Shown: positions 1 through 64,000 of the stretch, piece after piece
Layout of the letters: each line of letters opens with the position of its first letter
Position numbering within the stretch: the first letter of the stretch is position 1
Notes under the pieces: model-generated
What the model was told of the DNA's origin: nothing
The model's database searches: none
Seen by the model: the letters and a program-made list of their open reading frames with translations, nothing else
Source of the DNA: Phycisphaerales bacterium
Lineage (GTDB): Bacteria; Planctomycetota; Phycisphaerae; Phycisphaerales; SM1A02
NCBI GenBank assembly: GCA_029260575.1
Contig: JAJDDB010000003.1
Span: 62,001-126,000 of the forward strand
Direction of reading: 5' to 3'
Length of the DNA: 64,000 nt
Translations under genes and position numbers: made by a program

Positions 1-1
1 C

Positions 2-73
2 GAGCAGATCGCCATGGCCCGGCTGGAACAGCAGAATCAGGCTGGGACAGACAATCCACCAGCTAAGCCCTGA
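2..73 (+). CDS. C-terminal end of an unknown protein (partial)
   Basis: The window opens inside a reading frame that gives 23 residues (EQIAMARLEQQNQAGTDNPP, then AKP) and a TGA stop. The polar, Gln-rich tail looks like the end of a helical protein. Only the tail is present, so no function can be assigned. It lies on the same strand as the next gene, separated by about 420 bases. Confidence 0.4.
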   Translation, partial: EQIAMARLEQQNQAGTDNPPAKP

Positions 74-204
74 CCCAACCCCAATTCCTGGAAGAGCTTG
101 TATCGGGCCTCTTGCCCAGATTACCAACAATACGCTGGGCGACTGCGCCGTCGCGCCATCAGGAAAGACCATCAGTTCTGAGTTTTTCCTTCTGATTCAC
201 AGCA

Positions 205-480
205 AAATTCCTTGACGCGTGAGCAAATTGCGACCACTCTAGCTATGTCAGGGTAGGCGGAATCCGTCTCCTGACGTTCTGAGAGAGACAGAAGAGAGTG
301 AGCGCTGTGTTACGGGCGGACCGTGCAACGAGCGATTTATTATGCGCGCGTTGATCGAGCAGCGTTGAAAATGCAATGATCGTGCCCATGTGCGGGGCAT
401 TTAGAAATGTGTTCATTGGCCAATGAATAGGCTCGGGCACTACAGCACTGAAGCGAGTGCTCGAACCCGAGGAGAAACCA
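205..480 (+). promoter_or_regulatory. Long leader of the first PEP-CTERM-like gene
   Basis: Bases 74-494 hold no convincing gene. From about 205 the stretch matches the leader of the gene at 3140 in three blocks: AATTCCTTGAC (207-216, with a TTGAC -35-like core), a purine-rich block GAGAGA-AGAAGAGAG-GCGCTG (281-307), and GGGGCNTTT...TGTGTTNATTGGCC (394-421). No canonical -10 lies 17 bases from the TTGAC box. The TTGAC box is about 280 bases before the ATG, so the transcript would carry a long 5' leader. The region may be a promoter plus a regulatory leader; which part does what is unknown. Confidence 0.4.
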
Positions 481-494
481 GGAGGATCTCTCTT

Positions 495-1109
495 ATGAAA
501 GCTACAGCTAAGGCAGCATTGTTCGGAGGCGCACTGTTCGCCGCCGGCATGACAACCACGGCCGACGCGCAGTGGAACCTGGACGAAGTAACGTCATTCC
601 ACCAGGTGTTCGCAGGTCTCGGCGGGACACCGGGCGCACCCGGAAGCTACGGCTACGGTACCGGCTCCACGTATGTAATCTTCGGTGGCACACTGCAAGG
701 TGTCGGATACGCGGCGATTTCGGATTCGAATGTTTCCGCATATATCGACATCGCTGGTACCGGCTATGGCAATGCTCGAGCCATTGCCAACGTGACCGTG
801 GATGCTTCCAAGAAGATCTATGCGGACTGGGACTTCACAGGCTATGCCCCCGGCGCGTTTAGCTATGCCACGATCCAAGTGTACAACTTCGACACTGGAC
901 TTCTGGAATTTCAATATGGTCCGGGAACTTCCGGAGCAGGAGTCTCAATTATTCTGTCGCCTGGGGTCAACTACCAATTGGTGGTGGTCGCGGACGCTGA
1001 TGCACCCGCGTTTATGTGGGGCGGATTCAGCAAGCCCGTTCCGACTCCGGGAGCTCTTGCAGTGCTTGGACTGGGCGCGCTCGGTGTTCGACGCCGACGA
1101 CGATCCTGA
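495..1109 (+). CDS. Secreted PEP-CTERM-like protein
   Basis: A 204-residue exported protein of unknown function. It begins with a signal peptide (MKATAKAALFGGALFAAGMT, cleavage near ADA-QW) and ends in PTPGALAVLGLGALGVRRRR plus Ser: a Pro-Gly motif, a hydrophobic helix and an Arg cluster. This is the layout of PEP-CTERM sorting tails, in the PTPG/PAPG form common in Phycisphaerae. The middle is rich in Gly, Tyr, Ala and beta-type residues. The frame is open further upstream, but ATG 495 is preferred because AGGAGG precedes it at 480-485 and the signal peptide starts there. Such tails are normally processed by an exosortase, and none is seen here. A terminator follows. The sorting role is inferred from the tail alone. 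Confidence 0.8.
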   Translation: MKATAKAALFGGALFAAGMTTTADAQWNLDEVTSFHQVFAGLGGTPGAPGSYGYGTGSTYVIFGGTLQGVGYAAISDSNVSAYIDIAGTGYGNARAIANVTVDASKKIYADWDFTGYAPGAFSYATIQVYNFDTGLLEFQYGPGTSGAGVSIILSPGVNYQLVVVADADAPAFMWGGFSKPVPTPGALAVLGLGALGVRRRRRS

Positions 1110-1148
1110 CCAATACTGATCGCTTCCCTCAATTGAGGACAGACTCAA

Positions 1149-1179
1149 GGCCGTCCGTGCAACTCACGGGCGGCCTTTT
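1149..1179 (+). terminator. Rho-independent terminator after the first PEP-CTERM-like gene
   Basis: An 11-bp stem, GGCCGTCCGTG (1149-1159) with CACGGGCGGCC (1165-1175), has a 5-base loop and is followed directly by TTTT. The stem is complete apart from one G-T pair. It separates the secreted-protein gene from the sulfotransferase gene. Confidence 0.85.
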
Positions 1180-1194
1180 CTATTGTGGCCCACT

Positions 1195-2733
1195 ATGATT
1201 CGAGACATGCATCAGCCACAGTCACCAAAAGGGCCCAGCAGTGTTCAGGCGAAACGGGATAAACAGATCGCCGACGCGCAGCGCGCCATAAATGAAGATC
1301 GCATCCCCGATGCAATCACCATTCTTGATGCTTTTCGCAAGAAGGTGCCACGTGATCCGCGGGGCCTGTTCCTGACAGCCATCATCCTCGAACGAAGGGG
1401 AAATTCTTCAAAAGCGAGGGAACTCGCGCTCAAAGCATCCAAGTCGCTGGAGACTCCCGATACGCTTCTCTTGATCGCTCGATGCGACCGCAATAAGGGC
1501 AACACCGATGAATGCGTCGCGATGTGCAACAGACTCCTTCAGAAGTACCCAAATTTCCTTCCAGCCGTGCTTATGAAAGGTGGCGCGCTCGAGGAGGCGG
1601 GGCGTGCGGAGGAGGCCCAGGCTTGCCTGGAGCCGGTAATTCAAGGACACAAACAACGCGGCGAAGAGCCATTGCCGGTTGCGCGTTTCGAGTGGGCAAA
1701 ATTGCTCGTGCAACAGAAAGAGTACGACCAGGCGATTGAACTGCTTGAAGAAGACACCGACGGCCGCAACCTGGCCGATGTTGGACTCGCAACGATTGCA
1801 CAACATCTCAAAGCCAAGGCATACGATCGCAAGAAAGACTATGCCAACGCGTACTCAGCTGCGGATCAGGCCAACGAGATGTCGCGCGTTGACTTCAGCG
1901 AAGAACTCTATGCCGAGCAGGTAGATGTCCTCATTGAGAACTGGTCTTCCGATCGCCTGACGCTATACCCGCATAGCACATGCGAAAGCGAAGTGCCGAT
2001 CTTCATCGCCGGCATGCCGCGCAGTGGTACAAGCCTGATTGACCAGATAATCGACGCCCACCCTAAGGGCGCAGGCGTCGGCGAACTGGCAACAATCGAA
2101 TCGTTCGCGCTCAAACTCAGTCGTTCCTACAACCCGGACAAGCCGCCGGAGCAATGGTTCACCGGCATTAATGATCGATCATTCACACGTGTCGCGGAGA
2201 AGTATGTCCGCGAGATTACCAAGCTCAGCGCCCCCGGCGTCGAACGAATCGTCAACAAAGCCCTCGGCAACAACAAACTCGTCGGCCTGCTGGCGCTGCT
2301 ATTCCCGAAGACACGCATCATCCACGCTATCCGCGACCCCCGTGATGTCGCGGTGAGCTGCTTCATGGGAGGCTTCAACAACAAACTCCATGCATGGACG
2401 ACCCGTATCGACTGGGTTGCCCGCTCCTGGGAACAGTCGATGCGGATGATGAACCACTGGAAAGAGGTTCTGGACATCCCGATACTTGATGTCCACTACG
2501 AACGCCTGGTCAGCCACCCCGACACCGAATTTCCCCGCCTGATCGAGTTTCTCGGTCTGGAGTGGGACGATGCCTGCAGGGACTTCTACAAGAGCAAACG
2601 TACTGTTCGGACGCTCAGCTACGACCAGGTCAACCGGCCGCTGTACACCACCTCCGCCGGCCGGCATACCAACTACATCGAGTTCTTCCAGGATGTCCAG
2701 TTCCCGGACTACGACCCATATGCCCAGCCGTAG
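1195..2733 (+). CDS. TPR-sulfotransferase fusion
   Basis: A 512-residue protein with two parts. Residues about 20-240 are helical TPR-like repeats (for example AINEDRIPDAITILDAFRKK, then DPRGLFLTAIILERRGNSSK). Residues about 260-510 are a PAPS-dependent sulfotransferase: the 5'-phosphosulfate loop is FIAGMPRSGTSLIDQ and the 3'-phosphate region is IHAIRDPRDVAVSCF. The family moves sulfate from PAPS to a hydroxyl or amine on proteins, sugars or lipids; TPR-linked members are common in planctomycetes and proteobacteria. The substrate is unknown. No signal peptide is seen, so it is probably cytoplasmic. The start is uncertain: TTG 1183, ATG 1195 and ATG 1207 are in frame, and none has a strong ribosome site. 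Confidence 0.88.
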   Translation: MIRDMHQPQSPKGPSSVQAKRDKQIADAQRAINEDRIPDAITILDAFRKKVPRDPRGLFLTAIILERRGNSSKARELALKASKSLETPDTLLLIARCDRNKGNTDECVAMCNRLLQKYPNFLPAVLMKGGALEEAGRAEEAQACLEPVIQGHKQRGEEPLPVARFEWAKLLVQQKEYDQAIELLEEDTDGRNLADVGLATIAQHLKAKAYDRKKDYANAYSAADQANEMSRVDFSEELYAEQVDVLIENWSSDRLTLYPHSTCESEVPIFIAGMPRSGTSLIDQIIDAHPKGAGVGELATIESFALKLSRSYNPDKPPEQWFTGINDRSFTRVAEKYVREITKLSAPGVERIVNKALGNNKLVGLLALLFPKTRIIHAIRDPRDVAVSCFMGGFNNKLHAWTTRIDWVARSWEQSMRMMNHWKEVLDIPILDVHYERLVSHPDTEFPRLIEFLGLEWDDACRDFYKSKRTVRTLSYDQVNRPLYTTSAGRHTNYIEFFQDVQFPDYDPYAQP

Positions 2734-2879
2734 AACCAGCGTTTCAGCCCAGGAACACCGATCCACAGCCCTCCCAGGCTCTCAACGTTTGCCAGATTGA
2801 AGCATTCGCCGATCTGACACCCCCAGCGCCACGTCCCCTGTGGCTGTTGCCCGGCCGCTAACTCGCTGGAAAAGTCGGG

Positions 2880-3133
2880 AATTCCTTGACACAGGGGCCA
2901 TTGCCGGTCACATTAAGTACATCTGCGCGGTCCTCTCGGGCCGTTGCGGTGTGTTCGTAGAGAGAGAAAGAAGAGAGAGGGCGCTGCATTGCGGAGCAAT
3001 CCGCGCGGTGAGCGCCTTTGTTGTGTGCGCTCCTGCGACGGCCCCCAATGTAGTGAACAGTCTTGTCTCTCAGCGCTCCGCGATCGGGGCGTTTCAATTG
3101 TGTTTATTGGCCGTTCATCAAGTAGGAGGACTA
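2880..3133 (+). promoter_or_regulatory. Long leader of the second PEP-CTERM-like gene
   Basis: Bases 2734-3139 hold no gene. The stretch repeats the block order of the leader at 205-480: GAATTCCTTGACA (2879-2891), the purine block AGAGAGAAAGAAGAGAGAGG with GCGCTG (2961-2986), and GGGGCGTTT...TGTGTTTATTGGCC (3086-3112). Spacing between blocks is similar in both copies. The intervening sequence differs, so the shared blocks are either a recent duplication eroding at neutral sites or kept regulatory sequence. A good ribosome site, AGGAGG, lies at 3124-3129. Confidence 0.45.
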
Positions 3134-3139
3134 AGAGCC

Positions 3140-3904
3140 ATGAAACGAAACACAGCCGTAAAGGGCACGATTGCCCTGTGCACGGCGGCGCTGATTGCGC
3201 CGACGGCATTCGCAGACGTCGGCAGTCTGCACCAGTCAATGCGGGGCCCGTCGGTAGATGTTCTACCGAACTTCGGCGACCGTGACATCGAACCGGGCGA
3301 TACTTTCGCCTCTGCTGTCGGCGTATTCGGCGCAGGCGGTGGCGCGTTGTTATATGACGGTACTCCCGGTCCGTTCGCCTTTGGCGGCACATCTTCAATG
3401 GGCACGAATGGTATCTCCGCTGGCACCGGCTCTATCACGTCTTCAGTGACGGATCTCGGCAATGGTCAGCAGCAGATTGTCATCGAATGGTTCGAAGACG
3501 GTGGTACCCCCATGCTTCCGCAAGGCGGCACCCTTGGTGGTTCCCCTGTCACCACGATCAGCTTCGAGATTGACAGCGCCAATACCGGTCCTGATGGAAT
3601 CAATCCACTAGGCAACTTCGAATTCAAGCATCTGGAAGACACCCCCGGCGTCTTCTTGGCCGGCTTCGAATTGTTGGACACCCTTGGAAACGATCTGTTC
3701 GGTGGGACCGGCAGCTTCTTCGTGAACGCTGACGGCGGAGACATCGGCGGCGTGACGTTCATCAGTGCCGGTGCCAACGACCTCGGCAACTTCGGTATCG
3801 CTGGCGGTCGCGCAACGATCGTCATCACCAAGGTTCCCGCACCGGGCGCGCTTGCGCTTCTCGGTATTGCTGGCGTGATTGGTTCACGCCGTCGTCGTTC
3901 CTGA
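3140..3904 (+). CDS. Secreted PEP-CTERM-like protein
   Basis: A 254-residue exported protein. The signal peptide is MKRNTAVKGTIALCTAALIA with cleavage near AFA-DV. The C-terminus is VPAPGALALLGIAGVIGSRR plus RRS, a PEP-CTERM-like sorting tail of the PAPG type. The body is Gly/Thr/Asp-rich and probably beta-structured (for example TTISFEIDSANTGPDGINPL). The frame runs open for 100 codons upstream, but ATG 3140 has AGGAGG 11 bases before it and begins the signal peptide. It shares leader blocks with the gene at 495, although the two bodies show no obvious similarity. Surface or matrix location is inferred from the tail. A strong terminator follows. Confidence 0.8.
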   Translation: MKRNTAVKGTIALCTAALIAPTAFADVGSLHQSMRGPSVDVLPNFGDRDIEPGDTFASAVGVFGAGGGALLYDGTPGPFAFGGTSSMGTNGISAGTGSITSSVTDLGNGQQQIVIEWFEDGGTPMLPQGGTLGGSPVTTISFEIDSANTGPDGINPLGNFEFKHLEDTPGVFLAGFELLDTLGNDLFGGTGSFFVNADGGDIGGVTFISAGANDLGNFGIAGGRATIVITKVPAPGALALLGIAGVIGSRRRRS

Positions 3905-3981
3905 GAAAAAATCACTCACTTCTCTTCAACGACATTCTGTTGCTCGACGTGACACTCAGAGCGACTACGAAAGCAGCCAAC

Positions 3982-4018
3982 GAACCGGCCCGCAACGCAG
4001 CGGGCCGGTTCTCTTTTT
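3982..4018 (+). terminator. Rho-independent terminator
   Basis: A perfect 12-bp stem, GAACCGGCCCGC (3982-3993) with GCGGGCCGGTTC (4000-4011), has a 6-base loop and is followed by TCTTTTT. It closes the transcript of the gene at 3140. Bases 4019-4217 contain nothing recognisable. Confidence 0.92.
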
Positions 4019-4217
4019 GCAATCTTCATCTGGCTCGCAACTGTCCCCGGAACGGCCCTTTGCGCTGCCTGACAAGGGTTTGGGTTCGAGAATCTGATCC
4101 CAATTAGGCAACTCTCTCTCGGCGATCGATGTAGTCGGGTTATAGTACGACTGAACAGTTGGCGAGGGGGCTTCCGTGGGTTTACACCGCTTCCCCATGA
4201 GAGAGAGGGAGAGACCA

Positions 4218-4686
4218 ATGAGCAGGGATTTCGCGCGCAATCGGCTTCTCTGACTTTGGAGATAACGTCTTCATCACGGATCAGTACGAACACCTGGGCG
4301 TGACATTCACCGATGGCAATGATCTCACATCCGGCGTTTCGCCACTTACCTATCCGCAGGACGGCTGGGGGCTGGATGGCAATGGCGATATCGATCTTCT
4401 GTTCGATGCACCTCGGACGTTTCTCGCGGTGGATTACCCGGGGAGTATGCGTTTCGAACTGTTCTTGGACGGCCAATTGGTCGGAGATGAGGTTTTTGCA
4501 ACCAATGGGAGAGGTAATTTTGCGGGTGTGATCTCAACAATCCCGTTCGACTCAGTAGTGTTATCAGATATTGCGGACCCACAAGTCTTCATCGAAGACC
4601 TGCACTTCACACGCATTCCGGGGCCATCAGGCCTCGTAGTTCTATCAGGTGTATTGTTCGCGCGTTCACGCAGCAGGCGATCCTGA
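4218..4686 (+). pseudogene. Broken PEP-CTERM-like gene lacking its signal peptide
   Basis: A protein-like frame runs from 4222 to the stop at 4686 and reads AGISRAIGFSDFGDNVFITD, then QYEHLGVTFTDGND, ending PGPSGLVVLSGVLFARSRSR plus RS. The final part is a PEP-CTERM-like tail. The frame has a stop at 4219 and no ATG near its beginning. The only ATG with a plausible purine-rich ribosome site (4218) is in another frame and ends after 11 codons at a TGA. No signal peptide is encoded in any frame. The simplest reading is a gene that lost its signal-peptide segment or suffered a frameshift. A GTG at 4300 could start a 128-residue product, but it would cut into the conserved-looking N-terminal segment. 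Confidence 0.6.
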
Positions 4687-4699
4687 CACATCTTCGCGC

Positions 4700-4972
4700 T
4701 TTCCGGAGACGTCCTGAAGACTTGCGGAGACGTACTCGCGCTTTGCGGAGAGGTCCTGAAGATTTCCGGAGCGGTCTTCAAACTTTGCGGAGCGCTCCTG
4801 AAAACTCCCGGAGCGGTAATGAAACTTTCCGGAGCGGTCCTGAGAACTTCCGGAGCGCTCCTGAAGACTTCCGGTGCGGTAATGAAACTTTGCGGAGCGC
4901 TCCGGAAACTTCCGCTTGCGGTCCTGAAGACCTCGCTTGCGCTCCGGGAAGTTTCCGGGAGCTTCTTTTCCG
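4700..4972. repeat. 21-bp tandem repeat array, about 13 copies
   Basis: Strict 21-base periodicity without gaps, starting 13 bases after the stop of the broken gene. The consensus is about TTTCCGGAGCGGTCCTGAAGA; units begin at 4700, 4721, 4742 and so on up to the unit at 4952. Copies differ by a few substitutions and never by length, so every frame keeps a 7-residue period. On the minus strand one frame reads SFRSAPQ, SFITAPE, VFRSAPE, VLRTAPE; on the plus strand another reads NFRSAPE, DFRCGNE, TLRSAPE. Frames stay open on both strands, so openness alone does not show that it is translated. No credible start with a ribosome site was found on either strand. Confidence 0.85.
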
Positions 4973-5097
4973 GACGTTGAGACGCATTCAAAGCGAACAA
5001 ACGCTGATCTGTCATCAAATGGACCTACAAATCGCTGATGCCACGTCGTCATGCGGGTTGCTGCCTGCGCGCGATGTGTGCAGCGCTGAAGTGACTC

Positions 5098-5259
5098 ATG
5101 TCATGCGCCGATGGTTGGCTCCAATGCAGTGCGAACAACAACTGTTGGATGCTGCACTACTTGAACTGGCACGTTCCGGGTTGCACCTACGGCGGTAGCT
5201 GCGACATCTGCCCGGACGACGACCCGTTCGGCCCGACGCTTCACACTTGCAGTGGCTGA
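5098..5259 (+). CDS. Small Cys-rich ORF (53 residues), unknown
   Basis: The frame ATG 5098 to TGA 5259 encodes MSCADGWLQCSANNNCWMLH and continues to a Cys-rich end, CTYGGSCDICPDDDPFGPTL, then HTCSG. Seven cysteines, three tryptophans and a CDIC motif are more protein-like than chance. It has no signal peptide and no clear ribosome site. A perfect hairpin follows 45 bases downstream. It could be a real small metal- or disulfide-binding protein, or the remnant of the end of a longer secreted protein. It lies between two 21-bp repeat arrays. Confidence 0.35.
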   Translation: MSCADGWLQCSANNNCWMLHYLNWHVPGCTYGGSCDICPDDDPFGPTLHTCSG

Positions 5260-5304
5260 TGTCCGCGGCCAATGGAGAGGCGCACAGGAAATCGCCACAA
5301 ACCC

Positions 5305-5350
5305 AAAGTACCCGGACCCGCATCTCAATGGATGCGGGTCCGGGTACTTT
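5305..5350. terminator. 20-bp perfect hairpin
   Basis: AAAGTACCCGGACCCGCATC (5305-5324) pairs perfectly with 5331-5350 around the 6-base loop TCAATG. The arms end in AAAG and CTTT, so both strands get a short T run and it could end transcription both ways. It sits between the plus-strand features ending near 5259 and the minus-strand gene ending at 5576. Confidence 0.65.
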
Positions 5351-5387
5351 ATCTATCCAATCAGCTAAGTGGTCGCGCCGCCGAGAT

Positions 5388-5492
5388 ATCACCGAATGAC
5401 GCGGAGAGTTCGTCACTTCCCGTGAGAGTTTTGCGAAATCACGCCGGCAGTTCACGAAATGGCGCGAGGAGATCGCGAAATGCTACTTGGAA
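5388..5492. repeat. Second, degenerate 21-bp repeat array, about 5 copies
   Basis: Units of exactly 21 bases begin at 5388, 5409, 5430, 5451 and 5472. The best conserved element is (A/T)TCRCGAAATGNCGCGAGGAG, as in 5451-5471. On the minus strand a frame reads heptads of the type AFRDLLA, PFRELPA, which recalls the xFRxxxx heptads of the array at 4700. The sequence is otherwise different from that array. The rest of 5260-5575 holds only the hairpin at 5305. Confidence 0.55.
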
Positions 5493-5575
5493 TCTGTTCG
5501 GTCAATCGCTCTTACGCATGCGACAACTGTGCGGACGGCGAATGCTGCGCCGGCGACAGGCAGCGCCTGATGTTC

Positions 5576-6769
5576 TCAAAAAAGCAGCTCGGTAATGGCA
5601 TCTGCGACCAGTTCGTACTGCTGCGGCCGGTTGTAAATCTGACACGATGCCCTGATCCACCACCGCCCATTCCAGTCGATGATCGGAACTTCGATCTGCC
5701 AGCGATCCCACAACTCTCGCTGCAACTGCATCGGCTCTTCGTACCTGGGCGGAATCTCCGGCAGCGCAACCGTGGTCATCGAACCGATCATCGAACCATC
5801 CAGCGGCGTCGTCGGCGGCACACCCCACCGCTGCGTCCACAGTTGCTGCACCCATGTCGCAAGTTCATGATTGTGTCCGCGCACGGCCTTCCAGCTGAAC
5901 CGCTCGAAATACGACAGCGCTTCATCCACGCATAACCACGGCGAAATGTCGCGCGTTCCCTGCCAGTTGAATTCAGCAACGAAACCTTCATCCATGAAGT
6001 GACTAATGACCGGCGGGTGGATCCCCAGCTGCCGATCCGGCCGAGCCCACAGAAACGCAGCCCCCGGCGGCGCGCTGACCCACTTGTGCAGGTTGCCCGC
6101 ATACCACGATGGGTTCAACGCTTCGATGTCGACATCAAGCATGCCCGGCGCATGCGCACCGTCGACGAGCACTGCTATGTCCTGCTGCTCGCATAAGGCT
6201 ATCAACTGTTTGATGGGAAATACGACAGCAGTCGGCGACGTGACGTGATCAACGATCAACATTCGTGTACGCGCCGTGAGAGCAGCATGAATCGCATCCA
6301 TGATCTGTGCAGAACTGTGCAGTGGAAACGGAACCGGAACTTCTCTGAAAGTTGCACCCCGTTCACGCGCGACCAGTTCCAGCGTGCGTCGAACCGCGTT
6401 GTAGACATGTGTCGTCGTGAGTATTTCATCACCCGGATCAAACTGCGTCGATCGCAATACAGCATTGATCCCGGCGGTGGCGTTGGTCACAAACGCCAGA
6501 TTATCTACGCTGGCCTTGAGGAAGCCTCCCAGACGTGTGCGTGCCTGCTGTATGAGACCATCTCGGTGACGATCGAGATATTCAATCGGGCTGGCCTCGA
6601 ATTCATGTCGCCTGTGAATCTGAGCTTCCAGGACACTTCTGGGTCGCGCACCAAAGCAGCCGTGATTCAGAAAGACGATTTCCGGATCAAGCATCCACTG
6701 TGCTGTGATGTCATCCTGAAGCGGCTCAGGCGGGCTGACGCCCTCAGATGCAGTATGACTTGAATTCAT
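5576..6769 (-). CDS. Class V aminotransferase, isopenicillin N epimerase-like
   Basis: A 397-residue PLP enzyme of the aminotransferase class V fold. Visible landmarks are FLNHGCFGARPRSVLEAQ near residue 32 (typical of the isopenicillin N epimerase-like branch), the cofactor Asp in VLVDGAHAPGM, and the PLP-binding Lys in AGNLHKWVSAP. Family members are amino-acid epimerases, cysteine desulfurase/lyase-like enzymes and kynureninase relatives, so the reaction cannot be named. The full family length is present and no export signal is seen. ATG 6769 begins a polar N-terminus ahead of the conserved fold. It stands alone on the minus strand and its 3' end faces the hairpin at 5305. Confidence 0.88.
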   Translation of the reverse strand: MNSSHTASEGVSPPEPLQDDITAQWMLDPEIVFLNHGCFGARPRSVLEAQIHRRHEFEASPIEYLDRHRDGLIQQARTRLGGFLKASVDNLAFVTNATAGINAVLRSTQFDPGDEILTTTHVYNAVRRTLELVARERGATFREVPVPFPLHSSAQIMDAIHAALTARTRMLIVDHVTSPTAVVFPIKQLIALCEQQDIAVLVDGAHAPGMLDVDIEALNPSWYAGNLHKWVSAPPGAAFLWARPDRQLGIHPPVISHFMDEGFVAEFNWQGTRDISPWLCVDEALSYFERFSWKAVRGHNHELATWVQQLWTQRWGVPPTTPLDGSMIGSMTTVALPEIPPRYEEPMQLQRELWDRWQIEVPIIDWNGRWWIRASCQIYNRPQQYELVADAITELLF

Positions 6770-7645
6770 GGTTGGAGCGTATACGTGCCGCTGCTGGACT
6801 GCCAGAGCGATACGGGGGTACGCATCTCAACTTTTCCCGAACATGGGCCGGAACAATTCTGCGTCTCGCAATGTTCAGCCAACGCAGAACTCATTTCTGG
6901 CAGCAACGGAAAATTCTCAACTCGATCTTGCTATACGGACGATGTTCGGGTAACGTAGACCAAACGGATTCGCGCCACAAATGTGGAGGTCGCGTGTCGC
7001 ACCGGTCGAGATGCTCAGACCGAACAACGAGAGTCCACCAGATGTTGGGGACACTCCAAGCGGCAACACGACTTGAGGTAGCCATGAACGACGCACTGGT
7101 AAAGCTTGGGCCCGGCGGGACGTATCAAACGCACTATCTGCCCTCTGAAAGCAGAAACCTTGCTGTTCAGACCGGCAAATCGAGTCAGGAATCGTCATCT
7201 GACAGTCGTCAGCAACAACAGCACAAGTCACACGACGCCAGCAGTACCGCAGCAATCCTCCCGATGCATCGAATCAGGCTCGGCGGCACGCTTCTGGCCA
7301 GATTCTTCGGCATCGACTGCGTTGAAATCAGCGACGCAGCACTGAACCAGGACCGCAATGCCGAACGATGCCTCCCAGCGCGCGTTGACCGGCCAATTCC
7401 CTCACGCGCGACTGTGAGCGATCCGCAAAACGCCTTGGCAGCCTGGTTGCAAAGTCAGCGTAACACGATCGAACATGTCTTGAATCACTTCGAGGCATTG
7501 ACGCGCAGACTTCAGCGCATCATCCCCACCGCAGACTCTCAACGCCCGGCATACGTATACGCGTCTGCCAGCATCTCTCCCGAACAACAGTCATCAACCA
7601 ATGTTCCAACCATGAAGTCGGACATGTCCGGACTGGAGAATCGAC
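6770..7645. other. 876-base stretch without a confident gene
   Basis: A plus-strand frame is open from 6748 to 7851 and would give 367 residues. It overlaps the start of the aminotransferase gene and runs 200 bases into lexA in another frame. Its composition (many Arg, Gln, Ser, Thr) has no recognisable domain. The piece from ATG 7082 to about 7600 is the most protein-like, with one amphipathic helix (NALAAWLQSQRNTIEHVLNH). Minus-strand frames are short. A small unrecognised gene is possible, but I would not call one. Confidence 0.4.
7619..7630. promoter_or_regulatory. Candidate LexA operator before lexA
   Basis: CGGACATGTCCG is a perfect 12-base palindrome ending 15 bases before the lexA start codon. 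LexA repressors usually bind a palindrome in their own promoter. This site is not the proteobacterial CTG-N10-CAG box nor the GAAC-N4-GTTC box, so the assignment rests on position and symmetry only. Confidence 0.35.
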
Positions 7646-8260
7646 ATGAATCTCACGCCGAAGCAACTGAAGATCCTCAAACTGATACGCGAATCACGCA
7701 TCACGCGCGGCTATTCCCCGACGATGCAGGAACTCGCAGACGAACTCGGCATCAGCAAGGTCACGGTGTTCGAGCACGTCGAAGCGCTCATCAAAAAAGG
7801 CGCGCTGCATCGCGAACCCAACAAAGCCCGCTCTTTGTCAATTGCGGATAATGCACTCATTCCCGACGAGACGCGTTCGCTGACTTTCCCTCTGGTTGGC
7901 AAGATTGCGGCCGGCTATCCCATTCAGCGCTTCGAGCAGTCAGACGAGTTGGACCTGGAAAGCGTATTCGGTCCACGTGTTGGCCAGAAGGCGGGAACCT
8001 TTGCGCTTCGTGTCGATGGTGATTCCATGCGCGATGAAGGTATTCTCGACAGCGATTACGTGATCGTAGAGCGCCGCGAAACAGCACGCAACGGCGAACG
8101 TGTTGTAGCGCTACTTCCCAATGGCGAAACAACGCTCAAGACCTTCTACAAAGAAGGCGGACAGATTCGACTGCAGCCGGCCAATCCGAACTTTGATCCG
8201 ATTATTGTAAAAAGCTGCACGATCCAAGGTGTCGTTATCGGAGTTATGCGACGATACTGA
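7646..8260 (+). CDS. lexA: LexA-type SOS repressor
   Basis: A 204-residue LexA-type repressor of the DNA-damage response. Residues 1-65 form the winged helix (LTPKQLKILKLIRESRITRG, TMQELADELGISKVTVFEHV). The C-terminal part is an S24 self-cleaving protease: the Ala-Gly cleavage site lies in GKIAAGYPIQ, the nucleophile Ser in GDSMRDEGI, and the general-base Lys in GETTLKTFYKEG. All elements are intact and the length is normal. ATG 7646 has GGAG about 9 bases upstream. Family knowledge: RecA filaments trigger self-cleavage, which derepresses repair genes. It probably represses itself, and the palindrome at 7619 is a candidate site. No other SOS gene is adjacent. Bases 8261-8508 downstream show no gene. 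Confidence 0.93.
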   Translation: MNLTPKQLKILKLIRESRITRGYSPTMQELADELGISKVTVFEHVEALIKKGALHREPNKARSLSIADNALIPDETRSLTFPLVGKIAAGYPIQRFEQSDELDLESVFGPRVGQKAGTFALRVDGDSMRDEGILDSDYVIVERRETARNGERVVALLPNGETTLKTFYKEGGQIRLQPANPNFDPIIVKSCTIQGVVIGVMRRY

Positions 8261-8508
8261 GTTCGATCAGACGACGATCCGTTGTGTTAAACGTACCGTG
8301 CGATCACTTGCGCAAAGTGATTGCTCTTGCGTGTCGGTTATGACTTCCGTGAGAGCGAAGTCGTGTTCAGTCTGACTGTCGGAGCTTGATAAGCAGTACG
8401 ACAAGTCCGACCAGCACGAGTCCACCGACGATGTAAATTCAAGTTGGCATAACGATTTCGCATTGGGTGCTCTCAAAGCCCGCACACGAACGGCAACCGG
8501 TTCCACGA

Positions 8509-9675
8509 TCAGTTTGACTTTCGCTGCCCGCGAAGTTCAACACCGACATGATTGCGTTTGAGTTGGCCGCGCATCTCCAGCATCGTCAGTTCCGCCATAA
8601 GACTGCTTATTGCAATGCCGCATCGCCGTGCCAGTTCATCGATTGGAATCGCTTTTCCTGCATCTTGCAGTGAGTCTACGATAATTTGCTGCACGTCAGA
8701 CGCTTGCGGTGCATCAACGCGCCCATCGGCATTTTGTGCGCCTCGTCCTGATGCTTCGATGGCGCCACGAACCAAGTGACCTGCGGATTCCAGTTGATGC
8801 AGCACATCCGTCGGCGAGGTTACGAGACCGGCCCACCCCTCGCGAATTGCCCCGAGACATCCGGTTGACGCTGGCGAGTCGACTCGGCCGGGAAGGGCCA
8901 TGACCTCGCGGCCATGCTGCTCGGCGGCAAGACGAGCGGTGATCAACGCACCACTGCGCTGCGCCGCCTCCACCACAAGCACGCCGACACTTAATCCGGA
9001 GATAACTCGATTGCGACGAGGAAAATGCTCGGCGCGAGGTTCTGCGGACATCGGAAACTCGCTCAGCAACACACTGCCAGCGTTTACGATCTGTTCGAAG
9101 AGCTCGCGATGTTCCGGAGGATAGCTGCGACTCAGTCCGCAGCCCATGACTGCGATCGTTCGTCCGCCTGCCCGAAGTGCGCCCCGATGGGCTTCGCCAT
9201 CGATGCCAAGCGCACCACCGGACACAATTGTGTATCCGCATTGCCCGAGCAATGATGCAAACCGGGCAGCTTGTTCGCGACCGTACGAGGTGCAGCGTCG
9301 AGATCCGACCACGCCAACCGCTGCGTTGTCTTCGTCAGAAAGTGCGCCCCGAATCCACAGTGCAACTGGCGGATCTGGTATCGACGATAGAAGTGATGGA
9401 TAATCTGCATCGCCCGTTATGATCAACGAAGCACCACACTCATGCATCATGTCGAGTTCGTGTTGCGGGTCACTCTCATCGATCGAATGGCGCAACGCGG
9501 CAGCAGTTTTGTTCGCGATTCCGTCAATCAAAGTGAACTCACGAACACTCGCACCAACAATGCGGTCGTCGGTGTCGAAATGGTTCCGAAGCTTTCGAAG
9601 TGTTGCCGGCCCGATGCCTGACGCAAGTAGTACACGTAACGTCGAATCGGAGATCTTGTCAGGTGTCTGCGGCAC
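8509..9675 (-). CDS. dprA: DNA processing protein DprA
   Basis: A 388-residue DprA, which loads RecA on incoming single-stranded DNA during natural transformation. An N-terminal helix-hairpin-helix-like region (ASGIGPATLRKLRNHF) precedes the Rossmann-fold core with VGVVGSRRCTSYGREQA, IVSGGALGIDGEAHRGAL and FPRRNRVISGLSVGVLVVEA. A winged-helix DprA C-terminal domain (IPIDELARRCGIAISSLMAE) ends the protein. All family motifs are present. The start is GTG 9675, with GGAGG six bases upstream. No other competence genes are in the window; planctomycetes often carry dprA without known competence. The neighbour upstream, ending at 9821, is unrelated. Confidence 0.95.
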   Translation of the reverse strand: MPQTPDKISDSTLRVLLASGIGPATLRKLRNHFDTDDRIVGASVREFTLIDGIANKTAAALRHSIDESDPQHELDMMHECGASLIITGDADYPSLLSSIPDPPVALWIRGALSDEDNAAVGVVGSRRCTSYGREQAARFASLLGQCGYTIVSGGALGIDGEAHRGALRAGGRTIAVMGCGLSRSYPPEHRELFEQIVNAGSVLLSEFPMSAEPRAEHFPRRNRVISGLSVGVLVVEAAQRSGALITARLAAEQHGREVMALPGRVDSPASTGCLGAIREGWAGLVTSPTDVLHQLESAGHLVRGAIEASGRGAQNADGRVDAPQASDVQQIIVDSLQDAGKAIPIDELARRCGIAISSLMAELTMLEMRGQLKRNHVGVELRGQRKSN

Positions 9676-9820
9676 TTCGTCCCTCCGAGCTGTTCTCGCA
9701 AGGGTAAAGCAATTTCGGCAGAAGGTGTACCGCAGACATCTGGGAAACCGCGCTTACATCCGACAAGAGCCGCCCTCAACCGAGTCGCCGCGTCCGCAAC
9801 TACATACCTGAACAAAGTAC

Positions 9821-11029
9821 TCAAGCATCTTCGTCTTCGTCTTCGTTCTCGTCGTCGTCATCAACGAAGAGATCGTCATCGTCCTCATCCTCGTCTAGCT
9901 CTTCTTCATCATCTTCGTATTCCTCATCATCTTCTTCACCCTCTTCATCTTCTTCATCGGCGTCGTCTACTTCTACTTCGTCGTCATCACCTTCGGCTTC
10001 GTCAGCGTCTTCCCACTCTTCATCATCATCTTCCAATTCATCCTCGTCTTCTTCCCACTCCTCGTCATCCTCCTCTTCTTCGTCTTCATCACTCTCAGCG
10101 ATCATCTCCGCATTGTCGTCTTCAGCATCAAGTTCTCCTTCGCATGGGACAATTTCCTCAACGTCAACCGCACAGCAAGATTCCCTCTCGACTGCAACGA
10201 CATCATCATCGTCGTCTGATAGTTCAACAGCCGCAGCATCCAGCAACAATTCATCGTTTGCTCTCTGCCAATCAAGTTCACCAACATCTACAGCATCAAG
10301 ATCAGTGTTTGCCTGCGACCTGCTCGGGATCGCAGCAACCGCTTTCGATGCACACACGAAATCCATTTCAGACTCGACCATGCCTTGCACAGATTGTTGA
10401 TTCACTCTTGACTGCGGATTGTTGTCTCGGTTGCTATTTGAATCAAGACTCAAACTTGTCATCACATTGCGAGTGCGTTTGCGCGATGCTGGACCTGCCC
10501 CGGTGCTCTGATGCAATTGTGCATCGTCATCTTCGGCGCAAATTGATGGTGATACGCTTGACGGCCCCAGAACCAATCCGATGAAGACCGCAAGCGCACC
10601 CGACGCCAACATCCACAGTTGCCCCCGTCCGGTGCTGAGTCGGCTGAGCATTGACTGCGGCGCTAGGTTTGCAGTCGGCTTATCGTATTGAACACCCGAG
10701 TCGATCCAGTCAGTCACAGCAGTGCTGAAACTGCTTGCAAGTACAACCGGGCGGTCGCCGGCCGGACGTTGGTTGAGCTGCGCGCTTGCCAAACGAACGA
10801 GCAGTTCGTCGGGTAGATGCTCCCATTGGCCAAGGAAGCTGTCATAGGCGGCCAATCTGTCGCGGCAATACAACTCTTTTGCCTGCAAGCCTTCAAGCTG
10901 GCTTTCGAGCATCGCCAAGTCGCTGCGGGCAGGAAGAATCGTGGCTGCTGCGATCAGTGTCAGACCTGACAGGAGGTAGAGCCATCCCAGGTCCCATCGA
11001 AACAGAGGTTGGAGCTGACGCTGACTCAT
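9821..11029 (-). CDS. Two-helix membrane protein with a long acidic tail
   Basis: A 402-residue protein of unknown function. The first helix is about residues 16-34 (LYLLSGLTLIAAATILPA), followed by a short coiled-coil-like stretch (LAMLESQLEGLQAKELYCRD). A second helix lies near 138-155 (LWMLASGALAVFIGLVLG). The last 100 or so residues are almost only Asp and Glu with scattered Trp, Tyr and Val (for example EDEEEEDDEEWEEDEDELED). The topology before the tail vaguely recalls FtsB/DivIC-type proteins, but no family was recognised. The frame extends to 11437, but that part lies opposite the PilZ gene. ATG 11029 is preferred because the hydrophobic helix follows it directly. The tail may bind cations or basic proteins. 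Confidence 0.7.
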   Translation of the reverse strand: MSQRQLQPLFRWDLGWLYLLSGLTLIAAATILPARSDLAMLESQLEGLQAKELYCRDRLAAYDSFLGQWEHLPDELLVRLASAQLNQRPAGDRPVVLASSFSTAVTDWIDSGVQYDKPTANLAPQSMLSRLSTGRGQLWMLASGALAVFIGLVLGPSSVSPSICAEDDDAQLHQSTGAGPASRKRTRNVMTSLSLDSNSNRDNNPQSRVNQQSVQGMVESEMDFVCASKAVAAIPSRSQANTDLDAVDVGELDWQRANDELLLDAAAVELSDDDDDVVAVERESCCAVDVEEIVPCEGELDAEDDNAEMIAESDEDEEEEDDEEWEEDEDELEDDDEEWEDADEAEGDDDEVEVDDADEEDEEGEEDDEEYEDDEEELDEDEDDDDLFVDDDDENEDEDEDA

Positions 11030-11165
11030 GGCTGCGTTATCGGCGAAGCAGTCCCGTCCAGCTTGAAAGTGCCAGCCTCGCCAGACCTCGCAGACGTTCC
11101 TGCCGAAAGATTCAGTCGCCCGATCAGTTGATCTCGGACAGTTTCGGGCCGATTCTTTCGATGCC

Positions 11166-11522
11166 ATGACCTTCAATCCCCAACAGGGCAAGACCATAGA
11201 CAGCCGCGCAAGTGCAGGCAGCACTCGTCGGCGAACCGGTCGTATGGAAATCGAGTCGGTGGTCTCCAATCTCGGGGCGGTATTGAACCTTTCCAGCGGC
11301 GGGATGCAGATCCTGTGCAGTCGTACGCCGAAGGAGCCATTCACCGTCGAGCTGCGCGGCTGTGAGACCAATCTCAAGCTGCGAGGCGAAATCGCGTGGA
11401 TCCGGCGGGTCGGGTTCTTCAAAAAGATTGTGGGCATTCACTTCGTCGACCTGAAAGCCGAGCAGATTTCGCAGCTCACGTCATTGGCGATGACCAATAC
11501 GGTCCGTCGGCGCATTGCCTGA
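11166..11522 (+). CDS. PilZ-domain protein
   Basis: A 118-residue single-domain protein. It carries the two c-di-GMP contact motifs of PilZ: an Arg-rich RxxxR segment (TRRRTGRM, residues about 20-27) and NLSSGGMQI, the (D/N)xSxxG motif. GEIAWIRRVGFFKKIVGIHF continues the beta barrel. Family members bind c-di-GMP and act as switches for motility, polysaccharide synthesis or other outputs. No output domain is attached, so it must act through a partner. It is divergent from the acidic-tailed membrane protein gene, 136 bases apart, and convergent with the TetR gene, 5 bases apart. Confidence 0.85.
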   Translation: MTFNPQQGKTIDSRASAGSTRRRTGRMEIESVVSNLGAVLNLSSGGMQILCSRTPKEPFTVELRGCETNLKLRGEIAWIRRVGFFKKIVGIHFVDLKAEQISQLTSLAMTNTVRRRIA

Positions 11523-11527
11523 ATGCC

Positions 11528-12130
11528 TTATGACATCACACGTTGTATTTGATCGGTGAAAAGAGCCCGGCTGGGCAGCCCGAGATTGAGGCGCATCGGT
11601 TGCCAGAGACGCGCCCAACACATCGCGTCCAGCAACGCTGCAGTTTGAAACGCGTCAACATCGTCTTTGCGCTCAAGCAGTGTGCCAAGCTCGCGCAAAT
11701 AGCTGCTCAACATTTTACACATACTGCCCGGTGCATCAATTTCATCTGGCAGGAATGATGACATGCGCAGGCAAAACCGAGCCCGCCGTGCGTCGGGTGC
11801 CGCCTGGTCGTAGTAGCACTCAATGACGGTTTCAAGGCGTTGCGCGCTAGAAGCCTTGTTCATCCCGTCCTGTGACATCGTCTCCAACATCTCTGCGTGA
11901 ATCCGACTCCATAGCGTCAGTAGGAATTCATCCTTGCTCTTGAAGTGAAGATAGAAAACGCCCTTGGCGACATCTGCTGCTTCAGTGATATCGAGTACTG
12001 AAACCAGTCCAATCGGCTGCCGCTCAAACGCCGAGAGCGCTGCGTCAATGAGTGCTGCTCGAGTGGCCTCAGCCTTTCGCTGACGCCGGCCGCTTCGCGG
12101 CTGTGTTGGCGGTGAATTCTCAATTCGCAA
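11528..12130 (-). CDS. TetR-family transcriptional regulator
   Basis: A 200-residue TetR repressor. The N-terminal helix-turn-helix is clear: RRQRKAEATRAALIDAALSA, then DITEAADVAKGVFYLHFKSK, with the diagnostic YxHFxxKDE element. The C-terminal half is the variable ligand-binding and dimer domain, so the ligand cannot be read. The start is a TTG at 12130, with AGGG 7 bases upstream; no ATG is available in frame. It is divergent from a methyltransferase gene, and a near-perfect palindrome lies between them at 12164. The usual arrangement would be repression of itself and of the neighbour. Confidence 0.9.
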   Translation of the reverse strand: MRIENSPPTQPRSGRRQRKAEATRAALIDAALSAFERQPIGLVSVLDITEAADVAKGVFYLHFKSKDEFLLTLWSRIHAEMLETMSQDGMNKASSAQRLETVIECYYDQAAPDARRARFCLRMSSFLPDEIDAPGSMCKMLSSYLRELGTLLERKDDVDAFQTAALLDAMCWARLWQPMRLNLGLPSRALFTDQIQRVMS

Positions 12131-12163
12131 CGCTATGCCCTATAATGCATCGCTTGACCATAT

Positions 12164-12179
12164 ATGACCTATAAGTCAT
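12164..12179. promoter_or_regulatory. Candidate TetR operator
   Basis: ATGACCTATAAGTCAT is a 16-base inverted repeat with 14 of 16 symmetric positions. A further TGACC half-site lies at 12155-12159, 10 bases before the TGACC of the palindrome. The site lies between the divergent TetR gene (start 12130) and the methyltransferase gene (start 12245), where a TetR dimer could block both promoters. Confidence 0.5.
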
Positions 12180-12244
12180 GATACTGAGTTCGATCGATTT
12201 ATCCTAACGAAAGTGCATTCAACGCCCCACGGAGGTCTCTGCAA

Positions 12245-13141
12245 GTGACGATGTCACCCGAATTATCGATACCGGCAAATAGCAAGAAAACGCCCCAGAA
12301 TCGCGTCGCAGAGGAATTCGACATTCGATTTCCCGCCTTGGAGGACCCCTCTCAGGATCAGGAGACATTTGAAGCTACGATCGATGGCAAGCGACAGCGT
12401 CTGCGTATTCACGATTACGACGTTACATACACCATCCCCGGTCTGTATGAAGCGCTTGTCTATGACACGCTGCGATGTTCCTCGCCCCAGCGTGTCACTG
12501 AACTGCTCCGTACCGTCCTTGTCGACTGGCCCGACGATATGCTGAAAATGCGAGTCCTCGATCTGGGAGCAGGCAACGGCATCGTCGCTGAAGAATTGCG
12601 AAAGACAGGCGCACCATATGTCGTCGGTCTCGATCTTCTGCCGCAAGCAGCCATAGCTGCCCAGCGTGATCGCCCCGGAGATTACGATGACTACATCGTC
12701 GCGGATCTGACGGAAATGTCCGATCTGCAACGCACGCAATTGCAGTCGCACAAATTCAATGCACTGGTCACTGTTGCTGCACTTGGATTTGGTGACATCC
12801 CGCCTCGCGCGTTCGCTCATGCAGCAAACCTGATCGCTGACGACGGCTGGCTGGCTATGACAATCAAGGAAGATTTCCTGCATCCATCGGAAGATGACAG
12901 CGGATTCGCAAGACTTCTTCAACTAATGATTCGTGACCGCGTTATCGAGATGGAAGCACATCTGCGCTATTGCCATCGAATATCAGTCACCGGCGAGCGA
13001 CTGTTCTACGTGGCGACAGTTGCGCGCAAACTCGCAGACATTCCCGAATCGATGATACGCCAGGCGGAAGCAATCTCGCATACTGTTGAAACCTCGATAG
13101 AAGCTGCTGGTCATGTTGCGACCATACTTGCGTCCGACTAA
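12245..13141 (+). CDS. SAM-dependent methyltransferase
   Basis: A 298-residue class I methyltransferase. The SAM-binding motif I is MRVLDLGAGNGIVAEEL (residues about 100-116), followed by the acidic end of strand 2 in YVVGLDLLPQAA and motif II-like DDYIVADLTEM. The C-terminal part (WLAMTIKEDFLH) resembles small-molecule methyltransferases. The substrate is unknown. About 95 residues precede the fold and have no recognised domain. GTG 12245 is 9 bases from GGAGG (12231-12235); ATG 12251 is 15 bases away, so GTG is preferred. Regulation by the divergent TetR is likely. Its stop overlaps the end of the convergent OpuC-like permease gene by 4 bases. Confidence 0.85.
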   Translation: MTMSPELSIPANSKKTPQNRVAEEFDIRFPALEDPSQDQETFEATIDGKRQRLRIHDYDVTYTIPGLYEALVYDTLRCSSPQRVTELLRTVLVDWPDDMLKMRVLDLGAGNGIVAEELRKTGAPYVVGLDLLPQAAIAAQRDRPGDYDDYIVADLTEMSDLQRTQLQSHKFNALVTVAALGFGDIPPRAFAHAANLIADDGWLAMTIKEDFLHPSEDDSGFARLLQLMIRDRVIEMEAHLRYCHRISVTGERLFYVATVARKLADIPESMIRQAEAISHTVETSIEAAGHVATILASD

Positions 13142-14757
13142 TGCTCGTGCTCGGCGTTGTTGTCAAGTTGCTCGCGCAGCCACCGCGCGGCCTGGGAAAC
13201 GGTCTGCGCATCGTCATCCCGATCGACAAGATGATTGGCCTGCCGCATCAACGCAACATCTATCGCGCCGATGAGCGGCTCCAATGCGCGCACAACGACT
13301 TCATTGTCCGCCACGGTCGGCCCAAGCAAGACAACGGCGTCATACGGCGGAATCACGCTGCGCGTGTCTTGTAATACAACCAAATCAAACGCGGCAATTC
13401 TGCCATCGCTTGAAAACGCGGATATGACATCAACCTGCCCTGTTGCGACAGCCTGATACATGATCGATGAATCGAAGCTCGTCTGGGAAGCAAAGTCCAG
13501 GCCGTATGCACTGCGTATCTGTTTCCACTCCGGACGGCCGAAGAATTCGTAGTCACCGCCAATCGACATGTTACCTGCGTGTGCTGCCAGATCATCCATT
13601 GACTCTACGCCCAGCGCTTCTGCGTGTTCGCGGCGCATCGCTAGAGCATACGCATTCTCGAACCCAAGCGATCCGAGACAGCGCACACCCCGCGAATCTG
13701 CAAGCCAGCCGGTTAACTGCGCCAGCACACTCCAGCGTGAATCAAATTCGGTGCGCTGCATGGCATTTGCCCAGATCGTCCCCGAGTAATCGACATACAC
13801 ATCAATGTCGCCGTTGGATAGCGCTTCAAAGACGATGATCGAACCAAGACTTTCAGTTCGCTCAGTGGCGAATCCGGTTGCCTCAAGCTCATCACTGATC
13901 AACGCAGAGAGAATGTACTGTTCGGTGAATGTTTTAGCGCCAACACGAATCGGTCGATCAATCGAATCATCCGCTTTATCAGACGACGTCGAGCCGGCTG
14001 CCGCAACTCGATTGGCACTCTCAATTGCCTGAACAATGGTCGGCGACGCCAGCCCGCCAACAACGATGACCGCAAGGGACGCACCACACACAATTCCGAT
14101 TGGTCGTCTGCGTTGTTCGACAGCTCGCTGCAGCCCGCCGATCAGCAGATCCAGCACAAGAGCCAGTCCCGCTGCTGCAACGACGCCGAACATCACCATA
14201 GTCCAGTTGCGAGTCTGTAAACCGGCAAAGATGTAGTTGCCAAGACATGATTGTCCAATTGGCGTGGCAAGTGTTGCGATGCCGACCGTCCAGACTGTGG
14301 CCGTTCGTATTCCTGCAATAATCACCGGCGCAGCCAATGGCATCTGTACCTGCCACATCATCTGCCAGTCAGTCATTCCGACGCCGCGCGCGGCTTCGGT
14401 CATTGCGCTGTCAACGCCGAGGATTCCGGTCACGGTATTGCGCAGAATCGGAAGAATGCTGTACAGCGTCAGTGCGATGATTGCGGGATAGAACCCGAAC
14501 GCACGGATGCCGATCCCAAATCCACCAGTCTTGTCAATGAGCGGAACCATGAGCGCCAACAGCGCCAATGCGGGTGCCGTTTGTATCACGCCGGCAACTG
14601 TCAACACCGGATATCGAGCCTTTTGGTGACGCACAAGAAAGATCGCAAGCGGAATGCTGATCAAAACACCCAGGCAAAGTGCAACTACGGTCAATCGCAG
14701 ATGATTCGACAGGAAGTCCGGCAATTCCATAAACCGTTCACGCACATTGTCACTCAT
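13138..14757 (-). CDS. OpuC/ProWX-like permease fused to its substrate-binding protein
   Basis: A 539-residue membrane protein of a compatible-solute (betaine, choline or carnitine type) ABC importer. Residues 1 to about 220 are the permease with six or so helices (LRLTVVALCLGVLISIPLAI, and the EAA-like loop AARGVGMTDWQMMWQVQMPL). Residues about 255-539 are an OpuAC/ProX-type binding domain (IRVGAKTFTEQYILSALISD, GDIDVYVDYSGTIWANAM). Such fusions are known in this family, so the binding domain faces the outside tethered to the permease. The start ATG 14757 overlaps the stop of the ATPase gene by 8 bases, showing translational coupling. The exact solute cannot be read from the sequence. Confidence 0.92.
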   Translation of the reverse strand: MSDNVRERFMELPDFLSNHLRLTVVALCLGVLISIPLAIFLVRHQKARYPVLTVAGVIQTAPALALLALMVPLIDKTGGFGIGIRAFGFYPAIIALTLYSILPILRNTVTGILGVDSAMTEAARGVGMTDWQMMWQVQMPLAAPVIIAGIRTATVWTVGIATLATPIGQSCLGNYIFAGLQTRNWTMVMFGVVAAAGLALVLDLLIGGLQRAVEQRRRPIGIVCGASLAVIVVGGLASPTIVQAIESANRVAAAGSTSSDKADDSIDRPIRVGAKTFTEQYILSALISDELEATGFATERTESLGSIIVFEALSNGDIDVYVDYSGTIWANAMQRTEFDSRWSVLAQLTGWLADSRGVRCLGSLGFENAYALAMRREHAEALGVESMDDLAAHAGNMSIGGDYEFFGRPEWKQIRSAYGLDFASQTSFDSSIMYQAVATGQVDVISAFSSDGRIAAFDLVVLQDTRSVIPPYDAVVLLGPTVADNEVVVRALEPLIGAIDVALMRQANHLVDRDDDAQTVSQAARWLREQLDNNAEHEH

Positions 14758-15535
14758 GTTCAGCCCCCGCAGCATTCTTGAGCAAGTCTTCAATGGCATC
14801 TGCCTGGCGGCGCGGCATGTCCATGAGATTGCGAACGTATTCGTGCGATGGATTCGTCAGCAATTCATGCGGCGATTCACATGCGACAATCCTTCCACGC
14901 TGCATGACAGCAATACGATCGGCCAGCAGCAATGCTTCGGTCATGTCATGGGTGACCAATACACTCGTCAGCTCAAGCGCATTGTGAATCCTTCTGTATT
15001 CAACTTGAAGTTTGTCGCGCGTCAGCGGATCGAGCGCGCCGAATGGCTCGTCCATAAGCATGATGCCCGGACGACCGGCTAGCGCTCGCGCGACGCCCAC
15101 CCGCTGCTGCTGTCCACCGGAGAGCTCTCCTGGCTGTCGCTCGCGAAATTCAGCAGGATCAAGATGCACCATCTGAAGCAGGTCATCCACACGCTGATCA
15201 ACAGCAGGCTTCTTCCATCCAAGCAGTTGTGGAACGATCGCGATGTTTTCACCAACAGACAAGTGCGGGAACAGACCGATTTGCTGGAATACGTAGCCAA
15301 CACTTCTCCGAAGAGTCGTCGGCGACTGATTCTGCACGTCCACATCGTCGATCAGAATCCGACCAGCAGCCGGCTCGATCAGCCGATTGATCATCTTCAG
15401 CGTCGAGGTCTTGCCGCAGCCGGATTCGCCGAGCAGTACGATGAGCTCGCCGCGTTCGATAACGAGGTCAACATCCTCGACAGCAACAGTCCGACCGCCG
15501 TTGAACGTCTTGTAAATATGTTCGAGACGAATCAC
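14750..15535 (-). CDS. OpuCA/ProV-like ABC transporter ATPase
   Basis: A 261-residue ATPase of the same importer. Walker A is LLGESGCGKTSTLKMI, the Q-loop is YVFQQIGLFPHL, the signature is LSGGQQQRVGVARAL, Walker B is IMLMDEPFGALDP and the switch His is in VLVTHDMTEAL. It is shorter than classic ProV proteins because no C-terminal CBS domains are present. It is the first gene of a two-gene operon and overlaps the permease-binding protein fusion. ATG 15535 starts a normal ABC N-terminus. Import of an osmoprotectant is the probable job. Confidence 0.93.
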   Translation of the reverse strand: MIRLEHIYKTFNGGRTVAVEDVDLVIERGELIVLLGESGCGKTSTLKMINRLIEPAAGRILIDDVDVQNQSPTTLRRSVGYVFQQIGLFPHLSVGENIAIVPQLLGWKKPAVDQRVDDLLQMVHLDPAEFRERQPGELSGGQQQRVGVARALAGRPGIMLMDEPFGALDPLTRDKLQVEYRRIHNALELTSVLVTHDMTEALLLADRIAVMQRGRIVACESPHELLTNPSHEYVRNLMDMPRRQADAIEDLLKNAAGAEHE

Positions 15536-15603
15536 AGAATCACCGACTGCGACTATAACACATCGTCGATGTCACTCATCGTTGCGTAACGTCTCACGCT
15601 ACG

Positions 15604-16848
15604 ATGCGCCGCATGGCAGAGTCCGCTACATCTCGGGAATGCTCGACGCCGCTTGCTCCGATATTGGTGTTGACGTTCTGTGCCTCGCTAGGCACAGGGA
15701 TGTTGTGGAACGGTATTCCATTTATCACGGAGAAAGACTACGCATTTGGCGAGGCTCGAAACCTCCTGCTGTATCTGTGCGTGGGCACCGTGTACATCGC
15801 CAGTGCGCTCACGGCCGGCGTCGTGCAGCGCAGCCTGGATCGATGGTGGTCACCGCGAACGATTCTCGCCGTTGTGCTCTGTGCGCAGGCTTTGATCTGC
15901 CTCTTGCCTGCAGTTGCACGCGGCGAGTGGGTTATCTGGACGATTACCGTCGTTTTCAGCGCGACATCGGCGCTGCTGTGGCCAATCGTTGAAAGTTACC
16001 TGAGTGCGGGGAGACACGGCAACGCCATGCGCACGGCCATGGGATGGTGGAATGTTGCGTGGATGGGTGCTGTTGCTGTTCCGCTGTGGCTGATGGCGCC
16101 GCTCATGAACACCTCTCCACGATGGGCCATCGTCGGCCTCGGTGTTTTTCTGCTTCTCGCAGCATGTGCTCTGCGTTGGTTTCGCACCCACCCCGCTGTT
16201 CACAACGTTGAATTGTCACAGCAGCACACAACCGATGAATATCCGCATTTGCTGCGATCCGCCCGCATTACTCTTGCGCTCAGTTATGTCTTGCTGGCTG
16301 CGCTGTCGCCCCTACTGCCGTTTCTTCTCAGCCGCCTCGAGATTCTCGACACATGGCAGACGCCATCGGCTGCGACGTGGATGCTGGCGCGCGTTGCTGT
16401 CGTTGCGGTGATGTGGAAGATCACATTCTGGCACGGACGCTGGGGCACGCTGTTGCTTGGCGGTGCTGTATTGATCTTGGGCTTCATCCTGATAATCACG
16501 GCGCACACTCTGCCAGTGCTGTTGCTTGGCCTGACACTATTAGGCGGTGCGATGGGAATCGTGTACTACGCTGCGTTGTATTACGCCATGAGTGTTGGTG
16601 CAGCTGCTGTTGATGCCGGTGGACGACACGAAGCGCTGATCGGGTTGGGATATGCGATGGGGCCGGCCGCCGGACTTGCCGCGCTGTTTCTTAGTCATGA
16701 TGGCAGTGCGGCAGTTCTTGAAATATCCTTTCACCCGCTCCTTATCGTGTTCATCTGTGTCCTGACCATTCTTGGCGCTCTTCTGGCCGCAATGCCGTAT
16801 CGAAAAGCGCGACTTCGCCGACGGTCTGCGGACATTACACAACGATGA
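15604..16848 (+). CDS. MFS transporter
   Basis: A 414-residue integral membrane protein with about twelve hydrophobic segments (for example TILAVVLCAQALICLLPAVA and LLLGGAVLILGFILIITAHT). The layout is two bundles of six helices around a polar loop near residue 200, as in the major facilitator superfamily. No substrate-specific motif was recognised; some MFS members of this type are drug or sugar-phosphate exporters. ATG 15604 and ATG 15613 are both possible starts. It is divergent from the OpuC-like operon, 68 bases apart. Confidence 0.85.
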   Translation: MRRMAESATSRECSTPLAPILVLTFCASLGTGMLWNGIPFITEKDYAFGEARNLLLYLCVGTVYIASALTAGVVQRSLDRWWSPRTILAVVLCAQALICLLPAVARGEWVIWTITVVFSATSALLWPIVESYLSAGRHGNAMRTAMGWWNVAWMGAVAVPLWLMAPLMNTSPRWAIVGLGVFLLLAACALRWFRTHPAVHNVELSQQHTTDEYPHLLRSARITLALSYVLLAALSPLLPFLLSRLEILDTWQTPSAATWMLARVAVVAVMWKITFWHGRWGTLLLGGAVLILGFILIITAHTLPVLLLGLTLLGGAMGIVYYAALYYAMSVGAAAVDAGGRHEALIGLGYAMGPAAGLAALFLSHDGSAAVLEISFHPLLIVFICVLTILGALLAAMPYRKARLRRRSADITQR

Positions 16849-16871
16849 ATTATCCGCGGCTGTCCAATAGA

Positions 16872-16903
16872 AAGAGGCCCCGATCCATAAACCGAGGCCT
16901 CTT
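16872..16903. terminator. Hairpin between convergent genes
   Basis: AAGAGGCC (16872-16879) pairs with GGCCTCTT (16896-16903), with two more C-G pairs after a mismatch. The arms end in AA and TT, so it can serve the MFS gene on the plus strand and the protease gene ending at 16935 on the minus strand. Confidence 0.6.
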
Positions 16904-16934
16904 GTAAATGTATTGCGTCAGCAGATAGCGCTAT

Positions 16935-19220
16935 TTAGCAACCACCCCACGCGGCCAGCAGATCAAGAAGATCAAACACATCGACGACGTTGGTTGGGGC
17001 CGCAATTTCTGCGCCCGGTCCGGCTGTTCCCCAATTCGCTAGCAATTCGAGAAGATCAAATACATCAACCGAACCATCGGGATCCGGGCTGTCAGGGTCA
17101 GCGATGTCAGCCGGGCATGGCGGAACACCGCAAACTATGTTCAGCGTGCCTGAACCTGGGATGCCGTTCTTGCTGGCAATTCGAATCTGATAGGTCGATC
17201 CCATGTTCGCTGCGAAGGACATTTGCGCGCCGCCGGGGCACGAACCTTCATCACAAGCGATCGGGTCGGGATTGCCCGGTGCTGCGGGACACAAGACGAA
17301 GTACGCTGCAAGTCGAGGCTGGAAATCAGCATCGCAGATGGAAACTGTCACAGTGTCTGTGCAAGGTGCAATGAATGTAAACCAGATGTCGGTTTCCAGA
17401 AGGTTATTGTCCGGGAAACCGCAGCTACCCGAGTCAGCTGGACCGTCCGTTGTAGCACCGATCGTTGTAAACGGAGTGCTTCCGGCATTCGCCTGGACTC
17501 CCGAGCCACACGCGTCGTTCGCCAAGTCGATGTCAATCGTCAACGAGTACTCTGCACGTGTGTCAGTCTCATCGATGAACACGCGTAAGAAGTATGTCGT
17601 TGAACCCGGACCTTGAACCTGAATGAATGTTTCATTGTCGGTATTGGAGGTACTCGACTTGACCACAGCTCGCGCTCCGCACACGTCGTGCAGTTCCATA
17701 TCAATGTCGCCGTTGGTGTCATCGAACGCTGCGGTGACTGTCAATTGATCGCCTTGGTTGAGCGTAATCGCATACCAGTCTTCTGCCGTGCTCTTGACGA
17801 TCATCGGTTCGTTGTACGTACCGGGAGCGATCGGAGCAGCTGTGGCGCACGTGTCGTTTTCCTCAAAGGAATCGTCGGAGCCGGCCTCGAGAAGATCCGA
17901 AATATCAGGAGCGGCCTGTACGTAGAAGCGATCGAACCGGCCGTAATCGTCGTCCGCTGCGGGATTGGCACAGGGATCAGGAGTTGTGCCGCAGAAGAGC
18001 GCGCCGAAGAGCTGTTGCGTGTCTTCGCGATAGATGCCGGAACCTGACGATCCGCCCTCGACAACTCCACCATCAGGGAGATCCCATGAGACTCGATGGT
18101 AATTTATCGAGCCTCCGGGGCCGCACACCGAACCGTTGAATCGAATTCCGAAACTGATGCGTTTGTGCGAGCCAGCAGGATGATGCACTGCAACCGCATC
18201 TTGGCCGTTGGGCGGAACAGAAGTAGTCCAGCCCACCCAGAACAATCCACCCGGAAGTTGGTCGTGAATCATCAGCAGCGAATAGTCAAGCGTGCTATTG
18301 CCATCGATGAAGGTGATGTCGACGTTTGAGGGACCGACACTTGGTGCTCCGTCACATATGTTCGACTGGAAGAACCAGAACACCTCGGCCGTCTGCGCGA
18401 CGGTGTTGTTCCCGATGCAGTGATTGGCTGTGTACAGATACGGAGTCAGATCACTTGCCTCCGTGTCCAACAGTTCGCCGGTGCAGACAAAAGCACCGCC
18501 ATCGATGAAGCTTAGAAGACCCGTGGCATCGGCAACATTCTGCCAGGCAGGAAAACAGGTTACATCGTTGTGGCACGGGCCACCACGACCATTGTCGTCT
18601 CCTGCGAGCGGCCGATACCAGTGTGACAACTCAGAAATGACAAACGGAACGTCATCGCCATGCCCCTTTACGACATCATTCGGGACAAAATACTCGACTC
18701 GGACGCGCTGATTCCAGATTGTACGGGTCCACATTTCGCCATTATCAAAACGCCCACCTGCCTTTAACGGACCATCGACATTCAGCGGATTGTCCGGGTT
18801 GTAGACGTACAAACTGGCACCATTCGGAATGTGCATACCAATGATGTGCAGTCGTGTGCCGTTGGAACCATCTGCGACAATATCTGTTGACCAGATGCGG
18901 CCCTTCTCGGTTTCGTGCCATTGCCCTTGTTCAGCCCGGACCATCGTGTCACGCAAAACTCCGACTCTGAAGACTTTTCGAAAGACTGCAGCCTCTTCAT
19001 CTTCAGCCAGGAGCGATTCAACATCAACGGGGCCCAGAGAGACTTGAGGCTGATTTCGAAGACGCAACTTCGCCGCGCTCGATGGCAACTCAATGTTCGC
19101 TTGATCTACTTCGACATGCAACGGACCGCGGCTTCCGAACGTCTGAGCGATCGGCGCGTCTTGTGCTACACAAATTGATGAGAACGTTACAACCGCTGCT
19201 GCTGCTGTAAGCACTCGCAT
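16935..19220 (-). CDS. Secreted trypsin-like protease with PPC-like and dockerin-like modules
   Basis: A 761-residue exported protein. The signal peptide is MRVLTAAAAVVTFSSICVAQ. After a pro-like region comes an S1-type serine protease resembling lysyl endopeptidases: His about 267 in YLYTANHCIGN, Asp about 312 in STLDYSLLMI and Ser about 392 in VEGGSSGSGIY. Then follow a PPC-like beta domain (EENDTCATAAPIAPGTYNEP) and a second beta domain of the kind also seen in the gene ending at 19428 (ICDADFQPRLAAYFVLCP). The end is a dockerin-like pair, DGSVDVFDLLELLANWG and NVVDVFDLLDLLAAWGGC. The frame extends to ATG 19253, but ATG 19220 begins the signal peptide. The module pair is probably a surface-anchoring or docking signal. 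Confidence 0.85.
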   Translation of the reverse strand: MRVLTAAAAVVTFSSICVAQDAPIAQTFGSRGPLHVEVDQANIELPSSAAKLRLRNQPQVSLGPVDVESLLAEDEEAAVFRKVFRVGVLRDTMVRAEQGQWHETEKGRIWSTDIVADGSNGTRLHIIGMHIPNGASLYVYNPDNPLNVDGPLKAGGRFDNGEMWTRTIWNQRVRVEYFVPNDVVKGHGDDVPFVISELSHWYRPLAGDDNGRGGPCHNDVTCFPAWQNVADATGLLSFIDGGAFVCTGELLDTEASDLTPYLYTANHCIGNNTVAQTAEVFWFFQSNICDGAPSVGPSNVDITFIDGNSTLDYSLLMIHDQLPGGLFWVGWTTSVPPNGQDAVAVHHPAGSHKRISFGIRFNGSVCGPGGSINYHRVSWDLPDGGVVEGGSSGSGIYREDTQQLFGALFCGTTPDPCANPAADDDYGRFDRFYVQAAPDISDLLEAGSDDSFEENDTCATAAPIAPGTYNEPMIVKSTAEDWYAITLNQGDQLTVTAAFDDTNGDIDMELHDVCGARAVVKSSTSNTDNETFIQVQGPGSTTYFLRVFIDETDTRAEYSLTIDIDLANDACGSGVQANAGSTPFTTIGATTDGPADSGSCGFPDNNLLETDIWFTFIAPCTDTVTVSICDADFQPRLAAYFVLCPAAPGNPDPIACDEGSCPGGAQMSFAANMGSTYQIRIASKNGIPGSGTLNIVCGVPPCPADIADPDSPDPDGSVDVFDLLELLANWGTAGPGAEIAAPTNVVDVFDLLDLLAAWGGC

Positions 19221-19375
19221 ATATCGCTTCGAATCAAAGATGTAATACGACATTCGTGCGTTCCTCCAATGTCACTCTGCGCTCCCCCAGACCGGCAACA
19301 GAGCACCCCATCTTTTTGCACAATCGTCCGCTCGATCTTCGCGATCAAGCGGACCGGTTGTGCTTTCAATTTATC

Positions 19376-19408
19376 GTTTGACCGCGAATTGCCTATGCGC
19401 GGTCAAAC
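19376..19408 (-). terminator. Hairpin after the metzincin-like protease gene
   Basis: GTTTGACCGCG (19376-19386) pairs perfectly with CGCGGTCAAAC (19398-19408) around an 11-base loop. Read on the minus strand it follows the gene ending at 19428 and is followed by an A/T-rich run without a clean T tail. Terminator is the likeliest role; an operator for the gene starting at 19220 is the alternative. Confidence 0.5.
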
Positions 19409-19427
19409 GGGTAATACGCAACTCTCG

Positions 19428-21989
19428 TTAAAGGCAGGTTCCCCATGCCTCTAGAAGATCCAGAAGGTCAAATACATCAACGATATTGTTCGGCGGAGCA
19501 ATGTCCGCGCCGTTGCCGCTTGTTCCCCAATTTTCGAGCAACTCCAGCAGGTCGAACACGTTGACCTGAGAATCCGGGTTTGGACCACCTGAATCTGCGA
19601 TGTCTGCGGGGCACGGCTGCGGGCAATTCGCCGCACCGCAAGTGACCCCATCACCCTGATACGTGCCGCCATTGGTGGCGCAGTCAGCTGAAGTTTCCGT
19701 GGTGCATGAACCATCGGGCATACAACATGCACCGGTCGGTTGCGGACAATTCGCCGCGCCACAAGTGATTCCATCACCCTGATATGTGCCGCCATTGGTG
19801 GCGCAGTCAGCTGAAGTTTCCGTGGTGCATGAACCATCGGGCATGCAGCACGCGCCGGTGACGGGCGAATCGCATTGAATTGTCAGCGTACCTGTGCCGC
19901 TAACACCATTGACTGCTGCCCCAATCCGGATCCAGTACGTCGACCCGGCGGAGACATTTATCGTGACCTCCGCTTCTCCGACTGCACACGAATTATCATC
20001 GCATGCGATCGCCGTGTCAGGAGAGAACGGACACAGGACAAAGTAGATGGCTATTCGTGCATCGAAGTCCGCATCACAGATACCGAGTGTTACATCGCCA
20101 GAACATGACGGAATGTACCGATACCAGATGTCATTCTCGATCTGTCCGCCGCACGACGCTTCGCCCGGGACTTCCGTTCCCGCATTCGTCGTGTCGAAGG
20201 ACTTGTTGCCTTCGGTGACGTCGATGACATTCGAACCACAAAGATCGTTGTCTTCAGGGGTGATGACCTCTTCGATGAGCACATCGTCGATGAACCAGTC
20301 ATCGAAACCAGTATTGCCTGACACACCGCGGAACCGAATACGGAAGAATGAATGCTTGGCACCTGCGGGAAGGATCAACTCTTCAAACTGGAACGGATCA
20401 CCATCGGGACCATCGCCCGCATGCTGTCGCAGGATGATCCATTGGTTCTGGTCATTAAGGTATTCCACGAACAGGTCTTCGCCTGCCTCTGGTGAATTCC
20501 CACTGCCAGTGCGCTGCCACCAATAACTGAACTTCACTGTCGGAGGCACGCCCTGAGGTTCAAGATCAATGAAATTCGAAGTCAGCGAATCCGCTCCGTC
20601 AATATTCAAAGATGTCGGCGCGCTTGGCTCGCCGTTGCCATCACCATTTACATCGGCGCCAACGTTCTGCGTCCAGTTGTCACTGTCGATCGCGACAATA
20701 TTGAAATCATCGAAGAACGGCAGACTCAATCCCGCGGAGGTGCCCAGGCATCCGATGATGTCACGGTGTGACTCGATTCGAGTGATGTTGTTTGGCGAGA
20801 ACTGCAGCAGTGGATTGTTATTCAACGGCGTCATCATTGTGAAGCCGGGACAACTGCAGTGAATGCCGTTCCATACGTGACCGTTCTCGTGCGCATGCAA
20901 TTCGACGGTACGGGCAAACGAGCCGCAGCAGTCTGACTGTGAATAGGAATACGAAAACGCACTACAGACGCCACCGATTGAATCCGCCTGTCCAATTGTT
21001 GAACCGTCAATCTGCTTGGCGGTGAAGAGCTGGGCGATGTCGTGCGGAATACTCGACAACGGGCCCGTCCATTCTGCCTGCACTTGATTGACCAGCCCAT
21101 CACTGTTGGTCGTGGAATACGGATCAGGTTCAGCAGTACGAATGATGATTGCGGTAATGACGTGTGTGATGTCCACATCGCGTTCGTACTGAACGTTCAT
21201 CGCCGCCACGACGGTATTGATCCGGTCTTCCACAGCGGACTCGGAACCCCAGAAGTTGAAGTACTCAACATCCGCATCATTGCCAAGTTCAGCAAAGCAC
21301 AATCCAGTGCCGCAAGCGAGGCCGCCACGCAGATCGCCACCACCGGGTGGCGCTGGCGGAATGTCTTCAATCAGTGTTCCGCACTTGGACAGCACCGGCA
21401 GTTGATCCAGATCTGAAAACACCACGTGCAGGCCGGTCCCAGCCAGTGCCGCATCCATCCGCCATGCCGGCTCGATCCAGATTCGCACACCGTTCGGTTG
21501 AACGATCATGGCCCAAAGGCCGTCCTCCTGGAATGAACCTGCAGCATCAGAGCCGGGGATCTCCCAGACCGTGCCACGGAAGGTTTTCACGATGCCAGGT
21601 TCAAGATCGACAAACGAACCATCTTCGACCTGCGCAAGAACTTTGTAATTCTCCGTGCGGATCGACCATGGCGCTGCGTCGAGCGTGTAGACCTGTCCGT
21701 CATGCACGAATTGCACAATGAACGAGTCGCCCGGCTGCTGCGGAGATTCAATTGTCACAAGGTCGCTGTCGCGCAGCGACATTGCCTGATTCAATTGCTC
21801 ATGGATGGTTGCCTGATCGGCAAGCCTCTTGTTGTTTTCTGGTGTAGCGAATCCGCCTCCCGGCTTCACAGCCAGAGCGGAACCCGAGGCAATACCGATG
21901 ACGACAGCGGCCGCAGAGGCCTTGAACGCCAACAGTCGCGCAGAATGACGGCTGTGGCGACAAGTCGCCTGCTCCATCAACAATGACAT
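19428..21989 (-). CDS. Secreted metzincin-like zinc protease with Cys-rich repeats and dockerin-like end
   Basis: An 853-residue exported protein. A positively charged N-terminus and helix (LLAFKASAAAVVIGIASGSA) form the signal peptide. The protease core has the zinc motif HENGHVWNGIH at residues 367-377; the three His and the Glu fit HExxHxxGxxH of reprolysin-like metzincins, but the usual Gly is Asn with a Gly one place later. Downstream are a beta domain (residues about 425-575), a second beta domain shared with the neighbouring protease (ICDADFDARIAIYFVLCP), two 41-residue Cys-rich repeats (GACCMPDGSC) and the dockerin-like pair ending WGTCL. AAGGAG lies before ATG 21989. It is probably a surface-bound endopeptidase. 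Confidence 0.85.
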   Translation of the reverse strand: MSLLMEQATCRHSRHSARLLAFKASAAAVVIGIASGSALAVKPGGGFATPENNKRLADQATIHEQLNQAMSLRDSDLVTIESPQQPGDSFIVQFVHDGQVYTLDAAPWSIRTENYKVLAQVEDGSFVDLEPGIVKTFRGTVWEIPGSDAAGSFQEDGLWAMIVQPNGVRIWIEPAWRMDAALAGTGLHVVFSDLDQLPVLSKCGTLIEDIPPAPPGGGDLRGGLACGTGLCFAELGNDADVEYFNFWGSESAVEDRINTVVAAMNVQYERDVDITHVITAIIIRTAEPDPYSTTNSDGLVNQVQAEWTGPLSSIPHDIAQLFTAKQIDGSTIGQADSIGGVCSAFSYSYSQSDCCGSFARTVELHAHENGHVWNGIHCSCPGFTMMTPLNNNPLLQFSPNNITRIESHRDIIGCLGTSAGLSLPFFDDFNIVAIDSDNWTQNVGADVNGDGNGEPSAPTSLNIDGADSLTSNFIDLEPQGVPPTVKFSYWWQRTGSGNSPEAGEDLFVEYLNDQNQWIILRQHAGDGPDGDPFQFEELILPAGAKHSFFRIRFRGVSGNTGFDDWFIDDVLIEEVITPEDNDLCGSNVIDVTEGNKSFDTTNAGTEVPGEASCGGQIENDIWYRYIPSCSGDVTLGICDADFDARIAIYFVLCPFSPDTAIACDDNSCAVGEAEVTINVSAGSTYWIRIGAAVNGVSGTGTLTIQCDSPVTGACCMPDGSCTTETSADCATNGGTYQGDGITCGAANCPQPTGACCMPDGSCTTETSADCATNGGTYQGDGVTCGAANCPQPCPADIADSGGPNPDSQVNVFDLLELLENWGTSGNGADIAPPNNIVDVFDLLDLLEAWGTCL
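19618..19863 (-). repeat. Two 123-bp direct repeats coding for a 41-residue Cys-rich unit
   Basis: Copies at 19618-19740 and 19741-19863 differ at only a handful of positions, and one run of more than 60 bases is identical apart from one change. The unit starts TGACCMPDGSCTTETSADCA. The near-identity points to a recent tandem duplication. The GACCxPDGSC core is the same as in the giant repeat protein at 30892. Confidence 0.9.
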
Positions 21990-22472
21990 GGAATGCTCCT
22001 TCCCAAGATACCGAACATGCTCGATTTCAAGACTTTACAGCCAATATACGGCGGTCGCCAGCACAATCCGCAACGTCTGATCCCCTATCAGTCACCATGC
22101 TCGCCACAGCTTCCCGGCTGGCTATTGAGCATGCTGATATTCCCCACGTATTGCTTCCCAGCAAACCGCTCCACTACACTGTTCGCCTGATAATACGTGC
22201 AGTTCCATCCAAAACTCGCAACCTTTTGTCGATCTGGGCGGTCCAAGAGACGTAACAACACACAAGTTTCGTGTTTTGCTGTGACTACGTCCGAAAAGAC
22301 GGTCTCAGAAAAGTTGTGGGCGAGAACGACCGAGAAAGTGTGAAAGAGAGCCAGACCAGTAACGATTCGGCCTGAATCTGTTTGCGTTTCGTTCGGAAGC
22401 CACGCTTGGGAAACCGGTCGACGCCCTAATTCTAAATATCTACTAGAGCTGCAGCTTAGGAGTACTACGAAT
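21990..22472. other. Divergent intergenic region of two secreted metalloprotease genes
   Basis: A 483-base stretch between two divergent protease genes. No frame on either strand looks like a gene. A purine-rich segment (GAGAAAGTGTGAAAGAGAGC, near 22330) recalls the purine block in the leaders at 281 and 2960, but no further similarity is evident. It must hold both promoters; none can be assigned with confidence. Confidence 0.4.
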
Positions 22473-25400
22473 ATGCGAAAGTGCACGATCCCGGCCCTGC
22501 TGGTCTCGTCTGTCGCCATGCTGGGCACACTTGCCTTTGCCCAGTCGGAATCGACGACGGCCGCTTCGAACGAGGCCGTTCCAAGCGATTTAACCGCGAG
22601 GCCGAGCATGCCGCCCGGCATGGGCGGACGCGGAGGAAGCGGTGATGAACTTCCAAAATTTGATGATGTGGGCGACGGCTACGATCAAGTTGTCTCAACA
22701 GCTGACGGCAAGCGCAGCCTGTACACCGTCTACACCAGATCCAAAGACGCCCAGATGCTCATTGAGCTTCCTGGCGGTTTTGAACGGCAAAAGATTTTCA
22801 TTGGCTACACAATCGCTGGTGGTGTGCCCACAGCAGGCGTGCAGACCGGTGACATGTATGCCTACTGGAAGCGATTCGACGATCGCCTCGCGCTGATTGA
22901 ACCGAATTATGCAGTCCGGACCAGCGGCGACTTTGAATCACGCAAGGGACATGACCGCGTTTTCACCGACCGCGTCATTCTCGATGTACCGATCGTAGCA
23001 CGCGGCAAGAACGGCGGCCTCGTCATTGACGGCGATGCGCTTTTCCTCGGTCAGGCGGGCCAGTTCTTCGGCGGCCAGGCAGCTGGCGCACGGAACAGTC
23101 TTGCAAAGATCGCCAAGGCCAAGGCATTCCCGCAGAACATCGAAGTCGCATTTGAACTGCCTCTTCGCAGCGGTCGCTTTGCGACGTTGTATTATTCCAT
23201 CCGCATGTTGCCGGAAAACACCGGCTACAAGCCTCGCGAAGCTGACTCACGCGTCGGATTCTTCACGACTACACATCGTGACATTGGCAAACCGGGCGCT
23301 GATACGCCGTGGGTTCGCTACGTCAACCGATGGAAGCTCGAGAAGGCGGAGCCGCGTTTGAAGATGAGCCCGCCCAAGGAACCGATCGTGTTCATTCTCG
23401 AACACACGATTCCCGTGCGATACCGTCGATGGGTTCGTGAAGGCGTACTCGAATGGAACAAGGCATTCGAAAAGGTCGGCATTGTCAATGCTGTCGAGGT
23501 CTATCAGCAGGATGCCAAAAGCGGCGCGCATATGGAGAAGGATCCGGAAGACGCACGATACAATTTCATCGTGTGGACCAACGCAAGCATGGGCTTTGCA
23601 ATCGGTCCCAGCAGAGTTGACCCGCGTACCGGCCAGATTCTCGATGCTGACGTCGTCATGGATGAAGGATTCGTTAGCAGCTGGACGCGCTCTTGGAAGA
23701 ACCTGATTCCCGAAGTCGCAATGGAAGGTTTCGGCCCTCAGACGCTGGCATGGCTTGAGAACAAGCCGCAATGGGATCCTCGTGTCCGCCTCGCGCCTCT
23801 GGCAGAACGTCAGGACGTCATTCGTCAACTGGCAATGCAGCGTGCGCAGCACAACCACTCACACGGTGGTCATGCTGCTGCTCACGTCAATACCGAGCTG
23901 CTCGGTGACGACCAGTACGACGGCTTGGGCAATCGCATCAGCCAGATCAACGGCGCATGCTCGTATGGCATGAGCAAGTCCATGGACCTGGCATTGTTCC
24001 GCATGAGCCCGTCCGTCTTCATCGAACTTGCGTTTGGTCAGGACGACGATGACGAAGGCGACGAAGGTGATGACGACGAAGACGAGGGTGATGACGACGA
24101 AGGCGATGATGACGACAACGATCGACCGGAAGGCGATACGCTCGACGGCGTCCCGGACTGGTTCATCGGTCCGATGCTCAAGGACGTCATCATGCACGAG
24201 GTCGGCCACGTTCTCGGTCTGCGGCACAACTTCGCTGCATCAACCATCTACGGCCAGGCTGAAGTCAATAACGAAGATCATAAGGGTCAACCCATTACCG
24301 GCTCGGTCATGGACTACACTCCGATCAATATCAACTACGAAGACGGCCCCGTGCAGGGCGAATTCACAATGGTGACGATTGGACCCTACGACTACTGGGC
24401 GATCGAATACGGCTACGGTGCGCAGGGCGATCTCAAGAAGATCCTTGCTCGCGTCAACGAAGAAGAACTTCCCTACGCAACTGATGAAGACACATGGGGT
24501 CCGGACCCGCGTGCTCGTCGGTTTGACTTCGCAGCCAACCCGCTTGATTACGCTGACAGCCAGATGCGACTCGTGCAACACATGCGCGACCGACTTCTGG
24601 ACAAGGCTGTCAAGGACGGCGAAAGCTGGGCCAAGGCTCGCCAGGGGTACGAAATGCTTCTCGGCCGACATGTCGGTGCAGTCAGCATCGCATCCAACTG
24701 GATCGGCGGCAGCTATGTCCATCGTGACAAGAAAGGTGATCCCGGCGATCGTGATCCAATCGAAAGTATCTCGGCTGATCAACAGCGCCGCGCCTTCCAG
24801 TTCGTTCTTGACAACACGTTCGACGAAGAAGCGTTCGGCCTGACACAGGAATTGCTTCACAAGATGACGCAGGACAAGTGGTGGGATGCCGGCGGTATGG
24901 GCGGCATCTTCGAAGATCCAACCTGGCCGGTGCATGATCGCATCGCCGGCATTCAGGCTTCTGCGATGACGATGGTACTCAACCCGACCACGTTGAACCG
25001 CGTGTATGACAACGAGTTCCGCGCTGGTGATGATGAAGATGCCATTACGATTCCGGAAATCATCTCCGAAGTCAGCGAACGTGTATGGACCGAACTCGAC
25101 GCCAAGCCGAAGAAGTCCTTCTCCGCGCGTAAGCCGATGGTGTCAAGCCTGCGGCGCAACCTGCAGAGTGAGCATGTCGAACGCCTGATCGATCTTTCGA
25201 TGCCGAACTCCGGTTTCGGGCCGGCTGCCAAGCCAGTTTCGAATCTGGCTGTGTTTGAATTGCGTCAACTCGAAGACAAAATCGAGGCAATGCTCGATGG
25301 CAATGCTTCGAAGATTGATCCGTATACAACGGCGCACCTCGATGAGATTCAGCATCGCATCAATGCGGCGCTGGATGCGCAGTACATCTACAACACTGAT

Positions 25401-25487
25401 GCGCTCGGAGGAGGCGGGTTCCCGACGTTCTTCTTCGGCGAACCGGCAACCAGTGAAACCGACAATGATCACGGCCATCAACACTGA
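22473..25487 (+). CDS. Secreted zinc-dependent metalloprotease, DUF5117/DUF4953-like
   Basis: A 1004-residue exported protein. The signal peptide is MRKCTIPALLVSSVAMLGTL with cleavage near AFA-QS. Residues about 60-330 match the N-terminal region usual in this family (YTVYTRSKDAQMLIELPGGF, then FILEHTIPVRYRRWVREGVL). The zinc site HEVGHVLGLRHNF is at residues 575-587, an intact HExxHxxGxxH, and GSVMDYTPINI follows as a Met-turn-like element. An Asp/Glu-rich insert of about 30 residues sits at about 523-556, shortly before the zinc site. The C-terminus is His-rich (DNDHGHQH). There is no dockerin-like or PEP-CTERM-like tail, unlike the neighbouring secreted proteins. TAGGAG precedes ATG 22473. 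The substrate is unknown. Confidence 0.88.
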   Translation: MRKCTIPALLVSSVAMLGTLAFAQSESTTAASNEAVPSDLTARPSMPPGMGGRGGSGDELPKFDDVGDGYDQVVSTADGKRSLYTVYTRSKDAQMLIELPGGFERQKIFIGYTIAGGVPTAGVQTGDMYAYWKRFDDRLALIEPNYAVRTSGDFESRKGHDRVFTDRVILDVPIVARGKNGGLVIDGDALFLGQAGQFFGGQAAGARNSLAKIAKAKAFPQNIEVAFELPLRSGRFATLYYSIRMLPENTGYKPREADSRVGFFTTTHRDIGKPGADTPWVRYVNRWKLEKAEPRLKMSPPKEPIVFILEHTIPVRYRRWVREGVLEWNKAFEKVGIVNAVEVYQQDAKSGAHMEKDPEDARYNFIVWTNASMGFAIGPSRVDPRTGQILDADVVMDEGFVSSWTRSWKNLIPEVAMEGFGPQTLAWLENKPQWDPRVRLAPLAERQDVIRQLAMQRAQHNHSHGGHAAAHVNTELLGDDQYDGLGNRISQINGACSYGMSKSMDLALFRMSPSVFIELAFGQDDDDEGDEGDDDEDEGDDDEGDDDDNDRPEGDTLDGVPDWFIGPMLKDVIMHEVGHVLGLRHNFAASTIYGQAEVNNEDHKGQPITGSVMDYTPININYEDGPVQGEFTMVTIGPYDYWAIEYGYGAQGDLKKILARVNEEELPYATDEDTWGPDPRARRFDFAANPLDYADSQMRLVQHMRDRLLDKAVKDGESWAKARQGYEMLLGRHVGAVSIASNWIGGSYVHRDKKGDPGDRDPIESISADQQRRAFQFVLDNTFDEEAFGLTQELLHKMTQDKWWDAGGMGGIFEDPTWPVHDRIAGIQASAMTMVLNPTTLNRVYDNEFRAGDDEDAITIPEIISEVSERVWTELDAKPKKSFSARKPMVSSLRRNLQSEHVERLIDLSMPNSGFGPAAKPVSNLAVFELRQLEDKIEAMLDGNASKIDPYTTAHLDEIQHRINAALDAQYIYNTDALGGGGFPTFFFGEPATSETDNDHGHQH

Positions 25488-25513
25488 TCATTGAAATACA
25501 ACGCTAGATTACA

Positions 25514-25549
25514 ACCGGGCCGCTTCATTGTGAAGCGGCCCGGTCTTTT
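25514..25549 (+). terminator. Rho-independent terminator
   Basis: A perfect 14-bp stem, ACCGGGCCGCTTCA (25514-25527) with TGAAGCGGCCCGGT (25531-25544), has a 3-base loop and is followed by CTTTTG. It ends the metalloprotease transcript. Confidence 0.9.
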
Positions 25550-25671
25550 GTTGCGCGATCAACGTTGCTGCTTTGTCGTGTGAAGTCGATTATGACACTG
25601 CGTTGCCGACTGGTCCGAATCGACAACGCAGCATCAAAAAGGAGCGCCCCCACATTCCATACGTGCATCGA

Positions 25672-27468
25672 TCAGCTCGGGCAATCACCCCACGACTGAA
25701 GAAGACCGAGCAAATCAAACACGTCGACCACATTGTTCGGCGGCGCAATATCAGCGCCAGGCCCGTTTGTTGCCCAATTCATCAGAAGTTCCAACAGATC
25801 GAAGACATTCACCTGGCCGTCGGGCGAATTGGTGACTCCCGAATCAGTGATGTCTGCGAAGCAATCAAACGGTGACTCGTCACACACATCACCGATACCG
25901 TCGTTGTCCGCGTCCATCTGATCCACATTGGGTGTAGTCGGGCAATTGTCCGAACCATCGGGAATCGTGTCCCCGTCGGTATCGGGATTGCACGCGTCGC
26001 TACCCTGTAGGAATTCCTCCAGAAGCGAATCACCATCACCATCATTGTCAGACTCAAGCGTTCCGCCACACGGACCGTCGATTCGTTCCAGTCTGAGATC
26101 GTCGTAATACAACGATGCGGAACCATTGGCATAGAGATCGACAGCCGCAATGCCGAGCGCGCCACCGCCACCGCCAAGAACACCACCGGTCCATATGTAT
26201 TCAGTGACCAGATCGTCGTCGTAATATACGCGAGTCCAATCCTCTTCGATGTCAATGATGACTTGAATCTTCACCCAGCGATCACTGTCGTACGGCACAC
26301 TAATGCGATCATTCCCGTCGCCGTGAAACACTTTGAAGAGGCCGTCGTTGCTGTCAGTCTGAATCTGAACGGAGAAGTCAGAACTTGCCGGTGCATCCGG
26401 GTTGTATGTATTCATCAGAACAAAATAGGAACCGTCCAGTCCGCCGCCTCCGCCGGAAGTGAAACTGCTCGGGATGTACTGCCATGCGGTGAAGGACCAC
26501 GCGCCTTCATCAGCGCCGCAGATCGGATGCACAAGATCGGATGCCCCGCTGATGTCAACACTGTTGTCCGTGCTGCGCGATTGAGCGTCGGTAACCGGCG
26601 CATCAAACGAGATGTCATTGTCCCAACCTTCCCATCCGTTGAGTCCGTGCAATGATGTCGGCAAAACATAATCTTCGAAATCCTCGCTGCCGAAGCACTC
26701 ATCGAACACAACTGATGTCGACAGAAGCAGGTCATAATCAGATCCGCCGACCAATTCGAATACAGGTGTGAATTCGAGATCACGGCCGCCGGGGTACTGA
26801 TCATTGCTCAGCGTGCACAGCACCGGTGTGTCGAACCGAATGGAACCCAACGTCTGGTCGTAGACGCCGGAAATGAATTCACCACCGAGACCAAGCGTGA
26901 TGGTGTTCGTTCCTGTCGGATCACCGTTTTGGTCGTAGCTCGCCATCGAGAGATTCAGGTCAGTAATGAACGCAGGAATGCTGTTGGGTGGACCATTGGC
27001 CAGCATCACGGTCACCATGCCTGTTACATCACCGGGCTGCGAAAGTTGCTGCGATGCGAGCACGTTTCCGTTCACATCCAGGTTCGCTGTGTCAACAACT
27101 TCCAACACAGGTGTTGCGTTCGGCTGCAGTAGAAAAACCGTCGGCGAATCCGGAAGCAGCGGACCGGTTGCCATCGCGCCCCATTGTCCGCCCGTGAGAT
27201 ATGTCACCGCAGCACCTTTGGATCGGCACTTGCAATCGCTCCACAGAAAACCTGAAACGTCCTTGCAGTAGGCAGTCGCTCCGCATTGTGCGCCTGCACT
27301 GACACATGAGTAATGCATGTTTGAGGTTCGGTCCTTTTCGCACGCAGGCCAACCAGCCTGGACCGATGTCGCAGCGAGAAGGACCATCAGGCCGATGCAG
27401 GATGCAAGGACTCCTGATGGATGCCTGGATCGTAACAGTAATCGAGATGTCATTGTGTCTTGGACCAT
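25672..27468 (-). CDS. Secreted lectin-like protein with TSP3-type repeats and dockerin-like end
   Basis: A 598-residue exported protein. The signal peptide includes SGVLASCIGLMVLLAATSVQ with cleavage near QAG. A short Cys-rich segment follows (YSCVSAGAQCGATAYC). Residues about 280-460 look like a concanavalin/LamG-type beta sandwich (GLFKVFHGDGNDRISVPYDS, ASLYYDDLRLERI). Next are calcium-binding thrombospondin type 3 repeats (DPNT-type: NPDTDGDTIPDGSDNCPTTP, DADNDGIGDVCDES). It ends with the dockerin-like pair (GQVNVFDLLELLMNWA, NVVDVFDLLGLLQSWGDC). The frame runs to 27534, but AAGGAG lies 6 bases before ATG 27468. No enzyme motif is seen, so a carbohydrate-binding or structural role is likely. 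Confidence 0.8.
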   Translation of the reverse strand: MVQDTMTSRLLLRSRHPSGVLASCIGLMVLLAATSVQAGWPACEKDRTSNMHYSCVSAGAQCGATAYCKDVSGFLWSDCKCRSKGAAVTYLTGGQWGAMATGPLLPDSPTVFLLQPNATPVLEVVDTANLDVNGNVLASQQLSQPGDVTGMVTVMLANGPPNSIPAFITDLNLSMASYDQNGDPTGTNTITLGLGGEFISGVYDQTLGSIRFDTPVLCTLSNDQYPGGRDLEFTPVFELVGGSDYDLLLSTSVVFDECFGSEDFEDYVLPTSLHGLNGWEGWDNDISFDAPVTDAQSRSTDNSVDISGASDLVHPICGADEGAWSFTAWQYIPSSFTSGGGGGLDGSYFVLMNTYNPDAPASSDFSVQIQTDSNDGLFKVFHGDGNDRISVPYDSDRWVKIQVIIDIEEDWTRVYYDDDLVTEYIWTGGVLGGGGGALGIAAVDLYANGSASLYYDDLRLERIDGPCGGTLESDNDGDGDSLLEEFLQGSDACNPDTDGDTIPDGSDNCPTTPNVDQMDADNDGIGDVCDESPFDCFADITDSGVTNSPDGQVNVFDLLELLMNWATNGPGADIAPPNNVVDVFDLLGLLQSWGDCPS

Positions 27469-27656
27469 TGTGAACTCCTTGGCTTGTTGCCGGTTTTCCC
27501 CCGCACAGAGGTAATCCGGCGTGTCCGAGCTCATTTTCGGCTCGGGGCTCTACTCATGACTTCCCGTCGTCGCAGTCCGATCTTGCAGTTGTAATGCGGT
27601 ATTTTTTCGAAATTCAACGCGTATGATGAACCGCTGCACCTGCACAGGGGTGCCTC

Positions 27657-28256
27657 ATGATCAGCCGAGCCACCACCACAGCCCTGCTGAGCGACCTCAG
27701 CGACCCGGCCAACCACGAAGTCTGGAATGAATTCGACGGGAGATATCGCCCGATACTGCATGCGATGGGACGACGTTTGGGACTGACTGATGTTGATGCG
27801 GCAGATGCAGCACAGGAAGCATTGACACAGTTCGTGCGGGCGTATCAAGCCGGCCGATACGATCGGTCGCGCGGCCGATTGAGCTCCTGGCTCATTGGCA
27901 TAGCCCGACACTGCATCCTCGATGTCTGTCACGATCAGAAGCGGCAACGACCCGGGCGAGGCATGTCCGCGGTTGTCCAACTGCCTGATGAACACCACAT
28001 GACGATCATCTGGGACGAGCAATGCACCCAGGAGATACTCCGGCGAGCAATGTTGCGTTTGAAAACTGAGTCTCGCATGAAGCCCGACACCATTCGTGCA
28101 TTCGAATTGCTGACGTTTCACCAACAGTCACCGGCTCAGGTCGCTCGCGAGATGTCTATCCAGGAACCGGATGTGTATCTTGCAAAACACCGTTGTCTGA
28201 AGCGTTTACGATCGATTGTGTCTGATCTCGAAGAAGCTTTTGAAATCCACCGTTGA
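27657..28256 (+). CDS. ECF-type RNA polymerase sigma factor
   Basis: A 199-residue sigma-70 family factor. Region 2 is AADAAQEALTQFVRAYQAGR with the downstream helix GRLSSWLIGIARHCILDVCH. Region 4 is the helix-turn-helix SPAQVAREMSIQEPDVYLAK with HRCLKRLR. It belongs to the type found in planctomycetes next to Ser/Thr kinases. The kinase gene begins 10 bases after its stop, so the two are co-transcribed. The kinase carries an N-terminal zinc-finger-like segment that could bind the sigma factor. Target genes are unknown. It is divergent from the secreted lectin-like gene, 188 bases apart. Confidence 0.9.
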   Translation: MISRATTTALLSDLSDPANHEVWNEFDGRYRPILHAMGRRLGLTDVDAADAAQEALTQFVRAYQAGRYDRSRGRLSSWLIGIARHCILDVCHDQKRQRPGRGMSAVVQLPDEHHMTIIWDEQCTQEILRRAMLRLKTESRMKPDTIRAFELLTFHQQSPAQVAREMSIQEPDVYLAKHRCLKRLRSIVSDLEEAFEIHR

Positions 28257-28266
28257 ATGCGGCTGT

Positions 28267-30504
28267 ATGTCTGAAAAGCAACATCCCGACTGTCTTTCAT
28301 CGATGCAGATTGACCTGTATCTCGACAACAAGCTTGACGACAGTGTTGCGATCGCGCACCTTCAGGAATGTCAGACATGTAAGAGACAAATCGAAGAACA
28401 CCGGTCCAACAACCTGCTGCTTCGGCAGATCACAGATTCGATGACGGGTTCATTTCTTCATGAAACGCTGCAATCTGGTGAATCGCTGACTTCAATTTCT
28501 ATTGACGGTTACGAGATTCAGCGGGAAATCCGTCGGGGCGCGCAGGGCATTGTTTTCGAAGCCGTACAGCTGGCAGCCAAACGCAAGGTCGCACTCAAAC
28601 TCCTTCTGAGCGGCGCTTTTGCCACAACGGCCCAGCGCCGCCGATTCGAACGTGAGATCGAACTTGTCGCAGGCCTCGACCATCCCGGCATCGTCACCGT
28701 CTTCGACAGCGGCGTCACGCAGGCCGGCCAGCTGTATTTCGCAATGCAGTACGTCGATGGCATAACGCTCGACCAATGGACCGATTGCGCGATCACAGGC
28801 AGTACAGAGTCGAAACGCGATGTACTGCGCCAATGTCTCAACGTCCAAGCGCGGATCTGCCAGGCGGTGCATCACGCGCATTTGCATGGCATCATTCACC
28901 GCGATCTCAAGCCGGGGAACATCCTGATCGATTCCGATGACCAGCCGCATGTACTCGACTTCGGACTGGCCAAGCCCTTTGATCCTGAAACAATTCGCGC
29001 AAGCCAGACCGTCACGCAGGCAGGACAATTCATGGGCACGATCGCCTATGCAGCACCCGAACAAACCCGTGGCGATCCGACAGTCATTGATGTGCGCAGC
29101 GACGTCTACGCGCTTGGGGTGATCCTGTACGAAATGCTCAGTGGTACGCTGCCCATCGAACCAGATGCAGATCTGCGCGCGACACTTCGCGCCATCGTCG
29201 AGCTCACACCTGTACCACCATCGCACAGTTCCACGACAGCACTTCCGATCGATCGTGATCTGGACACGATTGTCATGACCGCGCTCGCAAAGGATCGCCC
29301 GCGGCGCTATCAATCCGCGCAAGCGCTCTTGGAGGATATCGAGCATTACCTCAATGGCGAACCGATCGACACCCGTCGTGACAGTTCGCTGTACGTTCTG
29401 CGCAAGAACCTCGTGCGGCATCGCATCGCACTGTCCATCGTCACGCTGTTCGTATTGCTGCTTGTCGGATTCAGCATATCAATGTCTATTCTGTATCAAC
29501 GAGCGACAATTGAAGCAGACAAGGTCAAACAAATAAACCTGTTTCTTGAAGACACGCTCGGTTCGGTGGAACCGATGACGCCCGGACAAGCGGTAACAGT
29601 TCGTGAAATGCTCGACGAAGCTGCCCAATGGATCGACATTGCCCTCAGCGACCAGCCGGAAGTTCAAGCTGCCATCCACACAACGATAGGCAATGGATAC
29701 CGCGCCCTTGGGCTGTATGACAGATCAAATTATCACTTCACAGAGTCGCTGCGCATTCGCAGAGATCTCTTCGGCGAACATCACGCGCAGGTCGCACAGA
29801 GTCTCAACGCAATGGCGCTGCTTCGCCACAGCGAAGGTCGTCTCGAGGAAGCACAGCAACTTTTTGAAGACGCACTTCGCATTCGCGAAGACGTGCTCGG
29901 CCACAATACGTATGAAGTTTCATTGACACACGCAAACCTGGCTCGCGTCTATCGAGACATGGAGGAATTCGACCAGTCGGAGCACCACATTCGTACCTCG
30001 CTTGCTGTACGCCGCGAGCTTTTTGGCAACACGCATCAGGATGTGGCAATGTGCCAGTTCAGTCTTGGCCAACTTGAGGTACTGCGCGGTGAGAATGAGA
30101 AAGCGATTGTGCTGCACCAACAGGCGTATGCCACGCGCATGCAGATACTACACCGGGATCATCCCGACCTTGAACGTTCGCAACACGCGATCGGAACGAT
30201 TCTTCTTGAACTGGATCGAACTGAAGAGGCGCTGCCATTCCTGCAGAAAAGCCACTCCGCTCGCGTCCAACGATTGGGATCAAGCCATTGGCACACCGCT
30301 TTGTCAGCATGTCTGCTCGGTGAAGCACTCCTCGATCTGGGACGTCATGAGGACAGTCAACGTCTCGTCGCACCGGCTGAGTCGATTCTCAGTCTAACTC
30401 TGGGGGCGGATGACACCCGCACTCAACATGCCAAAGTGTTACTGCAACAGTCGGAAACCCAAGATGAATCGCAGACACCGGACTCAGGCAACACGCAGAA
30501 GTAG
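28267..30504 (+). CDS. Ser/Thr protein kinase with zinc-finger-like N-terminus, one helix and TPRs
   Basis: A 745-residue membrane kinase. Residues about 15-45 look like an anti-sigma zinc finger (IAHLQECQTCKRQIEEH, with HxxxCxxC). The kinase domain follows at about 80-370: glycine loop IRRGAQGIVFEAV, ATP Lys in VALKLLL, catalytic HGIIHRDLKPGNILID, VLDFGLAKPF and an APE-like AYAAPEQTRGD. One transmembrane helix is at about 388-410 (ALSIVTLFVLLLVGFSISMS). Tetratricopeptide repeats fill the rest (for example FTESLRIRRDLFGEHHAQVA), presumably outside the cytoplasm. The upstream frame from 28216 overlaps the sigma gene, so ATG 28267 is chosen. The kinase probably controls the sigma factor by phosphorylation or sequestration. 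Confidence 0.92.
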   Translation: MSEKQHPDCLSSMQIDLYLDNKLDDSVAIAHLQECQTCKRQIEEHRSNNLLLRQITDSMTGSFLHETLQSGESLTSISIDGYEIQREIRRGAQGIVFEAVQLAAKRKVALKLLLSGAFATTAQRRRFEREIELVAGLDHPGIVTVFDSGVTQAGQLYFAMQYVDGITLDQWTDCAITGSTESKRDVLRQCLNVQARICQAVHHAHLHGIIHRDLKPGNILIDSDDQPHVLDFGLAKPFDPETIRASQTVTQAGQFMGTIAYAAPEQTRGDPTVIDVRSDVYALGVILYEMLSGTLPIEPDADLRATLRAIVELTPVPPSHSSTTALPIDRDLDTIVMTALAKDRPRRYQSAQALLEDIEHYLNGEPIDTRRDSSLYVLRKNLVRHRIALSIVTLFVLLLVGFSISMSILYQRATIEADKVKQINLFLEDTLGSVEPMTPGQAVTVREMLDEAAQWIDIALSDQPEVQAAIHTTIGNGYRALGLYDRSNYHFTESLRIRRDLFGEHHAQVAQSLNAMALLRHSEGRLEEAQQLFEDALRIREDVLGHNTYEVSLTHANLARVYRDMEEFDQSEHHIRTSLAVRRELFGNTHQDVAMCQFSLGQLEVLRGENEKAIVLHQQAYATRMQILHRDHPDLERSQHAIGTILLELDRTEEALPFLQKSHSARVQRLGSSHWHTALSACLLGEALLDLGRHEDSQRLVAPAESILSLTLGADDTRTQHAKVLLQQSETQDESQTPDSGNTQK

Positions 30505-30891
30505 TCCTGAGACGGCTCAGTCTGCCTGAGCACGTACCGAACATGCTGCTGATGGTGTGAATAACTTGTTTACAAATTTACTTTCTGATCACTAAAGTCT
30601 GGTCACATATCGCCTTAGGCTCCCAAGGCTTTGCAGCAGATTATCGGGTCATTCCATCTGGAACCGGGTGGTAGACACTTTGACAGAGAGAATGGCCAAC
30701 AAGTTTCCTGCATCACAATTGTGAAGCGCTTGTCAGCGGGTGCAACCTGCTGTCAGCAATGACCTTCTTCTGTTCTAATGCGCGTACGAGGGCGAGCATC
30801 CGGGAAGGTCGGTTCAAGGACTGCACTCCGGCTGCCGGAAAACTCCTCTCGGCAGAACGGGCTCCGCAACGGTGCCGACAGGAGTGGAAGA
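30505..30891 (+). other. Upstream region of the giant repeat protein gene
   Basis: 387 bases without a gene. A TTGACA hexamer at 30680-30685 is a possible -35 box, but no matching -10 is evident. The frame of the downstream gene is open from 30778, yet the segment before 30892 is not protein-like (Arg-rich, no signal). A ribosome site, AGGAGTGGAAGA, lies just before ATG 30892. The giant gene may be a target of the sigma factor encoded upstream; the sequence does not show it. Confidence 0.4.
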
Positions 30892-33800
30892 ATGATCTCG
30901 CAACTCAGTATGCGTGTGCTTGCTGCGGCGCTGATAGTGTCAACGTGGCTGGCCGCGCCTGCCTTCGGGCAAGTCGGCGTGTGTTGTTTTACCGATGGCT
31001 CGTGCATCGACGGAACGCCAGTCGATTGTCCGCTGGGAAGTACGTTCATTGAAGGCGCAACATGCGGACCCGTTGGCGCCTGTTGTCTGCCCGGTTTGCT
31101 GCCCAACGAGAACTGCATCCAGGCAACGCAGGTCTGTTGTGAATTGCTCGGCGGTTGTTTCGTCGGCGCGGGCGCGCAGTGCAACGACATAGCAGGCCAA
31201 TCGTTCTGTTCTGCGTTCGGCGCGTGCTGTCTGCCGGATGGCTCGTGTGAACAACGCTCGCTGGAGTGTTGCAAATCCGCAGGCGGGTGTTTTCAGGGCG
31301 CGGGAGTTGATTGCCAGGGCGCAATGTGTACCGGTGCGTGCTGCTTCCCTGATGGCACATGCAGCGACCTCAGCTCCTTGCAATGCGGCCAGTCCGGCGG
31401 CCAGTTCCGCGGCATCGGCACGAGCTGTGCAAATGTGATTTGCCAGACAACCGGCGCGTGCTGTTTTGATGATGGCACATGTACCAATGCGATGTCGTTC
31501 AACAACTGCCGGAATGCCGGCGGCCGATACATGGGCTTTGATGTCGCCTGTGCGGCCAATCTGTGTCGCGGTGCCTGCTGCCTCGGCGACGGTACATGTA
31601 CACTCAATCTGTCGTTTGACGAATGCGATGCGCTGGGCGGCGCATTTCAGGGCGATGGCAGCGTCTGTGATGTGGCCCCCTGCTGGCGCGAAGTGCTGTG
31701 CGAGGTCATCGAGAACCCGCCGTGCGCGAATGTCCCCTGTCAGATTGCAAACCCGCAGTTCATGAAATTCGACACGCTTGCCGACACACGCCAGCTTGAG
31801 AAGATGACGATCCGAATCGACGGCCGTGTCATTCTTCAGTTGACATTGACGAATAGTCCCGCCGCAGTTCAGGCTGAGCCAACGGATACAGTCGTCATCG
31901 AACAGGCATTCATTCCCGAGATTGCGCCGCTTGGCCCGATGCCGCCGATCGTCTTCATTGATGAAATGGAAACGGAGAGTTGTGCGCCGCCGCCCGCTCC
32001 GCCGATGTCACTGAATCCTGGTTGTAGTTGCGACTTCCAGGGTCCGCGCATCTACGACATGCCTGGCGGCAATACGTTTATGACGACCAATCCGGTTGAT
32101 CTTGCGCTGTTCACCAAGAACGGTATCGATCCGGACACGTTCAACATTCCCATTCAGGCATTTACGGATATCACTCCGAGTGGATCGAAGTTCCTGTTCA
32201 GCTCAGTCCCGCATAGAGTCGAAGCCAAGGTCACTGTGGAGTACACCTTTGCGCCGCTCGGTGCATGCTGTTTTCAAGATGGCTCCTGCGTTGATGGCAT
32301 ATCCCAGGATGAATGCGAGAATGTACAAATCGGCGTGTGGCAAGGCGATTTCACAGTCTGCGGTCCGATTGGCGCGTGCTGCCTTGCGGACAATACCTGT
32401 GTTGAAGTTGCCGAAGTCTGCTGTGACGATCTTGGTGGCACGTTCATCGCCGGCGTTGCAAACTGCAGTGCCGACGCTGGCGCGTGCTGCCTGCCTGATG
32501 GCAGTTGCGTCAGCGTGAATGAAACCTGCTGCGTCAATATTCTCGGCGGAACATTCATCAACGGCGCGTGCAGCGCAAGTACTGGTGCCTGCTGCCTGCC
32601 CGGCGGCAACTGCATCGAAATAAACGAAACATGCTGCCTGCAGCAGAACGGCACGTTCCTCGGCGACGGTGTCCAGTGCAGCGCCAACTCCGGCGCGTGC
32701 TGTCTGCCTAGCGGTTTGTGCATCGTCGTCAACGAGACATGCTGCCTGCAGCAAAACGGCACCTTCCTCGGCAATGGAGCACAGTGCAGCACACTGAGCG
32801 GCGCGTGTTGTTTGCCTAGTGGCGTGTGTATCGAGGTCAACGAATCATGCTGTCTGCAGCAGAACGGTGTCTTCATCGGTGACGGCACGACATGCAGCGC
32901 AAACTCCGGCGCGTGTTGTCTGCCAAGCGGTGTGTGCATTGAGGTAAATGAGACATGCTGCCTGCAGCAGGGCGGTACATTCCTCGGCGATGGCGTTACG
33001 TGTAGTGCTGATTCTGGTGCGTGCTGCCTTCCCACAGGTGTGTGCATCGAAGTCAATGAAACATGCTGCCTCAATCAGAGCGGCACGTTTCTCGGCGATG
33101 GCGTTGCCTGCAGCGCTGATACCGGTGCGTGTTGTCTGCCCGGTGGCGTCTGCACGGTCGTGAATGAATCGTGCTGTCTGCTGCAGGGCGGAACATTTCT
33201 CGGCGACGGCGTGCCCTGCAGTGTTAACTCCGGTGCGTGCTGCCTAAGCACCGGCGTGTGCATCGACGTCAACGAAACCTGCTGTCTCAATCAAGGCGGA
33301 ACGTTCATCGGCGGCCCCTGCAGCGGCGACTCCGGTGCGTGCTGCCTGCCGGGCGGCAACTGCATCGAAGTAAACGAAACATGCTGCCTGCAACAGGGCG
33401 GCACGTTCGTCGGCAACGGCATTAACTGTAGTCTCGATGCTGGTGCCTGTTGCCTTTCGGACGGCGACTGTATTGAAGTGAACGAAACATGCTGCGTACA
33501 ACAGGGTGGAACATTCCTCGGCGATGGTGCTACCTGCAGCGCGCTCTCGGGCGCATGCTGCCTGCCCAACGGCGTGTGTATCGAAGTGAATGAATCCTGC
33601 TGCCTGCTACAAGGCGGCGCGTTCCTCGGCGACGGTGTTACCTGCAGCGCACTTTCCGGCGCGTGCTGCCTGCCCAACGGTGTGTGCATCGAATTGAATG
33701 AATCCTGCTGCCTGCAACAAGGCGGCACATTCCTCGGTGACGGCGTCCCCTGCACCACAAATAACGGCGCATGTTGTCTGCCCAGCGGAGTATGCATTCA

Positions 33801-35814
33801 GATCACCGAATCCTGTTGTCTCTTACAAGGCGGAACATTTCTCGGTGACGGCGTCATGTGCAGCCTAAATTCCGGCGCATGCTGTCTCGATTCGGGCACC
33901 TGCATAGATGTCAATGAAACGTGCTGCCTCCTGCAAAACGGTACATTCCTCGGCGGTCCGTGCAGCGCTAACGTCGGTGCATGCTGTCTGCCTTCCGGTG
34001 TATGTACTGTCATCAACGAAACCTGCTGCCTCAACGACGGCGGCACGTTCCTCGGCGGCGCATGCGGCGCGATGACAGGAGCCTGCTGCCTGCCTAACGG
34101 AACCTGCACTGAAGTCAATGAAATCTGCTGCGTCAACGTACTTGGGGGAACATTCTTCGGCGGCGTTTGCAACGCAAACAATGGCGCATGCTGCCTTCCG
34201 AATGGAACCTGCATCACAGCAAACCAGCGCTGCTGCGAAGATCAGCTCGCAGGTACATTCATCGGCGGCGTATGCAGCCCCAATGTCGGCGCGTGTTGTT
34301 ATCCCGACGGTACCTGCGATTTCGTCAGTGAAACCTGCTGCATCAATGACAACGGTTCCTTTGTGGGTAACGGCGTTCCCTGTGGCGGCGTTGGTGCATG
34401 TTGTCTGACCAATGGCACAACCTGTCAGATCATGATTGAAGCGTGTTGCGTCAATCTCGGCGGCGACTTTGCAGGCGATGGAACGACCTGCGGGCCGATG
34501 GGCGCGTGCTGCCTTGTTGATGGCACATGTGTTGACAATCTGCTGCAGGCGTGTTGCGAATTGCGCAGTGGCAGATTCCAGGGCCCCGGTTCGAACTGCA
34601 TCACTGATCAGATCATCTGTGTACCTGAAGAGGGCGGCTGCGCAGAAAAGGGATCGCTCGTCATCTTCTCGAAGGTTGAGATTCGCTGGGACGCAGCGGG
34701 CAATCTCGTGCAGGACACATTCCTGCAATTGACGAATGACTATCCGCTGAATGTTCCGGTGCAGTTGTATTTTGTGAATGGCGATGCCCCGCTGCCCGCT
34801 GATCCGACGACCGGCGAACGCGCTCACCCCGGGTGGAACTGGCTCGATAATCGCATCACGCTGACCAATGATCAGCCGACGTACTGGTCTGCGCTAACCG
34901 GGCTCGGCGGCAATGGACCCAGTGATCCGACGTTCAGTCCGTTCACTGTGCTCGACCCCGGCTTCCCGCCGGGGAGGCCAGATCCCAATGTACCCGGCGA
35001 GCGTATGCTCCGCGGTTTTGTTGTGGCATGGGCGGTGAATATCGTCACCAACGTGGAAATTCGCTGGAATCACCTCATCGGCAACGGCACGCTCGTACAT
35101 TATCGCGACGGATTTGCATGGGAATACCGCGCGTGCGGCTTCCCTGTGATTATTCGTCCGAACGGCCAACCGTTGCACGGCCAGCCAACGGGTATGTCGC
35201 CCGGTGAACTGCATCTCGATGGTATGGAATACCGCGCGGGCGCTGCACAGCAATTGCTCAACTTCCAGGCGGTTGGCTCGACGGCGTTCTCGGGACCGGT
35301 GCAGCTCATCTCTGATACAGACCTGACATTGCATCCACTTGACATGGACTTGCGACAGGAATCCGACGGCCCGGTCACGACCAAAGCGGACTTCTCGATC
35401 GCCAACATGAATGAAGCGCTTCTCTCGACACATCGATGCGTGACGTGTTGGGATCAACTGCTGCTCAGCGACTTCCCGCCGATCAATCAATTCCTGCTGA
35501 CATCATTGCAGACCGATCACGGCAAGGCCCGCATCGACGGTATCGCCAGTGCGTTGTGTGATCTGGACACAACCGGCGATGCCATTCCGGATGTGATCAG
35601 CACGACGACGCCGTTGGCAGGTCTGACGGCGCGTCTGCTCAGCATCGACGGCGGCAATGGATGGGCAGCAGACGGCACCAATCTCGTCAACATTGGCGCT
35701 GAGGAAGCAATCATCAAATACGACACCGGCGGCGGACCGCCTGAACAGTTCAAAGTCCCGCGCACGAAAGAGGAAATCGAAAAGTTCATCAACGACCTGA
35801 TTGACGGCGATTGA
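30892..35814 (+). CDS. Giant secreted protein with 28 Cys-rich repeats
   Basis: A 1640-residue exported protein. The signal peptide is MISQLSMRVLAAALIVSTWL with cleavage near AFG-QV. Six Cys-rich repeats of about 38-40 residues come first (residues about 28-264). A repeat-free domain of about 190 residues follows (KMTIRIDGRVILQLTLTNSP). Then come 22 repeats, mostly 34-36 residues long (about 457-1244), with the consensus GACCLPSGVCIEVNETCCLQ, then QGGTFLGDGVTCSA; each has six Cys. The C-terminal 395 residues are a non-repeat domain (VEIRWDAAGNLVQDTFLQLT). There is no PEP-CTERM-like or dockerin-like tail. The same repeat core occurs twice in the metzincin-like protease. Disulfide-bonded extracellular fibre or matrix protein is an inference; no homologous function was recognised. 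Confidence 0.88.
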   Translation: MISQLSMRVLAAALIVSTWLAAPAFGQVGVCCFTDGSCIDGTPVDCPLGSTFIEGATCGPVGACCLPGLLPNENCIQATQVCCELLGGCFVGAGAQCNDIAGQSFCSAFGACCLPDGSCEQRSLECCKSAGGCFQGAGVDCQGAMCTGACCFPDGTCSDLSSLQCGQSGGQFRGIGTSCANVICQTTGACCFDDGTCTNAMSFNNCRNAGGRYMGFDVACAANLCRGACCLGDGTCTLNLSFDECDALGGAFQGDGSVCDVAPCWREVLCEVIENPPCANVPCQIANPQFMKFDTLADTRQLEKMTIRIDGRVILQLTLTNSPAAVQAEPTDTVVIEQAFIPEIAPLGPMPPIVFIDEMETESCAPPPAPPMSLNPGCSCDFQGPRIYDMPGGNTFMTTNPVDLALFTKNGIDPDTFNIPIQAFTDITPSGSKFLFSSVPHRVEAKVTVEYTFAPLGACCFQDGSCVDGISQDECENVQIGVWQGDFTVCGPIGACCLADNTCVEVAEVCCDDLGGTFIAGVANCSADAGACCLPDGSCVSVNETCCVNILGGTFINGACSASTGACCLPGGNCIEINETCCLQQNGTFLGDGVQCSANSGACCLPSGLCIVVNETCCLQQNGTFLGNGAQCSTLSGACCLPSGVCIEVNESCCLQQNGVFIGDGTTCSANSGACCLPSGVCIEVNETCCLQQGGTFLGDGVTCSADSGACCLPTGVCIEVNETCCLNQSGTFLGDGVACSADTGACCLPGGVCTVVNESCCLLQGGTFLGDGVPCSVNSGACCLSTGVCIDVNETCCLNQGGTFIGGPCSGDSGACCLPGGNCIEVNETCCLQQGGTFVGNGINCSLDAGACCLSDGDCIEVNETCCVQQGGTFLGDGATCSALSGACCLPNGVCIEVNESCCLLQGGAFLGDGVTCSALSGACCLPNGVCIELNESCCLQQGGTFLGDGVPCTTNNGACCLPSGVCIQITESCCLLQGGTFLGDGVMCSLNSGACCLDSGTCIDVNETCCLLQNGTFLGGPCSANVGACCLPSGVCTVINETCCLNDGGTFLGGACGAMTGACCLPNGTCTEVNEICCVNVLGGTFFGGVCNANNGACCLPNGTCITANQRCCEDQLAGTFIGGVCSPNVGACCYPDGTCDFVSETCCINDNGSFVGNGVPCGGVGACCLTNGTTCQIMIEACCVNLGGDFAGDGTTCGPMGACCLVDGTCVDNLLQACCELRSGRFQGPGSNCITDQIICVPEEGGCAEKGSLVIFSKVEIRWDAAGNLVQDTFLQLTNDYPLNVPVQLYFVNGDAPLPADPTTGERAHPGWNWLDNRITLTNDQPTYWSALTGLGGNGPSDPTFSPFTVLDPGFPPGRPDPNVPGERMLRGFVVAWAVNIVTNVEIRWNHLIGNGTLVHYRDGFAWEYRACGFPVIIRPNGQPLHGQPTGMSPGELHLDGMEYRAGAAQQLLNFQAVGSTAFSGPVQLISDTDLTLHPLDMDLRQESDGPVTTKADFSIANMNEALLSTHRCVTCWDQLLLSDFPPINQFLLTSLQTDHGKARIDGIASALCDLDTTGDAIPDVISTTTPLAGLTARLLSIDGGNGWAADGTNLVNIGAEEAIIKYDTGGGPPEQFKVPRTKEEIEKFINDLIDGD
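30973..31683 (+). repeat. First Cys-rich repeat block (6 units) in the giant protein gene
   Basis: Six units each begin with G(A/V)CC and have the form GACCxxDGTC...C...GGxFxGxGxxC. They are more divergent in length and sequence than the later block (up to 49 residues for the second unit, about 38-40 for most others). Confidence 0.85.
32260..34623 (+). repeat. Main Cys-rich repeat block (22 units) in the giant protein gene
   Basis: Twenty-two tandem units of about 102-108 bases, all beginning GACC. The inner units (roughly the 4th to 15th) are most alike, with VNETCCLQQGGTFLGDG nearly invariant; units at the edges diverge. This gradient is what unequal crossing-over in the centre of an array produces. 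Codon use keeps long antisense frames open across the block. Confidence 0.92.
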
Positions 35815-36289
35815 TCTCGATTCGCCACAGCCATTTCAGACTCCTGATTCTGAAGCCAGAACGGCGGCGCGAACAACGACAACTCGTTGGCGCTGCCAGT
35901 TGACGCCATCGAGTCTTCCTGTCGCTATCCACATTGATTAAGGAACGTGCCGACTGAAGCGCTTTGCGCTTGCGTCGCCTGCAACACGTCCGATAAGCTT
36001 GCCTCGGGTAACAACGGAGGGGAATGTCCGTGTCGACTTGGCAGCGCTGCGCGCACCGGCGAGCTTATAGTCCGCAAAACTTCCGCGTCTGCGCGCTTGC
36101 GTTCGGTCATCCCTCTGCCTGTTTCGCGCATTCGACACCTCTTCACATTTGCAGGTCATATTCCACCTATCCCTCCTTCGATCACGCTGGATCGCATGTG
36201 ACAGTGCATCTGTGGCGGCAGTTGCGCCCGGCTTGGTCGGCAGCGATCAACCGAGCTGACAGCAGCGCTGCACGGAGAGGATGCTGATC
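35815..36289. other. 475-base intergenic stretch without a recognisable gene
   Basis: Frames on both strands are short and not protein-like. A weak hairpin, TTCAGA...TCTGAA, near 35838-35857 lacks a T run and is a doubtful terminator. The ribosome site of the next gene, GGAGAGG, is at 36274-36280. Confidence 0.4.
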
Positions 36290-37636
36290 ATGCGAGTGAT
36301 TCACGGCCTGGCGATTCTCAGTCTTTGCGCGGCAACACAATGTGTCAGTGCGGACATTCTCACAGTCTCTTCAGGCGAGTCGATACAGGCCGCAATCAAC
36401 AGTTCCGCCAACGGCGACCAGATACTCGTGTATCCCGGCGTATACACAGAGCGCATCGATTATCTCGGCAAGGCAATTGAAATCGTCAGCGTTGCTGGGC
36501 CTGCTGCGACAACACTCGACGTTTCTGCTATCGGTGGCAGCGCCGTCACATTCGCAGATTGGGAAGCTGAAACATCCATTCTCGATGGCTTCCGCATCAC
36601 CGGCGGCACCGGCACAATGGTCGGTTCGGTTTCGATGGGCGGGGGCATTTATATCGATCTCGCAGGACCGAAAATTCGAAATTGTGTCATCGAAGACAAC
36701 ACCGCCGGCGCCGGCGCTGGCATTGCGATTCGCACCGGCTGGCCGATCGTGTCGAATTGCGACATTCGCCACAACGACGCAACCGACAACAGCACCGGGT
36801 ACGGTGGCGGCGGAATCTTCGCCGGATATCGCCCGAGCATTTACAACTGCACGATCACCGGAAACACCGCATTACTCGGACATGGCGGCGGCATAGCGCT
36901 CTCCGGCGGTGATGCAATCGTCGCCAACTGCCTGATCACCAACAACGCAGCCTATTACGGCGGCGGGCTGCGCAATGCAGGAACTGATGCGCTGATCTCC
37001 AACTGCACGTTCTATGGCAACTCAGCCGTCAGTGCCGGCGGCGCGATCATGGGGCTGTACACCACTTCCATGACAACATTGACCAACAGCATTCTCACAG
37101 AGAATTTCGCAGGCTATGACACTGAAACATACTCAATGTCCGGCGCATTCTTCGCAATCACGAATTCCTGTGTGCGCGGCATGGCGGGAAACCCATCCAC
37201 CGGCATGATTGCCGAGTCGATGCCGTTCGTCGACGCTTCGAACAACGACTTCCGATTACGCTCCGACTCGAATGCCGTAAACGCCGGCGCAGATGACATG
37301 CTGCCGGAAGATCTCGCTGATCTTGATGGTGATCTGAATCTGACCGAAGCGCTGCCGCTGGATCTGGCAATCTATGGCGAGAGCGGCGACAACATACGAG
37401 TCGTCGGCAGCGCTGTCGACCTCGGAGCATTCGAATTGCAGACCGTTCCTGATGAAGGTCCGCAGTGCGAATCCGACACGAACAACGACACCTTTGTCAA
37501 CGTGTTCGACCTCATCGAACTGCTTGAAGCCTGGGGGCCGTGCACGGCATCTTGCGCCGGCGATACCGATGCCAACAACGCCATCGATGTCTTCGATCTC
37601 ATCGCCTTGCTCGATGCGTGGGGCGCGTGTCCATAA
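36290..37636 (+). CDS. Secreted right-handed beta-helix protein with dockerin-like end
   Basis: A 448-residue exported protein. The signal peptide is MRVIHGLAILSLCAATQCVS with cleavage near VSA-DI. The body starts like a pectin-lyase-type parallel beta-helix (ESIQAAINSSANGDQILVYP) and continues with repeated coils of the polymorphic-outer-membrane kind (NCVIEDNTAGAGAGIAI, NCTFYGNSAVSAGGAIMG). The end is a dockerin-like pair, TFVNVFDLIELLEAWGPC and NAIDVFDLIALLDAWGAC. In this protein both calcium-type loops keep Asp/Asn (DTNNDTFVN, DTDANNAID), unlike the other three dockerin-like proteins. ATG 36290 is spaced properly from GGAGAGG; ATG 36281 touches it. No catalytic residues were identified. 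Confidence 0.85.
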   Translation: MRVIHGLAILSLCAATQCVSADILTVSSGESIQAAINSSANGDQILVYPGVYTERIDYLGKAIEIVSVAGPAATTLDVSAIGGSAVTFADWEAETSILDGFRITGGTGTMVGSVSMGGGIYIDLAGPKIRNCVIEDNTAGAGAGIAIRTGWPIVSNCDIRHNDATDNSTGYGGGGIFAGYRPSIYNCTITGNTALLGHGGGIALSGGDAIVANCLITNNAAYYGGGLRNAGTDALISNCTFYGNSAVSAGGAIMGLYTTSMTTLTNSILTENFAGYDTETYSMSGAFFAITNSCVRGMAGNPSTGMIAESMPFVDASNNDFRLRSDSNAVNAGADDMLPEDLADLDGDLNLTEALPLDLAIYGESGDNIRVVGSAVDLGAFELQTVPDEGPQCESDTNNDTFVNVFDLIELLEAWGPCTASCAGDTDANNAIDVFDLIALLDAWGACP

Positions 37637-37754
37637 CCAGCGCGATTCCGCCATACGGACCGACATACAGCAAATACACCACTCGACGCTGCTGCTCAAG
37701 GCGGCGTCGCTCTATACTGCTGTTTGTCTCAATGCGAAGTCGTGGAGTATGCGG

Positions 37755-38939
37755 ATGGCCGATCTGAAGATCACTGTTGACGGACTGACTCTGCCGAACC
37801 CGTTTGTGATCGGTTCCGGCCCGCCCGGCACGAATGCGAATGTCATTGGAAAGGCGTTCGACGAGGGCTGGGGCGCTGTCATCGCCAAGACTATCAGCCT
37901 CGACGCATCCAAGGTCATAAACGTCGCGCCGCGCTATGCCCGCATGCGCGCCACCGATTCACGTGAAGTGCTCGGTTGGGAGAACATCGAACTCATTTCC
38001 GACCGCCCGTTCGACGTCTGGGAAGAGGAATTCAAGAAGATCAAAGACACGTATCCTGACCGCGTTCTCATTGCGTCAGTCATGGAGGAATATCGTGAGG
38101 ACGCGTGGAAAGAGATCATCGAACGATGCCAGGCATGCGGTGTCGATGCGTTCGAGTTGAACTTTTCCTGCCCGCACGGCCTTCCTGAACGCAGGATGGG
38201 TTCTGCGATGGGTCAGCGCACTGAGATCCTTGAAGAAGTCTGCGGCTGGGTGAACAGCGTTGCGACCGTTCCAGTCTGGGCAAAGATGACGCCCAATATC
38301 ACGCATATTGTCGACCCCGGCCGTGGCGCACTGCGCGCCGGCTGTGAAGGTGTCAGTGCTATCAACACAATCCTCAGCGTGATGGGTGTGAACCTCGAAA
38401 CGCTGCGTCCGGAACCAACAGTTGAGGGTTACACCGTTCCCGGCGGATATTCCTGCAAAGCCGTTCGACCAATTGCCCTGCGCATGGTGATGGAACTGGC
38501 AACAATGATGTACGGCGGCGGTAACGGCGCGCCGATATCATCAAATGGCGAACCGCCGATCAAAGGTGAGTTCCTAAACTGTTCGTTATCCGCCATCGGC
38601 GGAATAGAAACCGGCGACGATGCTGCACAATTCCTGCTCATGGGCGCAAACACCGTACAAGTCTGTACAGGCGTGATGATTCACGGCTACAAAATGATCC
38701 ACACGCTCAACGAACAACTCGGCGCGTTTATGGAAAAGCACGGGTTCAATTCGATTGAAGATTTCCGCGGACAATCGCTGCGCTACTTCACTACGCATGC
38801 TGATCTCGTGAAACGCCAAGCCGCAGTCAAAGCAGCCGAGCGTGCCGCTCGCGATGGAATGGTGACCAAAGATACCGCATGGGAAGGCGAGAAGTTCGTC
38901 GAACAAAGCTCCAGGCTTGTCGCCAACCAGGACGATTAG
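37755..38939 (+). CDS. preA: Dihydropyrimidine dehydrogenase-type flavoprotein (PreA-like)
   Basis: A 394-residue FMN TIM-barrel protein related to dihydroorotate dehydrogenase and to the uracil-reducing half of dihydropyrimidine dehydrogenase. Landmarks are NPFVIGSGPPGTNANVIGKA, ELNFSCPHGLPERRMGSAMG, PVWAKMTPNITHI, and the phosphate site SAIGGIETGDDAAQFLLMGA with VQVCTGVM. It stops without the C-terminal pair of 4Fe-4S motifs that E. coli PreA has, so electrons must arrive by another subunit or donor. The position of the mammalian catalytic Cys appears to be Met (GSAMGQ); bacterial members vary here. No PreT subunit is nearby. It is convergent with the four-gene cluster for later steps of the same pathway. 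ATG 37755 is spaced 7 bases from GGAG. Confidence 0.85.
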   Translation: MADLKITVDGLTLPNPFVIGSGPPGTNANVIGKAFDEGWGAVIAKTISLDASKVINVAPRYARMRATDSREVLGWENIELISDRPFDVWEEEFKKIKDTYPDRVLIASVMEEYREDAWKEIIERCQACGVDAFELNFSCPHGLPERRMGSAMGQRTEILEEVCGWVNSVATVPVWAKMTPNITHIVDPGRGALRAGCEGVSAINTILSVMGVNLETLRPEPTVEGYTVPGGYSCKAVRPIALRMVMELATMMYGGGNGAPISSNGEPPIKGEFLNCSLSAIGGIETGDDAAQFLLMGANTVQVCTGVMIHGYKMIHTLNEQLGAFMEKHGFNSIEDFRGQSLRYFTTHADLVKRQAAVKAAERAARDGMVTKDTAWEGEKFVEQSSRLVANQDD

Positions 38940-38950
38940 CGCCCGGCAGT

Positions 38951-40333
38951 TCAGCTCGATTCATGCAGCGCCACATCCAACACCCGACACAGAAACTCAC
39001 AATCATCCTTCGTGATGCACATCGGCGGTTTGATGCGCAATACGTTGCCGTGCAACCCGCCCTTGCCGATCAGAAGCCCGAGGTTTTTTGTACGGTCATG
39101 CACTGCTGCTGTAAGCGCGGTTGCCGGCGCCTTTGATGTGCGATCTTCGACAAGTTCGACTCCGAGCATCAACCCCTGCCCGCGCACATCGCCGATGCAA
39201 TCATGGCGCGACTGCAGCTCGATCAAACCATCTTTGAGATATCCTCCAACCTCTCTGGCGCGCTGTTGAATCTTCTCTTCATGTATCACCTGCAGTGTCG
39301 CCAGCCCCTGCGCCATCGACACCGGATTGCCGCCGAACGTATTGAAGTGCAGTCGCTTGGTGAGTGAATCTGCGATGTCCGCGCGCGTTGTCACCGCCGC
39401 AAGGGGTGCGCCGTTGCCGATACCTTTGGCCATGGTCACAATGTCCGGCGTCACTTCCTGATTTTCAAACCCCCAGAACGCATCGCCCGTGCGCCCGAAA
39501 CCGGTCTGCACTTCGTCACTGATGCACAAACCGCCTGCTGCGCGCACATATTCATACACCTGTTGCAGGTATCCATCGGGCAACTCAACCGCCCCGCCGA
39601 CGCCTTGAATCGGCTCAGCAATGAACGCTGCAATCTGGCCTGGTGTCGCGTGGTTGATCAGATCAGCAACATCCGCAGCATACTTCCGCCCAGCATCGGC
39701 ATCGTCATATCCCCATCGCCCACGGTATCGATCCGGCAACTGGGCGTGATGCACTCCGAAACCCTGCGGCAGCGGATACTTCCACGACTTGAGCGCTGTA
39801 AGTCCAATCGATGACGGGCTCGTGCCGTGATAGCAATTGCGCAGCGCAATCACGTCATACGCGCCGGTATACACCCTCGCCATCAGAATCGCCAGGTCAT
39901 TTGCTTCGCTGCCGGAATTCACGAAATACGTGACACCCAACCCGCTGCCTTCCGGAAACGTCTTCGCCAATTTCTTGCCGAATTGCGCAATCGATGGATG
40001 CAGATATATGGTCGTCGTGTGTTGCAACCGTTCGTTCTGTTCGCGCACAGCTTCGAGAACCTTCGGATGACAATGGCCGACCGATACCGTCACGATTCCG
40101 GCAAACCCATCCAGATACCGCCGGCCGGTCTCGTCAAACAGGTATTGCATATGCCCCTCGACGATCATCACCGGCTGCTTGTAATACGTCAGCAACGCCG
40201 GCGTCAGAAACTCACGCCGCATGTCCAGTACATCTTCACGTGATGGGCCGGCATACGGACGCGGCTTGTGATCACATGCGGGAAGCTGCGGCGCAGTTGC
40301 AGCGCTGTTCACCTGCGTCGATTGACTGTTCAT
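38951..40333 (-). CDS. Class III aminotransferase, AGXT2-like (probably beta-alanine:pyruvate/glyoxylate)
   Basis: A 460-residue PLP enzyme of the omega-amino acid class. Landmarks are [14 protein letters not shown], the phosphate/cofactor segment [14 protein letters not shown], the Asp in [14 protein letters not shown] and the PLP Lys in [15 protein letters not shown]. The sequence is nearest to alanine-glyoxylate aminotransferase 2-like enzymes, which also accept beta-alanine or 3-aminoisobutyrate. With the neighbours this suggests conversion of beta-alanine to malonate semialdehyde. The frame extends upstream, but ATG 40333 overlaps the stop of the permease gene (ATGA) and has GGAG before it. 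It is the last gene of the operon. Confidence 0.9.
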
Positions 40334-41892
40334 TTTGTTTGCTCCGGGACAGGCATTTGATACGGACGCATTTTCATCAACACAGCGTACAGCAGTACCG
40401 CCAGCGGCAAACCCACAAACCACGCGTATCCGTAGATCACATCGAACACAGCCGGAAAAATCGGTTCGTTGACCACGACAAGCACCTTGTCCGCAATCAT
40501 CTGCTGAAATTCAGCCGGGGTGTGACTCGCTCGGGCTGCGTTCATCGTTTCAAGGGCAGCATCATACGCATCATGTGTTCGACCGGTCGCAGCGTTAATA
40601 AAGCCCGGAAGGTTCGGCAACACCGCAAACACAAGCGCGATCATCGCCCGCCAATTCACGCCCCGGTACGCACCTCCGCTGTCGTACAGCGCAGTATGAT
40701 CAAGTTTGGTTCGGCGAATGATGAAATAATCACACAACATGATGCCCGCAATCGGACCGAGTAGCGCGCTGTAACCGATGAGCCAGGTGAAGATGTACGC
40801 GCCAAGATCCTCCATCAGTTTCCACGGCATGATCGCAATGCCGATCAAAGCCGTAATCATGCCGCCCATTCGGAAACTGATCAGGCGCGGCGCGATATTG
40901 GAAAACCCGTTTGCCGGACTGACAACATTCGCCGCAAGATTGGTGGACAATGTTGCAAGTAGAAGCGCGATCATCGACACAACAACGACTGTCTTTGAAC
41001 CCATCCGCTGCACGATTTCAACTGGATCCCAGAGCGCTTCGCCGAAAAGTGCGATCGTTGCCGCTGTGACAATGATGCCGATAAAACAAAACAGCGTCAT
41101 CGTTGTCGGCAAACCGAGCAGTTGCCCCACTGCCTGGTCGCGCTGGGTCTTGCAATATCGCGTGAAGTCCGGAATGTTCAGGCTCAACGTCGCCCAGAAG
41201 CCGACCATCGCAGTGAGCTGCGGAAAGAACACCTTCCAGAAGTCGCCCGCTGAATTGAATTCCGATCGAGTCTTGAATAACGCGCTGACATCATCAACCT
41301 GCACAAATGCCCAGATCAAGAGTGCAATGCCCGCTGCGATTAGAAACGGTGCAGCCCAGGCTTCGAGCCATTTGATCGAATTGATTCCGCACAGAATAAT
41401 TACGACATGCACTGCCCAAAACGCAATGAAACACATGAATTGCGTGGCGGTAATGCCGAGCATCCCAATCATATCTGATTCATGAAATGGTTTGACCCAT
41501 TCCAATGTCACAAGAATCGAAAAGATCGCTGCTCCGCCAATCCACGTCTGGATACCAAACCATCCGCAGGCGACCAGCGATCGCGCGATCGCCGGAACAT
41601 GCGCGCCGCTTGTGCCGAAACTCGAACGCACCAGCACAGGAAACGGGATGCCGTGCTTCGTCCCCGGATGACCATTGAGGATCATCGGCGCCAGCACGAT
41701 CACATTGCCGAGCATGACTGTTAGCACCGCTTGCCACCACGCCATGCCCTGGCTGACCATTCCCGCAGCGATCATGTACGTTGGAACGCACACCGCCATG
41801 CCGACCCACAGCGCAGCAATGTGCCACATCGACCAGTTCCGCTTGTCTGTGGGAACCGGCGCGAGATCAGCATTCGTCAGCGATTCAGTCAT
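40330..41892 (-). CDS. NCS1-family nucleobase permease
   Basis: A 520-residue membrane protein with about twelve helices, of the nucleobase:cation symporter 1 family (uracil, cytosine, allantoin, hydantoin). Landmarks are the N-terminal [40 protein letters not shown] with [11 protein letters not shown], and [18 protein letters not shown]. These match the substrate- and sodium-site helices of the Mhp1/FurA group. Uracil or a hydropyrimidine is the likely substrate, given the operon. It is coupled by 4-base ATGA overlaps to both the hydrolase gene before it and the aminotransferase gene after it. Confidence 0.9.
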
Positions 41893-42776
41893 GCACCCTG
41901 TCGTGTCTCATGCTGGGCGATCTGCTCGTAGCTCTCCGGCCGACGATCGCGGAAGAATTGCCACACGTTGCGCACTTCCTGAATCAGGTCAAGATCAAGA
42001 TCAGCAACGACAACGTCATCGGTATCTCGAGCGCCTTCAGCAACAATCTGCCCGCGCGGATTGCAGAAGTAACTTGTCCCATAGAACTCGCCGATGTTCC
42101 ATGGTTGTTCAGCACCGACCCGATTGATCGCGCCAATAAAATACTGATTCGCCACTGCGTGTGCGGGCTGTTCGAGCTTCCACAGATATTCACTCAATCC
42201 TGCTACGGTCGCAGATGGGTTGAACACTATCTCTGCGCCATTCAAACCCAGTTCGCGAGCGCCTTCCGGGAAGTGACGGTCGTAACAGATGTACACACCG
42301 ATCTTCCCGAACCGAGTCTGGAACACCGGATACCCGAGATCTCCGGGCTTGAAATAGAACTTCTCCCAGAATCCCGGATGGCAATGTGGGATGTGATGCT
42401 TGCGATACTTGCCGAGATACTCTCCCGTCTCGTCAATCACCGCCGCAGTGTTGTACAGCACGCCGGTCATCGCCTGTTCATAAATCGGCACTACAAGAAC
42501 CATGTTGTGCTTGCGCGCCTGCTCCTGCATCAACTTGATCGTTGGCCCATCGGGCACAGGTTCGGCACTGGCATACCACTTCGTGTCCTGCTCAGCGCAA
42601 AAGTAAAGACCATTAAATACTTCCTGCAGGCAGCAGACGTTTGCGCCCTGATCCGCAGCTTTAGCGATCAGATCAAGATGTTTCTCGATCATCGCATCCT
42701 TGATCGCCTGCACCGGCTGATCACCGGACAACGGGCACGACGCTTGAATCAATGCAGCACGAGTCACTCTGGGCAT
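41889..42776 (-). CDS. Carbon-nitrogen hydrolase, probably N-carbamoyl-beta-alanine amidohydrolase
   Basis: A 295-residue nitrilase-superfamily enzyme. The catalytic triad is visible: Glu in VCCLQEVFNG, Lys in KYRKHHIPH and Cys in GVYICYDRHFPEGAR. NGAEIVFNPSATVAGLSEYL and AINRVG follow as in beta-ureidopropionase and N-carbamoylputrescine amidase. The neighbours favour hydrolysis of N-carbamoyl-beta-alanine to beta-alanine, carbon dioxide and ammonia. GTG 42782 is also in frame, but ATG 42776 lies at better distance from AAGGA. Its stop overlaps the permease start by 4 bases. It is the second gene of the operon. Confidence 0.88.
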   Translation of the reverse strand: MPRVTRAALIQASCPLSGDQPVQAIKDAMIEKHLDLIAKAADQGANVCCLQEVFNGLYFCAEQDTKWYASAEPVPDGPTIKLMQEQARKHNMVLVVPIYEQAMTGVLYNTAAVIDETGEYLGKYRKHHIPHCHPGFWEKFYFKPGDLGYPVFQTRFGKIGVYICYDRHFPEGARELGLNGAEIVFNPSATVAGLSEYLWKLEQPAHAVANQYFIGAINRVGAEQPWNIGEFYGTSYFCNPRGQIVAEGARDTDDVVVADLDLDLIQEVRNVWQFFRDRRPESYEQIAQHETRQGA

Positions 42777-42801
42777 GAGCACAATCCTTGCGAAATCATT
42801 G

Positions 42802-44289
42802 TCAGATCCAGCGCGTCACCATCACGCGACTCTTCGTATAAAACCGCATTCCGTCTTCGCCGTTTGCATGCAGATCGCCAAAGAACGAGCGCTTCCACCC
42901 GGCAAACGGGAAGGCCGCCATAGGCGCGGGCACACCCACATTCACACCGAGCATGCCAGCCTGCACCGTCCGCTGAAACTTTCGCGCTGCGTGACCGCTG
43001 TCGGTGAAGATCACTGCCATGTTTCCATATTCCGATCGATTCACCGCATCGACAGCATCTTCAAGTGATGGACGGCGCACAATCGACAACACCGGCCCGA
43101 AAATCTCTTCACGTACAATCGACATCTCCGGTTCTGCGCGATCGAAAATGGTCGGGCCGACGAAACAACCAGTACTCGGCATATCCGCGTCACGACCATC
43201 AAGCACTAGTTCCGCGCCGTCCGCAATTCCCTTATCGATATAGTGTAACACCCGCTGCTTCGCGGCATCATTGACCAGCGGCCCCATATCCGCGTTTTCT
43301 TCGCTGCCGCTGCACACCTTGATATTGCGAGCGCGTTCAATCAGCCCCCGCACGATCCAGTCAGCGCTGTCACCCACACACACAACAACCGAACCGGCCA
43401 GGCAGCGTTGGCCGGTGTTGCCGAATGCCGAACCGAGTATTGCATCCACTGCTGCCTCTCGATTCGCATCAGGCATAATGATTGAATGGTTCTTCGCTCC
43501 GCACATGCACTGCACACGTTTGCCCGCAGCACTTGCTGTCTTGTAAATATGCTCTCCCACCTTCGTTGATCCGACAAATGACACTGCTGTCACATCGTCA
43601 TGCGTGATCAACCGGTTGGCAACATCGGGCCCGCCATGCACGAGATTCAATACCCCAGCCGGCATACCCGCATCATGAGCAAGTTCGATTTCGCGCATCG
43701 TTGAAAACGGATCGTGCTCTGACGGCTTGAGCACAAACGTATTGCCGCACGCAATTGCCATCGGCCACATCCACATTGGCACCATCACCGGAAAGTTAAA
43801 CGGCGTTATGCCGACACACACACCCAGCGGAACACGATCAACCTGTGAATCAATGCCGACGCCGCCTTCGTCTTCGGTTCGACAGAATGATGTCGAAACC
43901 GCAATCTGCGGCAGCGTTCTGCCCATGATCAACGCCGGCGCGCCGCACGCAAACTCAACGCAGTCAATGCCGCGCCGCACACTTCCGATTGCTTCTGCCT
44001 TCGTCTTGCCGTGTTCCTGCACGACGATGTCCGCGAGCTCGCTGATGTTCTCTTCGAGCAGTGTCTTGTACCGAAACAGCACCTGCACGCGATCGCCGAT
44101 CGGCGTATCTGACCACGCTGGACACGCTGATGCGGCGGCGGCCACGGCATCGTCAGCCAATTCCACCGATGACATGGCGACCGATCCGATGACTGTTCCC
44201 GTCGCCGGGTTGCGTATCTCCAAAGCATCGGATCTATCCGATGAAACTGCTTTACCGCCGATCACATGCTGCGCCGAGTTCGTCATCAA
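42802..44289 (-). CDS. mmsA: CoA-acylating (methyl)malonate-semialdehyde dehydrogenase
   Basis: A 495-residue aldehyde dehydrogenase of the MmsA/IolA branch. Diagnostic parts are GITPFNFPVMVPMWMWPMAI, RVQCMCGAKNHSIIMPDANR and the catalytic Cys in FGNTGQRCLAGSVVV. Branch members turn (methyl)malonate semialdehyde plus CoA and NAD into acetyl- or propionyl-CoA, releasing carbon dioxide. In this setting it would finish uracil (beta-alanine) and thymine catabolism. It is the first gene of a four-gene minus-strand operon, 25 bases before the hydrolase gene. ATG 44289 and ATG 44286 are both possible. The 157 bases upstream show no gene. Confidence 0.92.
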   Translation of the reverse strand: MMTNSAQHVIGGKAVSSDRSDALEIRNPATGTVIGSVAMSSVELADDAVAAAASACPAWSDTPIGDRVQVLFRYKTLLEENISELADIVVQEHGKTKAEAIGSVRRGIDCVEFACGAPALIMGRTLPQIAVSTSFCRTEDEGGVGIDSQVDRVPLGVCVGITPFNFPVMVPMWMWPMAIACGNTFVLKPSEHDPFSTMREIELAHDAGMPAGVLNLVHGGPDVANRLITHDDVTAVSFVGSTKVGEHIYKTASAAGKRVQCMCGAKNHSIIMPDANREAAVDAILGSAFGNTGQRCLAGSVVVCVGDSADWIVRGLIERARNIKVCSGSEENADMGPLVNDAAKQRVLHYIDKGIADGAELVLDGRDADMPSTGCFVGPTIFDRAEPEMSIVREEIFGPVLSIVRRPSLEDAVDAVNRSEYGNMAVIFTDSGHAARKFQRTVQAGMLGVNVGVPAPMAAFPFAGWKRSFFGDLHANGEDGMRFYTKSRVMVTRWI

Positions 44290-44446
44290 TCAGGCTCCAA
44301 TCGTGCAGTCTCACCGTGTGCGAGCTGCTGATTGAGCAGTGTATAACGATTCGACGACCTTCGACATGAAGAACCTGCCGACAGCGTCACCAATATTCAT
44401 CACAGATTACAACGACAATCCATTCCCGGTCTCTATTCAGCAGCTT

Positions 44447-45037
44447 TCAGCCTTCGCTCACATGAATCTCCTCTGCATTCACTACGAGATTGCCCGTCTC
44501 GTCCACGTTCTGGACAGTTCCCGTCACATATACCGTGCGCAGTGGTGCCAGCCCGTGGCTGTCCTTCAGATTCGCTTTGACTGGACGGCCATCTCCGTCA
44601 ACCACCTGTACCGTCGCCATGTGTTTGAGCAGATTATCCTTCGGCTCGCAGCAGTAATCCCAAGGCGTCTTGCATGCATCGCCATGAAGCTGATCGCAGC
44701 TCTTGATCGATGCATCAGTCACGAAGAACATCGCACGTCCATCCACAAACGGATCCATCCGCCCGCCGATGCGCGCTTCAAACGTCACCCGATCACCTGC
44801 CTGCGCAGACGTCTTAACGTCGATAAGCGGCTGGGCTTCATCAGGCAATTCAGTAACAAACAGCGATTCGGGAATGCCGTCGACGACCGTTGTCGATGCT
44901 GATGCAGTCGCGTTGTCAGACGGCTCAGCTTGCGCCTTCGCCCCGGAGGAGTCGGCAGCCGGCTCCGCATTCGAACATCCACCTGCCACAAGCAGGCCGG
45001 CGCTGATCAGCGCCAGGAGGAACAATCGATTTGTCAT
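44447..45037 (-). CDS. Lipoprotein of the ABC exporter operon, unknown
   Basis: A 196-residue lipoprotein: the signal and lipobox are MTNRLFLLALISAGLLVAGG followed by Cys. A low-complexity Ala/Ser/Glu linker follows, then a compact beta domain with repeated short strands (DRVTFEARIGGRMDPFVDGR, RTVYVTGTVQNVDETGNLVV) that suggests an OB-type barrel. Five Cys in the centre (SCDQLHGDACKTPWDYCCEP) could bind metal or form disulfides. ATG 45037 has GGAG upstream; the open frame to 45055 has not. It is the last gene after the two permease genes, so it probably belongs to the exporter or is its cargo. Confidence 0.75.
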   Translation of the reverse strand: MTNRLFLLALISAGLLVAGGCSNAEPAADSSGAKAQAEPSDNATASASTTVVDGIPESLFVTELPDEAQPLIDVKTSAQAGDRVTFEARIGGRMDPFVDGRAMFFVTDASIKSCDQLHGDACKTPWDYCCEPKDNLLKHMATVQVVDGDGRPVKANLKDSHGLAPLRTVYVTGTVQNVDETGNLVVNAEEIHVSEG

Positions 45038-45077
45038 TTCTAAGATCTCCTTCAATCTGAATACTCAGTGTATGTAA

Positions 45078-46244
45078 TCATGCCTTGAGCGCTTCGGGTA
45101 TCGGCATACGCAGGCACCGCACCGCCGGCGGTATCGCACCGATAACACCCAGCACAAATCCGGCCAGCAACGCCGTCAACACGACGTTCTGATCAACAAT
45201 CAACCCGAACGCTCCCATTGAAAATCGAATCGCCAGTCCATCCAACACTACGACCCCAAGCCCTACTGCAAGGATTGCGCCAATCGCGGTTGTCAGACTC
45301 GATTCCTGCACAAGTGACAGTACAATCGCCGCTCGCCGAAAGCCCAGCACTTGCAATGTACCCAGCTCGCGCACGCGGGATGCAAACGCTGCGTACATTG
45401 TATTCAATCCGCCGAGTACGCCGCCCATCGCAATCAGCGCCGCGGTGATTAACACCATCACGCGAATCGGTCCGAAGAAACGCACCAGGCTCTGGTAGTA
45501 CTCCGTTTCGCTCAGCGCTGTAATCTCCAAATCAAGCCGCTGCGCTGCAAATGCCTGCACATCTTCAAACTCTGCACTATCAAGCGTCACCACCACGCAC
45601 GACACCGAATCGCGCTGCGCCACAATCTGCAAATCGGTCAACGGAACCCAAATCTCAGCGTCCATAACAGTCTGCGGCGCTTCGAATCTACCACTGATCG
45701 TCCACGGCCGACCGTCAATCCAAAGCTGCCCCCCAACCGGTAACGCATCGTCATTAATGCCAAGTTTGGCGGCCACAAGCCTTCCGACCATGATCTCATC
45801 GCGCCCGGCTTCAGGTGCGCGACCTGCAATGATCCGTACCTGTTGATGCACGAGAAACGCCCTGCTGTCAACGCCGCGAAGCACCGCAAGCTCGCCATGT
45901 TCATCATCCTCCTTGAGCTGCACTGTCAGCGCCATGTGAATTTCGGGCGAGACGTATGGCACGTTCAATCGCTCCTGTATTCCCGGCACACTTGCTGCAA
46001 CAATCGTTGCCGTCCGTGCGTCAATTTCGCTGCGCTCTGTGCTTTCCTCCGAACCAGAGCCAAGAATGATGACATTTCGCTCCGAACCGCTGACACGCAG
46101 TGATTGTTTCATGCCCGTCACAAATGCTGCCGAAGCCAGCACGAGCAGCACAACGAGCATGCTTCCGCCGACGCTCAATACCATACGCAGCGGCGACCTG
46201 CCAAGATTGCGCACTGCATATTCAAATGGAATTCGTTTCACCAT
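45078..46244 (-). CDS. FtsX/MacB-type ABC permease, second copy
   Basis: A 388-residue permease with one N-terminal helix (RMVLSVGGSMLVVLLVLASA), a periplasmic domain and three C-terminal helices (VLITAALIAMGGVLGGLNTM, AIGAILAVGLGVVVLDGLAI, VLTALLAGFVLGVIGAIPPA). This is the MacB/FtsX mechanotransmission fold; no ATPase is fused. The frame extends to 46340, but that part overlaps the first permease gene, and ATG 46244 has GAGGA upstream and begins a typical VKRIPFEYAVRNLGRSPLRM start. It lies 13 bases after the other permease gene. The two permeases probably form a heterodimer with the ATPase. Confidence 0.87.
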   Translation of the reverse strand: MVKRIPFEYAVRNLGRSPLRMVLSVGGSMLVVLLVLASAAFVTGMKQSLRVSGSERNVIILGSGSEESTERSEIDARTATIVAASVPGIQERLNVPYVSPEIHMALTVQLKEDDEHGELAVLRGVDSRAFLVHQQVRIIAGRAPEAGRDEIMVGRLVAAKLGINDDALPVGGQLWIDGRPWTISGRFEAPQTVMDAEIWVPLTDLQIVAQRDSVSCVVVTLDSAEFEDVQAFAAQRLDLEITALSETEYYQSLVRFFGPIRVMVLITAALIAMGGVLGGLNTMYAAFASRVRELGTLQVLGFRRAAIVLSLVQESSLTTAIGAILAVGLGVVVLDGLAIRFSMGAFGLIVDQNVVLTALLAGFVLGVIGAIPPAVRCLRMPIPEALKA

Positions 46245-46257
46245 CGAATGGTTGTCC

Positions 46258-47415
46258 TCACACAGCTCTGAAACATGATGCGATCTCCCGGCGCGATGCC
46301 TGCCACGCAGGCACAAGCCCCGCAAGAACTCCAAGTACAACCGACAGTCCCAATCCGATCACAATGATGTTCGGGTCCGATGCAATTTCAACATTGAGTC
46401 CTTCCATCGTCAGACTGAACCGCCCCTGCTGAACAACGATATATGCGATTGCCGCGCCGACGATCCCACCGACGAGTCCGATCAACATGCCTTCAAGAAC
46501 AATCAGTTGCCCGATCATCGATCCGGAAAAACCAAGTGTCTGCAGCACAGCATGATCGCGCACGCGGTCCTGCACTGCGAGAATGATTGCGTTGGCGACC
46601 AGCGCGAACACCGCAGCCAGCGCGCCCCAACCCAGCCACGAAGCGAAGTTCACAATCTCCAGAACATCCGACGCCGCCCGCGCCACAAACGCCTTCTCCG
46701 CATACGTCGCTGTCGGTTCCTGATCGTCCGCAAACTCTGCATCAATGGATTCAGCGACGACCTGCAACTGGTTCGGATCGTCAACTTTGACGTTGAACTG
46801 CGTCACAACACCGCCCGTGCCGCCGCGCTGACTTGCTTCTTGAATAAATGGCAAATGGGTGTAGGCAACATTGCGATCCTGCGGTTCATCCGACCGAAGG
46901 ATCGCTGCGACATAGACAGTAATGCCCGCTGCACTGAATCGATCACCGACTTTTACGCCACGCCGAACCGCAAGCGACTCGCCGACCACAGCCGCATCAC
47001 CGCGCCGCAACCAATCCTCCAGAGATCCATCAATGATTTCTATTCCATTGGACATCTGACCGGCAAACGCCTGCTTGGGCACACCTCGAAACGTCACGAC
47101 ATCCAGCGACGCTCGACAGTTTGAAACGAGAATACGTATTGGTACAACGCTCGCGACGCCAGGCACGTCTTCGATGCGCCGCTGATAATGCTGTGGCAAC
47201 CGACTGGAAAACGGGCAGTATCGATTCTCACGATACACGACCAGCGTCGTGTCGCCAGCCGATACCTGTGTCGCAGCTTCTACGCCGCTCTGCATCGACT
47301 GCACCGCGCAGAACAGAAACATTGCAATTGCAACGCCGGAGATAGTCAGCAGCGAACGCGTACGGTGCCGCACGATATGTTTCAGAACCAGTGGAATAAA
47401 TTGCAGTGATATCAT
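46258..47415 (-). CDS. FtsX/MacB-type ABC permease, first copy
   Basis: A 385-residue permease of the same fold: helix 1 is RSLLTISGVAIAMFLFCAVQ, and the three C-terminal helices include ALAAVFALVANAIILAVQDR and LIVLEGMLIGLVGGIVGAAI. RVRDHAVLQTLGFSG is the conserved coupling region. It shows the same layout as its downstream neighbour but the two are clearly different in sequence, so this is an old duplication. It follows the ATPase gene with a 3-base gap. Confidence 0.87.
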   Translation of the reverse strand: MISLQFIPLVLKHIVRHRTRSLLTISGVAIAMFLFCAVQSMQSGVEAATQVSAGDTTLVVYRENRYCPFSSRLPQHYQRRIEDVPGVASVVPIRILVSNCRASLDVVTFRGVPKQAFAGQMSNGIEIIDGSLEDWLRRGDAAVVGESLAVRRGVKVGDRFSAAGITVYVAAILRSDEPQDRNVAYTHLPFIQEASQRGGTGGVVTQFNVKVDDPNQLQVVAESIDAEFADDQEPTATYAEKAFVARAASDVLEIVNFASWLGWGALAAVFALVANAIILAVQDRVRDHAVLQTLGFSGSMIGQLIVLEGMLIGLVGGIVGAAIAYIVVQQGRFSLTMEGLNVEIASDPNIIVIGLGLSVVLGVLAGLVPAWQASRREIASCFRAV

Positions 47416-47418
47416 CGT

Positions 47419-48180
47419 CTACGCTCCATTCTTGTGCGACCACTGCTGCCCATCGGACGATGAAGCGCCAACAATCTCAGGTTCGGGAATCACATTCCCG
47501 AGTTGGTCCTCCTCAACAAGCCGGCCCTTTTCCAGGTGCAGTGTTCGCTTTGCATACTCTGTGGTTTTCGGATCATGGGTCACCATGATCAGCGTCTTGC
47601 CCAATTCCGAATTGAGTCGTTGCAACAATTGCATGACGTTGGCTGCTGAGGTCTTGTCCAGATCACCAGTCGGTTCATCTGCAAGAATGATTGTGGGATC
47701 AGTCACGATCGCACGCGCGATGGCTACCCGCTGTTCCTGTCCACCGCTGAGTTGTCGCGGGTAATGATCATGTCGATCGGCAATCCCCACCAGTTCAAGC
47801 GCCAGCGCCACGCGTTTGTGCCGTTCGCCCCGCGAGAGTTTCTGAAGCAGCAGCGGCAACTCCACGTTCTCATACGCAGTCAGCACAGGAATGAGATTAT
47901 ACAATTGAAAGATATATCCCACCGCATGCGAACGCCATGCTGCGAGTTTCGACCGCGACAGTTCAGAGATGTCTTCGCCGTCAATGATAAGTGAGCCTGA
48001 AGTCGGCCGATCAATACCTGCTAGCAGATTCAGCAGCGTTGTTTTTCCTGAACCAGACGGCCCCATCAACGCCAGAAAGTCACCCGCTTCTATGTTCAGA
48101 TCCAGTGCGTCGAGCGGCGTAATGACATTCGTGCCGCGCGTGTACTGTCTAGTCAGTTGTCTGCATTCAATAAGTGTCAT
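47419..48180 (-). CDS. LolD/MacB-type ABC ATPase
   Basis: A 253-residue ATPase with Walker A LMGPSGSGKTTLLNLL, the Q-loop region YIFQLYNLIPVLTAYENVEL typical of MacB/LolD/FtsE ATPases, signature LSGGQEQRVAIARAI, Walker B IILADEPTGDLD and switch His in LIMVTHDPKTTEY. ATG 48180 overlaps the stop of the adaptor gene by 4 bases. It powers the two permeases encoded next. Confidence 0.94.
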   Translation of the reverse strand: MTLIECRQLTRQYTRGTNVITPLDALDLNIEAGDFLALMGPSGSGKTTLLNLLAGIDRPTSGSLIIDGEDISELSRSKLAAWRSHAVGYIFQLYNLIPVLTAYENVELPLLLQKLSRGERHKRVALALELVGIADRHDHYPRQLSGGQEQRVAIARAIVTDPTIILADEPTGDLDKTSAANVMQLLQRLNSELGKTLIMVTHDPKTTEYAKRTLHLEKGRLVEEDQLGNVIPEPEIVGASSSDGQQWSHKNGA

Positions 48181-49745
48181 GAACTGCGTTCTCCTGCGAG
48201 CGACTGCTCGCCGATGACTCGAACTCGATCACCCGCTTTCAGATCAGCCGGCGGATCAGCGATCAGTAAATCCCCGACATTCAGGCCGCTTTCAATCTCC
48301 ACCCACCCATCCAGCACCCGCGAACCGGTCACAACCGCTCGGCGTTCCGCACGGCCACGCTGCTCTTTCACGCTGGACACCGCCATTACAGTTGCGCCGC
48401 CTTCATCATTTCGAATAAGCGATTGCGGCGCGAAGATGCGCTGCCGCACCACCCCGTCTGTCGCAGTGCTTTGCATTGCAAGAAAACGCACACGGGCAAG
48501 CATCTCCGGCTTAAGCTCAACGCTGGGCGCGTCAATCGCCACCTTCACTTCAACCGTGTTCTTCTGAATGTCCGCTTCATGCACGATGCGAGAGATGATT
48601 CCTGTGAACGTTCGATCGGGCAGCACTTCAACCGTAATCTCTGCAGACTGACCGACCGAGACGTGAGCCGCATCAGCCAACGGCACATCCACACGAACCT
48701 GCAGTTTCTTCGGATCATAAATATGCACGACATGCGCTGAGTGTTCACTTGTCGCGCCAAGAACAACCTTCGAGCCCGGCGATGTCAGCCGCCGCATCAC
48801 TATTCCCGATGCAGGTGAACGTACAGACATGCGATCCAGCCGCAAGGCCGCCTCATCACGCGCCGCAGCAGCAAGCTGTACCGCTGCCTCCGCGTTTTTG
48901 TGTTCCGCTTCAGCAAGTGCCACGTCCCGCCGTTCAACAATCAGCAATTCACGGTTCCTGACTGCTGCCTGCAACTGAACCTGCAAACGCATGAATTGTG
49001 CTTCGAGAATCGAACGACGTGCTGCGGTTGCGTCGACTGTGGCCTTCTGGGCATCAACGCGCAGCCGAAGTCTCGCAACCACCGCTTCCGAGACTGCCTG
49101 TGAATCAACAAGCTGGGACTTGCGGTCATATTCATCCTGTAATTCCGCAAGCCTGGCCTGCTCTACCGCAATGTCCGCTTCGACCTTCAGTAGTTCTGCG
49201 CGGGCTTCCGCAACCGCCGCTTCACCGACGCCAACCGCCAGGGTCTGGTTGACGAGTTGTTCAACTTCCTGCCTTGTAGCGATGACGCGCGCCTCTGCTG
49301 CCAGTGCATCAGCATTCCGCTGGGCAAGTTCCGCTTCGGCGCGCTGTAGCGCCAGCCGCGCATCATCATCAATGAGCTTCGCCACGACCTGCCCTGCATC
49401 AACACGATCGCCTTCAAGTGCCAGCATCTGTGCAACGATGCCATCCGCCAGCGCGGAGACATACATCGGATACGGATCAGGTTCCAGCCAGCCGGGCGCC
49501 TGCACCGTCACCGAACCACTCGCGCCCTCGACTGTTTTCACGACGATCGGTACGACGCGCACCGGAGTCGCCGGCAGCAGCATGTGAAGCGAGGTGGATG
49601 CCAACAGCGCAATGATCACAAGGACAATCACAGCGGGCAGCAACACGCGTGTCTTCCAGCGAGACGCCGGTTGTGCGACTTTGACCGACACATCCGCAGT
49701 ACCGCTTCGTGTCAGATCATGCAGGTTGGTTGTACTCGTGCTCAT
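48177..49745 (-). CDS. Periplasmic adaptor (HlyD/MacA-like)
   Basis: A 522-residue membrane-fusion protein. An N-terminal helix (VLLPAVIVLVIIALLASTSL) anchors it. A lipoyl-type beta region (ALADGIVAQMLALEGDRVDA) encloses a long coiled-coil hairpin (about residues 125-320, with many Ala, Glu and Arg), followed by RSPASGIVMRRLTSPGSKVV and a beta barrel. It bridges the inner-membrane ABC complex and the outer-membrane channel. ATG 49745 is preferred to the frame start at 49766 because it overlaps the previous stop and GGAGG precedes it. Confidence 0.9.
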   Translation of the reverse strand: MSTSTTNLHDLTRSGTADVSVKVAQPASRWKTRVLLPAVIVLVIIALLASTSLHMLLPATPVRVVPIVVKTVEGASGSVTVQAPGWLEPDPYPMYVSALADGIVAQMLALEGDRVDAGQVVAKLIDDDARLALQRAEAELAQRNADALAAEARVIATRQEVEQLVNQTLAVGVGEAAVAEARAELLKVEADIAVEQARLAELQDEYDRKSQLVDSQAVSEAVVARLRLRVDAQKATVDATAARRSILEAQFMRLQVQLQAAVRNRELLIVERRDVALAEAEHKNAEAAVQLAAAARDEAALRLDRMSVRSPASGIVMRRLTSPGSKVVLGATSEHSAHVVHIYDPKKLQVRVDVPLADAAHVSVGQSAEITVEVLPDRTFTGIISRIVHEADIQKNTVEVKVAIDAPSVELKPEMLARVRFLAMQSTATDGVVRQRIFAPQSLIRNDEGGATVMAVSSVKEQRGRAERRAVVTGSRVLDGWVEIESGLNVGDLLIADPPADLKAGDRVRVIGEQSLAGERSS

Positions 49746-51214
49746 TGTGGTTCCTCCTGCTGCCACGTCTGCGAGTCAATGCGTTCAGATTCAAAGCCGG
49801 TGATACTTGTCGGCGATGATTGCTGTTTGAATGAACCGCCGACCGCACGTTCCAATTCAATAAAATATGTCGCAGCGGCAGCCCGCCGATCCGAAAGCTC
49901 CAGTCGCAAATCATTCAACTGCCGCTGCGCTTCCAGAAGCACTGTCAAATCCGACTCACCTGCGTTGAATGCATCTTGAGCCAGAAGGTGATTACTCTCA
50001 GCCAGCGCGACAATGTCCTGCTCGAACGAGCTGATTACCCGCCACTGAGATCGGGCGTTGATCCAGGCAGACCGCGTTTCAGCGACAGCGTTCTGCAACA
50101 CCCGATCCGCTTCGATGATTGACTGGCGGTATTGCGATTCCGCTGTCGTGATCCGTGCGCTGTTGTCATCGAAGATCGGAACAGTCATCGCCGCAGAAGG
50201 AAACACACCCGATCGACTGGAGAAATTCTGTTGATACCCCATGCCGCCACGCACATCAGGAAACCGACCCGTTTCCTGAAACTGCACTGCCGCTGCCCGT
50301 GCATCAACCGTTGCCAGCGCTGCTGCAACATCAAGTCGCTGCATTTGCGCTAGCTCGATATATCGTTGTTCATCCGTTTCATTGGCAAACACATTCTCGA
50401 ACGACACGATCCCATTCGTAGTCCACGTGGTGGATGCATCAGCCCGCCCCAGTAGCGCAAGGAGTTCTCGTTTGATGCGCTGCAGGGTTGCGCTTCGATC
50501 TTCCAGTAACACCTGGGCCACATGCAGATCCAGCGCTGTACGATTCACATCGAGTTGCGAGGCTTCACCGACAGACAACCTCGCATCCAGCAACTCGACA
50601 GCCTGGCCCAGCAATTCAATATTCTCGCGTTGGATGGCAACTGCCTGCTCTGCATACACCACCGCTGCGTGCGTCTGCCGTACCGATGCCACGAGTCGCA
50701 ATGCTTCGTCACTCACCGATAGAATTGTCGCATGCAACTGCGCCTCAGCTTCATCGATCGCATCCGGCCGCCGCCACAATGCTGCAAGTTGCTGCACGAG
50801 CGAAACCGTCAGCGGTTCGCCGCCCATGCCGTCGGTCGGGAAGCCAATTGCGACGTTGACAACAGGGTTCGGCAACAAATGGGCCTGCACATACTCCGCG
50901 CGGGCTGCAACAATTTGCTCAACCTGTCTTCGAATCGCACGATTGTTCTGCAGCGCCACGCCCACCGCTACATCTGATGACAATGGCATCCCGCCGTTCC
51001 ACATCGTTGAGGGCTCATTCCACGGCGCATCCCAGTTAGTGTTGTGCTCCGAACGGTCTGCAACCAGTGTCGACGCGGCCTGCATATTCGCTGCGGGGTC
51101 AAGGGATGCGCAGCCGCCGAGCAGCAGTACAGTGCCCCCAGTCGGTGCTGACACGAGAGCCAGTACACGCAGTCGTATTGAGATGTCCTGTATTTTCCAG
51201 ATCAATGGACTCAA
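49742..51214 (-). CDS. TolC-like outer-membrane channel lipoprotein
   Basis: A 490-residue outer-membrane efflux protein. A hydrophobic stretch ends in GGTVLLLGGC, a lipobox. The long helical repeats of the TolC fold follow in two halves (LQNNRAIRRQVEQIVAARAE, YVQAHLLPNPVVNV; later SQYRQSIIEADRVLQNAVAE). No ATG is available in this frame upstream of the signal, so a TTG at 51214 is assumed; AGG lies about 8 bases before it. It is the first gene of the six-gene exporter operon (channel, adaptor, ATPase, two permeases, lipoprotein). The transported compound is unknown. Confidence 0.85.
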   Translation of the reverse strand: MSPLIWKIQDISIRLRVLALVSAPTGGTVLLLGGCASLDPAANMQAASTLVADRSEHNTNWDAPWNEPSTMWNGGMPLSSDVAVGVALQNNRAIRRQVEQIVAARAEYVQAHLLPNPVVNVAIGFPTDGMGGEPLTVSLVQQLAALWRRPDAIDEAEAQLHATILSVSDEALRLVASVRQTHAAVVYAEQAVAIQRENIELLGQAVELLDARLSVGEASQLDVNRTALDLHVAQVLLEDRSATLQRIKRELLALLGRADASTTWTTNGIVSFENVFANETDEQRYIELAQMQRLDVAAALATVDARAAAVQFQETGRFPDVRGGMGYQQNFSSRSGVFPSAAMTVPIFDDNSARITTAESQYRQSIIEADRVLQNAVAETRSAWINARSQWRVISSFEQDIVALAESNHLLAQDAFNAGESDLTVLLEAQRQLNDLRLELSDRRAAAATYFIELERAVGGSFKQQSSPTSITGFESERIDSQTWQQEEPQ

Positions 51215-51346
51215 CTCTCATACCTGTTTCCAGTAACAAGTTGCGCGCAACGCAAAGCGCGCATGATGACAGGTTGATCGCTTGCGCAGAACATCGCCGG
51301 CATGGGTTTTCACCATCGCCGGATGCACAAGCAATTGAATTGAGTT

Positions 51347-51769
51347 CTAGATGATCAGCGCGCAGCGCAGACGCAGCAGAGTCGGCGGATCGCCGGAGTA
51401 ACGAATCACAAAATCATTGCGATGAAGCAGCGCAGCTTCAGGCACAACCAGTACAGCAATTTCTGTCACCGTTGAAATCGCTGTGACATCAGCTGTAGTG
51501 AATTTCAAAAGCTCAGCATCAGCAGTGTTGACGTGTGTCGCCTTCAGGCAGCAATCACAACAATTCGAAGCGGGCGATTCCTGTTCATTTTCATCAGTCG
51601 ATTGAGCTGCGCAACATGATGGAATTCCAGCACTTCCCGCAGAACATTTGGCTTCTGTAACGTTAGTCGAGTCTGCCAGAAGCCGCGCCTGACAACAGCA
51701 CACCGAAACGCTCAGGATGAGCAGAAACGTGAGCATCTTCGTCGGCGTGTGGGCGGTGAATCGGTGCAT
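51347..51769 (-). CDS. Small Cys-rich exported protein, unknown
   Basis: A 140-residue protein with an N-terminal hydrophobic segment (MLTFLLILSVSVCCCQARLL) and several Cys pairs (SCCAAQ, NCCDCCLK). It ends in SGDPPTLLRLRCALII. The Pro-Pro followed by Leu/Arg/Cys at the C-terminus resembles small proteins found near metal-efflux genes (DUF2946-like), but the match is from memory and weak. ATG 51769 or ATG 51736 may be the start; neither has a good ribosome site. It precedes the exporter operon on the same strand, 132 bases away. Confidence 0.6.
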   Translation of the reverse strand: MHRFTAHTPTKMLTFLLILSVSVCCCQARLLADSTNVTEAKCSAGSAGIPSCCAAQSTDENEQESPASNCCDCCLKATHVNTADAELLKFTTADVTAISTVTEIAVLVVPEAALLHRNDFVIRYSGDPPTLLRLRCALII

Positions 51770-52082
51770 ACGCAGTTACTACAGTCGGACGAATACCAGT
51801 CTAAGTATATTGCCGCATCGTGCTCATTCAATGCCGAAGCGGTCAAATTCTACGCTCCAGGCCCCCCAAAGAAGCTATCGGACGCCATCAGACCCTGATA
51901 CCGGCCTGGATTCAAAATTCGTCCGACCCCACAGGCGGCCTGAACGCCAGACACGGTATACGCCATTCTGCAGCGATACCAGCCAGCGGAAGCTCCTCTT
52001 CTCACAGCCGTACTGACTACAGACACAGCACCTTAGCTGCGTTGCGGCGTGCTTGTCATTTACGATGCTCGTAGAAATATGT
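51770..52082. other. 313-base intergenic stretch
   Basis: No frame looks like a gene on either strand and no strong hairpin was found. It lies between the 3' end of the Dlt-like operon and the small Cys-rich gene, both on the minus strand, so it should contain a terminator and a promoter. None can be named. Confidence 0.35.
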
Positions 52083-53618
52083 CTACTCGCCGACAACGGA
52101 AGACGACGCAGTCTCCTGCGCCTGAGCGCTCAATGCTGGATAATCCGTCTTGCCGTTGCGCGTCTTGGGCAGTTGTTCCAGAATCAGAAATCGCCTCGGC
52201 TGCATATATGGTGACATTGTTTCGCGCGCGTATGCCTGAACCTTATTCCTGATATTTTCGACACTCTCCTTGGCGACAAGCGCTGCCCAGACTTCATCAC
52301 CAAGCATGTCATGTTTCATGCCAAAGACTGCAACTTCACGGACAAGTCCTGATGCGTGAATCAGTTCTTCAACCTCAGCAGGAGACACGCGCACGCCCAT
52401 CGATTTTAGTTGATGATCGCGCCGCCCACGGAAATAGAGAAATCCATCTGCATCGAGCATTCCGTAATCACCGGTGAATAGCACCGGTCTCCCGACCGCG
52501 CCTTGCGGCAGCGTCGGATCGCGTCGAAGTGCTTTTGCTGAGGCTTCAGGATTGTTCCAATAGCCGAGAAACACAAAGTCGCCACGATGGGCAATCTCAC
52601 CTTCCTCGCCGACATCAGCGAGTGACCCGTCATCTCGCACGATGACAATGTCAACACCGGGAATCGGTTTGCCGATTGAATCGGGACGTTCACGAACCAA
52701 TTTCGGATCCAGAAAACTGCTTCGATAGGTTTCTGTCAGGCCGTAATTCAGAAACAGTTGCGCATCTGGAAACAATGACAGCAATTCGTTCAGTACCGGC
52801 CCCGGGATTGTGCCGCCGGTATTCATAAGAATCCGAAATGATCCGATCTTCGATTCTCTGAACGGTGAAAGTCCCTGCAGCAAATACGTGTATAAAGAAG
52901 GAATACCCGCAAGCACAGTCGGTTGGTGTGCATCGATTGCTGCGCAGATAGCAAACGGGTTCGATACCTCCGGCAGCACCTGTGTCACGCCCAGCACAAC
53001 AGTACTCAACAACTGGCCGTATCCATAATCGAATGCCCAGGGCACACCGCACAGAATTCGATCGTCAGCCAGAAGCCCGAGATACTCTCCAACCGAACAG
53101 CAACCTGCAATCAGATTGCCGTGCGACTGCGTCGCGCCTTTCGGCTTGCCGGTTGACCCGGAGGTGAACACGATAGACGCTGGATCGGTTGAAACGATGC
53201 GCGGAGCCTCCATCGCTGACTGTCCGGTGTGCGGAATGTCACTCGGCCGAAGCACGGGTACAGATTGGCTGACATTCGAATCCAGATTCTCAACATTGCT
53301 CAGAATCGCCTTGGGGGACGTCAGCTCCAAAGCATGTTCGACGTGCGGCCAGTGTTCATCAGCAACCATGAGAACCGCAATCCCGCCAAGCGCCCATATG
53401 CCAACGATCGCTGCGGCCATCTCAAGTCCCGGAGTCATCAGGAGCAGGACGCGCGCGCTGACATCGACGTCTTGTGTGTCGCGCAAGGCAATCGAATAAT
53501 CGATAGCTCGATTGCGCAACTCGGCGAATGTGATCGCGCGATCCCCATGCAGCAGCGCGATTCGTTCCGGACCGGTGTTGACGGTCCGATTGAATGCTTC
53601 CCACAGATTCGCAGTCAT
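52083..53618 (-). CDS. AMP-forming acyl/aminoacyl ligase (DltA-like role)
   Basis: A 511-residue ANL-superfamily adenylating enzyme. The phosphate loop is IVFTSGSTGKPKGATQSHGN, LNYGLTETYRSSF is motif A5, TGDYGMLDADGFLYFRGRRD is the hinge region, and the catalytic C-terminal Lys is in PKTRNGKTDYPAL. Enzymes of this type activate a carboxylic or amino acid with ATP and load it on a carrier protein or CoA. The carrier gene in the operon makes thioester loading likely. The family resembles both DltA-type ligases and ligases found with exosortase systems. It is the last gene of the operon, and ATG 53618 overlaps the sulfotransferase stop by 4 bases (ATGA). Confidence 0.88.
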   Translation of the reverse strand: MTANLWEAFNRTVNTGPERIALLHGDRAITFAELRNRAIDYSIALRDTQDVDVSARVLLLMTPGLEMAAAIVGIWALGGIAVLMVADEHWPHVEHALELTSPKAILSNVENLDSNVSQSVPVLRPSDIPHTGQSAMEAPRIVSTDPASIVFTSGSTGKPKGATQSHGNLIAGCCSVGEYLGLLADDRILCGVPWAFDYGYGQLLSTVVLGVTQVLPEVSNPFAICAAIDAHQPTVLAGIPSLYTYLLQGLSPFRESKIGSFRILMNTGGTIPGPVLNELLSLFPDAQLFLNYGLTETYRSSFLDPKLVRERPDSIGKPIPGVDIVIVRDDGSLADVGEEGEIAHRGDFVFLGYWNNPEASAKALRRDPTLPQGAVGRPVLFTGDYGMLDADGFLYFRGRRDHQLKSMGVRVSPAEVEELIHASGLVREVAVFGMKHDMLGDEVWAALVAKESVENIRNKVQAYARETMSPYMQPRRFLILEQLPKTRNGKTDYPALSAQAQETASSSVVGE

Positions 53619-54559
53619 TTCGAATCGCTCTTGCCCATCTGCATTGACATCTTCGCAACCATTCGACTGAGTTCTTCTTGCCGCTTGGAGTCCGCAGCAC
53701 GTTCTCCAGCACCACGAACCTCGACCGTTTCATATCCCAGCAACTCTAGCGTGGGATTAGTGATCTGCGCCAGCCGGTCAATGACATCAGTTGGAAGATT
53801 TTTCCATTGATCGACGCTGCCCGACTCAATCGAACGAGTCTTATACGTCTTCCAGTCACCAAGCCCTGCGCTGTCCGTGGCACTGAGCGCGCAACGGAGC
53901 ACCTCGTCAACATCAACCGGCCTGTCGAGAAACGCAAAGATCCGGCTAAGCACATCCTCCGGCGCAACGACAAGATCTTCGTACTTGAATAGTGCGCAAT
54001 CCGCACGATTGGTCTCCATAAACGTGTTCAAACGCTGGTTCACATTCACCCACGCGTGGGCAAACGCCTCCAGCGGCGCTGGATACCGCTTCACGTATTC
54101 GTGCAGCTCCGGAAGATACATCCCCATCTTATCTGTAAGTTGCTTGGTCGAGCAGCACACATCCAATCCATGACGAGTCAGACAGATGAACCGACAGTGC
54201 CCGGCACAGATTCGTTCGATCGCATCGAGGTGAAATGTATCGAACGCTGTTTTCTCTGCCCAGATGCTCTTGCCTGAACGATCGCGAATGTCTCTGAAGA
54301 ACGAAAACACAAACTCACGCAGCCGTTGAAGTATTGTCGTCTCGTCCAAACCACTGAAATCGAGACCCGGTACGACGCCGACACTGAGATTGCCCGCAAA
54401 TCGATGCTCTTCAAGAAACCTCGATGCAGCGTTCAGTAGATTCGTTTCCGGCGGACAGTGAATGTCCGGATGCGCATTCAACAGCCGTCGCAACAACGTC
54501 GTACCGCTGCGCGGCGCGCCAAGTACGACAATGCCTTCGTACGCCCATTGTTCAGACAT
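53615..54559 (-). CDS. Sulfotransferase within the Dlt-like operon
   Basis: A 314-residue PAPS-dependent sulfotransferase. The phosphosulfate loop is GIVVLGAPRSGTTLLRRLL and the 3'-phosphate motif is CRFICLTRHGLDVCCS; LFKYEDLVVAPEDVLSRIFA is the conserved C-terminal element. It lacks the TPRs of the sulfotransferase at 1195. No signal peptide or membrane helix is present, so it acts in the cytoplasm. Its start ATG 54559 overlaps the decarboxylase stop by 8 bases and its stop overlaps the ligase start by 4, so it is translationally coupled to both. It probably sulfates the group being built or the acceptor precursor. Confidence 0.87.
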   Translation of the reverse strand: MSEQWAYEGIVVLGAPRSGTTLLRRLLNAHPDIHCPPETNLLNAASRFLEEHRFAGNLSVGVVPGLDFSGLDETTILQRLREFVFSFFRDIRDRSGKSIWAEKTAFDTFHLDAIERICAGHCRFICLTRHGLDVCCSTKQLTDKMGMYLPELHEYVKRYPAPLEAFAHAWVNVNQRLNTFMETNRADCALFKYEDLVVAPEDVLSRIFAFLDRPVDVDEVLRCALSATDSAGLGDWKTYKTRSIESGSVDQWKNLPTDVIDRLAQITNPTLELLGYETVEVRGAGERAADSKRQEELSRMVAKMSMQMGKSDSK

Positions 54560-55820
54560 GTTGAGTCTCGTGCATCCAGACATCACGCATCGGTTCGGTC
54601 ACATCAACGCATTGAACGTTCAAGCCATCAACGGTGACCAGTACTTCTCGCGGAATCGGTTGGCTGATGAAACGAATCGGACTCGATGACATTCCATACG
54701 CGCCTGAAGAACCGATTGCGATCGCATCACCACGTGAAAGTTTCGGTAACTCGAGGTCATCTGCGAGTGTGTCGATCGTCGTGCATAAAGGGCCGGTCAA
54801 CATGTACGTCTCGCGTGCTGCGTTCATATCACCATCGATGTTCCAGATCGGCCAGTTGCGCCGAATGATTGTGCCCATCATTCCCCACGCTGCAAGGTGC
54901 CCGTTGAAACCCGTATCAAGCAAACGAATGTTTTTTCCTCGGCTGCGTTTTTGAGCGATGACAGACGAAACGAGATATCCCTCCGGCCCGATCAGATACC
55001 GCCCCATCTCCAGCATGCACTTGGCGTCCGCCAATCGGTCGTTGCGCCGCATGTCATCAATCAATGGATTGATCAGCCGTGCAACTTGCGCAAGATCAAG
55101 CGTGTCATCACCGTCGTGATAGGGAATTCCGAAACCGGAACCGAAAATCAACTTGTGCGGGTGAATGTCCGCCGCTTCGGAAAATCGAGTGAATAAATCG
55201 ATGAAGATCGAGAAATTCTCCGCCAGAGCTTCGGCATTCAGACAGTTTGTTCCCGAGTAGATGTGAAAGCCTCGCAGCGCCAGGTTCGGCCAGGTATCGA
55301 GCTGGCCGAGCACTGTTGGCATGTCCTCTTCATCAATACCGAACTGACTTGGCTTGCCGGCCATATTCACGCCGAAATGCCGCGGCGCTGTGGCCGGGTT
55401 GATGCGCAGAAATATCGGCATCGTCACACCGGAGGCCGAAGCAAGTTCATTGAGCATATCAAGCTCATTTGGCGACTCGACGACCATCTCGCCGCATCCT
55501 ACTCGCACAGCAAGTTCCAACTCTTCTCGACTTTTCGCCGGCCCGGAGAATGTTACACGATCTGCTGGATGCCCCGCATCAAGCGCCCGCTGCAGTTCAC
55601 CGCCGGACGACACATCGAGAGTGTCCACGTGCGATGAAAAGCGCTTCAGCAATTCGCGATTAGGATTGCTCTTCACTGCATAACTGATGCCGAATCGACC
55701 GTCGAACGCATCGCGCACCCGGGCGATATTACTGAGCATTCGATCCAGAAAGTAGACGTAGCTCGGCGTGCCGAACTCGGTCCTGACCTGACGCAGAACT
55801 GATTGTATCTGTGCATTCAT
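54552..55820 (-). CDS. Fold-III PLP decarboxylase (Orn/Lys/DAP type)
   Basis: A 422-residue enzyme of the alanine racemase-like fold. The PLP Lys is in GISYAVKSNPNREL, and other landmarks are TLDVSSGGELQRALDAG, FHIYSGTNCLNAEA, FGSGFGIPYHDGDD and the C-terminal catalytic Cys in GPLCTTIDTLADDL. Family members are diaminopimelate, ornithine, lysine, arginine and carboxynorspermidine decarboxylases. The sequence recalls the decarboxylases that accompany exosortase systems. A diacid substrate would leave a carboxyl for the ligase to activate. It lies 5 bases after the carrier-protein gene and is coupled to the sulfotransferase gene. Confidence 0.9.
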   Translation of the reverse strand: MNAQIQSVLRQVRTEFGTPSYVYFLDRMLSNIARVRDAFDGRFGISYAVKSNPNRELLKRFSSHVDTLDVSSGGELQRALDAGHPADRVTFSGPAKSREELELAVRVGCGEMVVESPNELDMLNELASASGVTMPIFLRINPATAPRHFGVNMAGKPSQFGIDEEDMPTVLGQLDTWPNLALRGFHIYSGTNCLNAEALAENFSIFIDLFTRFSEAADIHPHKLIFGSGFGIPYHDGDDTLDLAQVARLINPLIDDMRRNDRLADAKCMLEMGRYLIGPEGYLVSSVIAQKRSRGKNIRLLDTGFNGHLAAWGMMGTIIRRNWPIWNIDGDMNAARETYMLTGPLCTTIDTLADDLELPKLSRGDAIAIGSSGAYGMSSSPIRFISQPIPREVLVTVDGLNVQCVDVTEPMRDVWMHETQHV

Positions 55821-55825
55821 AGCGA

Positions 55826-56077
55826 TCAGTTCGATCCGTTCTGTTTGCGGTCGACGTACGTCAGTATTCGGTCAATACTGTCCATATTGTCAAGGTTGAC
55901 TTCAACTGGACTCACGCGGAACGAGCATTGTTTCTCGATGAAAGTAATCAACGTCACCAGCGCGAATGAATCAATGATTCCCGAGCTGAACAACTCGGTC
56001 TCACGGCTGATGTCTGCGGTGTCCACGCCCAATTCCGTATCCAGGAACTGGACCAATTCGTCATGCGTTAAGGCCAT
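55826..56077 (-). CDS. Acyl carrier protein (DltC-like role)
   Basis: An 83-residue carrier protein. The phosphopantetheine Ser is in LFSSGIIDSFALVTLITFIE, and the four-helix pattern is normal. It is acidic except for the C-terminus (DRILTYVDRKQNGSN). ATG 56077 has GGAG 9 bases upstream; the frame upstream to 56158 is not protein-like. The gene stands between the MBOAT and decarboxylase genes. It would hold the activated acyl or aminoacyl group as a thioester for the MBOAT protein. Confidence 0.92.
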   Translation of the reverse strand: MALTHDELVQFLDTELGVDTADISRETELFSSGIIDSFALVTLITFIEKQCSFRVSPVEVNLDNMDSIDRILTYVDRKQNGSN

Positions 56078-56170
56078 CGTGCCAGTCTCCAGAGCGCCTG
56101 AATGCGCTTTCCCCAAGTACAAGGTGCATGATAGCGGTCTGCTGCAGGGGTGACACACCGCTGGCTCGGA

Positions 56171-57397
56171 TCACCACTCCGGAAGGTTGATTGTCGCCAG
56201 CTTTGCAAGCATCCGAAGAGCGTCGTAACCATTTCCATCAGGATAATTCGAGGTGAGCGCGGCCCCGATAGAGACGACCACGAAGGTCAGTCCGATCGCC
56301 GGAACGCGAACCCAGAATCGATCGGTCGAACGCCACTTCCGCTTCCGTCGGAATTTCAGCCACTGCAGGTACATGGTCACCAGCGTGGCATGATAAAGCC
56401 CCCACATCACCCAGACCGTTGAACCCGCATGCCAGAGTCCCATCACAAGAAACGTGCTGTAAACAGCGACATACGGATTTCGAGTCAAACCAATCATCGG
56501 CAGATACACATACGCCTGGCACCACCCTGCAAGAGTCATATGCCATCGCTTCCAGAACTCGCCAATGTTTGACGCCAGGATCGGCCAGTTAAAATTCTCC
56601 ATGATCCGGATGCCGAACAATCGCGACACACCAATAGCGATGTCCGAGTAGGCCGAAAAATCCATGTACGCAATGAGATACGTCAGAATACAGTACCCCC
56701 ACATTGCGTATGTGGGCAGCTCGTCAAGTCGTGCGAGCACTGCGTCGGCTGTCGTATAGCTTTGTAATTGCGGCCGCAGAATCATCTTGGCGATGACGAA
56801 CTGTTTGATCAGGCCACTCATGATTCGCATCACACCTTCGGCGGTCATCTGCGCCGACCAGTGCGACTCTAAGTTGTTCTGAAAGTGGTCGTACCGCTCG
56901 ATCGGGCCGGCGGTAAAGACCGGAAACAGGAACATGTAGCATGCAAACTGCTGCAGTGATCGCTGTTTGATATTTCCGCGACCAACTTCAACCGCGTAGT
57001 GAATGAGTTTGAACGTGTAGTAACTGATGCCCATCGGCAACGCGATACGCAGCGCCAGACTATCGCCCGCAAGTACCTGCAACACCGGTGCGACATACTT
57101 GAAACAGATCAAAACAAAAAGCACACACAGAATCAGAACTGGCGTAATCCATTTCACTTTCTTCGGATTTGCGACAACCTTCGGCGCCAGCCAATAGAAC
57201 AATGCCACCCATACCGTCAGCATCGGAATGACAAATGCGTTGCCTACCCCTGAATCCACATACAGATGAACCGTGAACCAGAAGACGTACAACCACGATA
57301 CAACGGCCAACAGGCCGTAGCGGATCGCCCGAGGCGTCAGCCAGAACAGCAGCAGCGATCCCGCAACCACAATCCAGAATGTCCCTGTTTGAATCAT
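56171..57397 (-). CDS. MBOAT-family membrane O-acyltransferase (DltB/AlgI-like)
   Basis: A 408-residue protein with about ten helices. Conserved parts are PMGISYYTFKLIHYAVEVGR, FPVFTAGPIERYDHFQNNLE, IGEFWKRWHMTLAGW and the catalytic-site pattern GLWHAGSTVWVMWGLYHA with two His. Family members such as DltB take an acyl group from a cytoplasmic carrier and pass it across the membrane to an extracellular acceptor. The usual WHG is WHA here. It lies 18 bases after the microprotein gene and before the carrier gene. Confidence 0.93.
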   Translation of the reverse strand: MIQTGTFWIVVAGSLLLFWLTPRAIRYGLLAVVSWLYVFWFTVHLYVDSGVGNAFVIPMLTVWVALFYWLAPKVVANPKKVKWITPVLILCVLFVLICFKYVAPVLQVLAGDSLALRIALPMGISYYTFKLIHYAVEVGRGNIKQRSLQQFACYMFLFPVFTAGPIERYDHFQNNLESHWSAQMTAEGVMRIMSGLIKQFVIAKMILRPQLQSYTTADAVLARLDELPTYAMWGYCILTYLIAYMDFSAYSDIAIGVSRLFGIRIMENFNWPILASNIGEFWKRWHMTLAGWCQAYVYLPMIGLTRNPYVAVYSTFLVMGLWHAGSTVWVMWGLYHATLVTMYLQWLKFRRKRKWRSTDRFWVRVPAIGLTFVVVSIGAALTSNYPDGNGYDALRMLAKLATINLPEW

Positions 57398-57415
57398 TGG
57401 CGCCGGCCGAAGAGC

Positions 57416-57544
57416 TCAGAATCCCTGATATCGAAAAACCGTCGAACCTGTACTGACACCTATCAGATTGACCAACGCAATAAATAACAGGATACCCATG
57501 ACAACTGCCTGTGTGAGCACGCCAAGTATTCGTGCATACTTCAT
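57416..57544 (-). CDS. DltX-like 42-residue membrane microprotein
   Basis: ATG 57544 to TGA 57416 encodes MKYARILGVLTQAVVMGILL, then FIALVNLIGVSTG, ending STVFRYQGF. It has a short basic N-terminus, one transmembrane helix (about residues 8-30) and a C-terminal FxYxxF (FRYQGF). DltX proteins of teichoic-acid D-alanylation are of this size and end in the same pattern (FIYNEF type), and their Tyr is reported to carry the acyl group between DltB and DltD. The position between the DltD-like and DltB-like genes supports the match. The ribosome site is weak (GGTGA). It is too short for routine gene calling. Confidence 0.8.
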   Translation of the reverse strand: MKYARILGVLTQAVVMGILLFIALVNLIGVSTGSTVFRYQGF

Positions 57545-57622
57545 GCTTTCACCATGTACTGCAGAACCATCTGCGCGGTGGCTCGGAGACGGCATGCACC
57601 TGGCACAACAACCCGCCGTGTA

Positions 57623-58723
57623 TCAACGCGATTCATTGTCTGTCTCCAGAAGTACCGCAGCCAGGTGATCGGTCAGGACGTTTGCGAAACGCCTGCGAGC
57701 ATCGGGACTGTTGACGTGAACCGCATCGTCAAACTCATCTCGAGTGAGTGATGCGGTCTCGCCGATATTCAAATATTCGACATTATGCTGCACGGCAAAG
57801 TTTCGTATGTCAGTGTCATATTCCATTCGAATTGCCTCAGGCAGAAGTTCAGCCGCGCGAGGATTCGTGACACCGTTCAGCAGCACAACATTCGCACCTC
57901 TGCTGCGCGCTCGTTCGACAAGTCGCTGCATTGTTCCGTAATTCGGCTCTTTGAATTGAGCATACTGACTTCGATAGCGCAGCCATTCAGCAATATAGTT
58001 TGACCATTTTGCTTCGGGCAATGGTTTGCGATGCACATTATGTCGCGCAACCGTCACCGGCCCGGAAATCAGATTCCGAAGTGCGGTTACGCGCGCGAGG
58101 AAAAACCCAACGTGATCGATGCTGTATACGCCCGTTCGACGGGGAACTTCCAGTCCAGCAGCGTGAAGCTCTTCGTCAAATGCCTGACTCGTGAATCCAA
58201 GACGCGGGTGGTCCGCAAGTTCCTCAAGTCGTGAACGCGGCTGGCTCAGGTGAAACATGCTTGTTCCAACGACATAGATCACGCGACGCTCGACATTAAG
58301 AAAGTCGATCGTGGCCAACTCTTCCCAGATCGTTGTTCCGCCGGCTGTCAGATCAACGACGTCTACGCGATATCCCGTTTTCTCATGAAGCATGTCTGCG
58401 ATGACATCCTCCGTTGGTATCGCATGCTGAATCGAGGACGCACCGAGTATGACCACCAGCGGTTCACTCGACAGTTCCTGACGCAACTGAAGCGCCCTGC
58501 CGGTCAAGTATCCATACTGGTCGCGGGAATCGACCATGATCATGGCTGGACCTGCCCGGGCAATCAGATCAGGCTGCAGCAGCAGTAACGAAGTTACAAA
58601 CAGACTGAGCGTCACTAGCAACGCCCCCGCCGCCCCGGCAACACTTGGTCGGCTTACAGATCGCCAGTACGTCGCAGCGAACGCATTTACAGCCGAAGGT
58701 CTGGATGGTGACTCACGAACCAA
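57623..58723 (-). CDS. DltD-like SGNH-fold membrane-anchored protein
   Basis: A 366-residue protein with one N-terminal helix (AAGALLVTLSLFVTSLLLLQ) and an extracellular SGNH/GDSL-type domain. The nucleophile Ser is in VVILGASSIQHAIP, GGTTIWEELA may supply an oxyanion residue, and the C-terminal DDAVHVN gives the Asp-x-x-His of the triad. DltD has this layout and places the acyl group on the polymer. No in-frame ATG exists before the helix; the start is TTG 58723, with TGAGG upstream. It is the first gene of the seven-gene operon. Sequence similarity to true DltD is not obvious, so the match is by fold and neighbours. Confidence 0.82.
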   Translation of the reverse strand: MVRESPSRPSAVNAFAATYWRSVSRPSVAGAAGALLVTLSLFVTSLLLLQPDLIARAGPAMIMVDSRDQYGYLTGRALQLRQELSSEPLVVILGASSIQHAIPTEDVIADMLHEKTGYRVDVVDLTAGGTTIWEELATIDFLNVERRVIYVVGTSMFHLSQPRSRLEELADHPRLGFTSQAFDEELHAAGLEVPRRTGVYSIDHVGFFLARVTALRNLISGPVTVARHNVHRKPLPEAKWSNYIAEWLRYRSQYAQFKEPNYGTMQRLVERARSRGANVVLLNGVTNPRAAELLPEAIRMEYDTDIRNFAVQHNVEYLNIGETASLTRDEFDDAVHVNSPDARRRFANVLTDHLAAVLLETDNESR

Positions 58724-58842
58724 AGTGGCGGCTGTACCTCAAGAAATGTACTGCATTCTACAAAAAGATCCGACGCATACTTCGTCATGCATGCGCTGCT
58801 CTCAACGAACTCTTAAGCACCACACTGCTCGCAAGATGATGC

Positions 58843-59394
58843 TCACCCCTCAAGATCGGTTCGCACCGGCGTCGAGCCGACAGATTTTGTCCCCTCCGGC
58901 TTCTCGATTTCAATCCACCACTGCGCATCGACCGGCAACGGATTCGGCGCGATTGCATGAACGTCATAGTCGTCATGCGATGGCGCATACGTGCCAAGCC
59001 CGACCATGGACATCGTTCGATCTTCACCGCCGATCCATGCACGAATCGTCGTTGCACCGCTGTCCGAATACGGCAGTTTCACGACGAGATGTCCTTCTTT
59101 GCCGGCTTCCACCGCTCCGTGCCCCTGCGCAAGTTCTACCTCCATGTCGTCAATCGTGATACTGCCCAGCGACACTTCATCGTGAGCATGTCCGCCTCCA
59201 TTTTTCGCAACATCGTCGCCGTCGGCATCATCATGATCCGCATGCGTTGATCCAGCATCGTGCATATGCACATCACCAGAAGGCGAAACGTCATTGGTCG
59301 ACGTTGACTCCGGCTCTTCCGTCTTTGTGCATCCATACAGCAGTGCAATGGTCACAACTGAGACCGCAAGTGCGAGTGTTTTGAATACATGCAT
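58843..59394 (-). CDS. His-rich lipoprotein of the RND metal efflux cluster
   Basis: A 183-residue lipoprotein: MHVFKTLALAVSVVTIALLY then GC. A His/Asp-rich linker (HMHDAGSTHADHDDADGDD, GGGHAHDE) probably binds metal. The following domain (VELAQGHGAVEAGKEGHLVV, TTIRAWIGGEDRTMSMVGLG) is a small beta domain often seen encoded beside CzcA-like pumps. ATG 59394 is the natural start. It lies 73 bases after the pump gene on the same strand. A periplasmic metal-binding accessory is the likely role. Confidence 0.8.
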   Translation of the reverse strand: MHVFKTLALAVSVVTIALLYGCTKTEEPESTSTNDVSPSGDVHMHDAGSTHADHDDADGDDVAKNGGGHAHDEVSLGSITIDDMEVELAQGHGAVEAGKEGHLVVKLPYSDSGATTIRAWIGGEDRTMSMVGLGTYAPSHDDYDVHAIAPNPLPVDAQWWIEIEKPEGTKSVGSTPVRTDLEG

Positions 59395-59467
59395 GTTTTA
59401 ATCTCCTGACTGATTCGAGTCTGTAAGTGTATTGAAAGATGCCCGGCTGAGAATTTCATTGCGATTC

Positions 59468-62400
59468 TCATTCGGGTGAATTGCGATGAATTGCTGCATA
59501 CCCTGCGGGAACCACAACAAGATTGAGGAATGTGGATGTCAGTAAGCCGCCGAGTATCACCACAGAGAGCGGCGCGAGAATCTCGTTACCCGGTTTGTCG
59601 CCCTTGAGAATGATCGGTATCAGCGCCAGCGCCGCCGTCAACGCCGTCATGAGAATCGGCACGAGTCGTTCCATCGAACCCTGCACGATCGCTTCGTGCA
59701 TCGGCTTGCCTTCCACAGTCATAAGGTGTCCATAATGATTGACAAGCAGGATGCCGTTGCGGACTGCAATGCCGAACAACGTGATGAAACCAACCATGCT
59801 TGCTATGGAGATCACCGGCGCAACATACGTTCCGCCAAGACCTACAAGCGCCACCAGGTTGCCGAACACATTCGGCGACTCCGTAAGAAAGATCGCCAAA
59901 ATCCCGCCTATAAGCGCCAGTGGAAGATTGACAAGCACAAGTAGCGCCACCCGTAACGATCCGATCGCCACGTGTAACAAGACGAGCATGAACAGCACAA
60001 CCAGCCCGCTGAAAAGCGCGATCGTTCGACTGGCAGACTGCTGCGCTTCGAACTGCCCGCCGTAATCCACAAGGTACCCGTGCCGCAGGACAATCGGGTC
60101 CACAACCGCCTGCACTTGCTGCACAAGATGGCCGAGATTCGAACCCTCGGCGACATTCAGTGACACAACAGCCTTGCGCTGCGCGTTCTCGCGGGCAATC
60201 AGGTTGGATGCGAGTTCCGGTCCGATGTCTGCCACTTCTTCCAGTCGCACCAGCGCCCCGCCCCTGCCGCGCAGAATCAGATGCCGCAGATCGCGAATGC
60301 TGTCGCGCTCCGCTGAGACAAGGCGCACCGCAAGCGCATAGCGCCGCACGCCCTGGTTCACCTCTGCCACTTCCACTCCGAAGATGGCATTGCGCACCTG
60401 TTCCGCCGCTGCCTGCGGTGTCAGTCCGTACGCTGCAAGATCCTGCGGTCGATACTCCACTGGCAGCGACAGGATCATCACTTCACGGTTGGCTGCGACA
60501 TCCCGTGCGCCGGGCAGCGCTTTCAGTTCCTGTTCTATCTCCTTGGCAATCGTGCGCAGCACTGCCAGATCATCGCCATACACGCTGATAGCGATCGCTG
60601 CGGGGGTTCCCGAGAGAATGTGGCTGAGTCGATGTTCGATCGGCTGGCCGACACTCGTCGTCACGCCGGGAACACTTTCAAGAATCTCGGTTATCGCATT
60701 GCGAACATCGACCTTCTCAAATCCCTCTTGGACTGTCACCTCAATTTCCGAGTTGCTCACGGGCTCGGCATGTTCATCGCGTTCAGCACGACCGGTCCGC
60801 CTGGTCACGCTTCTGACACCGTCCACCGCGAGCAGCTGCTTCTCCATCGATGATGCCATTCGATCGCTTGCCTGAAGCGATGTGCCCGGAGGCGCGCTTA
60901 GAAAGACTGTAAACGTACCTTCATTGAACTCCGGCAGAAATGATGTCCCGAACGTCGAACCTAGCCAGAGCGTCAGAACAGTCGCCCCCGCTGCCGCACC
61001 AAGAACCGACTTTCGAAAACGAATCGCAAGCCGAAGCGCCGGTTCGTAGAGATTCTTCATCCACCGCACCAGCAGTCCGTCACGTGCTTCACCTTTTGTC
61101 GGCTTGGAATGCAGCATGATCCGGCACATCGCAGGTGTCACCGTTAATGACACAGCAAGCGACGCAAGTATTGAAACAATGAACGCAATGCCCAAAGGTC
61201 GGAAGAACCGTCCTTCTATACCTTGAAGAAAGAACAACGGCAGAAACACCATGGCAATGATGATCGTCGCGAACACGATTGACGGCATTATTTCGACGAT
61301 TGCTGCGAACACCACATCGGATTTCGATTGACGCGCAGCTTCCGGCTTTACAGCGTTCTCGCGCAGCCGCCGAAACGCATTTTCCATACCGATGATCGCA
61401 TCATCCACCAGGCTGCCTACCGCAATGGCAAGCCCGCCCAGTGTCATCACATTGACTGAGAGATCCATCCAGCTCAGCACGAGCATCGCAACAGCAAGTG
61501 ACAGCGGAATGGCGACCAACGTGATAAATGTCGTTCGAATGTTGAGCAGAAACAGAATCAGGATAATCGTGACAATGATTGCTGCATCGCGCAGCGCATG
61601 TACGACATTGTCCACAGAGAACTGAATGAATTCCGACTGCCGAAACACATGGCGATTAACCTCAATGCCCTCAGGAAGCGTCGGCTCAATTGCATCCAGC
61701 GCCTTGTCAATGTCGTCGGTAATCACCAGTGTATTCGTACCCGGCGCCTTTTGAATGGTCAGAACCACCGCGCGGTCACCATTGTGTGCGCCTGTACCAC
61801 GCTTCAGGGCCGGCCCCAGTTGCACCTGCGCAACCTGTCCGATTGTCACCGGGCTCCCCTCGTGATATTTGATCACCGTTCCCGAAATGTCTGCGACCGT
61901 GCGCACACGCCCACTCTGACGAATCGGCAACTCAAGACTGTCCACATCCGGCAGATAGCCTGCGCTTAACGTGCTGTGTGATTGCGCCGCAGCATCCACA
62001 ACATCCTGCACGGACAAATCAAACAGTCGCAGCTTTTCCTGCTCAACCAGAACCTGATACTCCGGCAACTCGCCGCCGATGACTGCAACTTGCGACACAC
62101 CGGGAATCGCGAGCAGCTTGTTTCGAAGATCGAATTCAGCAAAGGCGCGCAGGTCCAGATCACGAACCGTCCCGCTCGGCGAGGACACTGCAAGCAACAT
62201 GATCTCGCCGGTGATGGATGAGATCGGCGTCATCTCCGCATGCGCATCAGGCGGCAGATCTTCACGAATGGTGTCCAGCCGTTCTGCTACAAGCTGGCGG
62301 GCCCGGTATATGTCCGTACCCCAGTCGAATTCGACATAGGCAATCGACAAACCAATTGCGCTTGACGTTCGAACACGACGAACACCGGGAATGCCGTTGA

Positions 62401-62617
62401 CCGACGTCTCGATCGGAAACGTCACGTACTGTTCAACTTCGTCTGCTGCGAGGCCCGGTGATTCAGTCATGACCACGACCGTCGGCGCGTTGAGTTCCGG
62501 AAACACATCAACAGGCATGCGTGACAGTTCAAACCCGGCAACGATCAACAACACGCCGGCGAGCACCAGTACAAGCGTCGAATGGCTCAGCGAGAATCGA
62601 ATCAGTCGTTGTAACAT
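59468..62617 (-). CDS. CzcA/CusA-type RND efflux pump
   Basis: A 1049-residue RND transporter with two sets of helices and two large periplasmic domains. Landmarks are MPVDVFPELNAPTVVVMTES, GLAADEVEQYVTFPIETSVN, the TM4 charge motif GSLVDDAIIGMENAFRRL and the C-terminal SMVGFITLFGIAVRNGILLV. The full length fits the heavy-metal (HME) group, which exports divalent or monovalent metal ions by proton antiport. The metal is not readable. It lies 15 bases after the adaptor gene; no outer-membrane partner gene is in view on this side. Confidence 0.94.
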   Translation of the reverse strand: MLQRLIRFSLSHSTLVLVLAGVLLIVAGFELSRMPVDVFPELNAPTVVVMTESPGLAADEVEQYVTFPIETSVNGIPGVRRVRTSSAIGLSIAYVEFDWGTDIYRARQLVAERLDTIREDLPPDAHAEMTPISSITGEIMLLAVSSPSGTVRDLDLRAFAEFDLRNKLLAIPGVSQVAVIGGELPEYQVLVEQEKLRLFDLSVQDVVDAAAQSHSTLSAGYLPDVDSLELPIRQSGRVRTVADISGTVIKYHEGSPVTIGQVAQVQLGPALKRGTGAHNGDRAVVLTIQKAPGTNTLVITDDIDKALDAIEPTLPEGIEVNRHVFRQSEFIQFSVDNVVHALRDAAIIVTIILILFLLNIRTTFITLVAIPLSLAVAMLVLSWMDLSVNVMTLGGLAIAVGSLVDDAIIGMENAFRRLRENAVKPEAARQSKSDVVFAAIVEIMPSIVFATIIIAMVFLPLFFLQGIEGRFFRPLGIAFIVSILASLAVSLTVTPAMCRIMLHSKPTKGEARDGLLVRWMKNLYEPALRLAIRFRKSVLGAAAGATVLTLWLGSTFGTSFLPEFNEGTFTVFLSAPPGTSLQASDRMASSMEKQLLAVDGVRSVTRRTGRAERDEHAEPVSNSEIEVTVQEGFEKVDVRNAITEILESVPGVTTSVGQPIEHRLSHILSGTPAAIAISVYGDDLAVLRTIAKEIEQELKALPGARDVAANREVMILSLPVEYRPQDLAAYGLTPQAAAEQVRNAIFGVEVAEVNQGVRRYALAVRLVSAERDSIRDLRHLILRGRGGALVRLEEVADIGPELASNLIARENAQRKAVVSLNVAEGSNLGHLVQQVQAVVDPIVLRHGYLVDYGGQFEAQQSASRTIALFSGLVVLFMLVLLHVAIGSLRVALLVLVNLPLALIGGILAIFLTESPNVFGNLVALVGLGGTYVAPVISIASMVGFITLFGIAVRNGILLVNHYGHLMTVEGKPMHEAIVQGSMERLVPILMTALTAALALIPIILKGDKPGNEILAPLSVVILGGLLTSTFLNLVVVPAGYAAIHRNSPE

Positions 62618-62632
62618 CAGATTGATCCCTTT

Positions 62633-63985
62633 TCACTCTTCATTATGGAACGTGCCATCAGCATGGAAATGCCCGCCCTTCTGGCTGGTGCCATTTTGCT
62701 GCGTTGCCAGTTTCAATTCGTACGCCCCGTCGAGAACGACTTCATCGTTGAGCATGAGCCCGCTGTTGATTGCGACCCATCTGCCATCGCTGACGCCCAT
62801 GTCAGCTTCAACACGGATGGCTTTGTTCGGATCATCCGGGTCACGCCGAAACAGCACATGCACAAGGCCGTCTTTCACAATTGCAGATCGCGGGATAGCC
62901 AGTGCTACGTTGTCCGTTGACTGCACAACGACTTCAAGAAATGCAGATACGCCGGGCCGCGTCCACGGCCGATGTTCTGCGGGCGTGGCAAGCAGGTTCA
63001 CTGTCCGTTGATCAGGATCGGCTTCAAGACCGAGCGTCAACGTTGCCGGTACGGCGTCGTTGATCGCCTGCCCGGGCGACTGAGGTGGAACGATGCGCGC
63101 CGACGCATCATTGGTAAACAGGAGCAGATCGCTTTGCAGTCCCATTGCCCGAAAACGCACACGTTTCGGGTCAACTGTTGTGAGTACAATCGAAGGCGGC
63201 ACGGCATACGCACCATCAGTCATCTGTAACGACTCAACAACGCCTGGCTGTGTTGCGAAAACCTCGACATGCCTGATCGTCTGGTACCTCGGCACCGACT
63301 TCCCGTGGACGGTCGTAGGTGTTGCCAGAGTTGCTTCGTCAATGCCGGTCGCCACCGCAGCACGATGCAGCGCGTGTTCGCGCGTCCGTTCCGCATTTGC
63401 AAGTTTCGTCTCGGCAAGCCGCAGTTCAGCATCCAGACGCGGCAGGCTTGCCTTGATCTCAGCGGCTTGCGATTCCAATTCGGCCAGTCTGAATTCCGCT
63501 GATGCCAGCGCATCGATTCGCTCATCGAGCAAAGTCAGTTGCGACTGCGCTTCAATTATCTTCTCTTTCGCAACCGCAATTTCAGCGCGACTCGATTCGA
63601 TGTCCTGCTCACCGATGATTATTTCGTGTTGCAGTTCCGGCCATTGCGGTGATGTGAATCGATACAGCAGATCACCAGGCTCCACCTCGTCGTACTGATC
63701 CACCAGCAACTCCACGCGTCCCGGCAGCGTGATTCGATACTCATGCCTGGCCAGCGGCTGCAGTTCAAACGCGCCGGGCACACGAACGGTATTGGCAACC
63801 GCCCGGCGCTCGACCTTCGCGAACGTAATGCCAAGGTTGCTGCGCACAGTCGGCGGAATGTCAATTCGGTTGGTCTGCGCTTCTTCAGCAGTCTCATCAG
63901 TCAAACCGGCATGCTCGTCATCACCTGACGTGCACGCAGGAAGTATGAGAAACAGTGCGCACAAGAGTACATACATGAGTTTCAT
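62633..63985 (-). CDS. RND periplasmic adaptor (CzcB-like), lipoprotein
   Basis: A 450-residue membrane-fusion protein with lipobox LFLILPAC. The lipoyl half (RITLPGRVELLVDQYDEVEP), a coiled-coil hairpin (about residues 125-205), another lipoyl half and a barrel (VVQSTDNVALAIPRSAIVKD) follow in family order. The end is His-containing (QKGGHFHADGTFHNEE), as in metal-efflux adaptors. ATG 63985 has GAGGTG six bases upstream. The pump gene follows directly. An outer-membrane channel gene may lie just outside the window. Confidence 0.92.
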   Translation of the reverse strand: MKLMYVLLCALFLILPACTSGDDEHAGLTDETAEEAQTNRIDIPPTVRSNLGITFAKVERRAVANTVRVPGAFELQPLARHEYRITLPGRVELLVDQYDEVEPGDLLYRFTSPQWPELQHEIIIGEQDIESSRAEIAVAKEKIIEAQSQLTLLDERIDALASAEFRLAELESQAAEIKASLPRLDAELRLAETKLANAERTREHALHRAAVATGIDEATLATPTTVHGKSVPRYQTIRHVEVFATQPGVVESLQMTDGAYAVPPSIVLTTVDPKRVRFRAMGLQSDLLLFTNDASARIVPPQSPGQAINDAVPATLTLGLEADPDQRTVNLLATPAEHRPWTRPGVSAFLEVVVQSTDNVALAIPRSAIVKDGLVHVLFRRDPDDPNKAIRVEADMGVSDGRWVAINSGLMLNDEVVLDGAYELKLATQQNGTSQKGGHFHADGTFHNEE

Positions 63986-64000
63986 GGGTTCACCTCACCA

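Follow-up and report, generated by a model that had tools for sequence, protein, structure and literature searches.

The window, i.e., the whole 64-kb stretch of DNA analyzed here, contains a seven-gene operon that probably encodes a surface aminoacylation machine. Its transfer steps resemble those of the Dlt system, and its proposed mechanism, taken as a whole, relies on a different donor branch. The minus strand carries all seven between positions 52083 and 58723 (Table 1), where the original prediction had placed them. In the 5′ to 3′ order, they encode an SGNH protein, a microprotein, an MBOAT protein, a carrier protein, a PLP decarboxylase, a sulfotransferase and an AMP-ligase, with successive intergenic distances of 78, 18, 93, 5, −8 and −4 nt, the largest gap thus being 93 nt. 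The starts of the carrier, microprotein and sulfotransferase genes were trimmed to 56077, 57544 and 54559, respectively. Domain searches returned AMP-binding for the ligase (2e-62), Sulfotransfer_3 (5e-25), Orn_Arg_deC_N (5e-34), PP-binding for the carrier (5e-6), MBOAT (1e-22) and GDSL for the SGNH protein (1e-4). These assignments agree with the gene calls, and the gene order, motifs, overlaps and gene identities read earlier from the letters were all borne out. Rfam and tRNA scans gave no matches, counts of promoters and terminators were at chance level, and no glycan gene adjoins the operon. The genes present would fit a planctomycete source, as the original prediction supposed.

Table 1. 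Genes of the operon, listed in their 5′ to 3′ order, with window coordinates.
Feature	Coordinates	Strand	Supporting details
SGNH / DltD-like periplasmic transferase, N-terminal TM, TTG start	57623..58723	-	triad S96, D333, H336
Microprotein, 42 aa, single-TM, DltX-like, FRYQGF end, Tyr39	57416..57544	-	frame and Tyr in 11/11 loci
MBOAT, DltB-like, no fused C-terminal shuttle, catalytic His323	56171..57397	-	TIGR04091 6e-51; DltB PDB matches
Acyl/aminoacyl carrier protein, phosphopantetheine Ser37	55826..56077	-	PP-binding 4.8e-6
Fold-III PLP decarboxylase, BtrK-like, PLP Lys50, GPLCT	54552..55820	-	BtrK 211 bits
PAPS sulfotransferase, cytosolic	53615..54559	-	TPST/CurM-like fold; PRSG.T PAPS loop
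AMP-forming aminoacyl:carrier ligase, VinN-like, D197/T267/R299	52083..53618	-	VinN 160 bits

In the mechanism that we propose, an acidic amino acid, of which L-Asp is the likeliest, would be adenylated at its distal carboxyl by the VinN-like ligase and loaded onto the phosphopantetheine of the carrier. The BtrK-like decarboxylase would then strip the free alpha-carboxyl on the carrier, leaving a beta-alanyl-carrier, or GABA if the substrate is Glu. By analogy with Dlt and PatA, the MBOAT protein would use His323 to pass the omega-aminoacyl group across the membrane to Tyr39 of the microprotein, whose tail would deliver it to Ser96 of the SGNH protein for esterification of an acceptor, presumably a surface glycan, thereby adding positive charge. 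The cytosolic sulfotransferase would sulfate a component of the same pathway, either a glycan precursor or a carrier-bound intermediate. An acyl-Tyr shuttle of this kind is established for DltX and PatA (PMC12148441). Judged by its residues, the system appears to belong to the acyl-Tyr shuttle class, since the MBOAT His was found in 52/52 proteins, the Tyr of the FxYxxF microprotein in 11/11 and the SGNH Ser-Asp-His triad in 10/10.

Eleven loci were compared, comprising the window, a second copy in the source genome and loci in nine other genomes. Whole-genome MBOAT searches recovered the family within the same order, within the same phylum and in genomes sampled from the phyla of Myxococcales and Pseudomonas records; phylum names used here are those of the records around which the genomes were sampled. 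The second copy in the source genome, 56% identical, has no adjacent donor genes. In one further candidate from the Myxococcota sample (L137, genome G598), the MBOAT frame is broken and an FxYxxF ORF is missing; the broken frame led to its exclusion from the family. The genes for the donor enzymes vary among the loci. A decarboxylase is present at three of the eleven (the window, L139 and L134), each time with a VinN-like ligase. Three loci (L034, L135 and L136) carry an A-domain-like ligase, L035 has a TIGR03098-type ligase and no decarboxylase, L036 has GNAT and SDR genes in addition to a ligase, and L133 has an aaRS-like amino acid:carrier ligase together with an AurF-like oxygenase. The full seven-gene set recurs at L139, from the phylum of the Pseudomonas sample, in which carrier–decarboxylase–sulfotransferase–ligase is followed by SGNH–microprotein–MBOAT, the reverse of the module order in the window. 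The shared carrier, the varying ligases and the swapped module order suggest a fixed transfer module combined with a plug-in donor module.

The microprotein is the single short ORF in the window with an FxYxxF terminus, and 2.58 million strand-bases of control loci yielded no TM-bearing equivalent, which together argue that it is a real gene beyond chance. The original prediction had staked itself in part on the retention of the microprotein in homologous operons, and a search of the neighborhoods found frame and Tyr at all eleven loci, the window included. The microproteins of the eleven loci are single-TM proteins of roughly 42–50 aa, ending in FxYxxF in ten cases and in FQYQGW in one, with Gln12, Gly33, Phe37 and Tyr39 invariant. 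Between the window microprotein and its same-genome paralogue, differences at codon positions 1/2/3 number 13/8/28 over 43 codons, a pattern indicating selection on the microprotein as a protein. The DltX model (PF12459) matched none of the seven family members scanned, its reach being limited, as one genuine DltX scores 33.7 bits and another genuine DltX is missed. Comparison of the microprotein profile with fused MBOAT tails and DltX by hhalign gave no significant whole-length homology; what ties it to both is therefore its motif, its size, its topology and its gene partners.

For the MBOAT protein, the best family was DltB TIGR04091 (173.8 bits, 6e-51), below the cut-off of 375 bits, and the sole PDB relatives were DltB structures (1e-42). 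A maximum-likelihood tree of 52 MBOATs resolved three groups, namely the split family including the window (support 100/99), DltB (100/100) and fused MBOATs (87/68); the tree is unrooted and does not say which two groups are closest. Window-type MBOATs are thus a third clade, distinct from DltB and from the common fused MBOATs. H286 and H323 are kept in all MBOATs aligned. The fused proteins extend 153 residues past the catalytic His, compared with 84 in the split family and 63 in DltB, and the FxYxxF tail, found in 31/31 fused MBOATs, is absent from the split family and DltB. The short MBOAT end lacking this motif indicates that, as in Dlt, a gene of its own encodes the shuttle. A scan of genome contigs with the MBOAT alignment returned fused MBOATs only, and this set was used as a control.

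Ten SGNH homologs share the invariant columns G94, S96, P288, D333 and H336 and no others. The structure model of the SGNH protein (pLDDT 88) retrieved DltD as the first eight matches in a Foldseek search of the PDB, and its alignment to DltD by VIA-align gave a Z of 14.7 over 270 residues with an rmsd of 4.7; TesA and similar small SGNH hydrolases tie on Z and cover only about 170 residues. Sequence families barely detect this protein and gave no DltD match. At the level of the modeled fold, it is thus predicted to be of the DltD type. Given the MBOAT match to DltB and the SGNH match to DltD, we considered whether the operon is genuine Dlt, serving D-alanylation and taken up from Gram-positive bacteria, and judge this origin very improbable: the MBOAT branches outside DltB, the microprotein has no DltX match whereas a real DltX does, and the ligase is VinN-like, scoring 145–159 bits with DltA models, far under their cut-offs of 476–560. 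Because its proteins failed the DltB, DltA and DltX tests at the sequence level, the operon was classified as a variant resembling Dlt, outside Dlt proper. The earlier proposal of a Dlt-like acyl-transfer machine whose group is other than D-Ala is supported in this form, with a microprotein at every locus, an MBOAT resembling DltB, an SGNH protein resembling DltD, and donor enzymes that resemble makers of beta/gamma-aminoacyl-carriers and not DltA.

Of the operon's parts, the donor enzymes are the most informative. BtrK decarboxylates glutamate thioesterified to the carrier BtrI, yielding GABA-BtrI (PMC7857480), and VinN loads 3-methylaspartate on the carrier VinL, where subsequent decarboxylation by VinO yields a beta-aminoacyl-carrier (PMC11284099). 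The nearest solved structure to the window decarboxylase is BtrK, at 211 bits versus 145 for the next enzyme, and both the PLP Lys and the GPLCT motif are present, so that the protein is best regarded as a candidate decarboxylase of the BtrK/VinO type. Likewise, the core domain of the ligase is nearest to VinN (160 bits versus 118 for the next enzyme). It has been proposed that VinN recognizes the alpha-amino group through Asp230, and the alpha-carboxyl through Ser299 and Arg331 (PMC7756342). D197, T267 and R299 of the ligase align to these three residues, with a conservative Ser-to-Thr change; at each of these sites, the numbering of the VinN PDB chain differs by exactly 16. Asp, Ser and Arg occupy the VinN positions in the ligases of the two further loci with a decarboxylase, whereas the ligases at loci without one miss at least one of Asp, Ser/Thr and Arg. 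The residue set is consistent with a predicted VinN-type acidic amino acid:ACP ligase, at an overall similarity to VinN that is moderate. Specificity codes that depend on single residues can mislead. The glutamate mutase E subunit was not found in the source genome (a 95%-complete assembly), which disfavors 3-methyl-Asp as the substrate and favors Asp over it. The likeness to BtrK and VinN, the residue set and the missing E subunit together make beta-alanine derived from Asp our first guess for the group, and GABA the second.

The same transfer machine could instead receive an ordinary alpha-amino acid, similar to D-Ala or Gly, from the carrier, with the decarboxylase making an unrelated free metabolite. 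Several ligases of the related loci do resemble ordinary alpha-amino-acid A domains, L133 has an aaRS-like amino acid:carrier ligase, and Dlt itself uses D-Ala. We nevertheless consider this unlikely, since the decarboxylase gene is separated by 5 nt from that of the carrier and shares an overlap with that of the sulfotransferase, and the enzyme is nearest to the carrier-specific BtrK and co-occurs with ligases keeping the Asp and Arg of VinN.

The top-scoring family models for the ligase and the decarboxylase were TIGR03098 (369 bits, cut-off 592) and TIGR03099 (353 bits, cut-off 478), both from the exosortase-A cassette, whose function is unassigned. This raises the question of whether ligase, carrier and decarboxylase belong to an exosortase-A-like or natural-product pathway and are mere neighbors of the MBOAT module. 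Such an arrangement appears quite improbable, as the carrier forms one orthologous family at 10/11 loci, whichever ligase accompanies it, and in other phyla, too, the trio is found together with the transferase module, in both orders.

Neither the sequence nor the model of the sulfotransferase contains an N-terminal signal or TM segment, and the enzyme is accordingly cytosolic. Its nearest folds are those of tyrosylprotein sulfotransferases and of the sulfotransferase domains of CurM and olefin synthase, the former being closer, and the PAPS loop PRSG.T is invariant among the sulfotransferases compared. The gene occurs at five of the eleven loci. Close relatives were found in 2 of 294 phylum genomes, both with a Dlt-like locus; in the five genomes with the sulfotransferase, the best match always lay at the Dlt-like locus, and the sole further match in the four other sulfotransferase genomes was far weaker. 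Plasmid records gave weak MBOAT matches only and no sulfotransferase match. The sulfotransferase is thus a dedicated partner of the system. Because three of its loci (L133, L135 and L136) lack the decarboxylase, it cannot alone define the acyl group. The original prediction had taken both added enzymes as clues to that group; the decarboxylase proved informative in this respect, and the sulfotransferase unspecific.

The strict tie to the system would also be expected if the sulfotransferase added a sulfo group to the carrier-bound acyl chain, making the transferred group itself sulfonated. The CurM and olefin-synthase domains, which are among the structural matches, act on ACP-bound chains. 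We hold this to be improbable, in view of the absence of the sulfotransferase from 6/11 loci, the closer TPST fold, and the lack of a hydroxyl for sulfation on a simple beta-alanyl group. The enzyme may rather sulfate a precursor of the acceptor glycan.

Compared with known systems, the operon shares with Dlt (DltXABCD) the ligase, the carrier, an MBOAT without a fused tail, an FxYxxF microprotein and a DltD-like SGNH protein. It differs in the separate MBOAT clade, the missing DltX match, the VinN-like ligase, the added BtrK-like decarboxylase and sulfotransferase, and a distribution that is not limited to Gram-positives and is sporadic beyond the lineages known for Dlt. Vibrio cholerae LPS glycine addition and the Bordetella dra locus, which were compared by description, are Dlt-related surface aminoacylation systems of Gram-negative bacteria; to our knowledge, neither has a decarboxylase or sulfotransferase partner. 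PatA/PatB and other fused MBOAT-SGNH systems have the MBOAT/SGNH chemistry and the FxYxxF Tyr shuttle in common with the window operon (PMC12148441), in which, unlike in these systems, a distinct gene encodes the shuttle and a carrier protein acts as the donor. Non-Dlt MBOAT-SGNH pathways have been stated to lack both a DltX-like microprotein and a carrier donor (PMC12148441). The VinN/VinL/VinO and BtrI/BtrK systems likewise combine a free-standing ACP with a fold-III decarboxylase, and the AMP-ligase is as in the VinN system, but the known examples feed polyketides or aminoglycosides and not a membrane acyltransferase. The exosortase-A cassette supplies the nearest named ligase and decarboxylase families, with scores under the curated cut-offs. 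A literature search limited to open-licence papers found no earlier report of the system, and none was found of omega-amino acids as a surface modification.

More tentatively, and with slightly less than even confidence, we suggest that these loci represent a third MBOAT-SGNH lineage, spread over several phyla, in which a free-standing Tyr-shuttle microprotein is served by plug-in donors (VinN/BtrK-type, NRPS-type or aaRS-like) that set the aminoacyl group; in the window, a beta-alanyl or GABA group combined with sulfation would produce a zwitterionic polymer. A separate clade with both a microprotein and a carrier donor outside Dlt implies a wider generality of the split shuttle than the published view allows, and exchangeable donor modules would make it a general export route for aminoacyl groups. 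The comparison also hints at what the unexplained ligase and decarboxylase of the exosortase-A cassette might do. With seven genes and one Tyr, the operon offers a clean system for in vitro study, and surface modification by omega-amino acids can be put to the test.

The closest named families for the window ligase and decarboxylase, matched below the model cut-offs, are TIGR03098 and TIGR03099, which describe proteins of the exosortase-A cassette. Because the two enzymes lie nearest to these families, their sequences suggest that the exosortase-A cassette may likewise produce an omega-aminoacyl-carrier.

The window's own genome encodes a second SGNH–microprotein–MBOAT set (L033). No carrier, ligase or decarboxylase was found near this set, which may share its donor with the window operon or use a different one. 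The related locus L133 has a different donor chemistry: its carrier–MBOAT–microprotein–SGNH set is adjoined by the system's sulfotransferase, by an AurF-like N-oxygenase and by a ligase of the aaRS-like amino acid:carrier type. GNAT acetyltransferase and SDR genes separate carrier and ligase at L036, another related locus. A further MBOAT match from a Myxococcota sample (L137, G598:C297) has a broken frame and adjoins two ligases and a patatin gene, with no FxYxxF ORF at the locus.

Upstream of the window operon, on the same strand, an RND efflux pump (ACR_tran) is accompanied by what appears to be an adaptor protein and by a lipoprotein-like protein rich in His and Asp, a group that looks like metal efflux. 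A second Sulfotransfer_3 protein, TPR-fused, is encoded outside the operon.

Coordinates of the features discussed
Locus	Position	Feature
Window	52083-55820	Ligase, decarboxylase
Window	58843-63985	RND pump group
Window	1183-2733	Second sulfotransferase
L033 (G000:C2:54000-73000)	9279-11707	Second transfer set
L133	4305-10228	Donor variant
L036	6328-9702	Donor variant
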